DNA from: Amia ocellicauda
Lineage: Eukaryota > Chordata > Actinopteri > Amiiformes > Amiidae
Assembly: GCF_036373705.1 (NCBI RefSeq)
Contig: NC_089864.1
Coordinates: 1,606,501-1,670,500, forward strand
Reading direction: 5' to 3'
DNA length: 64,000 nt
The notes beneath the pieces are model-generated. The model ran no database searches. It was not told the origin of the DNA and saw nothing but the letters and a program-made list of their open reading frames with translations. Both the position numbers and the translations under genes were made by a program. Below are positions 1 to 64,000 of this stretch, piece after piece. How positions within the stretch are numbered: the stretch's first letter is position 1; every line of letters starts with the position of its first letter.

Positions 1-295
1 GATAGGGCCCAGACTGGAGCAGTGCTGTATGGACTATAGGATAGGGCCCAGACTGGAGCAGCGCTGTGTGGACTATAGGATAGGGCCCAGACTGGAGCAG
101 TGCTGTATGGACTATAGGATAGGGCCCAGACTGCAGCAGTGCTGTGTGGACTATAGGGCCCAGACTGGAGCAGCGCTGTGTGGACTATAGGGCCCAGACT
201 GGAGCAGCGCTGTGGGGACTATAGGGCCCAGACTGGAGCAGTGCTGTGTGGACTATAGGGCCCAGACTGGAGCAGTGCTGTGTGGACTATAGGGT
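1..295. repeat. Minisatellite with 39-bp and 34-bp units
   Basis: The first four units are about 39 bp and share the core agggcccagactggagcag. From about position 145 the unit shortens to about 34 bp because a short gatag stretch is missing. Units differ mainly by a t/c (gtgctg or gcgctg) and a/g substitution. The array runs off the left edge. It lies just beyond the transmembrane exon of gene A, so it is in that gene's 3' region or a following intron. Confidence 0.9.
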
Positions 296-327
296 CTAGA
301 AGTTGTGACCTCAGTCTGGTCTCTCAC

Positions 328-435
328 CTCTTGGTCTCCTGGATCTTCGGATCCCCACATAGACTGCCACTGCAGCTATCAGCAGGGCCACAGGGAGGAC
401 GATGGAGAGGGACACAATGGTTTCTATATGTGAGC
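328..435 (-). CDS. Gene A transmembrane exon
   Basis: Read on the minus strand, this 108-bp exon follows a ctgtcctcag acceptor and ends at a GAG/GTGAG donor. It encodes a short stalk (GSHIET), about 21 hydrophobic residues (IVSLSIVLPVALLIAAVAVY) and a basic stop-transfer segment (RRSRRPR). Both ends are phase 1 and join in frame to the upstream Ig exon. There is no charged residue inside the membrane span, unlike genes B and C. The cytoplasmic tail must continue in exons beyond the left edge; none is recognisable in positions 1-327. Confidence 0.85.
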
Positions 436-1672
436 CTGAGGACAGATCGGGGGGGTTAGAGGAATAGATACAGTGAGAGAGAGAGACTGGGGGACTCATT
501 AACTCTTCTCAGCTAATGAGCTGTACAGGAGTCTAGGAATGTTACTAGCCTGTTATAGGTCTATTAGATTTAAACCCAGAAAACTAACCTGAAAAATTAC
601 ACGCTGGATAAGATGGGAACTGTAACTGTGATTGCCTCTCAGCCACTTTAGGTTTGCTGTTGGCAGTGTTTGTGTGAGGGTTTTTTATGTTTCATATTTT
701 AATGTAAACTGTGTTGACTTGCAGCTTCTGATTACCTGTGAATCTGTAAGTATATATAATTATAGTTTAAGGTTTGTTTTTGTTTGCTGCCCGTTCTTAG
801 CTTTCATATTTTTACTTATTATTATCTATGTCTTATTGCATACTTCTGAAATAACCCGCAGAATTGCTTGTAATCCCTGCAGTTGTGGCAGATACAAAAC
901 ATGTTATTTGTACATTATGTGCTAAATTATCTTTCCCTTCCCTGCCACCCCAATCACAAATATATTACGTGTTGCACATCCTCGGATAATAACATTCCCA
1001 CGAGGCATGACATGTGCACCTGCTTGTGGGAACACTGCAAAACTTTTTCTTTCCCAAACACATTAGCCAATGAATCAGTACTATTATGTTGTGTAAACAC
1101 GTATCGGGACTGCCCCGTAACTTCTTTCAGAAGTTGTTTATTAGACTGTATAAGGCTGTGTGAAACTTTCAATAAACTGAAGATAAACGAACAGACTTCG
1201 GTGTCTATGAATTTTCGTCCCGAGAGCACGTCTCCTGCTGAAAAGTCTCCACTGTTGCTAAAAACGCTGACTGGACAGACTTTGTTCCCAAAATCTCTAG
1301 ATGTCCCCCGTCTGCCTCCGACACCCCTGAAACTGTAACTTTTTCACTTCACTTCACTTTTCACTTGTGGAGGGAGGACGGGGAAGGGAGGCTGAATTTG
1401 TGGTTGGTTTAGGGGTTTCAATTTTGGCGGTTGTGGCAGGAGTGGTGTTGTGCTCAGGGATGCCTGTGAAGGAAACACAATCAGAGCTCAGTCCTCAGCC
1501 AGGCGGCCACATTGCCATTGCTGTGCTTTGTTCTGCCAGGTTCTCTGTCAAACACCAGGAGGTCCTGCACTGACGCCCCTGCCAGCAGCACAGCGGACAC
1601 AGGCCAGCTGAGGAACAGCCTCTGTCTGTCCAGCTCAGAGGGAGGGCCGAGTGGAAGAGAGGAGATTAGTAC
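436..1672. other. Gene A intron between C2 and TM exons
   Basis: About 1.2 kb with no recognisable exon, RNA gene or transposon ORF. Open frames here have no domain features. Part is AT-rich (about 640-1000). A short TCACTT repeat sits near 1345. Confidence 0.6.
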
Positions 1673-1981
1673 CTGTGAGTTTAATGGTGTGTCTCTGAGA
1701 GACCCTCACTGCTCCCCCCTCTGTCAGATCACATCTCCACTGTGTGTTGTGGTCTGAGGTCTGGAGCCTCACAGTCAGTGTGGAGAGACAGGGGCGCTCA
1801 GTGGAGATCTGGTATGTGTCTCCCTGCAGCTCAGCGCCTGTCTCAGAGACCCAGCTCACTCTCACATCAGCACTGGTGTACGGGGGGTGACTGCAGACTC
1901 CAGGGCCGTGTCCAGTGTGCAGGAGGCAGCGCAGAGTCACAGTGCTGCCAGCCTTCAGCTCTGTCTCTGGAGGGACGTCAA
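1673..1981 (-). CDS. Gene A Ig domain 2 (C2-like) exon
   Basis: This 309-bp minus-strand exon follows a tgttgttccag acceptor and ends at CTCACAG/GTACTA. It encodes a single Ig-like domain: STVTLRC as the B strand, VRVSW as the C-strand tryptophan, and an F strand with TQWRC. Two extra cysteines are visible (GPGVC and ERPC) and may form a second disulphide. It is related to D2 of genes B and C (shared SDHN-x-x-W/R-x-C pattern). Its phase 1-1 boundaries allow clean shuffling. It is the membrane-proximal domain of a two-Ig receptor. Confidence 0.85.
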
Positions 1982-3030
1982 CTGGAACAACAGAGAAGAC
2001 ACCCACAGCACAGTCAACACTGGAAATCATCACATTTTCATCATAGACCCATATTTATGTAATTTATATGTAGCCAGTTTGTGAATTTGGCTATTGTATT
2101 ATTTCTCTTTGGATAAATTGTGTTATAGTTATAAAGTTATCTACAGAATCTTGCATACACACTGGTTTGTTATTGAGAGAGGTATAAAAGGAAGTAAGAG
2201 TTAAAACTAATTTGTGAACTGAAGCGAAGGAAATGTACAAATGAATCTGAATGGTAACGTCTCTGAGGTTGGTCTACTGCCAGCCGCTAGGGGCTCCACA
2301 GAAATGTAGTTACGCACTTCCTTTTTCAATTTTCTTCCGGATTGAGCTGAATCGGGAGACAAACGCATCGTGGATGCTGCAGTGCATCTGTGCTAATCTT
2401 TGGTAAATCTCTCATTTAGTTCTTACATCTTGTTGAAATATTAATGAATTAATTAATACAGGTTAATATGTAGTTAAATTACTAGGTTTGTGAACACATC
2501 ACATGTTATCGTGACAGATGCTTTGGGATTGAGGAATCAACGTGTTGATGTCTCCTCATGGTTAGAAAGGTAGCTAGTCCAAACAAAATTATTTCGAATT
2601 TATTCTGATGTTTTGAAAAACTGATGTTATTTTTTTTAAAGAGACAGTAGTTTGTGTTATTGCCTTTTCCTATTTAAGCTCATACAGGAGCAGTTGTAAC
2701 AGTCAACCGTAAAGCATTGATCCATGTAAGAAAGATCTGGAACATCCGGAATAAAGATTTTGTCTTTGTCCAGCTGTATGTAAGCCCACTGCTGTATTAT
2801 CTTGTATTATTTGTTATTGTGTATTATCTTGCATTATCATATTTCATATTTCTCATTATTTTGTATGCTGTATGGTTCAGCCATGTTATACTAATTGAGA
2901 GGCCAGTTGCACATCCTTTCATTGCAACATCTAAAAAAATAAAAACCCCAAAGAAGTGAGTGTGTCCTGTGTGCTGCATCATTCCACAGGCTACATATGT
3001 AACAGATTATATTTATTTATAGACCATATA

Positions 3031-4251
3031 CACTCACCTAAAGGATTATTAGGAACACCATACTAATACTGTGTTTGACCCACTTTCGCCTTCAGAACTG
3101 CCTTAATTCTACGTGGCATTGATTCAACAAGGTGCTGAAAGCATTCTTTAGAAATGTTGGCCCATATTGATAGGATAGCATCTTGCAGTTGATGGAGATT
3201 TGTGGGCTGCACATCCAGGGCACGAAGCTCCCGTTCCACCACATCCCAAAGATGCTCTATTGGGTTGAGATCTGGTGACTGTGGGGGCCAGTTTAGTACA
3301 GTGAACTCATTGTCATGTTCAAGAAACCAATTTGAAATGATTCGACCTTTGTGACATGGTGCATTATCCTGCTGGAAGTAGCCATCAGAGGATGGGTACA
3401 TGGTGGTCATAAAGGGATGGACGTGGTCAGAAACAATGCTCAGGTAGGCCGTGGCATTTAAACGATGCCCAATTGGCACTAAGGGGCCTAAAGTGTGCCA
3501 AGAAAACATCCCCCACACCATTACACCACCACCACCAGCCTGCACAGTGGTAACAAGGCATGATGGATCCATGTTCTCATTCTGTTTACGCCAAATTCGG
3601 ACTCTACCATCTGAATGTCTCAACAGAAATCGAGACTCATCAGACCAGGCAACATTTTTCCAGTCTTCAACTGTCCAATTTTGGTGAGCTTGTGCAAATT
3701 GTAGCCTCTTTTTCCTATTTGTAGTGGAGATGAGTGGTACCCGGTGGGGTCTTCTGCTGTTGTAGCCCATCCGCCTCAAGGTTGTACGTGTTGTGGCTTC
3801 ACAAATGCTTTGCTGCATACCTCGGTTGTAACGAGTGGTTATTTCAGTCAAAGTTGCTCTTCTATCAGCTTGAATCAGTCGGCCCATTCTCCTCTGACCT
3901 CTAGCATCAACAAGGCATTTTTGCCCACAGGACTGCCGCATGCTGGATGTTTTTCCCTTTTCACACCATTCTTTGTAAACCCTAGAAATGGTTGTGCGTG
4001 AAAATCCCAGTAACTGAGCAGATTGTGAAATACTCAGACCGGCCCGTCTGGCACCAACAACCATGCCACGCTCAAAATTGCTTAAATCACCTTTCTTTCC
4101 CATTCAGACATTCAGTTTGGAGTTCAGGAGATTGTCTTGACCAGGACCACACCCCTAAATGCATTGAAGCAACTGCCATGTGATTGGTTGATTAGCTAAT
4201 TGCATTAATGAGAAATTGAACAGGTGTTCCTAATAATCTTTTAGGTGAGTG
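3031..4251 (-). mobile_element. Full-length Tc1/mariner transposon, DD36E type
   Basis: The element is 1221 bp, bounded by TA dinucleotides at 3029-3030 and 4252-4253. The terminal inverted repeats begin CACTCACCTAAAGGATTATT and are nearly perfect; the right end has one change (atctttt for atccttt). It sits in the gene A intron between the D1 and D2 exons, in the same orientation as the gene. A second, damaged copy is at 10993-12179. Confidence 0.95.
3063..4103 (-). CDS. Tc1/mariner transposase, apparently intact (346 aa)
   Basis: A single uninterrupted frame encodes a DDE transposase of normal family length. The N-terminal third carries paired helix-turn-helix DNA-binding regions (LSISQSAQLLGFSRTTISRV, then a second around residues 70-115). 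The catalytic acidic residues lie in WSDES, YFQQDNAPCH and [11 protein letters not shown] count 36 residues between the second D and the E, so this is a DD36E rather than the usual DD34E enzyme; as I recall, vertebrate DD36E elements have been called Incomer. Completeness suggests a recent insertion. Activity cannot be judged from sequence. Confidence 0.92.
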   Translation of the reverse strand: MGKKGDLSNFERGMVVGARRAGLSISQSAQLLGFSRTTISRVYKEWCEKGKTSSMRQSCGQKCLVDARGQRRMGRLIQADRRATLTEITTRYNRGMQQSICEATTRTTLRRMGYNSRRPHRVPLISTTNRKKRLQFAQAHQNWTVEDWKNVAWSDESRFLLRHSDGRVRIWRKQNENMDPSCLVTTVQAGGGGVMVWGMFSWHTLGPLVPIGHRLNATAYLSIVSDHVHPFMTTMYPSSDGYFQQDNAPCHKGRIISNWFLEHDNEFTVLNWPPQSPDLNPIEHLWDVVERELRALDVQPTNLHQLQDAILSIWANISKECFQHLVESMPRRIKAVLKAKVGQTQY

Positions 4252-4465
4252 TATATATATCCAACTGTGATCTCTTCTCATTCCTGGTCTGTCTCACAGA
4301 TCTCTAGACTAAGAGTAAGTTGTTCCCTATAGATGTCTGTAGCTGCTGACACAGTTCAGTGCTGCTCTCATCAACACACTCAGCTCCCAGTGGCTCCTGT
4401 CATAATCACTGACTTCAGTCCTGTCTCAGAATCCACCCAACACTGATGAGCGCCGGCACACTTAC

Positions 4466-4783
4466 TGATGAGAAGGGCCAGATACACACGGTAATCCCCT
4501 CCTTGTTTTTGATCCCCTCCTGGTCCCTTGATGAACTGTTGACAGTAATAATGTCCAGTGTCCTGTGTGTGGAGTCTGTCTATGTGTAGAGAGCAGTCAG
4601 ACCCCAGACTCAGTCTCCCAGCTCTCTCTGCACTGTCATTCTTCACCTTCCCAAGACCCACCAGCTCAACAGTTGTTTGAGATCCACTGTTAAAGTTCCA
4701 CACAGTTGAAGAGCAGTCTGTATAGATCACTGTCTCACAGCGCAGAGAAGCACTGCCCCCCACAGTGGAGAACACAGCGACAC
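4466..4783 (-). CDS. Gene A Ig domain 1 (V-like) exon
   Basis: This 318-bp minus-strand exon follows ctctcctgcag and ends at CTCATCA/GTAAGT. It encodes a V-set-like domain: GGSASLRC (B strand), STVWNF (C strand), GRLSLGSDCSLHIDRL (D-E strands) and DTGHYYCQQF (F strand). The D-x-G-x-Y-x-C motif and the preceding IDRL pattern match D1 of genes B and C closely. No J-like FGxG motif or recombination signal follows, so this is a germline-joined receptor domain. Both boundaries are phase 1. Confidence 0.88.
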
Positions 4784-5413
4784 CTGCAGGAGAGACACAG
4801 TAATCAGTCATGAGTGTCCAGTGAGGGCAGCCCTGGTCCTGCAGGGGCCGCAGTGTTTGCTGGGTCTTGTTCCCCTGAGCTCTTCAGTACTGAACTGAGC
4901 CACCGATCTGCTGAACTGAAGTTCTCAAAGAGTTACACACAGTAAATGTAAAATGCAATTTTCGGCATCAGCAGCCCTGGAGAACAGCCCCCTCTCTGTC
5001 TCTCTCTCTCCTGCAGCCCTAGAGCCCACACTGTGGGCACGGCTGACAATTTACCACAGAGTGAGAGCAGAGACTCAATCTGAGCTCCTGTTTTAGAGAT
5101 GAGCTGTGTCTGAGCGTCACTGACCCCCCCCCGCCCCCCAGCTCTCTCTGAAGCACAGGGACGGACAGGAAGAGGGAAACTAAACTGAAACTTTTGTGAT
5201 ATTCCTGTCCCTGGACTCACATGGTTGCCCTGCTTCCTTAACACCCCTCAGCGGCCTCTCTGACCAAACGCTCTAAACCACATCCAGCCCATTGTGGTGC
5301 CGGACACAGTACCATAATCACTTCACTAAACTATATTAATAGCTTAAACTTAACTGTTTCAACCACATTGATCCCAGTAAACCCCAATGAGAGACAGTGA
5401 GAGCAGCCCTTAC

Positions 5414-5483
5414 CTGTGAGGGAGGTGGCAGTGCTGAGCAGCAGCAGCAGCAGTAGAAGTCCTCTCTCACTGTCCACAGCCAT
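5414..5483 (-). CDS. Gene A leader exon (signal peptide)
   Basis: This 70-bp minus-strand exon starts at ATG in context gaaaggATGG and ends at CACAG/GTAAGG, phase 1. It encodes MAVDSERGLLLLLLLLSTAT, a typical signal peptide with a run of leucines from a CTG/CAG-rich stretch, then SLTG. It splices in frame to the V-like exon (GVAVFST). Near-identical leaders are at 45321 and 49936 on the plus strand, so gene A is an inverted relative of genes B and C. Confidence 0.9.
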
Positions 5484-5527
5484 CCTTTCACTGCAGGACG
5501 CTCCAACACAGACACTCAGTGGCAGTA

Positions 5528-5580
5528 TGCGTGTGTGTGTGCGTGTGTGTGTGTGTGTGTGCGTGTGCGTGTGTTTGTGG
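5528..5580. repeat. (GT/CA)n microsatellite in gene A 5' UTR region
   Basis: About 50 bp of alternating GT with scattered C substitutions, between the promoter module and the gene A start codon. A longer (CA)n tract is in the equivalent place before the 45321 leader, but not before the 49936 leader. Confidence 0.9.
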
Positions 5581-5593
5581 TTTAAAGTTTTAC

Positions 5594-5630
5594 ACTGAGA
5601 GAGCTGTGACAACTTCCTTTACAATATAAG
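5594..5630 (-). promoter_or_regulatory. Gene A proximal promoter module with ETS-like site
   Basis: On the minus strand this reads TGTAAAGGAAGTTGTCACAG followed by CTCTCTCAGTG. The same block stands before the 49936 leader and, duplicated, at 5884-5940. AAAGGAAGT matches an ETS-family (PU.1-like) core, fitting leukocyte expression. The TATA-like position seen in the other copies has decayed here to TGTAAAAC. The conserved block is observed; factor binding is inferred. Confidence 0.55.
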
Positions 5631-5883
5631 AGCTGCAGGATGAATACAGATAAATGTCTCTAATGGTTGAACACTCTGCAGACACTCCCCCTTTGATCCT
5701 GCTCTTCTGCCACAGTGTTTCACTCTGAACCAAGTTCCTGTTTCCAAGAAATGTAGTAAACGTCGCGGTCTTGCCCTCAGGTCATGTGTTCACTGCAGTC
5801 CAGAGCCTGTCACACCTCTCAGAGGCCAGACGTTTCTCAATAGACAGCTCTCTGATAAGGATGTGTGTGTGGTGGGGGGCTCT

Positions 5884-5940
5884 GGATTATATACTGAGCA
5901 CTGAGAGCTGTGACACAACTTTCCTTACACTGCAGGTCCT
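5884..5940 (-). promoter_or_regulatory. Second upstream copy of the promoter module
   Basis: The minus strand reads TGTAAGGAAAGTTGTGTCAC, then agctctcagtgctcag and TATATAATCC. This is closer to the 49857 promoter than the proximal gene A copy is, and it keeps a TATA-like box. No leader exon follows it before the proximal promoter, so it is either a distal promoter of gene A or a remnant of a tandem duplication. Confidence 0.5.
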
Positions 5941-6167
5941 CCTAGTTTGTATATATATATTTTTGTTTGTGAAGGTTTCTGATCATATATGGTGAGGTGG
6001 ACAGACATCTGTATTCGGCAGACACTGACTGCAGCTCTGTGATTCTCACACACACTCACACGCACACGCACACGCACATGCGTGCATATGGGCAAGTAAT
6101 GAACATACTATCTGAGTTGATGCTACGTCTACCCTCTCTCTTACACACATTCAGACCCACTCAATCT

Positions 6168-6170
6168 CTC

Positions 6171-6215
<45 letters not shown>

Positions 6216-6680
6216 TAAAATGTATTTATAAATCACTAATTGTACCAAAATGCTATACAATTACAATAAAACAATACAATAATTTAAAAAGACTTATAAT
6301 TTTTATTAAAATACAGTAAAATAAAGAGGAAAAAAATAACCTTTATAATGTTCCAAATTCTTCACTAAAGAAGAATCTGAGACTGGTTTTAAACAGATGT
6401 TGAAGCTCTGACAGACAAAGGTAAACCATTCCACAACTTTGGTGCAGCAACAGAAAATGCACGATCTCCTTTACCCTTGAACCGTGATCAGGGAACATCA
6501 AGAAGCAACTGGTTATTCGATCTAAGAAATCTATGGGAGTTACTAATAACAAGTTCAGAGATATAATCAGGATCCAGATTGTGTAAGGCTTTAAACATAT
6601 ACAACAACACCTTGTATTGCACTCTAAGTCGATATCTGTATATCTATACTGCAAGTGCACCATGGAAAATCCACTATAGA
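6168..6680 (-). repeat. Probable LINE 3' fragment with (TCAA)n tail
   Basis: A (TCAA)n run (about 6172-6214) is followed by sequence with the layout of a widespread fish L2-type 3' region. On the minus strand this layout leads through segments resembling the degraded reverse-transcriptase C-terminus into a microsatellite tail. The internal frame is broken by stops. A small (CA)n patch lies just before it at about 6048-6078. Family assignment is from general resemblance only. Confidence 0.45.
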
Positions 6681-7984
6681 AATGTAAGCACCAACATGGT
6701 TGAGTGTGGTTGTGCCAGAGCTTTATAGTGGCTTTCTTTGGGTTCAACATGTCTTCATGCTTCACTACACTGGGCCGTGCTCTATATCTATACATATAAG
6801 GCCTGTTCACCATGGTAGACCAGGGTTCATTCATGGCAGAGTGGAATGAAGAGCAGTGAAGCACAGACTGTGATACTGTGCTGGGGGGCACACGGAGAGA
6901 GACCCCTGCACTGTGCTGCCCCTCCCCAGACCCCCAGCACCTGCCTGCTCCTGCCCAATGAATGGCTCCCCCTCCATAAAACAGGAAGTGACAGACCTGT
7001 TGTGGAATGACAGGGAGGAGTGCTAGAAGGAGAAGGATAAGGATAAGGAAAAAAGGAAGGAGACTTAATTACAGAACAGGACTTCATGGACTGTTCTTGA
7101 GCTTGGATTACAGTTGGTTTTGGTTTGGGATGTGGAGGTTTGTCTTGTTTTCCACCGTGTTAATAAACTTGTTTTGCACAATATCCTGCCTGCCTGTTTC
7201 CTGGACCCGCACTACAGGAACACCCCCTAAGTGTTACAAAACATAAAGAAACAAACATGTCTTATAATCTGAGCAGAACTTACACTACTACTGTAGCTGC
7301 TACGATTTCTAAAACTCACTACTATGTCTACTGCTACTGATATTACAGCTGTTTTAAGACTGCTGCTACTACTGCCATTACTACCACTAGTAATGTGAAA
7401 TTCTTATATAGACGTGTGGAGTAAGGTCATGTTCTGTGTGTGTGTGTGTGTGTGTACAGGTTTTCTTGATTTATGGGGACTTTTTTTAGGTTACAAACTG
7501 GTAATTACAATGTTATTATGCTATAAATGTGAAATGTGGGGACTTTGTCATTACAATGAGTCAAATCGCTTCAAAAACATACTAATTGTTTTATTGAAAA
7601 TGTAAAATGTTTTTTTTAGTGGATAGGGGCGGTTTCGGACACAGCTTCTATTTTCACCCTAATAAAGAAACTATGCATTCATATTAACAACTATTGGATG
7701 CATCCTACACTTTCCCTTTAAAAGATGTCTGAGAGGCCCTCTGGTCCAGCCTGGGTTCTGGGCTGAACTGGGCTGTCCTGGGGTGAGAGGAGGGCCCCTT
7801 GCTTTAGGAGAAACAGCTGAGGAGCAGGGGCACAGGACACCTCTGAGATGGGTCTGTGATATTGAAGACAGTCTGCAAACAAGCATAAAGAGAAGATATG
7901 AACTGAAACATATTATGTGGTATCCTTCAATACTACTACTAATAATAATATCAATAATGTATTAATTTGGCATACAACTTTATT
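6681..7984. other. Non-coding stretch without clear features
   Basis: No exon or domain is recognisable. Around 7120-7250 there is an aataaa signal followed by a run ending gtgttacaaaa, which resembles the R-U5 end of an LTR. No 5' partner or target duplication was found. A short (GT)n tract lies at 7436-7456. Confidence 0.4.
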
Positions 7985-8215
7985 TAGGCAATAACAAATA
8001 AGAACATAAGACAGTTTTCAATCAAGAGGAGGCCATTCGCCCCATCGTGCTCGTTTGGTGTCCATTAATAACTCAGTGATCAAGGATCCTATCCCGTCTG
8101 TTTTTGAATGTTCCCAAATTGTCTCTTCAGCCACATCGCTGGGGAGTTTGTTCAGATTGTGACGCCTCTCTGTGTGAAGAAGTGTCTCCTTGGATTCTAC
8201 ATATACAGGTGTGGT
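7985..8215 (+). repeat. Dispersed repeat, copy 1
   Basis: The segment beginning aagaacataagacagttttc and containing ggccattcgccccatcgtgc and ctgtgtgaagaagtgtctcc belongs to a dispersed repeat. A second copy is at about 22385-22545 on the opposite strand, with matching blocks such as ggatcctatcccgtctgttt. No ORF is kept. Confidence 0.65.
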
Positions 8216-9173
8216 TTTATCTAATAATACTAGGTCAACTAAAATCATTTGACAATAACTGTATGTGCCTTTTCACCTTAGAGAACATAAGGGACCTACA
8301 GTATATGAATTCAAAAGGAACTGACTTTTTCCCCCCTTTTCATTGAAAACAGACGTGAACAGTTCACTAGAAACAAGCTATATGTGAAAACACCCTAAGC
8401 ACTGCACTTACAAGAAACTATTCTAGGTTCCAGTTATAGAGAAACCACGCTTGAAGGTAACGTGGTTTTCACATCAAGTAAAATCCAAACTGTTTGGTAC
8501 TAGAGCCTGTCTTAATGTTTGTTACTCCAGATCAGATCTTACTTAGTAAACGTGCTTCTCCCTGCACTTGTATTTAAAGATGTGCACTAAATATAAAGTA
8601 TTTCCCAGAACAGTGTTGTCAATAAGAAAACACTTTTACTACTGCAACAACACACTTCTGTTTCCACTCAATTTAGTTTTTTATGAATGCAAGCAAATTA
8701 ACACAAAGAAGAAAGGGGTGTGTGGGTCTAACAAGAACACATAATAAGGAAATGAAATGCAACCTGATATTAAGAAAATACAAGATAAAGCCAGATTGCA
8801 TTGACATAGTACAAGACAGTTTACAATATTACACTTTAAACCAGCCAATACAGTCAGTCCGGCTCAGCTTCTACATGGAGAAGTCAAAGGGATATTGTAT
8901 CCCGTATTGTGGATGGGGGGACAGAGAAAGGTCAGCACTGATCTGCTCATTTGAACCGATCCAGACCAAATCAGAAATGAACAGCAGCACCAGCACGATA
9001 CCTTCACAACTGTCAAACAGTGTAGTGGAATAAACTACAGAGACACACACACCCTACACACAGGGATTGTCAATGCTTTCAAACGTCTGAAAGTCTACAG
9101 GGATCACTTGATGGAGGTGATGCTTCACAAAGGCACTACATTGAATTGATTGTGTGTGGTTTATTTCAATATA

Positions 9174-9230
9174 CAGTGAGGGAAAAAAGTATTTGATCCC
9201 CTGCTGATTTTGTACGTTTGCCCACTGAAA
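9174..9230 (+). mobile_element. Solo terminal repeat of a Tc1-type element
   Basis: The block cagtgagggaaaaaagtatt continues through ttgatcccctgctgattttg to cccactga. It is the same end as the Tc1 element starting at 46646. Nothing of the element follows, so this is a stranded terminal repeat or the remnant of a deletion. Confidence 0.7.
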
Positions 9231-10304
9231 AACTGTCCTACATACATACATATATATACACACACACGCATGCACGCACACACACATGTCATTAAACTAA
9301 TATAAATGCATGTGTGTATATAGTGCTGAGCATTACTGTTATATGTGAGAGGAATGAGAGAGTGAGGTTTCTTATTTCTGCATTTTCACATTTCCTAAAA
9401 TTCATCTGATGTGAGTGTGTCTTCTTAATTAAGTATAATTGCATAAGAAAACCAGGCAAAATCTGTAAAATCAGGAAGATGTGGGTCAGTCAAATTCCTT
9501 CATATTTTGTATTTAAGATAGTTATGAGGAACTATGATTAACCATATAATATAAGATTTCAGGTGTTTTTAATTTCTGAGATCTGGGAGCCCTCTACTGG
9601 CCATCCACAATATACATCTTCAGGTCTTAAAATTGACTGATTTCATACTACTTTTGTGACCGTTCTAAAAAAGGTAAGATGTCAGTTCCTGCTTTTAATG
9701 TTAGTATCAAAGGAGAGCTACAACCATGAACATGTTCAGCCCTGGACGTTAAGTTATAGTCGTAGAATTGGCATTTAAAGTTGGGATAAAAATCTCAAAA
9801 TATATGGCTCATGTTGATGGGCGCAGGACACTCACTCACAAGAAGTCCTAGAAAAAAGCTTGGCAATTTTGAATAAAGGCATGTGCCCTCTGAAAATAAA
9901 TGGGATGTTAATACAGTGAGGGCTTTACAGGGGCTCCTTGGGGGACACGTTTTGGTTTTGGGAAGAATACAGACATCTGGTTTAAAGGCTAAAACAGGGT
10001 GTGTTGTGGGTAAATATCTTTCAATTGAGATGAAAATCACTTGTGGTCATGACTTTTACGCAGAAATATCAAATCAATAGCTTTAGAGTCTGCATAGTGG
10101 TTTCTTATTTCTGCATTTTCACATTTCCTAAAACTCATGTGAGCAACACAGAAAAGACCCACAGGCAGCTCTAACACTTCCTCATTTTAAAAATAAATGT
10201 CTTTACAGAGTGGCCTTTCTTATCTTCTTTCCTCTTCATCATTTCCTCTCTCTGGCTCACGTTGAGCAGCAGCAGATCCGCTGGTTGCTGAAGGTGTCCT
10301 TGAA

Positions 10305-10380
10305 ATGAGGTCTCCTCTCTTTCCTCTCCTCATCTCTCTCTCCTGTCTCTCTGAATGGGCTCAGAGGTTGGGAGTGGAAG
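10305..10380 (+). CDS. Candidate leader exon, possible exon 1 of gene B
   Basis: A 76-bp open segment runs from ATG to GTGGAAG/GTAAGG. It encodes MRSPLFPLLISLSCLSEWAQ then RLGVE: an arginine, a 12-residue hydrophobic core and a polar c-region, as in a signal peptide. The donor is phase 1, so it joins in frame to the gene B D1 exon (GAVFLYS). It differs from the MAVDSERG leaders. It lies upstream of the 12.7-12.85 kb repeat that matches gene C intron 1, which is where the gene B first exon should be. The resulting intron would be about 18 kb. It could instead belong to an unrelated gene or be chance. Confidence 0.45.
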
Positions 10381-10507
10381 GTAAGGGAGCATCTATTTCC
10401 CTCCTCACTTTCACATCATCTTTGTTGGTACTGATCTACAGGCAGAAAACTGATTCTGTCACAGAACAGCACAGGATTTCAGTTTAGAGGCTGCTTCAGA
10501 GGAGTTA

Positions 10508-10700
10508 GTCCTGTGTAGTAGTGGTTAATGCTCTGGACTCATAACTGAAGGTTGTGGATTCAAATCCTGGGTGGGGCAGTTCTGTTGTACCCTTGAGCAA
10601 GGTACTTCACTTAGATTGTTCCAGTAAAATGCCCAGCTATACAAATAGTTGCCCTGGATAAGAGCATCAGCTAAATGACAAATAATGTAATGTAATAGGG
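10508..10700 (+). mobile_element. tRNA-derived SINE
   Basis: A tRNA-like head has an A box (gtagtggttaatgctctgga) and a B box (gattcaaatcc). It is followed by the body gtacccttgagcaaggtac and the tail gccctggataagagcatcag, ending in a short aatgtaat repeat. Related SINEs are at 14832, 37370 and 59130. The tRNA structure is degenerate, so this is not a functional tRNA gene. Confidence 0.8.
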
Positions 10701-10992
10701 TTCTGTCGTGATTATGGCTGATCTATGAACCTGCTGGCTATTGTTGAAGTTATAGGATGTACATCTACAAAGTGATGACAGATGATCAGAAACTGGCCAT
10801 CAGCCCTTTAATATTCAAGACTAGCAAACACATAATTATCTGCATTCTGTATTGTCTAATTAGATGGTGTGTTATGATTTGAACAATCGATCCATTTGAC
10901 AGTTGTTAGAGCTGTCTATCCTTCCCTTTCTCTCTCCATATATACAACAGGAAATTAATTTTAAAAAAATTACATTGTTCGTCACTCACATA

Positions 10993-12179
10993 CACTCACC
11001 TAAAGGATTATTAGGAACATCATACTAATACTATGTTTGACCCCCTTTCGCCTTCAGAACTGCCTTAATTCTACGTGGCATTGATTCAACAAGGTGCTGA
11101 AAGCATTCTTTAGAAATGTTGGCCCATATTGATAGGATAGCATCTTGCAGTTGATGGAGATTTGTGGGATGCACATCCAGGGCACGAAGCTCCCGTTCCA
11201 CCACATCCCAAAGATGCTCTATTGGGTTGAGATCTGGTGACTGTGGGGGCCAGTTTAGTACAGTGAACTCATTGTCATGTTCAAGAAACCAATTTGAAAT
11301 GATTCGACCTTTATGACATGGTGCATTATCCTGCTGGAAGTAGCCATCAGAGGATGGGTACATGGTGGTCATAAAGGGATGGACATGGTCAGAAACAATG
11401 CTCAGGTAGGCCGTGGCATTTAAACGATGCCCAATTGGCACTAAGGGGCCTAAAGTGTGCCAAGAAAACATCCCCCACACCATTACACCACCACCACCAG
11501 CCTGCACAGTGGTAACAAGGCATGATGGATCCATGTTCTCATTCTGTTTACGCCAAATTCTGACTCATCAGACCAGGCAACATTTTTCCAGTCTTCAACT
11601 GTCCAATTTTGGTGAGCTTGTGCAAATTGTAGCCTCTTTTTCCTATTTGTAGTGGAGATGAGTGGTACCCGGTGGGGTCTTCTGCTGTTGTAGCCCATCC
11701 GCCTCAAGGTTGTACGTGTTGTGGCTTCACAAATGCTTTGCTGCATACCTCGGTTGTAACGAGTGGTTATTTCAGTCAAAGTTGCTCTTCTATCAGCTTG
11801 AATCAGTCGGCCCATTCTCCTCTGACCTCTAGCATCAACAAGGCATTTTCGCCCACAGGACTGCCGCTTCCTGGATGTTTTTCCCTTTTCACACCATTCT
11901 TTGTAAACCCTAGAAATGGTTGTGCGTGAAAATCCCAGTAACTGAGCAGATTGTGAAATACTCAGACCGGCCCGTCTGGCACCAACAACCATGCCACGCT
12001 CAAAATTGCTTAAATCACCTTTCTTTCCCATTCAGACATTCAGTTTGGAGTTCAGGAGATTGTCTTGACCAGGACCACACCCCTAAATGCATTGAAGCAA
12101 CTGCCATGTGATTGGTTGGTTAGATAATTGCATTAATGAGAAATTGAACAGGTGTTCCTAATAATCCTTTAGGTGAGTG
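10993..12179 (-). pseudogene. Damaged copy of the DD36E Tc1 transposon
   Basis: TA target sites are at 10991-10992 and 12180-12181, and the TIRs match those of the 3031-4251 element. The element is 1187 bp, exactly 34 bp shorter. The missing segment lies near 11563, just after the WSDES catalytic motif. Its loss shifts the frame and splits the transposase into 11483-12031 (N-terminal) and 11031-11534 (C-terminal) pieces. In the intact copy the deletion endpoints share gactc, suggesting a microhomology-mediated deletion. Elsewhere the two copies differ by only a few bases. Confidence 0.93.
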
Positions 12180-12616
12180 TATATGTTATTTGTTCTACAG
12201 TATAGTTTTTACTGTGTAATTTGCTGTGCTTTTTGTTGTATGGAGACTAGTTCTAAGACATGAATATTGGTTGGACAGAAAGGGAGGATGTGGGTTATAA
12301 AAGGGAAGAGACAGAGATGTGATATAAACAGAAAGCTATAGAAAGGGGAGGGGTAATTGCAGGAAGTTATATTTGTACTTTTTTCAGAGATCTCTCTCCC
12401 TCAGAAATCATCTCATTTTAAAACTGCTAACTGGCCTTTTGAGATTATCTTGTGATAAATGTACTCACTCACTAAATCAGAAGTATGAATTCAGTGTATT
12501 ACATTGAGCAGTTTTTCAAATGAAAATTTGTAGAAAAATGTTGCAACCAGTCTGTCAGTGTGTCATAGTAAGTCTGATGACATACTGCCCTCACTCACAC
12601 CCAATGTCTGTATTGC

Positions 12617-12626
12617 ATTGGTGTGT

Positions 12627-12668
<42 letters not shown>

Positions 12669-12850
12669 ACGATGGTGGACTGTTACACTACATAATCTGT
12701 AATTCATTGTGTGTGTGTGATGTTGGACTGTGTTAGTTCAGTGTGTGGTGTGTGTGATATTAGACTGTGTTACACTGTTAGTTCAGTGTGTACTCTCTAT
12801 GTTTTTGTGTGATGGTGGACTGTGTAACACTGTGTTAGGTCAGTGTGACA
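12617..12850. repeat. (GT)n plus degenerate ~50-bp repeats, gene B intron 1
   Basis: A (GT)n tract (about 12618-12668) is followed by repeats of gatgttggactgtgttacac, tgttagttcagtgtgtactc and variants. The same repeat type stands at 53836-54010 in intron 1 of gene C. This block therefore probably marks the original intron 1 of gene B, with the following 10 kb of LINE and satellite DNA inserted later. Confidence 0.7.
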
Positions 12851-13339
12851 AAGAACAGAAGTGCTCAGGAGTTGCCAAAGTCAAACACAGGACAGGTGAG
12901 AGAGAGCTATTCAGCTACTTTCAGAAAGTCTTAGCATTCCTAATCTAGTTGAAGTGAATCTTATTCCTTGTTTATGTTAGTGTGGGTAATTCAGTCCAAC
13001 TGCTGTGTTGGTTAGAGTAACTAGATTGAAGGAAGAATTTCCTCAGAAATACTTCCAGTACTGTGTGCATGGCCAGGGAGACATAAGGTTGAAATCTTGG
13101 TGTAGGGAAGAGGGGGTTAGGTTTAAGGAGCATTGATCTTTCTTCTGGGATAGATGAGACCTGTACAAACCCGATGGTCAACATCTAAACAGAAAGGGGG
13201 CTGATGCATTGGGAGAACGTATGTGCAGTGAAATTGAGAATCTTTTAATCTACGAACCAGGGGGGCAGGGAGCTCTGACAATGGGAGATGTTCCTCTAAG
13301 GAAAGAAAACAAAGGGAAACTCCTAGTAGGAAAGTCCTG

Positions 13340-14245
13340 AAATGTTTGTACCTCAATGCCAGGAGTATAAGGAACAAGATGTTAGACCTAGAAGACACAG
13401 TGCTGGCGTGCGACTATGATGTTGTAGGAGTGACAGAAACCTGGCTTACAGAAAATGATAGGGATGAATACAAGTTGGAAGGATACACACAGTTTAGGAG
13501 AGACAGGCAAAATCGAAGAGGGGGTGGGGTAGCATTATATGTGAAAAATGACATTGAGGCAGAAGAACTTGTATTAGATCCCAGTAACGGAATAGAATCT
13601 TTGTGGGTGAAACTTTTGATCAAGAGATCTGGAGGATTAGCGGTAGGAGTGTTACAGGCCACCAAACTCAGATATTCAGAAAGATGCTGCATTGTACAGT
13701 GTAATCAGGACTGCATGTAGCAAGGATGTGGCTGTTATAATGGGGGATTTCAATTTCCCAAACTTAGACTGGGAAAGCCTAGTTGGGACTACAGAAGAGA
13801 AAGAAATGGTTGAGATGGTAAATGACTGCTTTCTAACTCAATTTGTCAGGGAACCAACCAGGGAGAGTGCAGGCATTGACTTGATATTTTCAAATGACCA
13901 AGACAGAGTCAGAGGGACACTAGTTAGAGAACCAATGGCAAACTGTGATCACAACATGGTTAGCTTTGAGGCATTCTTTCAAAAAACAAGGTCCAAGTTT
14001 AAAACAATGGTCTACAATTTTATAAAAGCAAACCTTGAAGGTATAAGGCGGCACTTAGAAGAGGTAGACTGGAGCACACTGGATACAGAGTCAGTTGAAA
14101 ATGGATGGGTATATTTTAAGAATATACTACTTGAGGCTCAGGAGCAATCTGTACCAAAACGTAGCAAATTGAGGACCACAAAGCAGTGGCCAAAATGGTT
14201 TAATAGAAGTGTGTCAATGGTGGTGCTGGCACTACAAAAGGGAAA
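13340..14245 (+). pseudogene. LINE endonuclease fragment (CR1-like), frameshifted
   Basis: Two overlapping frames (13346-13720 and 13692-14294) together give an apurinic-type endonuclease domain of a non-LTR retrotransposon. Visible blocks are YLNARSIRNK, VTETWL (catalytic E), GGGVALYV, GDFNFPNLDW (D and N) and CDHNMVSF (usual SDH changed to CDH). A frameshift of about 2 bp at roughly 13655 breaks the YRPP block. After WFNRS the coding ends at a poly-A run (14249). The reverse transcriptase of what may be the same element is at 21585. Confidence 0.85.
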
Positions 14246-14831
14246 AAAAAAAAAAAAAAAATCAACCGACCACACCACCCTCAAGATTACCTGAGGAGGG
14301 AGGGACATGACCATCCAATGTTTCCCGCACAGGCAGACATGTACATGTAACACACCCAGTCAATGAGGACAGCAGATACGATTTATTTTTTGTGTGGAAT
14401 ACATAGTTGGTACAGTATAAACCCAGAGAGAATAAAATGGAAGACAGGGTAAAAGCTAGACAACTAGGTTATAGAATGTAAACAACAAATTAAAATGCCT
14501 TCAATAACACAGGCTAAAATTATCCAAAAACTAATTACAAGAATAATAAAAAGTCTAGTAGTCTTTACCAATAATATCAAGGGTTCCAAATAAGATCTCT
14601 AAATAACACATTCAACAAATGAGAAAAAGACAACACTCAGTCTAATTTCCCCATGCCATCTTGACAATAGAAGTACAGTTCAAATCACCTGCTGTGCCAC
14701 CCGCAATTGAAAGGCAGTCTGTTATGCTCCTCCAGGTAGAGTCTGCAGTGTCCAGGCAGGGATGACGGCACTATGGGGCAGAAATTAATTAATGTAATGG
14801 CTGAAAACTAAAACTAAGCTTTGTTATTAGG

Positions 14832-14965
14832 TTACACTGTGGTGTAGTGGTTAGATTGTGGGTTTAAAAATCCCAGGTGCGGCAATGCTGTTGTACCCTT
14901 GAGGAATACATTTAATTTATATTGCTCCAGTAAAATACCCAGCAGTACAAATGTAAGTTGCCCTG
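14832..14965 (+). mobile_element. tRNA-derived SINE, partial
   Basis: Contains ggtgtagtggttagattgtg, a degraded B box (tttaaaaatccc), gtacccttgaggaatac and the start of the tail gtaagttgccctgg. It is the same family as the SINE at 10508 but more decayed and cut at the 3' end. Confidence 0.7.
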
Positions 14966-15064
14966 GGTTGTGATGGCTCGTCAGACCTTGGTTGTGGATG
15001 CCCCCCTGGCCCTCCATGGTGGGCTGCCCTGGAAGAGGGTTATGCCTCGTCACACTTCCGTCTC

Positions 15065-16690
15065 GTCAAACAGAGACTAAACAGATGAGTCTTCAGCCGT
15101 GATGTAAAGGCTAAGACAGAGGGGGCATCTCTTACATTGGCTCAAAGATCGTTCCACAGTTTCGGGGCCCTATAACTGAAAGCTCTACCACCTGTGGTTT
15201 TCTTGTGTATTTTGGGGAGCGCTAAGTAACCGGCTTCCTGTGATCTCAATGGCCAACCTGGAGCGGAGTGTATTCAATGAGGAGATCTTTTAAGTAGGGA
15301 GGTGCCAGTCCCTTAAGTGCTTTAAATGTTAATAAGAGCACTTTGAAGTCTATCCTGTAGTGCACGGGCAGCCAGTCAAGAGAAGCCAGTACTGGAGTGA
15401 AGTGTTCATGAGTTTTTGTTTTTGTAAGAATTCTTGCAGCAGCATTTTGGACTATTTCTGCACTTCAGTTAGCTCGGTTTGTGCCGACTGACAGAATGGC
15501 ATTACAGTAATCCAATCTAGATGCAACAAATGCGTGTATCAATTTCTCAGTGTCCTGCAACGTGAGGAATTGTCTCAGTCTAGCAATGTTTCTAAACTGG
15601 AGGAAGGAAGATCAACACACATTCTAAATGTGCGATTCAAAGGATAGATTATGATCACAGATGACACCCAGGTTTCGTGCCATCTCCTTGGTGGAGAAAT
15701 TAAAGTTATCATTACTCAGTTTTGTCAGTGCGTGATGAACAGTTCGATTTTTGTCTCCTAAAATTAGGACTTCTGTTTTGTCAGAATTAAGCATAAGACA
15801 TTTTTTTGTCATCCATGTTTTAATCTCACAGACAGCAGATTAGTGTTTCTAGGTCTATGGTATTATTAGGATTTACTGACAGATATAACGGTGTGTCGTC
15901 TGCATAACTGTGAAAGTTAATATGTCGAGCGATATCACCTAAAGGGAGCATGTACAATGAAAAAAAGTATAGGTCTGAGGACTGAGCCCTGTGGGACTCC
16001 ATATTTAACCTCAGTTAAATTTGAGTGGTTGTCATTAATCTGTACATATTGGAGTCTGCTTGACAGATATGATTTAAACCATGAAAGCACATTGCAAGAT
16101 AGGCCAATACGGTTTTCTAAGCAGTGTATCAAGATTTTGTGGTCGATTGTGTGAAAAGCCACACTTAAGTCTAATAACAACACTGCGTCCCCCAAATTGG
16201 AGGACAAGCACTTCGTTTAATACTTTTGACGCAATAAGGCAGGATTTGGGGTGATATTATTAGGTTGTGAATTGTACCCCACGGGTTATAACTAGATCTA
16301 GTGTGTGATTGTGACGATGTGTGGGTCAAGACACATGCGGAGTGAAGCCTACAGACTCCAATAGGAACAAGAAACGAACAGTGAGGGGGTCGTCTTTAAT
16401 GTCAATATGTATAGTAAAGTCCCGCAAAATGAGTTTATCAGTGTATGGCTAGGTCAGATAAGAGATCGCTTAATTCAGTCATAATATGGGAATAGTGTTG
16501 TCTGGTCTTAACCAGGTCTCAGTCAAGGTGAGCACATCTGTGTGTGTGTCAGTTATGGTGTCATTTATTGAGGCTGCTTTGCTAGGTAGTGAACGGATGT
16601 TTAAGACAACAAGCTTATACAAGGGAGAAGTAATGTGAGCAGGTAATTTCTGTTGTAGTGTTTTAACTTCCCAGAGGAAGGAATACATCC
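15065..16690 (-). pseudogene. L2-type LINE, internally deleted, minus strand
   Basis: Minus-strand fragments in order are: an endonuclease piece (16479-16688: LNIRSLPSK, LTETWLRPDN), then reverse transcriptase (15935-16207: LLLDLSVAFHTIDH, KYGVPQGSV), the YADD box (encoded near 15896-15907, YADDTPLYLS), a thumb segment (15624-15812: LNSDKTEVL, RNLGVICDHNLSF) and a degraded C-terminus to about 15070. The usual AFDTIDH aspartate is H. The endonuclease-RT linker is missing. It cannot be active. Confidence 0.8.
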
Positions 16691-18310
16691 AAGCCTAGGA
16701 AAAAATACTGTTTTAATAGGATAACTAAATATAATACCAAAAACATTTATAATCTCAGGACTATGTAGTTTATTGGATGCCCCCAGGCAGAGGTCTAGGA
16801 TCGGGGTCAGGCTGTGCTGGGAGTTACAGGCAGACTGCAGTGTAGGACTGCGAGCCTGCCGCCTGACCGGTGCTCTGAAGTCACGCTTTATTATCAGATA
16901 ACATTAGCGCTCCTCTCCAGCTGGGATGGAGCCCATCTCTTCTGTATAAGCCCGGCCTTTCCCAAAAACAATCCCAATTGTTCAATTATTTGATGCACAC
17001 CAGCTTGTCAACCAGCGATTTAGAGGACAGCCTGCTGAAGGCCTCATCCCTCTGTGTAATGTTGGTAGAGGGACAGAGAATTATATTGTGACATCGTTTT
17101 TTCCCTGTTTAGCATAGCGATGTGAAATTTATTTTTAAAATCTCTGATTGTCTAGGTCCAATATCGTTAGTGCAGCATGAATAACCAGAGTAGAAACATC
17201 ATCGCCTGGAAATTCATCCAATTTTGCTTCATGTCAGAGACTCTGGCTCCTGGGAGGCATTTTACTGCTACTGCTGGTGACACAATCTTTATATTTCTAA
17301 CTGTAGCAGTGAGAACACTTTTTTCATGACAAATTAAACTACTCCACCTCTTAATATTCCCTGGGGCAAGAGGAACCCCTGATTTTGACTACACTATGGT
17401 CAGTCCTAACCAAAGACTTTGCTCTCCACTCAGACCCTGTTCAAGTACATGCCTCAAGGAGACAGGTGTTACGGTATAAAGAGTATACAAAATATTTTAT
17501 TAACACAGACAAGTGCACACATCCAAAAGGAGAGAGTTGTCTCCTATTAAAACGATACTCAAAAAGAAGGGAACGATTACACAAAATCGCCCCTGCATCA
17601 ATAACACTCCCCCACAACAAAACCCAAGAGAAAATGCAACCACATACGTATACATATATAGAACACCGATAAAATTAACAATAAAGTTAACACAACAAAT
17701 TAATTTACCCACATAAGGGACTCAGACAATGCAGGAGTAATAGCCAGTTCCTCGTTTGCATGGTCTTTAAGCGCCCATGTAATAGCGCTGCATTGCCACA
17801 GAGAACAGCTCTACCAGACGCACAGACCAGGAAAGCACAGGAACCGCTTCCCAAACGCGCTAATGCCTCAACCGCCCCAAATACTTACTGCCACTAGCTT
17901 AAACTAAACTATAGCAATAAAAATAAATTCCATACAAAACAACATCTCAAAGACACGGTGGTTGACACTAAAACCTACAAAGTAACACAAAAACACAATT
18001 AGTGTCAACCACAATTAAAACAAACAACTTAAAAATATTACCTCCAGGCAGACGCAGCTATTTATGGCCACAACAGTCCATGTCAACCCTGCTAGTCATA
18101 CAAACAGAAAACCCCATAAAACAACCGATCCCACTGGGAAGGGAATAAAAGCGGCTTATCAGAAGAGGAGTAAGTCACACATTTAACTTTTTCCCACTTT
18201 TAGTAAATACTTAAGCCATATATAAATGTAAATGTTAAATATAAATATAAACATTAAATATAAAACTTAAATATACATGTTAAATCTAAATGTTAAATGT
18301 GGAGTTTGCA
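16691..18310. other. Unrecognised stretch
   Basis: No exon, RNA gene or transposase is recognisable. The 17330-18120 part is A-rich with no domain-bearing frame. At 18225-18300 there are loose taaatgttaaatataaa repeats. Confidence 0.5.
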
Positions 18311-18320
18311 ATATAAATAT

Positions 18321-21005
18321 ATAGTTAACATGCAAATGACACCCCGCCCCTCTGGTCAGTCAGCCTCTCACAGCGGTGGGGGGGCGTGATCACTTACATG
18401 GCGGCAGTGCAGTGCAGTGACAGTGTAGTGTAGTGTAGTGACAGTGTAGTGTAGTGCAGTGCAGTGTAGTGTAGTGTAGTGTAGTGCAGTGACAGTGCAG
18501 TGTAGTGCAGTGTAGTGTAGTGTAGTGTAGTGTAGTGTAGTGCAGTGACAGTGTAGTGCAGTGACAGTGTAGTGCAGTGCAGTGTAGTGACAGAGTAGTG
18601 TAGTGAAGTGCAGTGACAGTGTAGTGCAGTGACAGTGTAGTGTAGTGCAGTGCAGTGTAGTGCAGTGTAGTGTAGTGTAGTGTAGTGACAGTGTAGTGTA
18701 GTGCAGTGACAGTGTAGTGTAGTGCAGTGTAGTGCAGTGACAGTGTAGTGCAGTGACAGTGTAGTGTAGTGCAGTGTAGTGTAGTGTAGTGTAGTGCAGT
18801 GACAGTGTAGTGTAGTGCAGTGTAGTGTAGTGTAGTGTAGTGACAGTGTAGTGCAGTGACAGTGTAGTGTAGTGCAGTGTAGTGTAGTGTAGTGACAGTG
18901 TAGTGTAGTGCAGTGCAGTGTAGTGACAGTGTAGTGTAGTGTAGTGCAGTGACAGTGTAGTGTAGTGACAGTGTAGTGCAGTGACAGTATAGTGTAGTGT
19001 AGTGCAGTGACAGTGCAGTGTAGTGACAGTGTAGTGTAGTGTAGTGCCGTGCAGTGACAGTGCACTGTAGTGTAGTGACAGTGTAGTGTAGTGCAGTGAC
19101 AGTGAAGTGTAGTGCAGTGACAGTGTAGTGCAGTGTAGTGACAGTGTAGTGTAGTGCAGTGACAGTGTAGTGTAGTGACAGTGTAGTGCAGTGACAGTAT
19201 AGTGTAGTGTAGTGCAGTGACAGTGTAGTGTAGTGTAGTGTAGTGACAGTGTAGTGTAGTGTAGTGCCGTGCAGTGACAGTGCACTGTAGTGTAGTGACA
19301 GTGTAGTGTAGTGCAGTGACAGTGAAGTGTAGTGCAGTGACAGTGTAGTGCAGTGTAGTGACAGTGAAGTGTAGTGCAGTGACAGTGCAGTGTAGTGCAG
19401 TGTAGTGTAGTGTAGTGCAGTGACAGTGTAGTGCAGTGACAGTGTAGTGTAGTGCAGTGCAGTGTAGTGTAGTGTAGTGCAGTGACAGTGTAGTGTAGTG
19501 TAGTGCAGTGACAGTGTAGTGTAGTGCAGTGCAGTGTAGTGTAGTGTAGTGCAGTGACAGTGTAGTGCAGTGACAGTGCAGTGTAGTGCAGTGTAGTGTA
19601 GTGTAGTGTAGTGTAGTGCAGTGACAGTGTAGTGCAGTGACAGTGTAGTGCAGTGCAGTGCAGTGTAGTGACAGTGTAGTGTAGTGTAGTGCAGTGACAG
19701 TGTAGTGTAGTGACAGTGTAGTGCAGTGACAGTATAGTGTAGTGTAGTGCAGTGACAGTGCAGTGTAGTGACAGTGTAGTGTAGTGTAGTGCCGTGCAGT
19801 GACAGTGCACTGTAGTGTAGTGACAGTGTAGTGTAGTGCAGTGACAGTGAAGTGTAGTGCAGTGACAGTGTAGTGCAGTGTAGTGACAGTGAAGTGTAGT
19901 GCAGTGACAGTGCAGTGTAGTGCAGTGTAGTGTAGTGTAGTGCAGTGACAGTGTAGTGTAGTGCAGTGCAGTGTAGTGTAGTGTAGTGCAGTGACAGTGT
20001 AGTGCAGTGACAGTGTAGTGTAGTGCAGTGCAGTGTAGTGACAGTGTAGTGTAGTGAAGTGCAGTGACAGTGTAGTGTAGTGCAGTGCAGTGTAGTGACA
20101 GTGTAGTGTAGTGCAGTGCAGTGTAGTGTAGTGACAGTGTAGTGTAGTGCAGTGACAGTGTAGTGTAGTGCAGTGCAGTGTAGTGCAGTGACAGTGTAGT
20201 GTAGTGCAGTGTAGTGTAGTGTAGTGTAGTGACAGTGTAGTGTAGTGCAGTGACAGTGTAGTGTAGTGCAGTGTAGTGTAGTGACAGTGTAGTGCAGTGA
20301 CAGTGTAGTGAAGTGCAGTGCAGTGTAGTGACAGTGTAGTGTAGTGTAGTGCAGTGACAGTGTAGTGTAGTGTAGTGCAGTGACAGTGTAGTGTAGTGAC
20401 AGTGTAGTGCAGTGACAGTATAGTGTAGTGTAGTGCAGTGACAGTGTAGTGTAGTGTAGTGTAGTGTAGTGCAGTGTAGTGACAGTGTAGTGTAGTGACA
20501 GTGCAGTGTAGTGACAGTGTAGTGTAGTGCAGTGACAGTGAAGTGTAGTGCAGTGACAGTGTAGTGCAGTGTAGTGACAGTGAAGTGTAGTGTAGTGCAG
20601 TGACAGTGCAGTGTAGTGACAGTGTAGTGTAGTGTAGTGTAGTGTAGTGTAGTGTAGTGCAGTGTAGTGACAGTGTAGTGTAGTGACAGTGTATTGCAGT
20701 GCCACTCACTGTATATAAACCCTGCCCTGACCCTCCCACCACATTCGAAGTCTGGTGATTGTTTTTAATTAAGTTTTTACTGGGAGCCAGTGTCCACTCA
20801 GTGGGTCAGTATTACTGGGAGCCAGTGTGCACTAAGTCATCAGTGTCCACTAGCTCCACTGACCGCATCACAGAAACACAATCAGACAATTTGATGCCCT
20901 GACGCACAGAAACGCAGCTCACATTACAGGGTTACTGAAGCCCCACCCACCGCTGTGAGAGACTGACTGATCAGAGGAGCGGGACTGGATTTGCACATTA
21001 GCTAT
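18321..21005. repeat. Inverted repeat pair flanking a satellite
   Basis: The left arm (about 18321-18383) contains atgcaaat, cccgcccctctggtcagtca and cctctcacagcggtggg. The right arm (about 20941-21005) is its imperfect reverse complement (ccaccgctgtgagagactga, gaggagcgggactgg, atttgcac). The whole satellite lies between them, so the array may have grown inside a palindromic element. Confidence 0.65.
18400..20700. repeat. 2.3-kb TAGTG/CAGTG/ACAGTG satellite
   Basis: The array is built only from gtagt, gcagt and gacagt units in irregular order. A rare variant, gccgtgcagtgacagtgcac, recurs at 19046, 19266 and 19791 with the same downstream unit order. A second marker, gacagtatagtg, recurs near 18985, 19195, 19731 and 20413. 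This indicates higher-order duplication blocks of about 0.2-0.5 kb. Long minus-strand open frames (CHYT/LHYTV repeats) arise only because the units lack stops in those frames. Confidence 0.95.
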
Positions 21006-21584
21006 ACATTTATTTATTTATTTTATAAGTGTGCGCTGTTTTACATTTGGCGCCCATATCCCACCCGCTACATAACTATGGCGTCTCAGTAACGAGCCGC
21101 TTCTGCGCAGACGCGCCGCCCGGGGTCTCGACTCTCCGGATGGGACACTGGTGCGCCGGGGCTCCAGCTCTTGATTCCGCGCCTCTGGAGCCTCTCTTAC
21201 CGAGACCCAGCGGCCCTGCTGTGACTGTGACCGCCATGGCCTCTCGCTGCTACAGAGGACGAGTCCGTGTTTCAGCCAATTTTAGGCCTCTTTTATTTTT
21301 CTAAGAGTATCTACGTGCTCCTCCAACACGCGTACTCGTTCCGCCAACTCCTTATTAACTCCGCATTTTGTGCAGTAAAATTGTCAGTATGGTCGGCGGA
21401 TCTAACATGGTAAACATGCTGCACGACAAACAGTAAATGGCGTTAGAAAGACATTAGTGGTGCTGCCCTCTTGTGTGCCGCTGTTTTTGCTCCACTTGAG
21501 GGAGGCGGATCTGCGGCGCAGGCGCTGTGTGAGGCGCTGCTGATGGGGCTCTCGCTCGCTCTCAGGTCTCGGGTACTAAAGGGA
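21006..21584. other. GC- and CpG-rich unassigned segment
   Basis: From about 21030 to 21300, and again around 21480-21575, the sequence is GC-rich with many CG dinucleotides, unlike its surroundings. No splice-bounded exon or domain could be recognised. It could be a promoter-like island or part of a mobile element next to the satellite. Confidence 0.35.
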
Positions 21585-21945
21585 CGAGCAGAATTAAAAA
21601 CAAACAAATCACCTGGGCCAGATGGGATATTTCCAACAGTACTTAAAGAAATGAGGGAAATTATTTACAGGCCGCTAACTCAATTATTCCAAATGACACT
21701 TAGAACAGGGGATGAGCCAACTGACTGGAAGACAGCAAATGTCAAACCAATCCACAAGAAAGAGGACAAAACTGAGCCAGGAAATTACAGACCAATCAGT
21801 CTCACCTGCATCACCTGTACAATGTTGGAGAAAATGATTAGACAGAAAATAGAGGAGCATCTTAATGAAAACCATATTCTTGGAGATAGTCAGCATGGGT
21901 TTAGACGAGGCAGATCATGTCTTACTGATTTGTTGGAGTTTTTTG
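21585..21945 (+). pseudogene. LINE reverse-transcriptase fragment (CR1-like)
   Basis: An open frame encodes the RT finger/palm start: KSPGPDGIFPTVLKEM, DWKTANVKPIHKKEDK, GNYRPISLTC, LEKMIRQKIEEHL and QHGFRRGRSC. It stops before the FDTVDH and YxDD catalytic boxes, so only about 120 codons remain. Its style matches the endonuclease piece at 13340; the two may be parts of one interrupted element. Confidence 0.8.
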
Positions 21946-22384
21946 GACACGCAAGCGCAGCTGTAGATCACGTGACAGCAGGCGATACTGTAGCGATCCT
22001 GGCGGGTGTCTGTGTGATTGTGCCAGCAGGGCAGCCCAAAGGTGGAGGGGGGGTGTAAAAGTGTGTATGCGGGGTGGGTGAGTCAGTTCGGGGACTCTGT
22101 CTGTCTGTTTGTGTGGGCAGAACTGTGAATGTGTGTTACGTGTGGGGCATTGTTGTGTTGGGTTAGGGAGGGATATTTGTGGGTAAGTGTCTGTGTGGCT
22201 CCCCCTGTCTCGGGGTGGTATAGCCGGAGAGCGGTGATTGGACAGGAGGGAGTCACCAGACAGGGGGATATATAAGGGCCTGGTGACGGGGGAGGGGTCG
22301 AGTTTAGCGGGAGTCTTATGGAGAGAAGCAGTTGTGTGTTTAGAGAATCTGAAGGAAAAGGCGGAAAGGGAAGTATCTCTGTAC

Positions 22385-22545
22385 AGATTAATACATCACA
22401 GTTTGAACACATCTGAACAAACGCCCCAGCGATGTGGCTGAAGAGACAATTTGGGAACATTCAGAAACAGACGGGATAGGATCCTTGATCACTTAGTTAT
22501 TAATGGACACCAAACGAGCACAATGGGGCGAATGTTCTAGTCGTG
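22385..22545 (-). repeat. Dispersed repeat, copy 2 (inverted)
   Basis: The reverse complement matches the 8030-8160 part of the repeat at 7985-8215, including ggatcctatcccgtctgttt, the cagccacatcgctggg block and the ggtgtccattaataac block. It ends immediately before the GT-rich array. Confidence 0.65.
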
Positions 22546-22557
22546 TATAATCTGTGC

Positions 22558-22855
22558 GTGTGTGTAATGTTGGACTGTTAAACTGTGTGTGTGTGTCTGT
22601 ACTGTGTGTGTGTGTCTGTACTGTGTGTGTGTGTCTGTACTGTGTGTGTACTGTGTGTGTGTCTGTACTGTGTGTGTACTGTGTGTGTGTGTGTGTCTGT
22701 ACTGTGTGTGTGTGTGTGTCTGTACTGTGTGTGTGTGTCTGTACTGTGTGTGTGTGTCTGTACTGTGTGTACTGTGTGTGTCTGTACTGTGTGTGTGTGT
22801 CTGTACTGTGTGTGTGTGTCTGTACTGTGTGTACTGTGTGTGTCTGTACTGTGTG

Positions 22856-22886
<31 letters not shown>

Positions 22887-25800
22887 CCTGTACTGTGTGT
22901 GTGTGCCTGTACTGTGTGTGTGTGTGCCTGTACTGTGTGTGTGTGTGTGCCTGTACTGTGTGTGTGTGTGTGTCTGTACTGTGTGTGTGTGCCTGTACTG
23001 TGTGTGTGTGTCTGTACTGTGTGTGTGTGTGTGTGTGCCTGTACTGTGTGTGTGTGTGTGTGTGTCTGCACTGTGTGTGTGTGTGTGTGTGTCTGCACTG
23101 TGTGTGTGTGTGTGTGTGTCTGCACTGTGTGTGTGTGTGTGTGTGTCTGCACTGTGTGTGTGTGTGTGTGTGTCTGCACTGTGTGTGTGTGTGTGTGTGT
23201 CTGCACTGTGTGTGTGTGTGTGTGTGTCTGCACTGTGTGTGTGTGTGTGTGTGTCTGCACTGTGTGTGTGTGTGTGTGTGTGTGTCTGCACTGTGTGTGT
23301 GTGTGCCTGTACTGTGTGTGTGTGCCTGTACTGTGTGTGTGCCTGTACTGTGTGTGTGTGTCTGTACTGTGTGTGTACTGTGTGTGTGTGTGTGTGTGTG
23401 CCTGTACTGTGTGTGTGTGCCTGTACTGTGTGTGTGTGCCTGTACTGTGTGTGTGTGCCTGTACTGTGTGTGTGTCTGTACTGTGTGTGTACTGTGTGTG
23501 TGTGTGTGTGTCTGTACTGTGTGTGTACTGTGTGTGTGTGTGTATGCCTGTACTGTGTGTGTGTGTGCGTGTGTCTGCACTGTGTGTGTGTGTGTGTGTC
23601 TGCACTGTGTGTGTGTGTGTGTGTCTGCACTGTGTGTGTGTGTGTGTGTGTGTCTGCACTGTGTGTGTGTGTGTGTGTGTGTCTGCACTGTGTGTGTGTG
23701 TGTCTGCACTGTGTGTGTGTGTGTCTGCACTGTGTGTGTGTGTGTCTGCACTGTGTGTGTGTGTGCCTGTACTGTGTGTGTGTGTGTGTGTGTGTGTGCC
23801 TGTACTGTGTGTGCCTGTGTGTGTGTGCGTGTCTGTACTTTGTGTGTGTGTGTGTGTGTGTCTGCACTGTGTGTGTGTGTGTGTGTGTGTCTGCACTGTG
23901 TGTGTGTGTGTGTGTGTGTGTGTCTGCACTGTGTGTGTGTGTGTGTCTGCACTGTGTGTGTGTGTGTGTCTGCACTGTGTGTGTGTGTGTGTGTGTCTGC
24001 ACTGTGTGTGTGTGTGTGTGTGTCTGCACTGTGTGTGTGTGTGTGTGTCTGCACTGTGTGTGTGTGTGTGTGTCTGCACTGTGTGTGTGTGTGTGTGTCT
24101 GCACTGTGTGTGTGTGTGTGTGTGTCTGCACTGTGTGTGTGTGTGTGTGTGTGTCTGCACTGTGTCTGCACTGTGTGTCTGCACTGTGTGTCTGCACTGT
24201 GTGTGTGCACTGTGTGTGTGTGTCTGCACTGTGTGTGTGTGTGTGTCTGCACTGTGTGTGTGTGTGTGTGTGTGTCTGTACTGTGTGTGTGTGTGTGTCT
24301 GTACTGCACTGTGTGTGTGTGTGTCTGTACTGCACTGTGTGTGTGTGTGTGTGTGCGCCTGTACTGTGTGTGTGTGTGTGTGTGCGTGTCTGTACTTTGT
24401 GTGTCTGTACTGTGCGTGCGTCTGTACTGTGTGCGTGCGTCTGTACTGTGTGCGTGCGTCTGTACTGTGTGCGTGCGTCTGTACTGTGTGTGTGTGACTG
24501 TGTGTGTGTGTGCCTGTACTGTGTGTGTCTGTGTGTGCCTGTACTGTGTCTGTGTGTGCCTACTGTGTCTGTGTGTGTGTACTGTGTCTGTGTGTGTGTG
24601 TGTACTGTGTGTCTGTACTGTGTGTGTGTGTGTGTGTCTGTACTGTGTGTCTGTACTGTGTGTGTGTCTGTACTGTGTGTACTGTCTGTACTGTGTGTAC
24701 TGTCTGTACTGTGTGTGTACTGTCTGTACTGTGTGTGTCTGTGTCTGTACTGTGTGTGTCTGTGTCTGTACTGTGTGTGTCTGTGTCTGTACTGTGTGTG
24801 TCTGTGTCTGTACTGTGTGTGTCTGTGTCTGTACTGTGTGTGTCTGTGTGTGTCTGTGTGTGTCTGTGTGTGTACTGTGTGTCTGTGTGTGTGTGTGTAC
24901 TGTGTACTGTGTGTGTGTGTGTCTGTACTGTGTGTGTGTACTGTGTACTGTGTGTGTGTACTGTGTACTGTGTGTGTGTACTGTGTGTGTGTGTACTGTG
25001 TGTGTGTGTCTGTACTGTGTGTCTGCTGTGTGTGTGTACTGTGTGTGTGTCTGTACTGTGTGTGTGTCTGTACTGTGTGTCTGCTGTGTGTGTGTGTGTC
25101 TGTACTGTGTGTGTACTGTGTGTACTGTGTGTGCGTGTCTGTACTGTGTGTCTGTACTGTGCGTGTGTGTGTCTGTACTGTGTGTACTGTGTGTGTCTCT
25201 GTACTGTGTGTGTGTGTGTCTCTGTACTGTGTGTGTGTGTGTCTCTGTACTGTGTGTGTGTGTGTCTCTGTACTGTGTGTGTGTGTCTCTGTAGTGTGTG
25301 TCTGTACTGTGTGTACTGTGTGTGTGTCTGTACTGTGCGTGTGTGTGTGTCTGTACTGTGCGTGTGTGTGTGTCTGTACTGTGCGTGTGTGTGTCTGTAC
25401 TGTGTGTGTGTGTACTGTGTGTGTGCGTCTGTGTGTGTGTGCGTGTCTGTACTGTGTGCGTGTCTGTACTGTGTGCGTGTCTGTACTGTGCGTGTGCGTG
25501 CGTGTGTGTGTCTGTACTGTGTGTGTGTGTGTGCGTGCGTGTCTGTACTGTGTGCGTGCGTGCCTGTACTGTGTGTGTGTCTGTACTGTGTGTGTGTCTG
25601 TACTGTGTGTGTGTCTGTACTGTGTGTGTACTGTGTGTGTGTGTCTGTACTGTGTGTGTGCGTGTGTGTGTGTCTGTACTGTGTCTGTGTGTCTGTGTGT
25701 GTGTGTACTGTGTGTGTGTGTGTGTGTGTGTGTCTCTGTACTGTGTGTGTCTCTGTACTGTGTGTGTCTCTGTACTGTGTGTGTCTCTGTACTGTGTGTG

Positions 25801-27431
25801 TGTGTGTGTGTGTACTGTGTGTGTGTGTACTTTGTGTGTGTCTGTGTCTGTAGTGTGTGTCTGTACTGTGTGCGTCTGTGTGTCTGTACTGTGTGTGTGT
25901 GTGCGTCTGTGTGTCTGTACTGTGTGTGTGTGTACTGTGTGTACTGTGTGTGTGTGTACTGTGTGTACTGTGTGTGTGTACTGTGTGTGTGTGTGTGTAC
26001 TGTGTGTGTGTGTGTACTGTGTGTGTCTGTACTGTGTGTGTGTGTCTGTACTGTGTGTGTCTGTACTGTGCGTGTGTCTGTACTGTGTGCGTGTGTGTGT
26101 CTGTACTGTGTGTCTGTACTGTGTGTGCGTGCGTCTGTACTGTGTGTGTCTGTACTGTGTGTGCGTGCGTGTGTCTGTACTGTGTGCGTGTGTGTGTCTG
26201 TACTGTGTGTCTGTACTGTGTGTGCGTGCGTCTGTACTGTGTGTGTGCGTGCGTCTGTACTGTGTGTGTGCGTGTGTCTGTACTGTGTGTGTGCGTGTGT
26301 GTCTGTACTGTGTGTGCGTGCGTCTGTACTGTGTGTGTGCGTGCGTCTGTACTGTGTGCGTCTGTACTGTGTGCGTCTGTACTGTGTGTGTGTGTGTGTG
26401 TGTGTGTGCGTCTGTACTGTGTGTGTGTGCGTCTGTACTGTGTGTGTGTGTGTCTGTACTGTGTGTGTGTGTGTCTGTATTGTGTGTGTGTGTGTGTCTG
26501 TATTGTGTGCGTGCGTCTGTACTGTGTGTGTGCGTGCGTCTGTACTGTGTGTGTGTGTCTGTACTGTGTGTGTGTGTCTGTGTCTGTACTGTCTGTACTG
26601 TGTGTGTGTACTGTGTGTGTGTGTGTCTGTACTGTGTGTGCCTGTACTGTGTGTGTGTGTCTGTACTGTGTGTGTGTGTCTGTATTGTGTGTGTGTGTCT
26701 GTACTGTGTGTGTGCGTGCGTCTGTACTGTGTGTGTGTGTCTGTACTGTGTGTGTGTGTCTGTGTCTGTACTGTCTGTACTGTGTGTGTGTACTGTGTGT
26801 GTGTGTGTCTGTACTGTGTGTGCCTGTACTGTGTGTGTGTGCCTGTACTGTGTGTGTGTGTGCCTACTGTGTCTGTGTGTGCCTACTGTGTCTGTGTGTG
26901 TGTACTGTGTCTGTGTGTGTGTCTGTACTGTGTGTGTGTCTGTACTGTGTGTGTGTCTGTACTGTGTGTGTGTCTGTACTGTGTGTGTGTGTCTGTACTG
27001 TGTGTGTGTGTCTGTACTGTGTGTCTGCTGTGTGTCTGCTGTGTGTGTCTGTGTCTGTACTGTGTGTGTCTGTGTCTGTACTGTGTGTGTCTGTGTGTGT
27101 GTGTGTGTGTGTACTGTTTGTACTGTGTGTGTGTGTGTACTGTTTGTACTGTGTGTGTGTGTACTGTGTACTGTGTGTGTGTGTCTGTACTGTGTGTGTG
27201 TGTACTGTGTGTGTGTACTGTGTACTGTGTGTGTGTGTCTGTACTGTGTGTCTGCTGTGTGTGTGTACTGTGTGTACTGTGTGTGTGTCTGTACTGTGTG
27301 TGTGTCTGTACTGTGTGTCTGCTGTGTCTGTACTGTGTGTGTGTACTGTGTGTACTGTGTGTGCGTGTCTGTACTGTGTGTCTGTACTGTGCGTGTGTGT
27401 GTCTGTACTGTGTGTACTGTGTGTGTCTCTG

Positions 27432-27463
<32 letters not shown>

Positions 27464-28346
27464 CTCTGTACTGTGTGTGTGTCTCTGTACTGTGTGTGTG
27501 TGTCTCTGTAGTGTGTGTGTGTGTGTCTGTACCTGTACTGTGTGTCTGTACTGTGCGTGTGTGTGTGTCTGTACTGTGTGTGTGCGTCTGTGTGTGTGTG
27601 CGTCTGTGTGTGTGTGCGTCTGTGTGTGTGTGCGTGTCTGTACTGTGCGTGTGTGTCTGTACTGTGCGTGTGTGTCTGTACTGTGCGTGTGTGTCTGTAC
27701 TGTGTGTGTGCGTCTGTGTGTGTGTGCGTCTGTGTGTGTGTGCGTGTCTGTACTGTGTGCGTGTCTGTACTGTGTGTGTGTCTGTACTGTGCGTGTGCGT
27801 GCGTGTGTGTGTCTGTACTGTGTGTGTGTGTGCGTGCGTGTCTGTACTGTGTGCGTGCGTGCCTGTACTGTGTGTGTCTGTACTGTGTGTGTACTGTGTG
27901 TGTGTGTCTGTACTGTGTGTGTGTCTGTGTCTGTGTGTGTGTGTACTGTGTGTGTGTCTCTGTACTGTGTGTGTCTCTGTACTGTGTGTGTCTCTGTACT
28001 GTGTGTGTCTCTGTACTGTGTGTGTGTGTGTGTGTGTACTGTGTGTGTGTGTACTTTGTGTGTGTCTGTGTCTGTAGTGTGTGTCTGTACTGTGTGTGTG
28101 TGTGCGTGTGTGTCTGTACTGTGTGTGTGTGTGTGTCTCTGTACTGTGTGTCTCTGTACTGTGTGTACTGTGTGTGTGTGTGCTGTGTGTACTGTGTGTC
28201 TGTACTGTGTGTGTGTGTGTACTGTGTGTGTGTGTGTACTGTGTGTGTGTCTGTACTGTGTGTGTCTGTACTGTGTGTGTGTGCGTGCGTCTGTACTGTG
28301 TGTGTGCGTGCGTCTGTACTGTGTGCGTCTGTACTGTGTGCGTCTG

Positions 28347-28378
<32 letters not shown>

Positions 28379-28500
28379 CTGTACTGTGTGTGTGTGTGTC
28401 TGTACTGTGTGTGTGTGTGTCTGTACTGTGTGTGTGTGTGTCTGTACTGTGTGTGTGTGTGTGTCTGTACTGTGTGTGTGTGTGTCTGTACTGTGTCTGT

Positions 28501-28534
<34 letters not shown>

Positions 28535-28594
28535 CTGTGTGTCTGTACTGTGTGTGTGTGTGTGTGTCTGTGTGTGTGTGCGTCTGTGTGTCTG

Positions 28595-28625
<31 letters not shown>

Positions 28626-28626
28626 A
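22558..28626. repeat. 6-kb TGTACTG(TG)n minisatellite in gene B intron 1
   Basis: About 6.07 kb of (GT) runs punctuated by ctgtactg or ctgcactg. The ctgcactg variant dominates 23.05-24.26 kb. Local variants include tgtctctg, gcgtgcgtctg and tctgctgtg. A block near 25130-25860 recurs near 27360-28080, offset by about 2.2 kb, showing large-scale internal duplication. The array ends about 25 bp before the gene B D1 exon. Gene C has the same repeat in the same place, only about 220 bp long. Huge open frames of HTHTQ or VCVCL are a by-product of its composition. Confidence 0.97.
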
Positions 28627-28652
28627 TGTTCTCCTGTGCTTTCTCTCCCCAG

Positions 28653-28958
28653 CTGTATTCCTGTACTCCACTCTGGGTGCCTCAGTGACAGTGCCTTGTG
28701 ACGGACTGAGAGAATATGACAACTCCTATATATCCTGGGTGTTTAAACACAGATCCGAGACAACTGTAGAACTGAGCCGTGGTGGGATGATTACAGACAC
28801 AGATCCAGACAGAGCTGGCAGACTGAGACTGGGGTCTAACAGCTCTCTGCACATAGACAGACTCAGGACACGGGACACTGGAGTGTACACCTGTCATCAG
28901 TATGTCAATGGAAAGCATTATACATCTGGATTACCTGTTACTCTCTTCCTGCTCTCCA
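28653..28958 (+). CDS. Gene B Ig domain 1 (V-like) exon
   Basis: This 306-bp exon follows tttctctccccag and ends at CTCTCCA/GTAAGT; both ends are phase 1. It encodes AVFLYSTLGASVTVPC (B strand), YISWVF (C strand), GRLRLGSNSSLHIDRL and DTGVYTCHQY (F strand), a V-set-like fold with one N-glycosylation sequon (NSS). It would be the outermost domain and the likely ligand-contact site. It closely matches gene C D1 (54287). The acceptor polypyrimidine tract is short and sits beside the 6-kb GT array. Confidence 0.92.
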
Positions 28959-29380
28959 GTAAGTGTGCAGCGACCTGATGGTTAACCATTAATTGAAAGG
29001 GTCGGTGTGTCAATTGTTATTGACACTGCAGTGTCCGAGCTGCATACATACTTCATACTTCATTCTTTATATACACACACATATACAGGTTATTTTGTAG
29101 TATTTAAACACTTTATTTAATAATAATTGTCATTAAACTATACCGAGTTGAGCCCAGAGAAAACTCTCCAGATGAGAAGGGACAGACACACATGGTGACA
29201 CTCAGACCTTCTCTCAGTCTGACCTGCAGTCTGTACAGCCCTCTCAAGGCTGAGACCTGAAACAATAAGAGGAGTTAATTAGTCTTAATGGAACATGCTT
29301 ATTAAACTAATAATTATTTTAAATGATGGATGTAACCCAGAGTATTTGCAGATGTATAACTATGTGTTTCTGTTCTCCAG

Positions 29381-29692
29381 TCTCTGTTAGTTCCAGTTCA
29401 TCTGCGTGTCTGAGGGCCGGAGACAGACTCACTCTGAAGTGTGGGCTGGACTGTGGGGGGGGCGCTGGAAGCTGCTCTGAGACCCCACAGGGATTGACTC
29501 TGTCCTGGAGGGACGAGAGCGGAGTCCCACTGAAGGACGAGAGAGACAGATACAGTATCGCAGAGCTCAGGGGAGTCCACAGTCAACTCTCGGTGACACT
29601 GGGACAGTCAGACCACAACAAGAGCTGGACTTGTGTCCTGACAGAGCGAGGCGAGATGAAGACCTCTGAGTCCTACACCACTACACTCTCAG
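29381..29692 (+). CDS. Gene B Ig domain 2 (C2-like) exon
   Basis: This 312-bp exon follows tgttctccag and ends at CTCTCAG/GTACAG, phase 1-1. It encodes GDRLTLKCGLDC (B strand), a glycine-rich loop with GAGSC, LTLSWRDESG (C strand) and SDHNKSWTCVLTERG (F strand). Two extra cysteines, at +4 and +11 from the B-strand cysteine, are likely to form a local disulphide. The paralog at 55064 keeps all of them. Confidence 0.92.
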
Positions 29693-30233
29693 GTACAGAC
29701 TCTGTGATTATTTAAAAAAAAATTCATCCTGCTCTTTCTTCACTCTCTATTGTTTCCTGCTTTTCTTTTATGGTGTTTATCCAAATTAACACATTTATTT
29801 CTTAGCACGGTTGATCTTCCTCTTTGGTGTTTTAATTACTTTTATCCATAATTTTTGCTGCTACAGAGACATTTTTGGTTTGTAATACTGTAATTCAGGT
29901 GGAGATCAGTGTCCATGTTATTGTTCTGAGTATTTTCTTATTCATGCTCATGATGTCTTTGCTGTATTTTTTTTTTAACTTCTACTTATATTTATCCCAC
30001 TTGTTCTATCCCTCTTATGTATTTTACATCTCCTTCTTTATCTTCTGGTCAATTAAATATTGCAAAATGATTGCCACCCAACTTATGTATATTCAATTTC
30101 TTGTTTTTCTTTTTAGTTTTCTAGATTTTTTATTTATTTTTTTACACAAAAATAAGAAACTGAAATGCTCCTTATGATTTACTCATAATTACAACTATTT
30201 ATTAATGTATTTCACCCTCTGCATGTGTTCCAG

Positions 30234-30554
30234 ACGAGCTGTTCTCCACAGTGGGGCGGCTCCTGCTCCTGTCCTGTGTGGCTCCTGTCAGTCTGGGACC
30301 AGGAGAGACACTGCGGTGGACCTACAGACAATCTCGTACCAGCCAGGCCGTGGTGCTGTACAGCTTAAGATCCCTGACTGAAACGCCTCTGAAAGGGACA
30401 GTCCCACACAGTGGGAGAGCGGTGATGTCAGCCAACTCCTCACTGCTGATACACAATGTGCAGACGGGGGACGCTGGGCTGTACTGCTGTCAGAGAGACA
30501 AGGACACTGGACCCAAAAAGACCCACAGGACGTTTGCTCTGAACACACTGTCAG
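30234..30554 (+). CDS. Gene B Ig domain 3 (V-like) exon
   Basis: This 321-bp exon follows gcatgtgttccag and ends at CTGTCAG/GTAAGT, phase 1-1. It encodes DELFSTVGRLLLLSC (B strand), LRWTYRQ (C strand), SGRAVMSANSSLLIHNVQ and DAGLYCCQRD (F strand). This is a V-like pattern with an NSS sequon and a doubled F-strand cysteine. The gene C version has LYRC, so the extra cysteine is specific to gene B. A decayed relative of this exon is at 36547. Confidence 0.92.
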
Positions 30555-30744
30555 GTAAGTGAAACGCAAAGAATACCTTTGAGGAACTGTAAGGGAAATC
30601 AGGAATTGAATATAATATGATTCTAAATATGGAAAGGCAAGTTATCATTTAAAGATCTTAAATATTTGAAGATTCATTTAAATCATTTACAGATATATAT
30701 ATTATAATATTTGTATATTTTGTTAATGTTAATAACCTTACAAT
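30555..30744. other. Start of the enlarged gene B intron 3
   Basis: The first 100 bp match gene C intron 3, which is only 158 bp in total (56283-56440). From about 30650 the sequence changes to AT-rich repeats with an agat-tt-aaat flavour that recur near 34395 and 34915, so everything from here to about 35780 is inserted DNA. Confidence 0.55.
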
Positions 30745-31720
30745 ACAGGTCATCAATCCCCATCCCCCTCTTCCCTTCTCCCCACACTAAGCAAAACAAT
30801 TATACAATTCAAAATTAATACAATCTTCTTTACAGTGAGGAAAGAAGAAAATAAAAATAAATAAATGCAAACAAAATAAAAAGGCACAATTACATTTACA
30901 TCTTGGTTAGAGCAGACCCCTATTATCCCCAGCACCTGTCCCATCATATCCTACAGCTAAATTCACAATTAACACTCAAGCCAATACATCAGGCTAGCAT
31001 ACTATCAGTTACTGAATATGCCACCATTACCTGGGGGAGAATCTAATTTAGGGATGTAGTTGATGAAAAGGATGAAAGGACCCCAGATTTCTTCAAACAT
31101 CTCTGGTGTTTTTCTTACCTTGTACATTATTTTTTCAGGTGTACAGTATGATGTTAATTCTTTCCACCATTGGTTTAAAGCAGGAGAATGTTCAGACTTC
31201 TAATTGACAAGAATACACTTTTTAGCTGCTGTCAATGCTAGTAGTATAAACTGTCTTTGGCAAGTATTTAAATGTGCTAACTTCCCTTCATCCCCCAGAA
31301 CAGAAACTCTAGGGTCTGGAGGGACATGGGTTCCCAACACCCTTGATACACTGAGGTATACTATCGCAGTAGGTCTTAAAGTTTGGACATATTCACAGCA
31401 TGTGCAAAAGATCCCCCAGCTCTACATCTAGGACAGTTGCAGTAACATTTTTATTGAACTGATGCAATCTTTTTGGTGTGTAGTAAGTACAGTGCAGTAT
31501 GTTGAATTGCATCAGACTATGTTTGGTGCTTGTTAGTACTTGCTGTGAGCTCTCCAGTAATGTTTCCACTCCTGCATTGTAAATTCACATTGCAAGTCCT
31601 TCTCCCATTTAACTTTAATCCCAGTGTGGCTACATGTTCGTTTAAAATGCAATACATTGTACAATCTGGATATTAACCCCTTGGGAGTTGGAATGTTAAT
31701 TATTTCATTTTCTAGTGGAG
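30745..31720 (-). pseudogene. L1/Tx1-type LINE 3' fragment, minus strand
   Basis: Minus-strand translation gives recognisable C-terminal blocks of an L1-like ORF2: WEKDLQCEFTMQEWKHYWRA, a degraded C-x-C-type segment (CNCPRCRAGG), and WWKELTSYCTPEKIMYKVRK followed by MFEEIWGPFI. The order fits the region after the reverse transcriptase through to the 3' end near 30745. It is 5'-truncated and broken by stops. Confidence 0.7.
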
Positions 31721-31907
31721 ATTCAGGAATCTCTGGAAACCGAGTTTATTCTAACCCAATTTCTAATTTGTAAGTATTTAAAAGAAATGTGTTTTCGGTA
31801 TTCTAAATATCAGTTATCTACGAAAAGCTTAACAAAAAATAGTACCTATACAGGTCTCCCAAGATGCTCTCTTCCTGCTCCAGACCTCCAAATCCCATCC
31901 ACTACAC

Positions 31908-33817
31908 CTGGACTATTCAACTGGCAGCCTGCGGGCCATATCCATCCCATTTGTCAATGTAGAATGGCCCTTTGATAAATTCTTAGCATTAATTAAATAT
32001 CTGCAGAATACTCCTTGAAAAAATCGGATGTTTGATGCCAAAATGAGCCATTATTCAATATCCTCCAATAAGATAATCTGTTTTTCTCTAGTCCCACCCA
32101 TTAAGTGCTGTCAATCAATATCAACATCAGTATCATCTGTTACTGCCAATCAGAATTGCCAAATATCCCTGGTAACCGTCGTGGTCTGCAGCTGTCTGCC
32201 ACCACAATCAAGGTATTTTAGAATTGTTTAGCACAAAGTGAAGGTGAGCTGGAAACGTGTCTCTTTCTACTCTGAAGAAAAGTAGATGATGAAAATAGGC
32301 AATTAAAAAGTGAGTGGACTGAGAAATACCGGAGGAAAGCCTATGTGCCTGCTGTGCAACATGGTCGTTTCTGTGCAAAAAGACTACAATCTAAAGAGAC
32401 ACTTTAAAACTAAACACTCACAGTTTGACATGAACTTTCCAGTTGGTTCAGATGTATGCCAAAATAAAGATAAAAACCTAACCACCTCCTATGAGCAGAG
32501 CCAGGTCACTATGGTGTGATCGTGCTCCGCACAGGAAAACGCCATGGCGGCCTCTCTCCATGTGACATGGATACTTGGTAAAAAGAAGTCCTTTTACGGA
32601 CTCTGAGACTGTGAAAGAGTGCATGCTAGCTAGAGGAGGATAAATTTGATCAGATCAACATCTAGCCTGCAACACTGCTTGTTTCCTAGTCTGCTGAGCG
32701 ACAAGTCTGCTGAGCATTATGATCTACTTCTACATAATGACGTTATGTGGTTAAGCAAGGGAAATGCTCTCAACAGTTTGTGAGCTTAGGGAGGAGATAG
32801 TTGCTTTCCTGTGCGATTACACATCTAGCGAACATGCTTGACGAGGAGTTCGTAGCACAGGTGTGTTTTTTGAGTGACATCTTCATTCACTTGAATACAC
32901 TTAATTTGGGACTACAGGGAGGGATAAAACAGTTATTGACATGATTGAAAAACTGACTGCTTTTCAGAAGAAATTAGTTATTTTCTCTTCTGCTCTGTGC
33001 CCAAATAAAAAGCTCCAGTTCCCTACACTGCACAACTATATCCACTAACTTTTCAATTAGATTTGACGAGTTTAATCTGCCCATAGAGATCATGCAGTTT
33101 GTTAAGGATCCGTTCTCTACTGATCTGGGTGGAGACTTCTCCGCACAAGCTAAACAGGTGCTGATGCCTCTCGATGAGGGTTCCCTCCAGTTGGAGCTAG
33201 TGGACATGCAGGTATCAGCTGATCTGAGGCATGCTTTTCAGTCTGTGGGCTGTGTGAAGTTTTGGACCATATTATTGCAGAGCGATTCACAAACATGAGA
33301 TCTTTGGCCTTTTTTGTTTTGACGATGTTTGATTCAACATACACGTGATTCTCTCGCATGAACGCCATAAAAACAAACGCTCGTTCCTCCTTGTCAAACG
33401 TGAATCTTCATCACTGCCTGTGAGTTGCCTAACTTTTCTACTCTTGCCCAATCTAAAAAGTGCAACTTCTCCCATTAGTAGTGAGTTAAAAAGCAGAAAC
33501 ATAAAATGTTTAGAAGTTATGTTACAAAGGAAGGTGTGATACATGGGATAAAAGTGCTTTATAAAACAATGGTTTCAAAAAAGTGCAGGTTCTCCCATTA
33601 GAAGTGAAAGACTTGTGCATGTTTATGTTAAGAAGGAAAGTGTGAAACATAAGTGTAATCGGAATAAAGGTGCATTATAAGCTTATAATTGTGTCTGCAC
33701 TGTTTTTTTTTTTTATAATTGACCTATGACGAGTAATTGTATGTAGAAAATGTCTGGCCCCCCAGACAAAACATTTTTCAAATCTGGCCCCCGTAAGAAT
33801 ATAGTTGAATAGCCCTG
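31908..33817 (+). mobile_element. hAT transposon remnant with 8-bp target duplication
   Basis: The 8-bp duplication cactacac lies at 31900-31907 and 33818-33825. The ends are imperfect inverted repeats: ctggactattcaactggc on the left and, read inward, cagggctattcaacta on the right. Inside are a BED-type zinc finger (about 32330-32435: CLLCNMVVSVQKDYNLKRHF then KTKH) and a transposase segment near 33090-33270 (FVKDPFSTDL, LELVDMQVSADLRHAFQSVG). Stops and gaps separate them, so it is dead. The style matches transposases related to GTF2IRD2/ZBED-type host genes. Confidence 0.85.
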
Positions 33818-33879
33818 CACTACACCTTTAGGAAACAAGGGGTTATCTTGTCTGCACTAATTACCTTTTACAGTCCAAG

Positions 33880-34085
33880 ATGTAAAACTTCTGTAAAAAA
33901 GTGTAGTGTATACACTTGTGTAAATTGGAATTCATTAAATGTATTATACTTTGAATTGCACTGTAATTTGTAAATTGGAATTTGTAATGTTTTATGCCTT
34001 GTACTGTAGTTTTGCACTTTGTATTGCACTTATCTTGTAAGTCGCCCTAAAAAATAAATAAATATTATTATTAATAAATTACATT
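33880..34085 (+). repeat. SINE-like tail with ATT microsatellite
   Basis: The block gcacttatcttgtaagtcgc then cctaaaaaataaataaat and att repeats is the 3' tail of the fish SINE family seen elsewhere in the window, without a clear tRNA head. Confidence 0.55.
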
Positions 34086-34394
34086 TTTCATATACACTGC
34101 CGCTGTCATATTTTCCCTATTGACTTGTCTCCGCCTTTAACGCACAGAGTTGTGGGACTTCAGTGCTAAAACTTCCGCATCAGTGCGCTCTTCTGTTCAC
34201 TCCGCTGAAGGGAGCATTGAAGGACAAACAGCGCGATTAGGCTCCTTCACTCGGTCAGTAAGGGATAGGGACAGCGCTTAAGATGGACACCGGAGTACTT
34301 CCGCCCCGCAAGGGTAGGAGACGAGGGAGCAAGTGTGCAATTTGGGACGCAGCCCCAGAAATTAATGCACAAGTGAACAGGAAGTGATAAGTAA

Positions 34395-35125
34395 TTTGCA
34401 GATCTCTTGAAATGATTTGCAGATCTTTAAATAAACAGGTGGGACCCAGTTGCAGTGCTGAGAGGGATGGTCAGACAGGTGTGGGTCGGGTACCGGCAGA
34501 ACAGGGCAATTGAGGCAAGGTGAAGACGTGGTCGTGGTCACAAGCAAGGGTCAGGCAATGAGGCAAACCGAGCAATGAGGAAAGTCCAAAGTCGTGGTCG
34601 GGAGGAAAGGCAAGGGGTCAATGATTCTAAAAGGTTATACACCAGGCTCACGGAGAATGCTTGGTGTTGTAGTGTATGCTGACAAAACTTTGCAGCGAGT
34701 GAAGGGTTTGTGGAGCAGAGAAACGAGATGAGAGGTGCAGGGCGAATGGGAGCAGGGGTGATCACAGACTGCACAAGGGTTTCAGGAATGTTGATTGACT
34801 GAAGGAGCTGGGAGAAGTGACTGACAAGGAAGGGCAATGGTGACATCTAGTGGGGAAAGTGGAAGAGGTTCAACTGGTGTAGAGTGCTGCTCTGTAGCCG
34901 TGATAACAGGAAGTATTTTACAGATAACATTAAATGTATTTCAGACATCTTTAAATGAGTTCCAGATCTAATCCAATTATTTGAAGATATCTATACATGA
35001 ATTGCAGATATTTATTTTAAAGTGGGATTGAAGATATCTTCAAAACATATAAAGATATCTGAAAAATTTAGATATCTTGAAATATTTAGATATCTTTAAA
35101 TGCATTGGAAGATATCTATAAATTA
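34395..35125. repeat. Interrupted AGATATC-rich repeat block
   Basis: Short imperfect repeats around agatatcttt/aaagatatct occur at 34395-34435 and 34915-35125, with a weaker patch at 30650-30720. Between the first two lies about 480 bp (34436-34913) of different, GC-richer sequence (from ggtgggacccagttgcag to gtgacatctagtgg) that resembles an LTR-retrotransposon-derived repeat. This reads as an older palindrome-rich repeat split by later insertions. Confidence 0.5.
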
Positions 35126-35839
35126 TAGCTTGGCTTGCCATACTTGGAGAACAAAGAAATCTGAGTTATTTAAATTATACAAATTAATTTGAGAGGCCTG
35201 GAGTAAAGGTTGTAAAAATGTCCAAAGAAAACCATTAAAGCGCTTCATGATAGGTTAGGTGAGCAATGTAAAGGAAAAATCCAGAAGTCCTGTCCTGCCT
35301 CTGTCCTTTGTGTGCCGAGACCCTGGAGTTCTCTAAAAAGAATGCAGGCAATTAATAGTTACTGTTAAAGGGAACTGTTTTTTTAACTCTTCAATTACTC
35401 CGGCCTTGGTTATGGGCAACTTACCTTACTTTTAATTGCTTCAATCCTATCTTTGCTATTGGCAAATGACCTCCCAATGCAGCTGGCAATTCAGAGGTTA
35501 TTATTCATGAGTAATGCTGATATTAATATTGATGAGATTGGAAGGCTTATTTAGAAAGCCAATGAAATCACTGCTGTAGTCATAAGGATGACCAATCAGA
35601 CACTTTGTAAAATGTCAAGCCTTTGTATTTCCTTGAGAAATTTGAACACAGTATTATACTTGCTTAATACTTTGTGTTGTGTTTTGCTGTTTATTAGAAC
35701 TGTCCACTCTAAATCTTTCTTCCAGCACAGTATCTCAGCAGGGAGTTGCCAACACGTGCTGAAACTGACACAACTTATAAGCAGAGCAATTCATAATGTA
35801 TACTGAGCCACATTAATGCAGATGTAGTTGTGTTTCCAG

Positions 35840-36118
35840 TGAGTTCAAACCTGAGTGAAGAGGCACAGAAGGGCTCTGCTGTCACCCTGACCTGCTCCCT
35901 CACCTGTGGGTTCGACTGTGAGGAAAACACTGAACTGATCTGGAGGGACAGTACAGGGAACAGCCTGCAGGGCGGCACCAGTGAGCGCAACAAGAGCACC
36001 ATCAGCTCCCAGCTGGTCCTTCAGCCCCAGAGCTCTGAGAGGATCCGGTGCAGTGTGGAGAGAGAGGGGCTGGAGAGAGTGAGCCAGGACTGGACCATAA
36101 AGATAGAGGCTGGACCAG
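35840..36118 (+). CDS. Gene B Ig domain 4 (C2-like) exon
   Basis: This 279-bp exon follows gtagttgtgtttccag and ends at GGACCAG/GTAAGG, phase 1-1. It encodes SAVTLTCSLTCGFDCEENTE then LIW (B to C strands), NKSTISSQLVLQPQSSERI (D-E strands) and RCSVEREGLERVSQDW (F strand). The C-x3-C-x3-C pattern parallels the extra cysteines of D2. It ends in a short linker (KIEAGPG) to the membrane exon. Confidence 0.92.
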
Positions 36119-36546
36119 GTAAGGAACTGGACCTGTAGTCAGTGACAGAGGAGCTTCATATCAAGATATGAGACCGGACATTATCTGCCATTTTCCTCTC
36201 TGTAATGATTTCAATGGATTGGGTTTCAGATTGGGTTGAGATCACGGCTCTGAAATAAGAAATGAGACTGAGTTGTCATCACCCACATCCAGAAGAACCA
36301 TTATATCAGTCCTCTAATGTCACCTCTGCCTCTAAACTCCCATTAAAGATCTATTCTGTCCATTGAGGATACATTTTACATGATTGTTAATGTTGAACAT
36401 TACTGTTCTGATTGAAGCTTTAATATTGATTAGCGGTTTTCTTTGGAAGAAATAGTGAACAGATGAACAGATTACATGTTTGTAATCTTAAGTATTAGTT
36501 TTCTGTAACTTTGTTTAACTGGTAAATCAACTTTTCATTATCTGAA

Positions 36547-36690
36547 GGTGTTTCAAAAGAGTTGTTTCTCACAGTAGAGGCTCCTGCTCTTGCTCTGTGT
36601 GAATACAGTCAGTCTGGAAGGAGAGACACAGCGGTGGACATATTGCCAATACATTTCTTGTGCAGTCAGAATTTCTACAGTATAATCACT
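36547..36690 (+). pseudogene. Decayed fifth Ig exon of gene B
   Basis: The segment gttgtttctcacagtagagg and the following gctcctgctcttgctctgtg, gtcagtctgg and gagacacagcggtggac track the start of the D3 exon (30234) base for base with small gaps. The acceptor AG has become aa (gtttcaaaag), and deletions break the frame. It lies between D4 and the TM exon, where a third V-like domain would be expected. Confidence 0.75.
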
Positions 36691-36749
36691 ATAATAACAA
36701 TGTAACAACCTAATGGAGGATCATTATATTACGTTTCCTTACGTTTCAG

Positions 36750-36869
36750 GTTCGGCAGGGTCTGCAGTGGAGCTGGCGGTGAGACTGACTGTGTTCTTCA
36801 TCACTCTGATCGCCCCTCTGGTCGCTGGAGCCGTGGTTTACACCAAGAGGAGGAGCAGCACACAGACAG
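36750..36869 (+). CDS. Gene B transmembrane exon
   Basis: This 120-bp exon follows cttacgtttcag and ends at CAGACAG/GTGAGT, phase 1-1. It encodes [20 protein letters not shown] then IAPLVAGAVVY and a basic anchor (TKRRSSTQT). About 19-21 residues are hydrophobic. E and R sit at the outer edge of the span (VELAVRLT), conserved in gene C. The arginine could lie within the membrane and recruit an adaptor, or be juxtamembrane. No tyrosine-based motif is present. Confidence 0.9.
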
Positions 36870-37064
36870 GTGAGTAACAGAGCAGAGCGGTCAGTGTGGA
36901 GCAGGACTGTCCTACAGGCCGGACACTGCAGTGACACATTTCAAATTGATTGCTGATCATATGTGTATATATTATATATACACATACACAGCGAGATGGT
37001 GATGCACCATGTATGCTTGAATTAAATCTAAATGTAATCACTGCAGTAATATGGTACTGCTTGT

Positions 37065-37125
37065 CCTTATGTTGTAAGTTGCCCTGAATAAGGGCGTTTG
37101 CCAAGAAATAAAAATAATAATAATA
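37065..37125 (+). repeat. SINE tail fragment
   Basis: The block ttatgttgtaagttgccctg, aataagggcgtttgccaag and an aataat run is the 3' end of the tRNA-derived SINE family. No head precedes it. Confidence 0.6.
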
Positions 37126-37176
37126 ATGACCCCTTGCCTCCTCCTGACTACAGTCTACTCTGATTGGGCCCCACAG

Positions 37177-37217
37177 AAACCGTGCCACATGGGCTGGAGA
37201 TGACCTCACATGGCTGA
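37177..37217 (+). CDS. Gene B candidate terminal exon a
   Basis: After attgggccccacag, a 41-nt coding stretch joined in phase 1 to the TM exon reads ETVPHGLEMTSHG and stops. Gene C has the same frame and stop at the equivalent place (58915). Because two alternative terminal exons both keep frame in the two paralogs, alternative tails are plausible. No ITIM, ITAM or CxC motif is present. Confidence 0.5.
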
Positions 37218-37369
37218 GTTCCTGTCCACCCTGCTATCTCCTCCCTCTGCCCCCGATGATGAGTGAAAACAGTTCCTGGAGAAAAGTTTAATTTTCCTTT
37301 GAATTACACAATGCTGTGGTATCCATTATGAATCATATTCCAAAGAAAGATTACAATGTTAATGTGGAG

Positions 37370-37520
37370 TTGTGGTCAGGGCTCTGCACTCTGGAATGGA
37401 GGGTCATGGGTTCAATCCCAGGGGGGACATACTGCTGTTGTACTCTTGAGCAAGACACTGCACTGAGATCACTGCAGTCAAAACCCAGCTGTATACATGG
37501 GTCATGGTGTGTAAAATAAC
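37370..37520 (+). mobile_element. tRNA-derived SINE (shared with gene C)
   Basis: The SINE has gttgtggtcagggctctgca (A-box region), gggttcaatccc (B box), gtactcttgagcaagacact and aaaacccagctgtatacatg. Its counterpart at 59130-59290 lies in the same place after gene C, so it was inserted before the B/C duplication. Confidence 0.75.
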
Positions 37521-37526
37521 CTTATA

Positions 37527-38411
37527 CACCGATCAACCATAACATTATGACCACCTCCCTAATATTGTTGTGGTCCAAAAACAGCCCTGACCCGTCGTGG
37601 CATGGACTCCACTAGACCTCTGAAGGTGTGCTGTGGTATCTGACACCAAGACGTTAGCAGCAGATCCTTTAAGTCCTGTAAGTTGCGAGGTGGGGCCTCC
37701 ATGGATCGAACTTGTTTGTCCAGCACATCCCACAGATGCTCGATTGGATTGAGATCTGGGGAATTTGGAGGCCAAGTCAACACCTTGAACTCGTGATTCA
37801 TCAGACCAGGCCACCTTCTTCCATTGCTCCGTGGTCCAGTTCTGATGCTCACGTGCCCATTGTAGGCGCTTTCGGCAGTGGACAGGGGTCAGCATGGGCA
37901 CCCTGACTGGTCTGCGGCTACGCAGCCCCATACGCAACAAACTGCGACGCACTGTGTGTTCTGACACCTTTCTCTCAGAACCTGCATTCACTTTTTCAGC
38001 AATTTGAGCTACAGTAGCACGTCTGTTGGATCGGACCACATGTGCCAGCCTTTGCTCCCCACGTGCATCAATGAGCCTTGGCCGCCCATGACCCTGTCGC
38101 CGGTTCACCGCTTTTCCTTCCTTGGACCACTTTTGATAGGTACTGACCACTGCAGACCGGGAACACCCCACAAGAGCTGCAGTTTTGGAGATGCTCTGAC
38201 CCAGTCGTCTAGCCATCACAATGTGGCCCTTGTCAAAGTCGCTCAGATCCTTACGCTGCCCATTTTTCCTGCTTCTAACACATCAACTCTGAGGACAAAA
38301 TGTTCACTTGCTGCCTAATATATCCCACCCACTGACAGGTGCCATGATAACGAGATTATCAGTGTCATTCACTTCACCTGTCAGTGGTCATAATGTTATG
38401 GCTGATCGGTG
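37527..38411 (-). pseudogene. Tc1/mariner transposon, catalytic core deleted
   Basis: TA sites are at 37525-37526 and 38412-38413. The TIRs begin CACCGATCAACCATAACATT. The 885-bp element encodes the DNA-binding N-terminus on the minus strand (38219 downward: [20 protein letters not shown]) to WSDES. It then jumps to the last part (37559-37852: [16 protein letters not shown]), with the middle third and second catalytic aspartate gone. It belongs to a different family from the 3031 element. Gene C has an empty site here (aataacctgatatattctaac near 59281). Confidence 0.9.
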
Positions 38412-38612
38412 TATATTGTAACATCTACTCAGATGTATTTGTGATTTTGTGTTTGTTTTTGTAAGCCAGGTGAAGTTTTTTTAGATGGATGACTGTGGCT
38501 CTGCTGTAGCTGTTTTCAAATGCCTTGATTTGACTGCATATTATTTTGTTGCAGTTTCTGACCATAATGATGATAATGCGGTTTTCCAATAAATACTTCT
38601 TGACCCCCATAG

Positions 38613-38632
38613 AGGAAGTGTCACAGACATGA
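38613..38632 (+). CDS. Gene B candidate terminal exon b
   Basis: After cttgacccccatag, the 20-nt stretch joined in phase 1 to the TM exon encodes EEVSQT and a stop. Gene C has EEMSQT and a stop at 59645. This makes a six-residue alternative tail end. The acceptor context is modest and contains an AATAAA just upstream, so it could also be 3' UTR of the upstream terminal exon. Confidence 0.4.
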
Positions 38633-40097
38633 TTTTGTCAATGCTTTGTTTGATTTTCATTCATCTCTTATATTCACATGTTTTTGTTATGCTTGACCTG
38701 GACTAACAACCCGACCTGTCTGGCCGATTCCTTCTTTAAAGATTTACCTGTGTGACTGAACACATCTAGGCGCCACACAGTCCTACGGGAGAGATATGGG
38801 ACCTGGGATCTTTAGAGCTCAGCATTTCTCATGAATGTGAACAGTGAAGTGCAGGTGATGTGAATATGTACTGCAAAATAATAATCAACTGAGGAAACAA
38901 CTTCAGTTTATACTAGAGTAATCTATAAACTTGTGCTATACTTTTAAAAAAATATAATTATGGCGGTGCCTCTATCCAGTAAGGCTCTGTTGTATCACCA
39001 AGCACCGTGAATATCTCACCAGACATTTAATAAACTGTAAGCTTTTTCAATTAATTCATCAATAAAACTTCATAACACATTTCCATTTCCATTTACCGTA
39101 ATGCAAAACAAAACTTAACTGTAAATACTACCAATTACAATTTCAACATTCAATTTTATGAACAAATACAAATAAAAAAGGGGAAAATAGTGTCTGTTTT
39201 GGACATAATTCACAATGTCATTAGTTTTAATTTTTGGCACCACCTTCTGATGGCTTGCAGTAGTGTGTCAGTACTGTCAGAATCAGGAAGTAAGAGTTCA
39301 AGGAAGTCTTTACTTGGAACATGTGGCAGCTCCATTAATATCCCGCTCCATCCTTCTTCTTTCGCTTTGTGAGAAGCAACGTCTGTAAGTGACATTGTTT
39401 GGAAGCATCCATTAATTTTATTGAGTTAATATTATTAATGTTATTTTTGAGATTGTGTTAAAATGTGTTACTACATGCTAGCTTAACTGACAATCGACTT
39501 GCTAGAGCTATTTACTCATTTTGTTTTCTGTAGCTTATTGTTTATATGGGGAATCGTATGTGTTTATCTAGCAGACGCAGTGGTATATGTATGTATTTTG
39601 TTACATTTAGTGCAGATTAGTATGTGGGACAATCTGTATAATTGTAAATGCTTACCATTGTAAACTGAGACATTTCCTTTCTGTGTTGTTGCAGTTTCAC
39701 ACTTTATTCACTAATCATATTAACGCATCGTGAAGTTATTGGATGAGTGTTTAGCCGTTTTGGATAGCTGGATACGCCACACCCAGTGAGACCATTAGTG
39801 TCAGCATCACATTTAATCAGTTCTGTACAGACTAAGCACAGAATGCATTGATATGAAAAATAACAAACCCTTCATGTTAATGAGAGCTATCAACTAATCG
39901 GGATCACTTATTTAAATACACACAAACCATAACATCTCAGTCTCAAAAATATAATAGTGACCTGACTTCTAATGCGAGTATCCCAGTTTATTTAGAAATC
40001 CAAAACAGAAATGCCAATCTTGTATTTTTAAAGAAATGATCAGAACTGCTATGGAGAAAACCTGTTGAAATTATTGGATTTCTTCACTCCAGTCACA
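38633..40097. other. Gene B 3' flank
   Basis: About 38700-38830 (ccgacctgtctggccgattc, gcgccacacagtcctacggg) matches 59875-60000 after gene C, with a roughly 150-bp segment missing in this copy. From about 38840 onward the two flanks diverge, marking the right edge of the recognisable duplication. No further gene is visible. Confidence 0.6.
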
Positions 40098-40678
40098 ACC
40101 CTTTTTCCACCGGCATATCCGAGCCGAGCTGGCCTGGCATGGCTTCGGTGTGTATCCACTGCAGTACCCGAGCCCGGGGATGACGTCAGGCGCTGTGGAT
40201 GTTGAGTTGCGTGTCTGACGCTGAGAGATAGTCGGGCTTTCAAGATGACGACAATGCAGGAGCTTGAGAGTGTGCTTGTACTCAATAATTTTGGCTTTAT
40301 ATTTGGTACTAAATTTAAGAGAAAACCAACTGGCCCGGCTGAAACGGTAACACATTCATTTATTTAAACTCATGTCGATCAATCCTGTGGTTCTTTTACC
40401 AGTATATAAATAGCAGGAGGCGTTGACTAAGTATTTGTGGAATATTTTATTAACGTATGAAGTATTTGTAGTGTATGTAGACCCGGTAATGGGCTAGGCT
40501 AGGGCTACGTGAAGGAGTTCAGTGAACTCGTCCCCCGGCCCGGGTAGAGAGCAGGCCTGAAAATCCACGGCCTGGTTCTGGGTCTGTGCCACAAAATTAC
40601 TAGTGGGTATCGAGCAGCACCGCGCCAAGCCGCACCATTGCGGTTTGTGCACGGCTCAGATCTGCCAGTGGAAAAGGG
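40098..40678. mobile_element. Non-autonomous TIR DNA transposon
   Basis: The left end ccctttttccaccggcatat ccgagccg and the right end, read inward, ccctttt-ccactggcagat ctgagccg form imperfect inverted repeats with GC-rich subterminal parts. The 580-bp interior has no transposase domain. The end style resembles PIF/Harbinger-like fish elements, but no target duplication could be confirmed. Confidence 0.55.
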
Positions 40679-41139
40679 TATACATGGCATGTAAGTCAGA
40701 CTGAAGTCATTACTTCTGTCATTAGAAATAATGCCCTTACTATCTTGCACAATGTGTATAAAATTAGATGATTTTCCTCTACTCACATGGCATCTCACTC
40801 TCACTGTGGTTTCTCCACAAACCTGTCCGGTTCTCCCTGTCGCTCCTCTGTCCAGCTTGGGGTGATTGAATGCGAAGTCCAGTTCTCAGGCTGAGATTGG
40901 ATATCTATCCATCAACGTTTCAGGATGATTTTTCTGTAGGTACAAATCACCAGTCTCTCTCCATTGCAGGGACCCTGGCGATCTGCGCTGCTGCCCTCCA
41001 GCTCCGCTGCGCTTCTCCTGCGCTACTCGGACCAACCCCAACTTATAGGCTCCTCCCACCGCCCCAGTATGTGCTCTCCACTGCAGTGCGGTACCCCAGT
41101 TCAACTTGTCCCCCCAACAACATTAACTCACTCAAGGGG

Positions 41140-41830
41140 TTCCAGATAATAACCCAGAGTATCTGCACTGCAATATAGCACTTATACAGTTCCAGGGACA
41201 ACAAATTATTAACGCATTAATTTCTATGGTATGGGAAAAACTAAGAATTAACAGATTTAAAAAAATAATAATAATAATTATTGTAAACCCCTCAGTTTGC
41301 CTTGACCTGCATGGAGAGCTGGAGATCTGACCAGCTAGAGACAGGTTACTCTTTCTATTTTTCTTGTAAAGGGATGGAGCCTTGTCTTTTTCCTTCCCAA
41401 GTTTTGATTAAGGAAATACGGACTCTGTAAGCTGAAGGAGGGGGGTGTAGTAACAGTTTAATTCACAATTTCCCCTTTTTTCTTCTATTGATTTAATCTG
41501 GGATTTTGTTTAACCTTGTTTGGAGTTTTGTGCAATATTGCTTTTGGATGTATTTATTTATTTGGCATTAAATTGTGACACCCCTGGTCCTACCATCACC
41601 AAGTCCACCACCAGAGGTCGACCTGGCCAGGTTTATCAGTCTCTTTCCTCAGCTCTGTCTCTATTCACGTAATCATTGAATTATCATCTCCATGTCAATT
41701 AGCAATCATCACACCTGCTCCTCATTCCCAGCTCATCAGCCTCCTTTATATATACCCCTCTTCTCGCTGCTTTCAGTGTGAAGCCTTGTTTGCCTTCTTA
41801 GTGCAAGTCTTGGCGGTCTGACTCAATCTG
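41140..41830 (+). repeat. Dispersed repeat, short copy (possible LTR part)
   Basis: Blocks such as gtatctgcactgcaatatag, gcatggagagctggagatct, gccttgtctttttccttccc, tttaaccttgtttggagttt and tgtgacacccctggtcctac all recur at 61060-63090. From 41575 the layout is LTR-like: it starts tgtgacacccc and has a TATA-like tttatatatacccc near 41745. This copy lacks about 1 kb present in the other, and lacks the SINE at 62721. Confidence 0.65.
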
Positions 41831-42344
41831 TACAATCCCTGTGTTTTTGACTCTCACCTGTTTCCTTGATTCCCTGCTTTCTTGACTTCTTGCCTGTTTT
41901 TCTACCACAATTCCTGGAATCTCCTTTTGACTTTGTTCGCTGGATTTCCACTCTAGCCCTTCCCCTGGTTTTGTCTTTGTCCTGCACTTGGGTCCTAATT
42001 CCCCTGTGGTTATAATGTGACATATCTTGCTGTTCTGTAACAATGTTACTCATCTTGACTCATCTAGAGCCGAATGGATTTGCTAATCTCAGTTAATACT
42101 GCTAATGAGGGAGTTATCTGCAGTCTAGGACTGAAGTTTGACTTTATTTCTTTGCAAGCTGTTTGGACTAAGCGCATGTAATTTCTGCATTTCATGTTTT
42201 GTATGTATTTGTTGGTGGTTTGTGAAAGGGGAGGGAATAGGGCTAGAATCATATGTCCTGGCATTAAATTACATTTCCCGATGTGTTGTAAATAATTTCA
42301 AAATAGTTTAAATGTTCCGGTTTTTAGATTTCCCGTTTGCACTC

Positions 42345-42389
<45 letters not shown>

Positions 42390-45040
42390 CTTATTATTAT
42401 TATTATTTAACAGGTGTTTATGTGATAAATTGCATGCAGAAGCGAATATTTTAATAATTTTAAACCCTAATTATCGCGAACTGTATGTATACTAGTATTA
42501 GCATAATGGTAATCCTAGTATATATTATAGACGCTTTATGACTGTAGAAATACATCTCTACCTTGCCAACATGGCAATTAATAAAACTGTTGCATGAAAC
42601 ATTACTTACCGTGTCAGGGCAAGGTCCTTTGTAAATGAATCCCAGACAAAATAAAAAATGATGCCGCGCATAATATTGAAGTTTAATTTATTTAGCCACA
42701 TTGATTAAGCTTATTAAGGTTATACTGGGGAAAAAGTAATACCGAATTTGTGAAAAAACGGTTTGAGTAAGTTATGTATCCCAGAGTGTTGTAGCCGTAT
42801 TTATATGTACATTTATGAGTTGCTCTTAAGAAACTACATATATAGGCTGTGACTGTATATTTCATGCTGCATATTTCTTGATGCTAACTGGCTACACGGG
42901 ACAGATTTAACACATGGGCACTGTTATTTAATAATGCACCACAGTTCATTCTCCCACAGATAAATAATAAGGAAACTATCTATTATACTTAAGTTAAGCT
43001 TTATTGTCAATGTTAATCGGATCATGATAGAGGGAGAAGTAATACACGTTTAAAAGAGCTGCTAAAAAATTAACTGCGCGGGAGCAGTAACGTCAAAATG
43101 AACACTTCTAATAAATAATATAATATTTTTAAATGATGTAATTTGTTATACAAATATGTTTCCAATATGGCCCGGCTTCTTCTTTATCTGTTAGATATCG
43201 TAAACACGTTTCAGTCCAAAGTGTATTGCACTTTAATGTTTAAGGTATTTCAGCCTCCAGTTTTAATCACTAAATCCCAGGATGCCGAGCGTGCAGGATG
43301 TGTTTTGACCTGTCGTGCAATTCACATCCCAGGGCCGCTGGACCTCTCACTGTGAGTGGAAACGCTGCAGCTAATTGTAGGTGCGCAGTTACAGCCCGGC
43401 CACAGGGAGGTGCACCTGAACGTGGCTAGGGCCATAGGCGAGATAATTACAAATGTAAATAGTGCACATAATAACAGCAATAACTGATAAACAGTTTAGG
43501 TAATAAACACCCACACCAAAAATACTTCTGAAACTACTATATTGCACATTTTAAATTCCCACTACTTGGAATATACAAAACAGAGATAATCACTGTTAAG
43601 GTTCTGCTGACATTCTCTTCATAAACTCCTTAGCAATTTACACTTATATCCATTATATTTACATGAAATTTAGCATACAAATCCGTGACATGTGTGGTCC
43701 GCATTGCAATTAACCATGAAACATCCATCAGCAATTCACCTTACCTTGAAATCCCCCAAAACGGACCAGTTATTTAGCACTTTTAAAAGACCATTTCAGG
43801 ATATATATACGATTATCTCATATCTTGTGTTTTCATCATTTTTAAGCCATTAACTTGTGAATTTGGGATTGAGTTTGGCCTTCTCTGGGGCCATATATCT
43901 CAATTAAACACCTTCTGGTTGCTCTGCTTGAGCAGGTGTGTTGAAATGACACCATGTTTGACAAGAGGAAAGCCTGAGCTTTATTTCATACTGAACTGAA
44001 CATCACGGCTTTCAGCACTGGCATGACACACAACTATTGTGATTAAGTGACTGAACTTCATTTAAAGTAAAAAGTACTCTTCAAGAAATATCCTGTTTAT
44101 AGCATTTAGACGTTATATTTTATAACTTTTAAAACTGAAATTGAAAATTAAGATGTTTTATTATCCGAAAACACTACATACTCAAAATTAGTTATAGAGA
44201 ACCTTTTGACAACTTTTCCCTGTGTTGGTAATACGGTATTGGTGACCTGTTTTGTGATAGAGAGTCAGGTATTTTATTTTACCTTTTTCAAACATTTAAT
44301 GCAGGCCATTCATTCTGTCATTGCTCGTTAACATTTGGTTGGCTAGTTATCTGCTTACATGGTATGTTATGTTGATTTCAAAACGAATTACTAATTCCGA
44401 TTGAAAATTAGTTAAAAAAATAGCTTGTTGCATGGATTGAGGTCACATATAAGCATCACTCGACAGGTGAGGTGAAATAGATAATGAATAACGTCTGTAA
44501 CATGACTCTACCTTGTGCCTCTTGTCCTCGTCCTCATTATCTACACCCAATGGGTCTGCTCTTTTAAAAAATGACCTCTCTCTCTCTCTCCACCTCAGCT
44601 TTCTCTCTCACATCTGCAGCCCTGCTCTACCCCATGCCTCACCTGCCTCACCTGCCCCTCCCGCACTAGTTTTTATGCAGCTCGCACTACGTCTGTCACT
44701 CCGCTCGTAGTGGCATATTGTTCGCAGCGCAAAAGCGCTGGGTCGGATAATTTTTTTGTTGTAAATAAATATTATTTCTGTCATATTTTAGGGGCCCTTT
44801 GATATTCTGAGGCCCTAGGTGACAGTTGGCCTGTAGGTCGGGTCAGCCGTGGCCTCTCTCATAGTGACTCCACATCTCTCATACAGCACCATCATGGTGA
44901 GGCAAGTTCCTGTTTATATGGCATTGCATCGGGTTCTCACTTTATACATGAAACCACAGAAGGGTTAGCCTTATCATATGTGATTCAAAATTGTTAGTAT
45001 GCTTTTCAAAAAGAAAATAACTGTTTCAGAAATAGCTTTC
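41831..45040. other. Unrecognised stretch
   Basis: No exon, RNA gene or transposase is recognisable. It contains an (AAT)n microsatellite at about 42346-42390, followed by a run of the complementary att units that could form a hairpin. Scattered AT-rich sequence fills the rest. Confidence 0.5.
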
Positions 45041-45066
45041 CTGCTCACAGCTCTCAGTATAAAACC
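45041..45066 (+). promoter_or_regulatory. TATA-containing promoter of the 45.3-kb leader
   Basis: The block cacagctctcagtataaaac aligns with cacagctctcagt upstream of the 49936 leader and carries a good TATAAAA. The ETS-like GGAAGT seen in the other copies is not kept here; it reads tttcctgctc instead. Confidence 0.5.
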
Positions 45067-45084
45067 CAGAGCACCACGCACACA

Positions 45085-45185
45085 CGCACACGCGCACACA
45101 CACACACACACATGCATACACTCTCACTATCACACACACACACACACACATGCATACACTCTCACTATCACACACGCACACACGC

Positions 45186-45221
<36 letters not shown>

Positions 45222-45229
45222 TCTCACTA

Positions 45230-45270
<41 letters not shown>
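45085..45270. repeat. (CA)n microsatellite with a 42-bp higher-order repeat
   Basis: (CA)n is punctuated by catacactctcactatcaca about three times. It occupies the 5' UTR position of the leader at 45321, like the (CA)n of gene A. Confidence 0.92.
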
Positions 45271-45272
<2 letters not shown>

Positions 45273-45320
45273 GCTGCTGTGTGTCTGAGTGTCTGTGCTG
45301 GAGTGTCCTGCAGTGAGAGG

Positions 45321-45390
45321 ATGGCTGTGGACAGTGAGAGAGGACTTCTACTGCTGCTGCTGCTGCTCAGCACTGCTGCCCCCCTCACAG
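45321..45390 (+). CDS. Leader exon, orphan or alternative exon 1 of gene C
   Basis: A 70-bp exon from ATG to CTCACAG/GTAAGG, phase 1, encodes MAVDSERGLLLLLLLLSTAA then PLTG. It is nearly identical to the leaders at 49936 and 5414-5483. No V-like exon lies between it and the 49936 leader. It may therefore splice to gene C D1 as an alternative first exon, or be the remnant of a lost gene whose body was deleted. It keeps an intact signal sequence and donor. Confidence 0.8.
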
Positions 45391-45787
45391 GTAAGGGCTG
45401 CTCTCACTGTCTCTCGCTGGCTGTGTGGATAATGACCCTAGAGTCCAGACAGCACTGGGCCTGGTGCCAGTTTGGGCCCTAAAGAACAGACAGCATTGGC
45501 TCTACTCTGGACCAGACAGTCCCAAGAAGCAGTTTGCTGTTTCTGCTGAGGACTTGCCCTGTGAAACATTGGGAGGACACTGACTGAAAAGACAGCTGCA
45601 GATTCCAATGAAATAAGGGAATAAAAACATTTCATAATCAGGGTATATTTATTAAATTGTTTATAAAACATTTCCTGGAGATGGAAAAAAATAGAAATGC
45701 ATTATTAATGTAGTTGTAAACGTTTATGAATGAATTCCCTTCCAGGAATGAAAAAGTGAGAGCATCGAGAGAGACAGACAGCTACAT

Positions 45788-46114
45788 CTTCAGAGTGCAT
45801 GTGCGTTGTCATCTTGGCATTACCACAGATATGACATGCACATTTTTAACTTGATAAACATACATGAAAAGGGGTTAATAACTACATTCATAATGCATGA
45901 ATGTTTTGTTCTTCATTATTAATATTATGATTAATTATATTAATTAATATTAATATAATATTATTGTGTCTTCAGTGTGCATATGGGTTGTCATCTTGGC
46001 ATTACCACAGATATGACATTACACATTTTGAACTTGATAAACATACATGAAAAGGGGTTAATAACTACATTCATAATGCATGAATATGTTGTTCTTCATT
46101 ATTAATATTATTAT
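45788..46114. repeat. Tandem direct duplication, unit ~177 bp
   Basis: The block ggttgtcatcttggcattac, ccacagatatgacat, aacttgataaacatacatga and aaaggggttaataactacat occurs twice, at about 45808 and 45987, with a few differences. No coding potential. Confidence 0.85.
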
Positions 46115-46645
46115 GACATGGATTCCATATGATCTGCTTCAGGTGAAGCCTTACACTGTGTTGCTGAAGAGTCCGAAGCTGCTCTTTCTGTCGGTCATTT
46201 TCCTTGTTATTCAGTAAACCTGTTTAATGCTTTTTGCCTAAAACTAACAGTAAACTGCCAAAAAGATTGTTGCATTAGTAAAAATACAATCACACTAATA
46301 TTTTCCTCTAAATGTAGAAGTATGTCTCTTAAGTACCACACACACACACACACACGCCCAGGGTGACTGTATAGTCAGAGGAAATTCAAAAAGATAGACA
46401 TTCAATTATCAAGGAGGGGAAGCACAAAACTTAAAACATAAAACAACATATAAAATAACATAAGTGGCGCTGTGGGTGGCTCTGAGAGGCGGGGCTCAGG
46501 AAAACAACCTGCAGTATTGTGCTGATTTATTGATATGACACTGCTCATGCTCAAAAGAAACAGACATACAAAAACTCTAATCAAAACCCTATCTCCTCTT
46601 GAGCCTATACTACACATATAGCACGGGTCCCTACCTGCATATATA

Positions 46646-47813
46646 CAGTGAGGGAAAAATGTATTTGATCCCCTGCTGATTTTGTACGTTTGCCCACTGA
46701 CAAAGAAATGATCAGCCTATAATTTTAATGGTAGGTGTATTTTAACAGTGAGAGACAGAATAACAACAAAAAAATCCAGAAAAACGTATTTCAAAAAAGT
46801 TATACATTGATTTGCATGTTAATGAGGGAAATAAGTATTTGATCCCCTATCAATCTGCAAGATTTCTGGCTCCCAGGTGTCTTTTATACAGGTAACGAGC
46901 TGAGATTAGGAGCACTCTCTTAAAGGGAGTGCTCCTAATCTCAGCTCGTTACCTGTATAAAAGACACCTGTCCACAGAAGCAATCAATCAATCAGATTCC
47001 AAACTCTCCACCATGGCCAAGACCAAAGAGCTGTCCAAGGATGTCAGGGACAAGATTGTAGACCTACACAAGGCTGGAATGGGCTACAAGACCATCGCCA
47101 AGCAGCTTGGTGAGAAGGTGACAACAGTTGGTGCGATTATTCGCAAATGGAAGAAACACAAAATAACTGTCAGTCTCCCTCGGTCTGGGGCTCCATGCAA
47201 GATCTCACCTCGTGGAGTTTCAATGATCATGAGAACGGTGAGGAATCAGCCCAGAACTACACGGGAGGATCTTGTTAATGATCTCAAGGCAGCTGTGACC
47301 ATAGTCACCAAGAAAACAATTGGTAACACACTACGCCGTGAAGGACTGAAATCCTGCAGCGCCCGCAAGGTCCCCCTGCTAAAGAAAGCACATGTACAGG
47401 CCCGTCTGAAGTTTGCCAATGAACATCTGAATGATTCAGAGCAGAACTGGGTGAAAGTGTTGTGGTCAGATGAGACCAAAATCGAGCTCTTTGGCATCAA
47501 TTCAACTCGCCGTGTTTGGAGGAGGAGGAATGACCCCAAGAACACCATCCCCACCGTCAAACATGGAGGTGGAAACATTATGCTTTGGGGGTTATTTTCT
47601 GCTAAGGGGTCAGGACAACTGCACCGCATCAAAGGGACGATGGACGGGGCCATGTACCATCAAATCTTGGGTGAGAACCTCCAACCCTCAGCCAGGGCAT
47701 TGAAAATGGGTCGTGGATGGGTATTCCAGCATGACAATGACCCAAAACACACAGCCAAGGCAACAAAGGAGTGTCTCAAGAAGAAGCACATTTTCCCGCC
47801 TGCCACCATGTGA
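46646..47813 (+). pseudogene. Tc1 element truncated at its 3' end
   Basis: The left TIR starts at 46646 (cagtgagggaaaaatgtatt) after TA. The frame from 47012 encodes a transposase beginning [20 protein letters not shown], with WSDETK (first D), [12 protein letters not shown] and [15 protein letters not shown] (second D). It ends at [10 protein letters not shown], before the SPDLNP-x-E block, so the third catalytic residue, the C-terminus and the right TIR are missing. An upstream extension to 46929 is open but is not part of the usual protein. The solo TIR at 9174 is from the same family. Confidence 0.9.
46874..46970. repeat. Perfect 44-bp inverted repeat in Tc1 5' UTR
   Basis: The arms 46874-46917 and 46927-46970 (caggtgtcttttatacaggt...gcactc) are exact reverse complements separated by 9 nt. 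It sits between the left TIR and the transposase start. Some fish Tc1 consensus elements carry such a palindrome. Confidence 0.92.
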
Positions 47814-48770
47814 CCTCCTCAACAATGCAGCCAAACCCAGTCATCACTCAAACACGCAATGAAGCAGTCAATGGGTAATCAAGCTGGGTGATACAAATCC
47901 CAGCCATGCAGAGGACTGGGATATTAAACTATTTTGAAAGAATTGTCAAGACATTGGGACATTTAATTTAAATCCAGGACATATGGTCATCATAGTCGTT
48001 CATGTTTGCTGTGCATTTATACCAAAAAAAGTGAATGTATTTTGTCACGGCACACTGTATTTCAGTCCAATGTAGTCCTTTCTCCAGCAGGATTTTCGTG
48101 ATCTTTTCAAACACTTTTAAATATCTTACTGCTCCAAGCAATTGATCCCGTGTGGCACTTTTCACCTACATTAATAACTTCTTAAATGTAATAGTCTTCC
48201 CAAGGTAAACACACATTCCTTCTTGGGAAAAGTTTCTCCTGCATCTCTCGGATCGAGAGCAGCCACCATTACTGTAATTTCAAAACGCAGTGGCGTTGAG
48301 TCTGGCTACATAAGGGACATAACAGTACATGCCCCAGAGCAGTTTGAGACTCAGCCGGTATAATGTATGAAACAGTGCCTCCTGAAAATCCATTTGGGTA
48401 CAGGTGGAGGTGCACCTGGGCCGTGTGGTAACGCCCTGGACTCGAACGGCCATGCTGAGGTGCATCTAAAAGTAGCCAGGGGAAACGGGGCAATTTAGTC
48501 AGCCACTCACAATCCCTTAATTGTAACACTTTATAATAAGATCCCCTATAAATGCTTTATGAAGCCTTAACAGATCATGAAGATCTAATTTACATTAGAA
48601 TTACATTAGAATTAACAAATAGTTCTAAACCCAAGACAGGCTGAAGTATTTTATATATGGTTTTACTTACAACATAACGTGGGAAATATTAATTATAAAG
48701 AACAACATGTTTTGACTGGTAACACGCCTACACGTATTGATTGGAGTCTAATAATAGTAATAATAACAGG

Positions 48771-48808
<38 letters not shown>

Positions 48809-49856
48809 TAATAATAATAATACATGCTTATTGGACACTTGCCGAATGCATACCGCCTCATTAATAGTGTACACCTCTATGCCATTGTCCTGCCAAGGCA
48901 CACAACGAGGCTCATATGTGTAGTTTTGCAGACACAATATTGTGGACGTAGTAATCAATATTACCCAATCACCATACTTAACTGTACGTTTTCAACAAAC
49001 ATATTATACTACTACATTACTGCTGTGTGCCCAACAATACAAGGTCTCATCTACTCTCTCTCTCTCTCTCTCTCTCAAACACACACACTCCTCGCTCCCT
49101 CTCCGCAGTTCTACAGGTATAGAGCAGTCTGCTGCAACACAGTGCTGAGTCTTGACCAAAGAGGAAGAAAATAAAAAACACAATGTGAACTTCTGCTTTA
49201 GTGTGGAGCTGAATCTGTAGTGTCACTGCCCCCCCCCCACCACAAGGGGAGAGATGTTGAAATAAAGCTAAACTCTTCTGAAGTCACTGGACCCACATGG
49301 CCCATCTACCTCCTTCATGTCCATCAGCTGCCTCCCTGTCTCTCAAGAGTCAATATGCACAGCCATCTTTCCTCAACATATACAGATCCGTGCTCTTCTT
49401 GACCTCTGTGTCTGTGAAAGAAACACACTGTCCTTTGTGTTTGTCTTGTGAGAATTTTGAATTGCCAAGTTTAATTGAATCCCTCCCAAATTAAGGGGAA
49501 CCTGGAAACCAGACTCTGAGCAGCTCCTATATCGTGGGTTGAGGTGACAGTTACTAGTTTAAGATATGAAACATGTTGAAGTCAGTCTAGTGGAGTTTGT
49601 TGTACTGTGTTTTCTCCTATGCCCGCTCCCATACCTAGGAATTCACTGCATTATGCCTTATCATTGCTAGTACTCAGTCCTCTCCTGTCCTATTGGAGCC
49701 AGCAGTAAAGGTGTTTAAATGTGTGAGTGTGTGTGTGAGTGTGAGTCCAATTATGACCTCACAGAACTGGAGGCAGTTTCTGCAGAACACAAAAGTCTGT
49801 CCACTTCATTGTCACTCAGTTTAAGGGAAACAGACATAAACTGGCAGGACCTGCAG
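47814..49856. other. Unrecognised stretch between Tc1 and gene C promoter
   Basis: No exon or RNA gene is seen. It contains an (AAT)n microsatellite at about 48768-48822, a (CT)n run near 49056-49078 and a poly-C patch near 49230. Confidence 0.5.
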
Positions 49857-49899
49857 TGTAAAGGAAGTTGTGTCACAGCTCTCAGTGCTCAGTATATTA
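49857..49899 (+). promoter_or_regulatory. Gene C promoter module
   Basis: The sequence tgtaaaggaagttgtgtcac, agctctcagtgctcag and a TATA-like tatatta lies about 35-80 bp before the ATG at 49936. It matches two copies upstream of gene A. AAAGGAAGT is an ETS/PU.1-like core. Conservation in inverted paralogs supports a promoter; the factor is inferred. Confidence 0.6.
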
Positions 49900-49935
49900 T
49901 TCAGAGTCCCCCCTCACCCGTCCTGCAGTGAGAGG

Positions 49936-50005
49936 ATGGCTGTGGACAGTGAGAGAGGACTTCTACTGCTGCTGCTGCTGCTTAGCACTGCCGCCCCCCT
50001 CACAG
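49936..50005 (+). CDS. Gene C leader exon (signal peptide)
   Basis: A 70-bp exon from ATG (context gagaggATGG) to CTCACAG/GTAAGG, phase 1, encodes MAVDSERGLLLLLLLSTAAP then LTG. It would splice in frame to the D1 exon at 54287, about 4.3 kb away, giving a secreted-pathway type I membrane protein. Of the two plus-strand leaders it is the nearer and has the better-conserved promoter. Confidence 0.88.
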
Positions 50006-52084
50006 GTAAGGGCTGCCCTCGCTGTCTCTCAGTGTGTGTACATTGTCTCTCGGGGTGTCTCAGGGTGTGGACAGTGTCTCTTGGGGTGTCTCAGGGTGTG
50101 GACAATGTCTCTCGGGGTGTGGACAGTGCTGATTGAGTTACTGTGTCTCTGCTGTGCTTTTGACACTTTTCTCACTGGAAGAGGGACTTTCTGAGAGTCT
50201 GATTTCTCTCGCAGGGGGGCAGCTCTGTGGATTCTTATGGACTGGTTTTGCATATTACTATTGCAGTGAGGATCAACGCATCTGAGGCTTATTTATCAGA
50301 CAGGCCCTGAAACCAGAGATTGGTGTTCAGTTGTGTTGACAGTTTGACAGTTTGTCCCGCTCACTCCTGCTGAGGGGTTGGTTTGTGCCTTGCTGGTTAA
50401 GGGACAAGGTACTGAGCTGGACAGAATCTGCCACAGAGACACAAATAAGAGGAGAAAACACATATTGTTGAAAACTGATTGCTAGTCCATTGTTAGGCAT
50501 TGGGAGTTTGAGTGTGAACAAGTCTGTGTGTGGAGAGTATGTGTCCGTGTGAGTGTGTGTTTGTGTGTGTGTGTGTTTGAGAGTGGAAGAATCTGATTGT
50601 ATGTGTATGTGTGCGTGTTGGAGATGAATTATAATGCACAAAATGAACAGCACACAATGTCTTTAAAGTCACAGGCTAATGGAACCACAGCTACAAATCT
50701 GTGTGTTTTTGAGTGTGTGTCTATCTGTGTGTGTGTGAGTGAGATGATGATTATCTCCATTGAGATATATGAATGATGCATGCTGACAAATTGATATCAG
50801 AAGTTTAATGATTTCTGTTTGGGTGGGAGAATGTGATTTGATTTGATTTGGCTTATTCTCTTGGCAATGAGAATGATGGTCTGTAGCCAGGTCCAGACTG
50901 TCAAACTCCCAAAAGTGTGAAATGGCTCCCTGTGCCGCCTACGCAGTTTTTACGAGCGAAGTCTAGCTTGAGCTAGTTGAATGCCTGGATGTCCGATCAG
51001 ATGTAATTTTTGGTAAGCTTCAGATGGCCAGCGTCTGAGAATTAATCAGGTGCAATGGTGTAGATGTAGGGAAGTTAGAGACATGTCCCTACCAATATTA
51101 AGGGAACGCTGAATTGTTCCTACAAATAATTCTGATAAATCTGAAATGTCAAGTAATTTTATCCACTCCAGAAAGAGTTAACTATGTCCAGATCGTTGCT
51201 CCTACTGCCTGAAAACCAAAATGCTAATGTGATCATCTTCGGCTTTAGGTTGTGAATCCTGAAGTCCTGGCACTTTAAATTTAGTGGCACCCTGGGATTT
51301 GTAGGTGTTTGGAGATCCTTACCTTTGGTTTGGGGCTCAATCAGCAGCCAAGAGAACTTAAAATCCCATAATGCATCACTTACAGCGCGGCTGACATCAG
51401 GGACCATGTTTTTAATCACTGAGGCGCGAAGGTGTATGAGGACTCGGGAGGAAAAGGTAATTCTCACGCTTTAACATAAAATAAAAACCCTGTCATTCTT
51501 AAATGGTGTATATTGTGACTATTTAAAACACAATAATAAATATAACCAGTATAATATTATCTTAATAGTGACTTTATATGGCAACCACTAGGTAGTGCTA
51601 GTGAGGAGACTGCACCATAATCCACTATCTATGTCCCTGCCGTAGGTGGAAGTAGACTGAAGAGACCCCATGAGCGGGTATATAGTAAGCGCCGGTAATG
51701 TCGGCTAATGTGTTTTAATAAGTTGCAATAAATATAATCCTAAGGCATCCATTGTGGTTTCTCCTTCTTATGCCGAAAACACCACAAACATGTACTATGT
51801 TAGTTAACACCTTGTCAATATATTGATATCCTCCTTCCTCCCTTTGTAACTTATCACTTGCTTGATATGTTTTGTATGGTGTGTAAAAAGCTAACTCCAA
51901 CAGTGTAAAATGTGTATTATATTGAATGGACAGTTTGACTATTCAGGAGGCTGAATAAATGTAATATTATATAGGCTAGGGCTTTTTTTAAGTTCATTTA
52001 AAGTTAATATAAAAAGTGGGGTACATTTCAGTGGGAGGAATGTCTTTGGTGGCTCGGTGTTGTTTCACAGCTACATGGGTCATG

Positions 52085-52128
<44 letters not shown>

Positions 52129-53835
52129 ACGACCATGTGTTGATGTATGGAGTGAATCACTGTCAACATTCAAGAGCAAAAATACAGCTTCTACAGTGGC
52201 GTTTTTTATTTTACACCACAGCTCCACTCTGCGCTCTTTAATACCGTCTACCGTCTACAAGCTTGCAATTATTTTTGAGAGATATAGTCTTTTCTCACTG
52301 ACAACAAACAACAAAAAATATTGTGTCCATCCAATTTTCAAACCAAACCTACTCCCTTGCACACTACGTTGCCACAAGTCACTGAGAAGCAAGATCAGAT
52401 GTATGTTGTTTATTCTTTTAAAGTTAGGTAAGCCTTCTTCCCTGGTTTTTGAATTGAATATTCTTTGCTTCCGCACACCCTTCCATAATAAGCACTGAAA
52501 TAGGCAGCAGCTCTTTTGCATTCACCAAAATCCTAGTTTTGACATGCAAGTGAGCGTCCTTTCGTGTCCAAACGGGAACACGCACTTATCCTCAGCGAAG
52601 TCTGGCTTAAGCTACAGAGCTAATTCAATCCGAGATAAGTGTTGGAAGAACTAAAATCCCGGATATCAGTTAGCATTAGTTTAAGACGGGACCAATCAAC
52701 TTAGCCTGGATTTGTTAAACCACGTACGAAAATGTGCAGGTCCATGTTTGTTTACCTTGTCTTGAATGGATCATGTGTTTCCGTGAGATGTGCGGAGTTT
52801 GGAGGCTGTGTCGGAGCTCCCCATGTTAAAGGATTTCAGATCAGTCATGAAGTGTGTGACCCCCTGTACTTAAGGGATCGTGTAATGTGACTCCTGCACG
52901 ATGCAAGACCAATTCTGTGCAAAATAGTCGTTAAGTGTGAGCTGCACACTGTTCTAAAAATCGGGTCGGATTGTAGAAATCGTGTAGTGTGAACCTAGTA
53001 TTAGTCGACTACAAGCAACTGAGGTCGACAACACCTGTAATTAGTCAACTATTTGACTTTTTGGTGCTAGCCCTAATATATATATATATATATATATAGT
53101 ACGTGTACTTGCCTTGTGTTCTGTTTGCCTCCCTATCCCTGTTGTACGCCGTTGTCCGGCTCACATCCCCGTCACTCAAACTCCACTGTCCCGTTTTCCT
53201 TTCCAATCTGACATTTCTGACTACTGTTTAAATGCCCCGTTTCTCCATTTCCGTAGAGCCGACAGAACAATGACATATTGTGTTGCTATACCGTTTGTTT
53301 GTGCTGAATGACCGCTGTTATTGTTTCCTTGTGAAAATCGCCTACTGTTCTCTTTTCTGTTTTGTTCGTCACATTTTAAAACTGTTAGTGACTTTGATTG
53401 GGGGAAACAGGTAAATAGGTGAGATACCCATGGGTTTACACGTTTGCACGTAGGGTTATATACAGTATTTGTCAAGCACATTAGATATTTAGGTAGGGGC
53501 GGTGATCTCCCCTTTGAATTAGTTGTCAGGGTTAGACAGTTTAGTTACTTTAGATAGATAGGGTCGCCAAGAACTACAAGTTAGGTAGAGGATACTCTTC
53601 TAGACTAGCTTAGACACTGTCCAGGTAGTTTCCCCCTGTGTGTGTTTGTTTAGTCTTATTATTGTCACGTCCGACTTGACTGTTGTACATAGTTGTATAT
53701 ACTCCCCTCCCCTTTGTAAATAAACCCTTTTTGTAGACTCTTAGTGTTGTTTTGGCGCTCACCTCACTACTGCTTTTGTGTCTTCTTTGTTATGTCACCC
53801 TCATTCCCTTACACCAGTCACTTTGGGTCGTAACA
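50006..53835. other. Gene C intron 1, first part
   Basis: No internal exon is recognised. It contains a small tandem repeat at about 50040-50130 (tctcggggtgtctcagggtg type), gt-rich patches near 50520-50760, a (GT)n tract at 52086-52127 and a (TA)n tract at about 53078-53098. At 53640-53832 an aataaaccctttttgtag block ending gggtcgtaaca looks like the R-U5 end of an LTR; a matching 5' boundary was not found. Confidence 0.5.
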
Positions 53836-53867
53836 GTGTGATGTTGGCCTGTGTTACACTGTTAGTT

Positions 53868-53898
<31 letters not shown>

Positions 53899-54258
53899 AT
53901 GCTGGACTGTGTTGCACTGTGTTAGTTCAGTGTGTACTGTCTGTGAGATGTTGGACTTTGTTACACTGTGTTAGTTCAGTGTATACTGTGTGTGTTTGAT
54001 GTTTTTGTGTGTTAGTTCAGTGTACACTGGGTATTTGTGTGTGTGTGTGTCTGTACTGTGTGTGTCTGTGCTGTGTGTGTGTGTGTGTGTACTGTGTGTG
54101 TGTCTGTGCTGTGTGTGTGTGTGTGTGTACTGTGTGTGTGTACTGTGTGTGTGTCTGTACTGTGTGTGTCTGTACTGTGTGTGTCTGTACTGTGTGTGTG
54201 TGTGTGTCTGTACTGTGTGTGTCTGTACTGTGTGTGTCTGTACTGTGTGTGTGTGTGT
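53836..54258. repeat. Gene C intron 1 minisatellite (short form)
   Basis: First come four or so degenerate units of gatgttggactgtgttacac with gttagttcagtgtgtactg. From 54040 there is about 220 bp of TGTACTG(TG)n ending about 28 bp before the D1 exon. It is the short counterpart of the 6-kb array at 22558-28626. Confidence 0.9.
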
Positions 54259-54286
54259 GATGTTCTCCTGTGCTTTCTCTCCCCAG

Positions 54287-54592
54287 CTGTATTCCTGTAC
54301 TCCACTCTGGGTGCCTCAGTGACAGTGCCTTGTGACGGACTGACAGAATATCACAACTCCTATATAGTCTGGGTGTTTGCTCACAGCTCTGACACATCTG
54401 TAGAACTGAGCCGTGGTGGGATGATCACAGACACAGATCCAGACAGAGCTGGCAGACTGAGACTGGGGTCTAACCGTTATCTGCACATAGACAGACTCAG
54501 GACACGGGACACTGGAGAGTACACCTGTCATCAGCATGTCAATGGACACTTTTATGAATCTGGATCTACTGTTATTCTCTTCCTGCTCTCCA
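54287..54592 (+). CDS. Gene C Ig domain 1 (V-like) exon
   Basis: This 306-bp exon follows tttctctccccag and ends at CTCTCCA/GTAAGT, phase 1-1, exactly the length of gene B D1. It encodes AVFLYSTLGASVTVPC, YIVWVF, GRLRLGSNRYLHIDRL and DTGEYTCHQH. Differences from gene B cluster in the C-C' loop (AHSSDTS) and after the F strand (VNGHFYESGS), the positions expected to contact ligand. The NSS sequon of gene B is lost (NRY). Confidence 0.92.
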
Positions 54593-55063
54593 GTAAGTGT
54601 GCAGCGACCTGCAGGAGTTGTATAATGAAGAATGTTAACTGTTAATTGACAAGGGTCGGTGTGTCAATTGTTAATGACACACTGCAGTGTCACAGCTGTT
54701 CAAAATAAACACACATTATAAACATACTTCATTCTTTATACACACACACATACAGGTTAATTGGTAGTATTTATACCTTTTATTTAATAATGAGTGTGAT
54801 TAAACTATACTGAGTTGAGCCCAGAGAAAACTCTCCAGATGAGAACGGACAGACACACATGGTGACACTCAGACCTTCTCTCAGTCTGACCTGCAGTCTG
54901 TACAGCCCTCTCAAGGCTGAGACCTGAAACAATAAGAGGAGTTAATTAGTCTTAATGAAACATGCTTCTTAATCTAAATTAATCATTATTTAAAATAATG
55001 GATGATGTAACCCAGAGTATATTTGCAGATGCATAACAGTTTACCTCTGTCTCTGTTCTCCAG
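54593..55063. other. Gene C intron 2
   Basis: Colinear with gene B intron 2 (28959-29380), including ccctctcaaggctgagacct. No separate feature is seen. Confidence 0.6.
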
Positions 55064-55366
55064 TCTCTGCCAGTCCATCTGAGGGTCTGAGGGCCGGAGA
55101 CAGAATCACTCTGAGCTGTGTGCTGGACTGTGGGGGGATGGTTGGAAACTGCTCTGAGACACAAGGACTGACTCTGTCCTGGAGGGACGAGAGCGGAGTC
55201 CCACTGAAGGACGAGAGAGACAGATACAGTATCACAGAGCTCAGGGGAGTCCACAGTAATCTCTCAGTGACACTGCGACAGTCAGACCACAACAAGAGCA
55301 GGACTTGTGTCCTGACAGAGCGAGGCGAGATGAAGACCTCTGAGTCCTACACCACTACACTCTCAG
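55064..55366 (+). CDS. Gene C Ig domain 2 (C2-like) exon
   Basis: This 303-bp exon follows ctgttctccag and ends at CTCTCAG/GTACAG, phase 1-1. It encodes GDRITLSCVLDC, GNC, LTLSWRDESG and SDHNKSRTCVLTERG. It has three residues fewer than gene B D2 at the start of the domain and loop. All the extra cysteines are kept. The F-strand W of gene B is R. Confidence 0.92.
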
Positions 55367-55961
55367 GTACAGACTCTGTGATTTATTTATTTCATCCTGC
55401 TCTTTCTTCACTCTCTTCTTATTGTTTCCTTCTTTCTTTTTCTGGTGTTTATCCAACTTAACACATGCTTATTTCTTAGCATGGCTTTTGATTGTTGTTA
55501 TTGTTTATCTTCCTCTCCTTTCTTTTTCTGGTATTTTAATTACTTTTATCCATATGATTTTTGATGCTACATTTGATGTATTTTCTCACTTAGTGAGACA
55601 TTGTTGGTATTTTTGGTTTGTAATATTGTAATTCAGGTAGAGATCACAGTGTTCATGTTTAACTTCTTCTTAATGTTCTATTTTTTGAGTATTTTCTTCT
55701 TATTCTTGCACATGATCTCTTCGTAGTATTTTTTTAACCTCTGCTTCATAATTTGTCCCACTTGTTCAATCCCTCTTATGTATGTTATATCTTCTTCTTT
55801 ATCTTTTGCTGGTCAATTAAAAAAGTTATTGCAAAATGATTGCCATGCAACTTATGTATTTTCAATTTTTAACAGAAAAATAAGAAACTGAAATGATCCT
55901 CTATTTTTACTCATAATTAGAACTATTTATGAATGTATTTCACCGTCTGCAGGTGTTCCAG

Positions 55962-56282
55962 ACGAGCTGTTCTCCACAGTGGGGCGGCTCCTGCTCTTGC
56001 CTTGTGTGGATCCTGTCAGTCTGGGACCAGGAGAGAGACTGCGGTGGACCTACAGACAACCTGTTTCCAGCGCTCCAGTCACACTCTACGAGTTACTATC
56101 CCAGTCTATTACACCTCTTAGGGGGAAAGACACACACAGTGGGAGAGCGGTGATGTCAGTCAACTCCTCACTGCTGATACACAATGTGCAGACAAGGGAC
56201 GCTGGGCTGTACCGCTGTGAGAGACACAAGGACTTAAAGTATCAAAAGACCCACAGGAGGTTTGCTCTGAACACACTGTCAG
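55962..56282 (+). CDS. Gene C Ig domain 3 (V-like) exon
   Basis: This 321-bp exon follows gcaggtgttccag and ends at CTGTCAG/GTAACT, phase 1-1. It encodes DELFSTVGRLLLLPC, LRWTYRQ, SGRAVMSVNSSLLIHNVQ and DAGLYRCERH. The C-C'-C'' region (PVSSAPVTLYELLSQ) differs strongly from gene B while the framework is nearly identical. The intron before it (55367-55961) is colinear with gene B. Confidence 0.92.
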
Positions 56283-56440
56283 GTAACTCAACCACAAATA
56301 ATATCCTTGAGGAGCTGTAAGGGAAATTAGGAATTTAATATAAGATGAATTTTGTGTTTCTAATTGCTAAACTATAAAAAATGTTGAAGTTGTATAATTT
56401 ATAATGAGCCAGATTAATGCAGATATATATGTGTTTCCAG

Positions 56441-56719
56441 TTAACTCAAACCCAATTGCAGATGTACATAAGGGCTTTGCTGTCAGCTTGACCTGCTCCC
56501 TCACCTGTGGGTTTGACTGTGTGGAAAACACTGAACTGACCTGGAAGAACAGTACAGGGAACAGTCTGCAGGGCGGTGCCAGTGAGCATAACAAGAGCAC
56601 CATCAGCTCCCAGCTGGTCCTTCAGCCCCAGAGCTCTGAGAGGATTTGGTGCAGTGTGGAGAGGGAGGGGCTGGAGAGAGTGAGTCAGGACTGGACCACA
56701 GAGATTAAGGCTGGACCAG
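56441..56719 (+). CDS. Gene C Ig domain 4 (C2-like) exon
   Basis: This 279-bp exon follows atgtgtttccag and ends at GGACCAG/GTGAGG, phase 1-1. It encodes AVSLTCSLTCGFDCVENTEL, TWKNSTG, NKSTISSQLVLQPQSSERI and WCSVEREGLERVSQDW. It is the same length as gene B D4. The preceding intron is only 158 bp, against 5.3 kb in gene B. Confidence 0.92.
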
Positions 56720-57101
56720 GTGAGGAACTGGAACTGTAGTCAGTGACAGAGGAGCTTCATATCAAGATATGAGACAGGACATTATCTGCCATTTTCCTGT
56801 CTGTAGTGACTTCAATGGATTGAGCTTCAATAACACTGAGATCACGGCTCTGAAATAAGAGATGAGTTGTCATCACCAACTTCACCCAGAAGAACTATTA
56901 TCTCAATCCTCTAATGTCACCTCTGCCTCTAAAGACCTCTTCTGTCCATTGAGGACACACTATATATGATTGTTAATGTTGAACATTACTGTCCTGATTG
57001 AAGCTATAATATTGATAAGCTGTTTTCTTGGGCAGAAATAATGAACAGTTATCTATCTCTATAACTTTGCTCAGTAATTAATAGTTGGTTTACATTTCTG
57101 G

Positions 57102-57190
57102 AGGTGTCCTAGAAGAGGTGTACTGCACAGTGGAGGGCTCTGCTCTGACTGGAGTGGGCATTCAGAGTTTCTACAGTACTCTGTGTATCC
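57102..57190 (+). pseudogene. Decayed fifth Ig exon of gene C
   Basis: A shorter remnant of the sequence at 36547: ggtgtcctagaagaggtgta, cacagtggagg, gctctgctctgactgga, then cagagtttctacagtact, which matches cagaatttctacagtataat in gene B. The middle of the domain is deleted. It lies between D4 and TM as in gene B. Confidence 0.6.
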
Positions 57191-57249
57191 TAATGTAATG
57201 TAAGGTAACATAATTTTAACATAATATAATAAAGCTGCCTCCGTTTCAG

Positions 57250-57369
57250 GTTTGGCAGGGTCTGCAGTGGAGCTGGCGGTGAGACTGACTATGTTCTTCA
57301 TCGCTCTGATCGCCCCTCTGGTCACTGGAGCCGTGGTTTACACCAAGAGGAGGAGCAGCAGACAGACAG
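57250..57369 (+). CDS. Gene C transmembrane exon
   Basis: This 120-bp exon follows ctccgtttcag and ends at CAGACAG/GTGAGT, phase 1-1. It encodes [31 protein letters not shown] and TKRRSSRQT. The E and R at the outer membrane edge are kept as in gene B. There is no tyrosine signalling motif. Confidence 0.9.
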
Positions 57370-57379
57370 GTGAGTAAAA

Positions 57380-57665
57380 GAGCAGAGTGGCCAGTGTGGA
57401 GCAGGACTGTCCTACAGGCCGGACACTGCAGTGACAGAGCAGAGTGGTCAGTGTGGAGCAGGACTGTCCTACAGGCCGGACACTGCAGTTACAGAGCAGA
57501 GCAGTCAGTGTGCAGCAGGACTGTCCTACAGGCTGGATACTGCAGTGACAGAGCAGAGCAGTCAGTGTGCAGCAGGACTGTCCTACAGGCTGGATACTGC
57601 AGTGACAGAGCAGAGCGGTCAGTGTGGAGTGGGACTGTCCTACAGGCTGGACACTGCAATGACAC
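57380..57665. repeat. 57-bp minisatellite, five units
   Basis: Units start agcagagtgg at 57381, 57438, 57495 and so on, and include ggagcaggactgtcctacag. Gene B has a single unit at the same place (about 36881-36935), so the expansion followed the duplication. Confidence 0.93.
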
Positions 57666-57691
57666 AGTTCAAGCCAATTTCTGATCATATA

Positions 57692-58529
57692 CAGACGGGT
57701 GACAAATGAAAGGAAAACCACCATAAAGTGTCTCAGTAAGGTGTTTGGCACCACGAGCCCCAGAACAGCATCAATGCTTTTTGGCACAGATTGTATGAGT
57801 CCCTGAACTCTACTGGAGGGATGGACACCATTCTTCCAAAAGAAGTTTTGGGGTTTTGATGATGGTAGTGGAGAGCGCTGTCTAACACGTCGGTCCAAAA
57901 TCTCCCATAGGTGTTCAATTGGGTTGAGATCTGGTGACTGTGAAGGCCATAGCATATGATTCACATCATTTTCATACTCATCACACCATTCAGTGACCCT
58001 CGTGCCCTGTGGATGGGCATTGTCATCCTGGAAGAGACACTCCCATCAGGACAGAAATGTGTCACCACAGGATAAAGGTGATCACTCAGAATCACTTTGT
58101 CATGATTTGCAGTGACCCCTCTAAGGGGACAGGTGGACCCAAACCATGCCAAGAAAATGTCCCCCACAGCATAACAGCACCTCTGGACCCCCTCACTGTA
58201 GTGGTCCAGCAGTCAGGCCTGTCCCGTTCTTTTGGTGTCCCACTTGTCGTGGATACTAGCCAGTTGAGTGTCTTTGTGACTGAAGCTCATGCCATTTGTG
58301 CCCCAATAATGACCCCTCTTTCAAAGTCACTGAGATCCTTTCCTCTTGCCATCTTGATCCAAAATTGAGGTCAACTGGGCCTGCTCAGCATTTTTATACA
58401 TGCCACAGTGCATGATAGGATGTTAATTGCTCAATTGTATCATGCAGTACACCTGTTCGGAGGCATCTGCATTCGTTATGTTCCTCCTCTCATTTATTCA
58501 GGTTTTTACTTTAATTTGTCACCCGTCTG
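57692..58529 (-). pseudogene. Degenerate Tc1 element, third family
   Basis: TA is at 57690-57691 and 58530-58531. The TIRs begin CAGACGGGTGACAAAT and match at both ends. The 838-bp element keeps a minus-strand fragment with [20 protein letters not shown] near 57900-57960 (third catalytic residue region). The rest is broken, and the N-terminal half is reduced to fragments around 58160-58360. It is absent from gene B at the equivalent site (ctgatcatatgtgtatat near 36953). Confidence 0.88.
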
Positions 58530-58785
58530 TATATGCACACACATATATTAGTCATTGACATTCTCCGCGAAGCAGGGGCTTTAGTAGACGCAAGGAATAA
58601 TCAGATACATTGGAAAACCCCTACGGGCTCGCACAACAGCTTAACACACACACCACGACACTGTGTGTCTGCAGAGAGATGCATCTGGTACAAACCGCTA
58701 GAAGCTGGTCTCTCTATGTGATCTTTGGTAACCCCGTGTACGGGGGGGGGGGGGGTATTTGGGGCCTCTTCACATACACATAAGT
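58530..58785. other. Extra segment after the Tc1 in gene C only
   Basis: About 250 bp with no counterpart in gene B, ending at a 13-base poly-G run (about 58742-58755). No ORF or known repeat is recognised. Confidence 0.45.
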
Positions 58786-58914
58786 ATATACACAGAGAGA
58801 TGGAGATGTACCATGTATGTTTGTATTAAATCTAATCACCACAATAATGGTGCTGCTTGTCCAATGATCCCTTGCCTCCTCCTGACTATACTCTACTCTG
58901 ATTGGGCCCCACAG

Positions 58915-58955
58915 AAGCAGTGCCACAATGGATGGAGATGACCTCACATGGCTGA
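58915..58955 (+). CDS. Gene C candidate terminal exon a
   Basis: After attgggccccacag, 41 nt joined in phase 1 to the TM exon encode EAVPQWMEMTSHG and a stop. The length, frame and stop are the same as at 37177 in gene B despite four amino-acid changes, which favours real coding over chance. Confidence 0.5.
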
Positions 58956-59129
58956 TTTCCTGTCCACCCCGCTATCTCCTCCCTCTGCCCTCGATGATGA
59001 GTGAAAACAGTTCCGGACAATTCCTGGGCAAATGTTGCTAATTTTTGTTCCTGTGAAATACACATAATGCTGTGGTTTCCATTATGAAACATATTCCCAA
59101 GACAGATTACACTGTTAATGTTTTATTTA

Positions 59130-59290
59130 GTGTGAAGTAGCGGTCAGGGCTCTGGACTCGGGAGTGGAAGGTCATGGGTTCAATCCCTGGATGGGGGCAC
59201 TGTTGTCTGCTGTTGTACTCTTGAGCAAGAGATTGCTGCAGTCAAAACCCAACTGTATAAGTTGGTAAATTGTGTGTGAAAATAACCTGA
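59130..59290 (+). mobile_element. tRNA-derived SINE (shared with gene B)
   Basis: Contains agtagcggtcagggctctgg, gggttcaatccc, gtactcttgagcaagag and aaaacccaactgtataag. Colinear with the SINE at 37370, so it predates the duplication. Confidence 0.75.
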
Positions 59291-59644
59291 TATATTCTAA
59301 CATCTACTCAGAAACTATATCATAAAAAATGTTTGTGTGTTTATGTTTGCATTGACACTATTCACATTACCTTATTATATCTGTGTGGTTTAGTGTAAAT
59401 ATAGTCTAAATAGTGTACCTGTATAACCCTACCAATAAGGCACTGTTGAAATTGGGATTGAATGCCATATCTGTCTATGTGATGTCTCTCTGCATCGGTT
59501 TGTTTTTAGATAGATAACTAGGGCTCTGCTGTAGCTGTTTTCAAATGCCTTGATTTAACTGCATATTATTTTGTTGTGATTTTTAAAGACAACAATGATG
59601 ATGATGATTCTGTTTTTCCAATAAATACTTCTTGATCCCCACAG

Positions 59645-59664
59645 AGGAAATGTCACAGACGTGA
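59645..59664 (+). CDS. Gene C candidate terminal exon b
   Basis: After cttgatccccacag, 20 nt joined in phase 1 to the TM exon encode EEMSQT and a stop, matching EEVSQT at 38613. The acceptor is better than in gene B (cacag rather than catag). An AATAAA lies just upstream in both. Confidence 0.42.
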
Positions 59665-59999
59665 TTTTGTCTGTGCTGTGTTTGGTTTTCATTTGTATCT
59701 TATATTCACGTGTTTTTGTTATGCTTGAATACAAATCACTTCGTCTTTTACATTTAATATTCACTGTTTGAATTATTTCATTCCTTACTTTTTGTTCTCT
59801 CACAGTCAGTTTGATGAAAAGGCAGGTGTTGGAGCTGTGCATCCCCTGCAATCCCTGTGCGGACCTGGACTCACAACCCCACCTGTCTGGCTGATTCCTT
59901 CTTTAAAGACTTACCTGTGTGACTGCACTTCTCCACACACACAACTAGGCGCCACACAGTCCTAGGGGAGAGATATGAGACCGAGGGTCTTTGGAGCTC

Positions 60000-60320
60000 G
60001 GCTCAAGGTCCCATTAGCCCGGAAGAATGGGTACAAAAAATCATTTGTGCCCTCTGCGGTGGCTATTTTGAACAATTATATTATTTATATATATATATAT
60101 ATATATATTATATATTATATTATATTATTAAAAAAGCCTTCCCCCTTCAGCCCATGAGCACTGCTATTGGAAATGTATTTTTATGTATTTTATGTATTTT
60201 AGGTGTTTTTTATTGTTGTCCTGTGTTGTGTTGCCAGAATGCCGAAGACATATTTCCATTTTATGTAAATTTAATGGACAATAAAGGTTTCTAATCTAAT
60301 CTAATCTAATCTAATCTGTT
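60000..60320 (+). mobile_element. LINE 3' end with TCTAA tail
   Basis: The segment encodes LKVPLARKNGYKKSFVPSAV then AILN, a typical C-terminus of fish non-LTR elements. An AT tract (60084-60126), a 3' UTR with ggacaataaaggt and a (TCTAA)n tail (60289-60316) follow. The insertion falls where the gene B and C flanks stop matching. Confidence 0.7.
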
Positions 60321-61059
60321 ACTTACCGCATCATTGCTGAGTCCGCTGTTTTCTCTCCAGTATTAAACCGTCCAGAATAATGCAGTCAGTGTTGTTGGTG
60401 GATGCTCCACTTCATGGGTGCGCACAAACCTTCTTGGTAAAAGCAAAAGGCACGTGAAGGGTCCAAATAACCGCCATTACCTGGGTAAGCGGAGCAAAGC
60501 AAACCCAGGTTGTGTCGGATAGACGTGCTCTGTGAGAAGGGGGAGCACGGCTGGGACATTGTTACATTTACTGTCTTTGTGGTAGGTCTTGAACACCTAT
60601 GGTTATTGTTATTTCCCTAGGAAGATTAACGAAGAAGGTAAAATGTAACTGCTATTTGATGGATACATTTATATTACACGTACAAATGATAGTTGGTTTG
60701 ACCGGTGGGCGGGGCCTAATGGATAAATGGAGCCTCTTGACTAAAGCAAAGGGAGAGAGTAGTAGAGCATTTTTATGTCATTTTTTCTGTTTATTAGTGA
60801 AAATATACCTTTTTGATTTTATTTTGATGATGAACACTATTGCTTTATTGCATATTCACTGTAAATATATAGTTAGGCATTGGCATATCTTGTGTGTGAG
60901 GGCATGTGGTACACTGTAAATAAAAGCACCTTCTTTTGACCATACTTGTAGACTCTGGACGTCCCTGTATTAATTACTTGGAGAACCTGTTGGCTGCTCC
61001 CCACCCAGGAAAACACGCTCTGTGGGCAGTTGTGTGACAAACTCCTATGCGGAAAAACT
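60321..61059. other. Unassigned stretch
   Basis: No exon or RNA gene is recognised. An aataaaag signal lies near 60919. Confidence 0.4.
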
Positions 61060-63088
61060 GTTGTAAAACCAAAGTATCTGCACTGGAATATAGCAATACA
61101 CTGTCCAGGGACAACACATTATTAACATTGTTAACCCCTTAATGTCCGTGGTGTGGGGGAAAACTATGAATGAACAGAATTGAGTTCTCTCTTTTTTATA
61201 TAAATTAGTGTAAACCCCTCATCCTTGCTTGACCCAGGGGTCTAAACCTGCATGGAGAGCTGGAGATCTGACTGGGCTAGTTTCAGGGTTTCAGGGAGGA
61301 GAAGACCTGGTTGTGAACGTGGTCTTTGTTGTTGCAGTTGTGAGACAGAGATACAAGACGGACCCGACTCTATACTGGTTGTATACGACACTTCTTCTGC
61401 TCCTGCCATTGGGACGGCTTTTCAGTACACATTTGAGATGCTGCTATTTTGTGATACTGTTGCGTGAAGGGACGTTGCGAATGAAGATCGTCGTAGCACC
61501 AGGATGGCTTAAACTCTCTGTATTTGTTGTGCAATTAACCTGGGTTGTCTTTGTTTGGATATCTATAATGATTGTGAAAATACATATGTGTAATATTGCA
61601 GGTCTGATTGCTTCATACGGTGTCCATATAATGTCATGACATACCATTAAAACAGAGGTGTACACTTCCGTTAAGTGCTAATGGAATTACAGTTTTCTTT
61701 TTATTGTATTTCTTCTTTTGGTCAGTTTGTTTTATATTTGGATAGGGGATTTGGGGAATGTATTGCTTTTCATTGCTTTCTTTTGGGAACTATACGATTC
61801 CGTTAGCACTTTGTCTACATTGAGTGTTGTATTGGAGTGTGGGTTTAGTAAAGAACCTAATGTTTATTTGAATGTAATTCTTTTTGTGCAGTTGATAACT
61901 GTTCCTGATACTGTTCTGATCTGGATGGTTTGTGTTCCATGGATTATCGGCTTATTACTTTTCTGGGACACGGATGGACTCTTCAATGGACACTTGATGA
62001 ATAAGTGTATTCTGGACTTGCGTGTATTGTATTAACTCCTTGGCCTGTTATTGAATTCACATTATATTGATAATGATTAACTATGATATTGTGGTACATG
62101 TTGTGTTGGTCTGATGTGGGGCTATGTTGGCACAGGGTGCAACTGCATTATAATTGTCTGATAGGCAACGTGGTGTATAGGGGTGTCCTGGTGGTGGTTG
62201 TGTTGTTTTGTGGCGGGTATTGCCCGCCTGGCGTCCGAACAATCGTTTTATTAAACACGCCGTCATACCTTGTTGTCTTGGACATTTTTAAAAAATAACT
62301 TCTGTCACAATTATTTATGTCTTGTTTATATTTATGGTGCTGTCTATCTTTTTATTGTACTGAGAAAGTGGGAGTTTCTTCCTATTTTTCTCATAAGGGG
62401 AGCCTTGTCTTTTTCCCTCCCAAATTTTGATTAAGGAAATACAGATGCTATAAGCTGAAGGGTGGGGGGGTAGTGACAGTTTGATTTCCCCCTTTTTCAT
62501 CTATTGATTTCATCTGGGATTTTGTTTAACCTTGTTTGGAGTTTTGTGGAATATTGCTTTTGGATGTATTTATTTATTTGGCATTATATTGTGACACCCC
62601 CGGTCCTACTATCACCAAGTCCACCACCAGAGGTCGCCCTGGCCAGTTTTATCAGTCTCTTTTCTCAGCTCTGTCTCTATTCACATAATCATTGAATTAT
62701 CATCTACATCTCAATTAGTAGCACAGCGTGGTGGTTAGCACTGCTGTCCCGGGTCCCAGGTTCGAGTCCTGGCTCGGGGGCCTGTCTGTGTGGAGTTTGC
62801 ATGTTGTCCATGTGGGTATCTTCCAGGCACTCTGGTTTCCTTCCACCGTCCAAAGACACAGATTAGGTTAATTGGCCTCACTAAATTGCCCCGTGTGTGT
62901 GTTTTTGAGTTTGTTGCCCAGCAATGGCCTGGCATCCCATCCCGGGTGTATTCCTGCCTTATGCCTATGCGACCCTCACCAGGATAAGCAGTTTCAAAAA
63001 TGGATGAATGGATCTCAATTAGTAATCATCACACCTGATCCTCATTCACAGCCTCTTGTTTATATACCCCTCTTCTCACTGCTTTCAG
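61060..63088 (+). repeat. Dispersed repeat, long copy (possible LTR element)
   Basis: It matches 41140-41790 at both ends but carries about 1 kb (61300-62385) that the other copy lacks. It is interrupted by the SINE at 62721-63011. The extra part has hydrophobic open frames (61229-61639 and 61718-62035) with no domain I recognise. An LTR-like start (tgtgacaccccc) is at 62591. Confidence 0.6.
62721..63011 (+). mobile_element. tRNA-derived SINE with 13-bp target duplication
   Basis: The tRNA-like head (gcgtggtggttagcactgct, B box ggttcgagtcc) is followed by a body with gtggagtttgcatgttgtcc, ttaattggcctcactaaatt and tgccttatgcctatgcgacc, and the tail aaaaatggatgaatg. The target duplication atctcaattagta flanks it at 62708-62720 and 63012-63024. 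The uninterrupted target is visible at about 41690-41705. Confidence 0.92.
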
Positions 63089-63430
63089 TAGTGTTGGGGA
63101 AACAAAGCATTGAAGCAATTGTACCAAGAAAAGTTTCACTGCATCGAAGCAGTCTCTCTATAGTGACACTATAGTGACCACCACTTTTTAGTGACCACCT
63201 CCCCAGCTTTAGAAAACACCCATTCACATCGGACTGATGTTGCTGGCATGTGTAAAAATTGTTTTGCCAATTGGTACAGGTGTGGATACACTGTACAATG
63301 TGTGCCCCAGTAAAGTAAGGGGTCCACCCCTCTGTTGAGGTAGGCGTCGGTGAGGTTCCTGATGCACCTCTACTGTCGCATCTGCTGTGGCACTCTGGAT
63401 GCACTGAGTTGCACCTGTAGGGGACAACAA
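63088..63430 (-). pseudogene. hAT transposase C-terminal fragment
   Basis: Minus-strand reading gives NLTDAYLNRGVDPLLYW, then YPHLYQLAKQFLHMPATSV and CEWVFSKAGEVVTKKW, the hAT dimerisation domain (usual CERVFS is CEWVFS). A frame change upstream joins it to SATADATVEV. The element end is near 63088 (agtgttggggaaacaaagc). The rest of the transposase is absent or replaced. Confidence 0.78.
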
Positions 63431-64000
63431 CGGAAATAAGTTGTCAATTTGTCAGCGTTTGTGTAATCCTCAACAATTCTTTATGTATGGCAACCAACCA
63501 ACTCGGCAATCCAGAAGCTGTGTCCAAGTCTCCATTAGCGGGGACTAGTGCAGATGCTGTGCCAGGAATCGGGAGAGGAGTCAGTGAGGACGGGCAGGTG
63601 GATTCCCAGACACCGGGGCCTAGTGCAGGTACGGGGGTACAGGGTCCTGGGACTGGTGGTGGACAGATGGAGTCCCAGACTGTGGGGATGAGTGCTGGAA
63701 GGCTGTGGAGAGCGGAGTGGAGACTGACGGGGATTTTGAGCGGGGGCAGCGGGCTGCGCAGGTAGCAGCTGCTGGTGCTGGGTGTGTGGATGCAGGGCAT
63801 GTCGTGGGGAGACTGGAGAGGGGGTGCTTGTCGGTGCTGCGGAGGAGAGCAGGGCCGCAGAGGCAGCACAGTCAGGGATGGAGACATGCTTGGACTCTGC
63901 TCCAAGTCCCGCGGCTGTACCGGGGCAGAGCACTCGCTGGGGTGCTGCGGGGGACGATACGTCCGCGTCGGACAGTGAGGGGGATGGTGGCTCTCTGACT
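63431..64000. other. GC-rich segment at the right edge
   Basis: Open frames exist on both strands. The minus frame 63444-63905 is proline- and serine-rich and ends AIHKELLRITQTL, which resembles the helical end of Myb/SANT-like transposon accessory proteins. That is weak, and the plus frames have no domain. No gene call is made. Confidence 0.35.

Follow-up and report, generated by a model that had tools for sequence, protein, structure and literature searches.

The family of diverse immunoglobulin domain-containing proteins (DICPs) is known mainly from teleosts, and its named members form gene clusters that show linkage with MHC class I. A DICP reportedly consists of a V-type D1 followed by an Ig-like D2, with a variable number of domains, a description attributed to Haire in 2012; together with that work, the core DICP papers are an article by Rodriguez-Nunez from 2014 and a study by Dornburg from 2021, which reportedly covers the DICPs and NITRs of the holosteans bowfin and gar. 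Genes B, C, and D of the present study may already be catalogued in the last of these.

As described in one source (PMC3533184), paired receptors have highly similar ectodomains with opposite signaling parts, are expressed on overlapping immune cells, and, when a short tail is combined with an Arg or Lys in the transmembrane (TM) segment, associate with an ITAM adaptor. In the present study, we propose, with a probability of approximately 0.72, that the bowfin (Amia ocellicauda) genes B and C encode the activating forms in a paired-receptor cluster that is related to DICPs and linked to the MHC, in which gene D would be an opposing ITIM twin homogenized by conversion. Among the open-access papers listed in literature searches, none dealt with bowfin DICPs or with a V-C-V-C branch of four-domain receptors, and the term DICP occurs 0 times in PMC12983459 and 0 times in PMC10320754.

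Architecture of genes B and C

The window, i.e., the whole stretch of DNA analyzed (64,000 nucleotides, C21:1.61-1.67 Mb), contains gene B at 28653-37217, the leader exon of which lies a further 18 kb upstream. Gene C is at 49936-58955. The original prediction described the span 28653..38632 as two genes; gene B does lie inside it, but gene C lies outside. The exons are listed below by window position, with P0002 and P0001 being the public models of B and C, respectively.

10305..10380, plus strand: gene B leader exon (MRSPLFPLLISLSCLSEWAQRLGVE, then G before GTAAGG; 100% match to the P0002 N-terminus; border read)
28653..28958, plus strand: gene B D1 (V; splice borders, V-set)
29381..29692, plus strand: gene B D2 (C-like, extra cysteines; splice borders)
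30234..30554, plus strand: gene B D3 (V, disulphide kept, acceptor shifted 9 nt; splice borders, P0002)
35840..36118, plus strand: gene B D4 (C-like, TCSLTC..C motif; P0002 starts slightly more upstream)
36750..36869, plus strand: gene B TM exon with arginine
37177..37217, plus strand: gene B tail exon to stop (ETVPHGLEMTSHG*; splice border, public model)
49936..50005, plus strand: gene C leader exon (public model)
54287..54592, plus strand: gene C D1 (V; splice borders, public model)
55064..55366, plus strand: gene C D2 (C-like; splice borders, public model)
55953..56282, plus strand: gene C D3 (V; splice borders, public model)
56441..56719, plus strand: gene C D4 (C-like; P0001 acceptor slightly further in)
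57250..57369, plus strand: gene C TM exon with arginine
58915..58955, plus strand: gene C tail exon to stop (EAVPQWMEMTSHG*; splice border, public model)

In both genes, four Ig exons (V-C-V-C) are followed by a TM exon that encodes a single membrane span and by a short tail. The lengths of the Ig and TM exons are divisible by 3, with phase 1 joins and AG/GT borders, and the public models agree with the read exons in their domains and tails, deviating by small D4 acceptor shifts; the splice borders and both models are in agreement with the predicted plan of four Ig exons, a TM segment, and a minimal tail, all in phase 1-1. The Pfam V-set profile scored 56.6 and 71.1 bits for the two genes, against a cut-off of 26. 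As also predicted, both cysteines of D3 are retained, D2 and D4 have additional cysteines, and CxC is absent from the tails (..TETVPHGLEMTSHG and ..TEAVPQWMEMTSHG). In gene B, the D3 acceptor is displaced 9 nt downstream, in frame, with CTGCAT in place of the CTGCAG of gene C, and the 18-kb first intron contains a microsatellite of approximately 6 kb. An AATAAA is located at 38588, past the last coding exon of B (37177-37217), downstream of which is an element that we take to be a Tc1-like relic.

Kinship to DICPs and the MHC-linked cluster

A further receptor in the window, gene A, is a two-domain DICP-type receptor on the opposite strand.

5414..5483, minus strand: gene A leader exon
4470..4784, minus strand: gene A D1 (V)
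1671..1979, minus strand: gene A D2 (C-like)
326..436, minus strand: gene A TM exon, outer end without arginine

Its ITIM/ITSM tail is 1.1-1.3 kb past the left end of the window (C21:1605233-1605358). Gene A matched DICP 3.1 at 38% identity (E 1e-35) and the four named DICPs at E 1e-35 to 3e-32. The D1-D2 portion of gene C matched DICP 3.1 at 33% over 214 aa (E 6e-20) and the same four at E 6e-20 to 1e-11, while its D3-D4 portion gave no significant match to the named DICPs (E 0.07, 0.11, and 0.66, with DICP 3.1 not among the matches listed). These four were the ones to which their sources gave the name DICP among the 120 matches listed of 237 in the protein database search; NCBIfam returned no match for P0001 or P0002. 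The order of a V-type D1 and an Ig-like D2 is present in B and C, as in DICPs. Considering the D1-D2 matches, the family, which was initially left unassigned, is assignable as DICP-related.

An extra cysteine pair in D1 was found in 15/15 aligned two-domain relatives, including the four named DICPs, in the long forms of gar and of 2/3 percomorphs, and, by reading, in gene A. It is absent from bowfin B, C, and E and from the sturgeon and paddlefish long forms, and B and C were therefore filed as a DICP-related long branch. They formed a long branch in unrooted domain trees of 36 V and 36 C domains, hand-picked from the fetched proteins with no other fish Ig family as rows, the V tree carrying a long-branch warning. 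In these trees, D3-D4 appeared as an old, separate V-C pair common to sturgeons, paddlefish, gar, and percomorphs. P0003, P0007, P0008, P0009, P0011, P0013, P0017, and most database matches were left out as near-copies or fragments or for brevity, and gene D was placed in no tree because it is a near-copy of B.

The receptor cluster is approximately 300 kb long. Sixteen of the 17 genome matches of D1 are at C21 1.593-1.890 Mb and one is on C19. Among 49 MHC class I domain matches, 23 are on C21, that closest to the cluster being at 1.3025 Mb; the nearest D1 exon and the nearest class I match are separated by 290 kb on the same contig. The cluster map covers C21 1,585,001-1,840,000, with members to its right known from D1 and TM-exon genome matches alone, and the cluster may extend beyond the mapped stretch on either side.

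Putative activating and inhibitory forms

In B and C, an arginine is located at the outer end or edge of the TM span. The TM exon has 10 matches in the 988-Mb genome, all at loci of this receptor family: nine on C21 at 1.643-1.867 Mb (two beyond the mapped stretch) and one on C19, approximately 0.5 kb past a D4 exon. The arginine is conserved in 7/7 copies read, and the arginine and TM exon are both kept in relatives from gar, paddlefish, Huso, and Albula. An arginine at the start of the membrane span is typical of pairing with an ITAM adaptor. The tail that was predicted to be minimal is indeed short, but since it is coupled with a conserved TM arginine, it looks activating rather than empty. 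We suggest that the signal would be carried by an ITAM adaptor of the FcR-gamma or CD3-zeta type, held by this arginine, in leukocytes presumably expressing B and C. Their ectodomain may be regarded as a DICP-type V-C pair (D1-D2) on top of another V-C pair (D3-D4) that diverged long ago, and the ligand would most likely be contacted through the CDR-like surface of D1 (and of D3).

The original prediction of a tandem pair of B and C missed the relevant partner, gene D, an ITIM-bearing near-copy of B located 11-20 kb to the left of the window. The ectodomains of B and D differ at 8/1191 compared bases, while D has a different TM span and a downstream exon with two ITIMs (VNYTSV and VIYSAV), and would send an opposing signal from nearly the same ectodomain. 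The exons of D were read from genomic DNA, with a weak TM exon donor, and no public model was present among the fetched database matches. B and D differ at 3/306 positions of V1, 3/420 of the intron between V1 and C1, and 3/285 of C1, a 312-base exon of which 285 bases were compared, but their divergence reaches 14.4% directly past C1 and 13.5% directly past C2. This sharp fall in identity outside the exon blocks points to gene-conversion tracts, which may keep the two ectodomains alike. A second, two-domain pair shares 99.6% identity across 4015 bp and diverges before the TM exons, and the sturgeon and gar relatives likewise occur as TM-Arg and ITIM forms. Thus, the near-identical ectodomains that mark paired receptors are present in B/D (TM-Arg and ITIM) and in the second pair, both known from sequence alone.

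In D1, B and C differ on the CDR-like face only: all 17 amino acid differences (23 nonsynonymous changes) fall within the 60 codons of the face/loop region, the remaining 42 codons having none. This count is descriptive, since the strands of the model were used to delimit that region after the differences had been seen. The D1 dN/dS of this pair is 2.2 and not significant alone, with one-sided Fisher p values of 0.10 (B-C), 0.04 (C-E), and 0.26 (B-E) in three dependent tests, and diversifying selection was not claimed from dN/dS alone. The regional comparison also gave pS 0.25 and pN 0.28 for the D3 loops, and this richness in synonymous changes suggests that segments were exchanged and that point selection is not the sole cause. 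The predicted loop diversity of diversifying immune-type receptors is real, but not established as selection by the D1 ratio. Gene conversion may account for much of the framework identity of B and C.

Alternative readings and known systems

The four-domain plan was predicted to resemble CD4 and LAG3 without being CD4, which agrees with the V-C-V-C order and the absence of CD4 marks. The predicted V-C geometry of the B/C type has its best fold match in CD4/LAG3, a comparison of a predicted model with few solved V-C-V-C chains, the scarcity of which may be all that the match reflects. It is very improbable that B and C belong to the CD4/LAG3 family as bowfin co-receptors binding MHC class II. 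This membership was rejected because neither tail has a cysteine for a CxC Lck motif, no CD4 family is among the eight Pfam families listed for each gene up to E 1, and neither CD4 nor LAG3 is among the best 60 of 2735 PDB sequences by sequence profile; the retained D3 disulphide, the strong DICP matches, and the location in an MHC-linked multigene cluster also argue against it. The CxC motif is reported for the tails of CD4-1/CD4-2, not LAG3, and CD4/LAG3 have a conserved locus with GNB3, USP5, CDCA3, and others (PMC4470515). That B and C represent another Ig receptor family (NITR, LITR, CD300/pIgR-like, FcRL, or SIRP) is extremely improbable. V or C-type domains are common to all of these, pIgR and SLAMF6 are distant sequence-profile matches, and some database matches have the automatic names SIRP beta-1-like, sialoadhesin-like, CEACAM, or contactin-3; however, these mammal-type names vary from match to match, and none of the matches listed is named NITR, LITR, CD300, or FcRL, against four named DICP. 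NITR, CD300, and TREM are not among the 50 matches listed in either of two fold comparisons. NITRs are marked by a J-like motif at the V end and were rejected because D1 and D3 of C end in ..TVILFLLS and ..FALNTLS, respectively, without this motif.

Another possibility is that the short-tailed forms do not signal and instead serve as decoys or in adhesion, competing for ligand with the ITIM twin. Although a tail of approximately 20 residues without known motifs and an arginine on the outer edge of the span fit this possibility, we regard it as unlikely considering that the arginine and TM exon are conserved from paddlefish and Huso to gar, bowfin, and Albula and that 10/10 genome matches of the exon are at loci of this family. 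The mutated original D3 acceptor of B, its long, microsatellite-bearing first intron, and a broken copy close by (C21:1702139-1706810) may also be taken as signs that B or C is a dying copy, which is highly improbable because neither reading frame is interrupted, the replacement acceptor preserves the frame, and each gene has a public model.

Activating members of a DICP-related cluster would place the DICP family in the paired-receptor frame in a fish outside the teleost genome duplication, where a single MHC-linked locus offers testable activating/inhibitory twins with a near-identical ectodomain and a likely mechanism of conversion. The long branch, represented from sturgeons and paddlefish to holosteans and percomorphs, would place the origin of V-C-V-C receptors with four domains before the sturgeon/neopterygian split. 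It is conceivable, albeit improbable, that CD4 and LAG3 arose from a stock of germline paired receptors linked to the MHC, to which the V-C unit of DICPs and its doubled V-C-V-C form are related, with one rigid V-C tandem geometry common to both and the doubled form predating this split; this co-receptor origin becomes testable by structures and domain trees.

The mammalian paired receptors LILR, KIR, PILR, and CD200R combine near-identical ectodomains, a short tail with a charged TM segment in one form and an ITIM in the other, and a single cluster, as do the bowfin genes, whereas their ectodomain family is unrelated to that of B and C and the bowfin pair is known at the sequence level. CD4 and LAG3 share the V-C-V-C order and, possibly, the rigid V-C geometry of the predicted model with B and C, which differ in the retained D3 disulphide, the MHC-linked multigene cluster, the TM arginine, and the ITIM twins, and from CD4 specifically in the missing CxC and CD4 Pfam match. 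NITRs are likewise germline V-domain receptors of fish, from which B and C differ in the V end and the V-C-V-C order. DICPs, the named members of which are cypriniform, share with the bowfin genes the V-type D1 and Ig-like D2, a gene cluster, ITIM members, and D1-D2 similarity, and the MHC linkage of the bowfin cluster corresponds to that known for named DICPs. Canonical two-domain DICPs have the extra D1 cysteine pair, which B and C do not, and two cypriniform four-domain proteins show a recent D1-D2 repeat, whereas B and C instead have an anciently diverged D3-D4 pair.

Gene structure of the tandem receptors B and C

Regarding genes B and C, the two V-C-V-C receptors arranged in tandem on the + strand of the window, the original prediction of four Ig exons and a TM segment in phase 1 was real and well described, and was upheld by a splice check in which the V1, C1, V2, and C2 exons (encoding D1 to D4) and the TM exon had lengths that were multiples of three, phase-1 joins, and AG/GT borders. 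The D3 acceptor of gene B was shifted 9 bases downstream with the frame kept. The span of 28653..38632, previously assigned to both genes, covers gene B alone; its coding sequence ends at 37217, and its leader exon is located 18 kb upstream of V1:

10305-10380, + strand, gene B leader exon

Except for small differences at the D4 acceptor, the public models P0001 (gene C) and P0002 (gene B) match the spliced products, and LOC136771907 (Amia ocellicauda) was 99% identical to gene C over its full length.

The first intron of gene B, between the leader exon and V1, contains a long GT-rich microsatellite (approximately 6 kb, unit CTGTACTGTGTG, window 22500-28620), and a shorter, similar one is present upstream of V1 of gene C. 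An orphan leader exon (window 45321-45390, +) encodes a protein sequence identical to the gene C leader, and no V exon was matched between it and gene C's own leader. The window also carries four transposase frames, which we take to be Tc1/mariner-like (3063-4103, -; 11031-12031, -; 37545-38282, -; 46896-47813, +), one of which is an unbroken 346-aa ORF. A long tandem array at 18368-20805, open in all three minus frames with TLHCHY-type repeats, is likely a minisatellite and not a gene.

Family assignment and age of the long branch

Genes B and C had been regarded as belonging to an unassigned family; the analysis places them in a long, old branch of a known, DICP-related family and not in an unknown one. 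Their Pfam domains were V-set, Ig_3, ig, and I-set, with the CD4 family being absent from the matches listed. Gene C as a query returned 17 proteins, comprising bowfin paralogues, relatives from Polyodon, Acipenser, Huso, and gar, and four percomorph proteins; most were V-C-V-C, and P0012, P0013 (partial), and P0016 had two domains. A second search with two-domain forms gave 70 matches, and a third, run with an alignment to which one bait row had been added, yielded 237. Among the 120 listed, four were named DICP by their source (P0103, P0105, P0184, and P0192), while the remainder were mostly uncharacterized or auto-named (SIRP beta-1-like, sialoadhesin-like, CEACAM, contactin-3, and obscurin-like). 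In direct BLASTP against these four, D1-D2 of gene A, the two-domain receptor on the - strand of the window, gave E values of 1e-35 to 3e-32, D1-D2 of gene C 6e-20 to 1e-11, and D3-D4 of gene C no significant match. From these values, gene A appears to be a canonical member with two domains, and genes B and C appear to be a long branch. The P0009 model (Acipenser sinensis), in which C-type lectin domains are joined to a long DICP-like ectodomain, is perhaps an annotation merge.

Domain trees, which were unrooted and confined to a single Ig family, indicate that the long branch is old. In the V-domain tree, a quick search of 36 rows with a program warning of long branches meeting, one branch (SH-aLRT 99) set apart the nine D3 domains from the long (four-domain) forms of percomorphs, sturgeon, paddlefish, gar, and bowfin, and the nine D4 domains likewise grouped together in the C-domain tree (support 100/98). 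In two four-domain proteins from cypriniforms, Leuciscus and Misgurnus, the second half grouped instead with the first half of its own protein, marking these as recent tandem copies.

Each of the 15 rows in the alignment of two-domain forms has an additional cysteine pair in D1 and another in D2. In bowfin B, C, and E (a further member) and the long forms of sturgeon and paddlefish, the D1 pair is missing and a D2 cysteine is displaced; the usual pattern is kept in gar long forms and in D1 of two of the three percomorph rows. Since another bowfin member, gene F (C21:1598796-1601608, -), has a long ectodomain with gene-A-type D1-D2 carrying the usual cysteines, bowfin seems to hold both types, and gene F is possibly the older long type. 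The candidate span of gene F, at ~1598596, has no arginine at its outer end.

Diversity and probable exchange among the copies

The original prediction of loop differences between B and C stood for D1 in terms of location: in the predicted fold, the 17 residues (of 102) that differ all map to strands C, C', F, and G or to loops BC, CC', DE, and FG, which together take up 60 of the 102 codons. Over D1, dN was 0.111 and dS 0.050, a difference that was not significant (one-sided Fisher p = 0.10). In D3, the C-C'-C'' and FG region held 34.8 of 38.8 nonsynonymous and 11.2 of 14.2 synonymous differences; because the latter are also concentrated there, an exchange of older segments is likely. The dN/dS of C2 (D4) was 0.42. 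Gene E was 97% identical to gene B in D1 and 58% in D3 at the DNA level, showing that exons have histories of their own.

The window covers C21:1606501-1670500, and a near-copy of gene B is located to its left on the same contig:

C21:1586284-1595295, - strand, gene D, bowfin counterpart of the sturgeon/gar ITIM long forms

Genes B and D differed at 8 of 1191 compared bases across the four Ig exons (V1, 3/306; C1, 3/285), with one synonymous difference over ~306 sites, and at 3/420 bases of the V1-C1 intron. Divergence rose to 14.4% after C1 (111 aligned bases) and 13.5% after C2 (126), near the level seen between B and C in two introns (12%). This abrupt step is the pattern expected from gene conversion, and fits the conversion of ectodomain blocks.

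Cluster organization and predicted pairs of activating and inhibitory forms

In searches of the 988-Mb genome, the match counts of which are lower bounds, D1 of gene C matched at least 17 places, 16 of them on C21 between 1.593 and 1.890 Mb and the other on contig C19. MHC class I domains matched 49 places, including 23 on C21; the closest of these to the cluster ends at 1,302,771, leaving 290 kb to the nearest D1 exon. Exon-by-exon mapping over 255 kb of the cluster revealed seven TM exons of the activating type, four ITIM/ITSM tails like that of gene A (in one, F replaces Y in the first motif), and an ITIM tail of sturgeon type in gene D; a V-C-V-C copy at C21:1702139-1706810 is broken, having stops and a lost frame. 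The ITIM and ITSM labels follow the usual consensus forms. Off the cluster chromosome, a long activating gene copy was matched by D1, D4, and TM exons at C19:36504707-36511516, and two weak D4-like matches (35%) were found at C11:30669722 and 30692023.

The membrane span of genes B and C, VELAVRLT(V/M)..., has an arginine at its outer end and is followed by a tail of ~20 residues. Of the 10 places that the TM-Arg exon matched, nine belong to the C21 cluster, two of these outside the stretch that was mapped; the tenth is on C19 and follows a D4 exon at ~0.5 kb. The arginine was present in all seven bowfin copies read and in relatives from gar, paddlefish, Huso, and Albula. Similar ectodomains carry ITIM-like tails in long forms of sturgeon (P0006 and P0008) and gar (P0011). 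Downstream of its Ig exons, gene D has a span that lacks the arginine and has a weak donor site, and a further exon with VNYTSV and VIYSAV before the stop. A second pair, with two domains, TM-Arg (C21:1767051-1772193, -) and ITIM (1784901-1792514, +), was 99.6% identical over 4015 bp, with the sequences parting before the TM exons.

The D1 face may contact a ligand, possibly MHC class I or lipids, while genes B and C would pair with FcR-gamma or CD3-zeta type adaptors, and genes B and D may give opposite signals on a common ligand. Lipid binding by DICP domains is described in PMC6869251 with reference to Haire 2012, and zebrafish dicp genes were used as NK-like markers in PMC5340972. The paired-receptor anatomy of genes B and C is not visible from the window alone. 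Paired receptors, as characterized in PMC3533184, have a common ectodomain with either an ITIM or a short tail with a TM Arg/Lys, and are encoded in a gene cluster; at the level of sequence, the bowfin cluster corresponds to this description.
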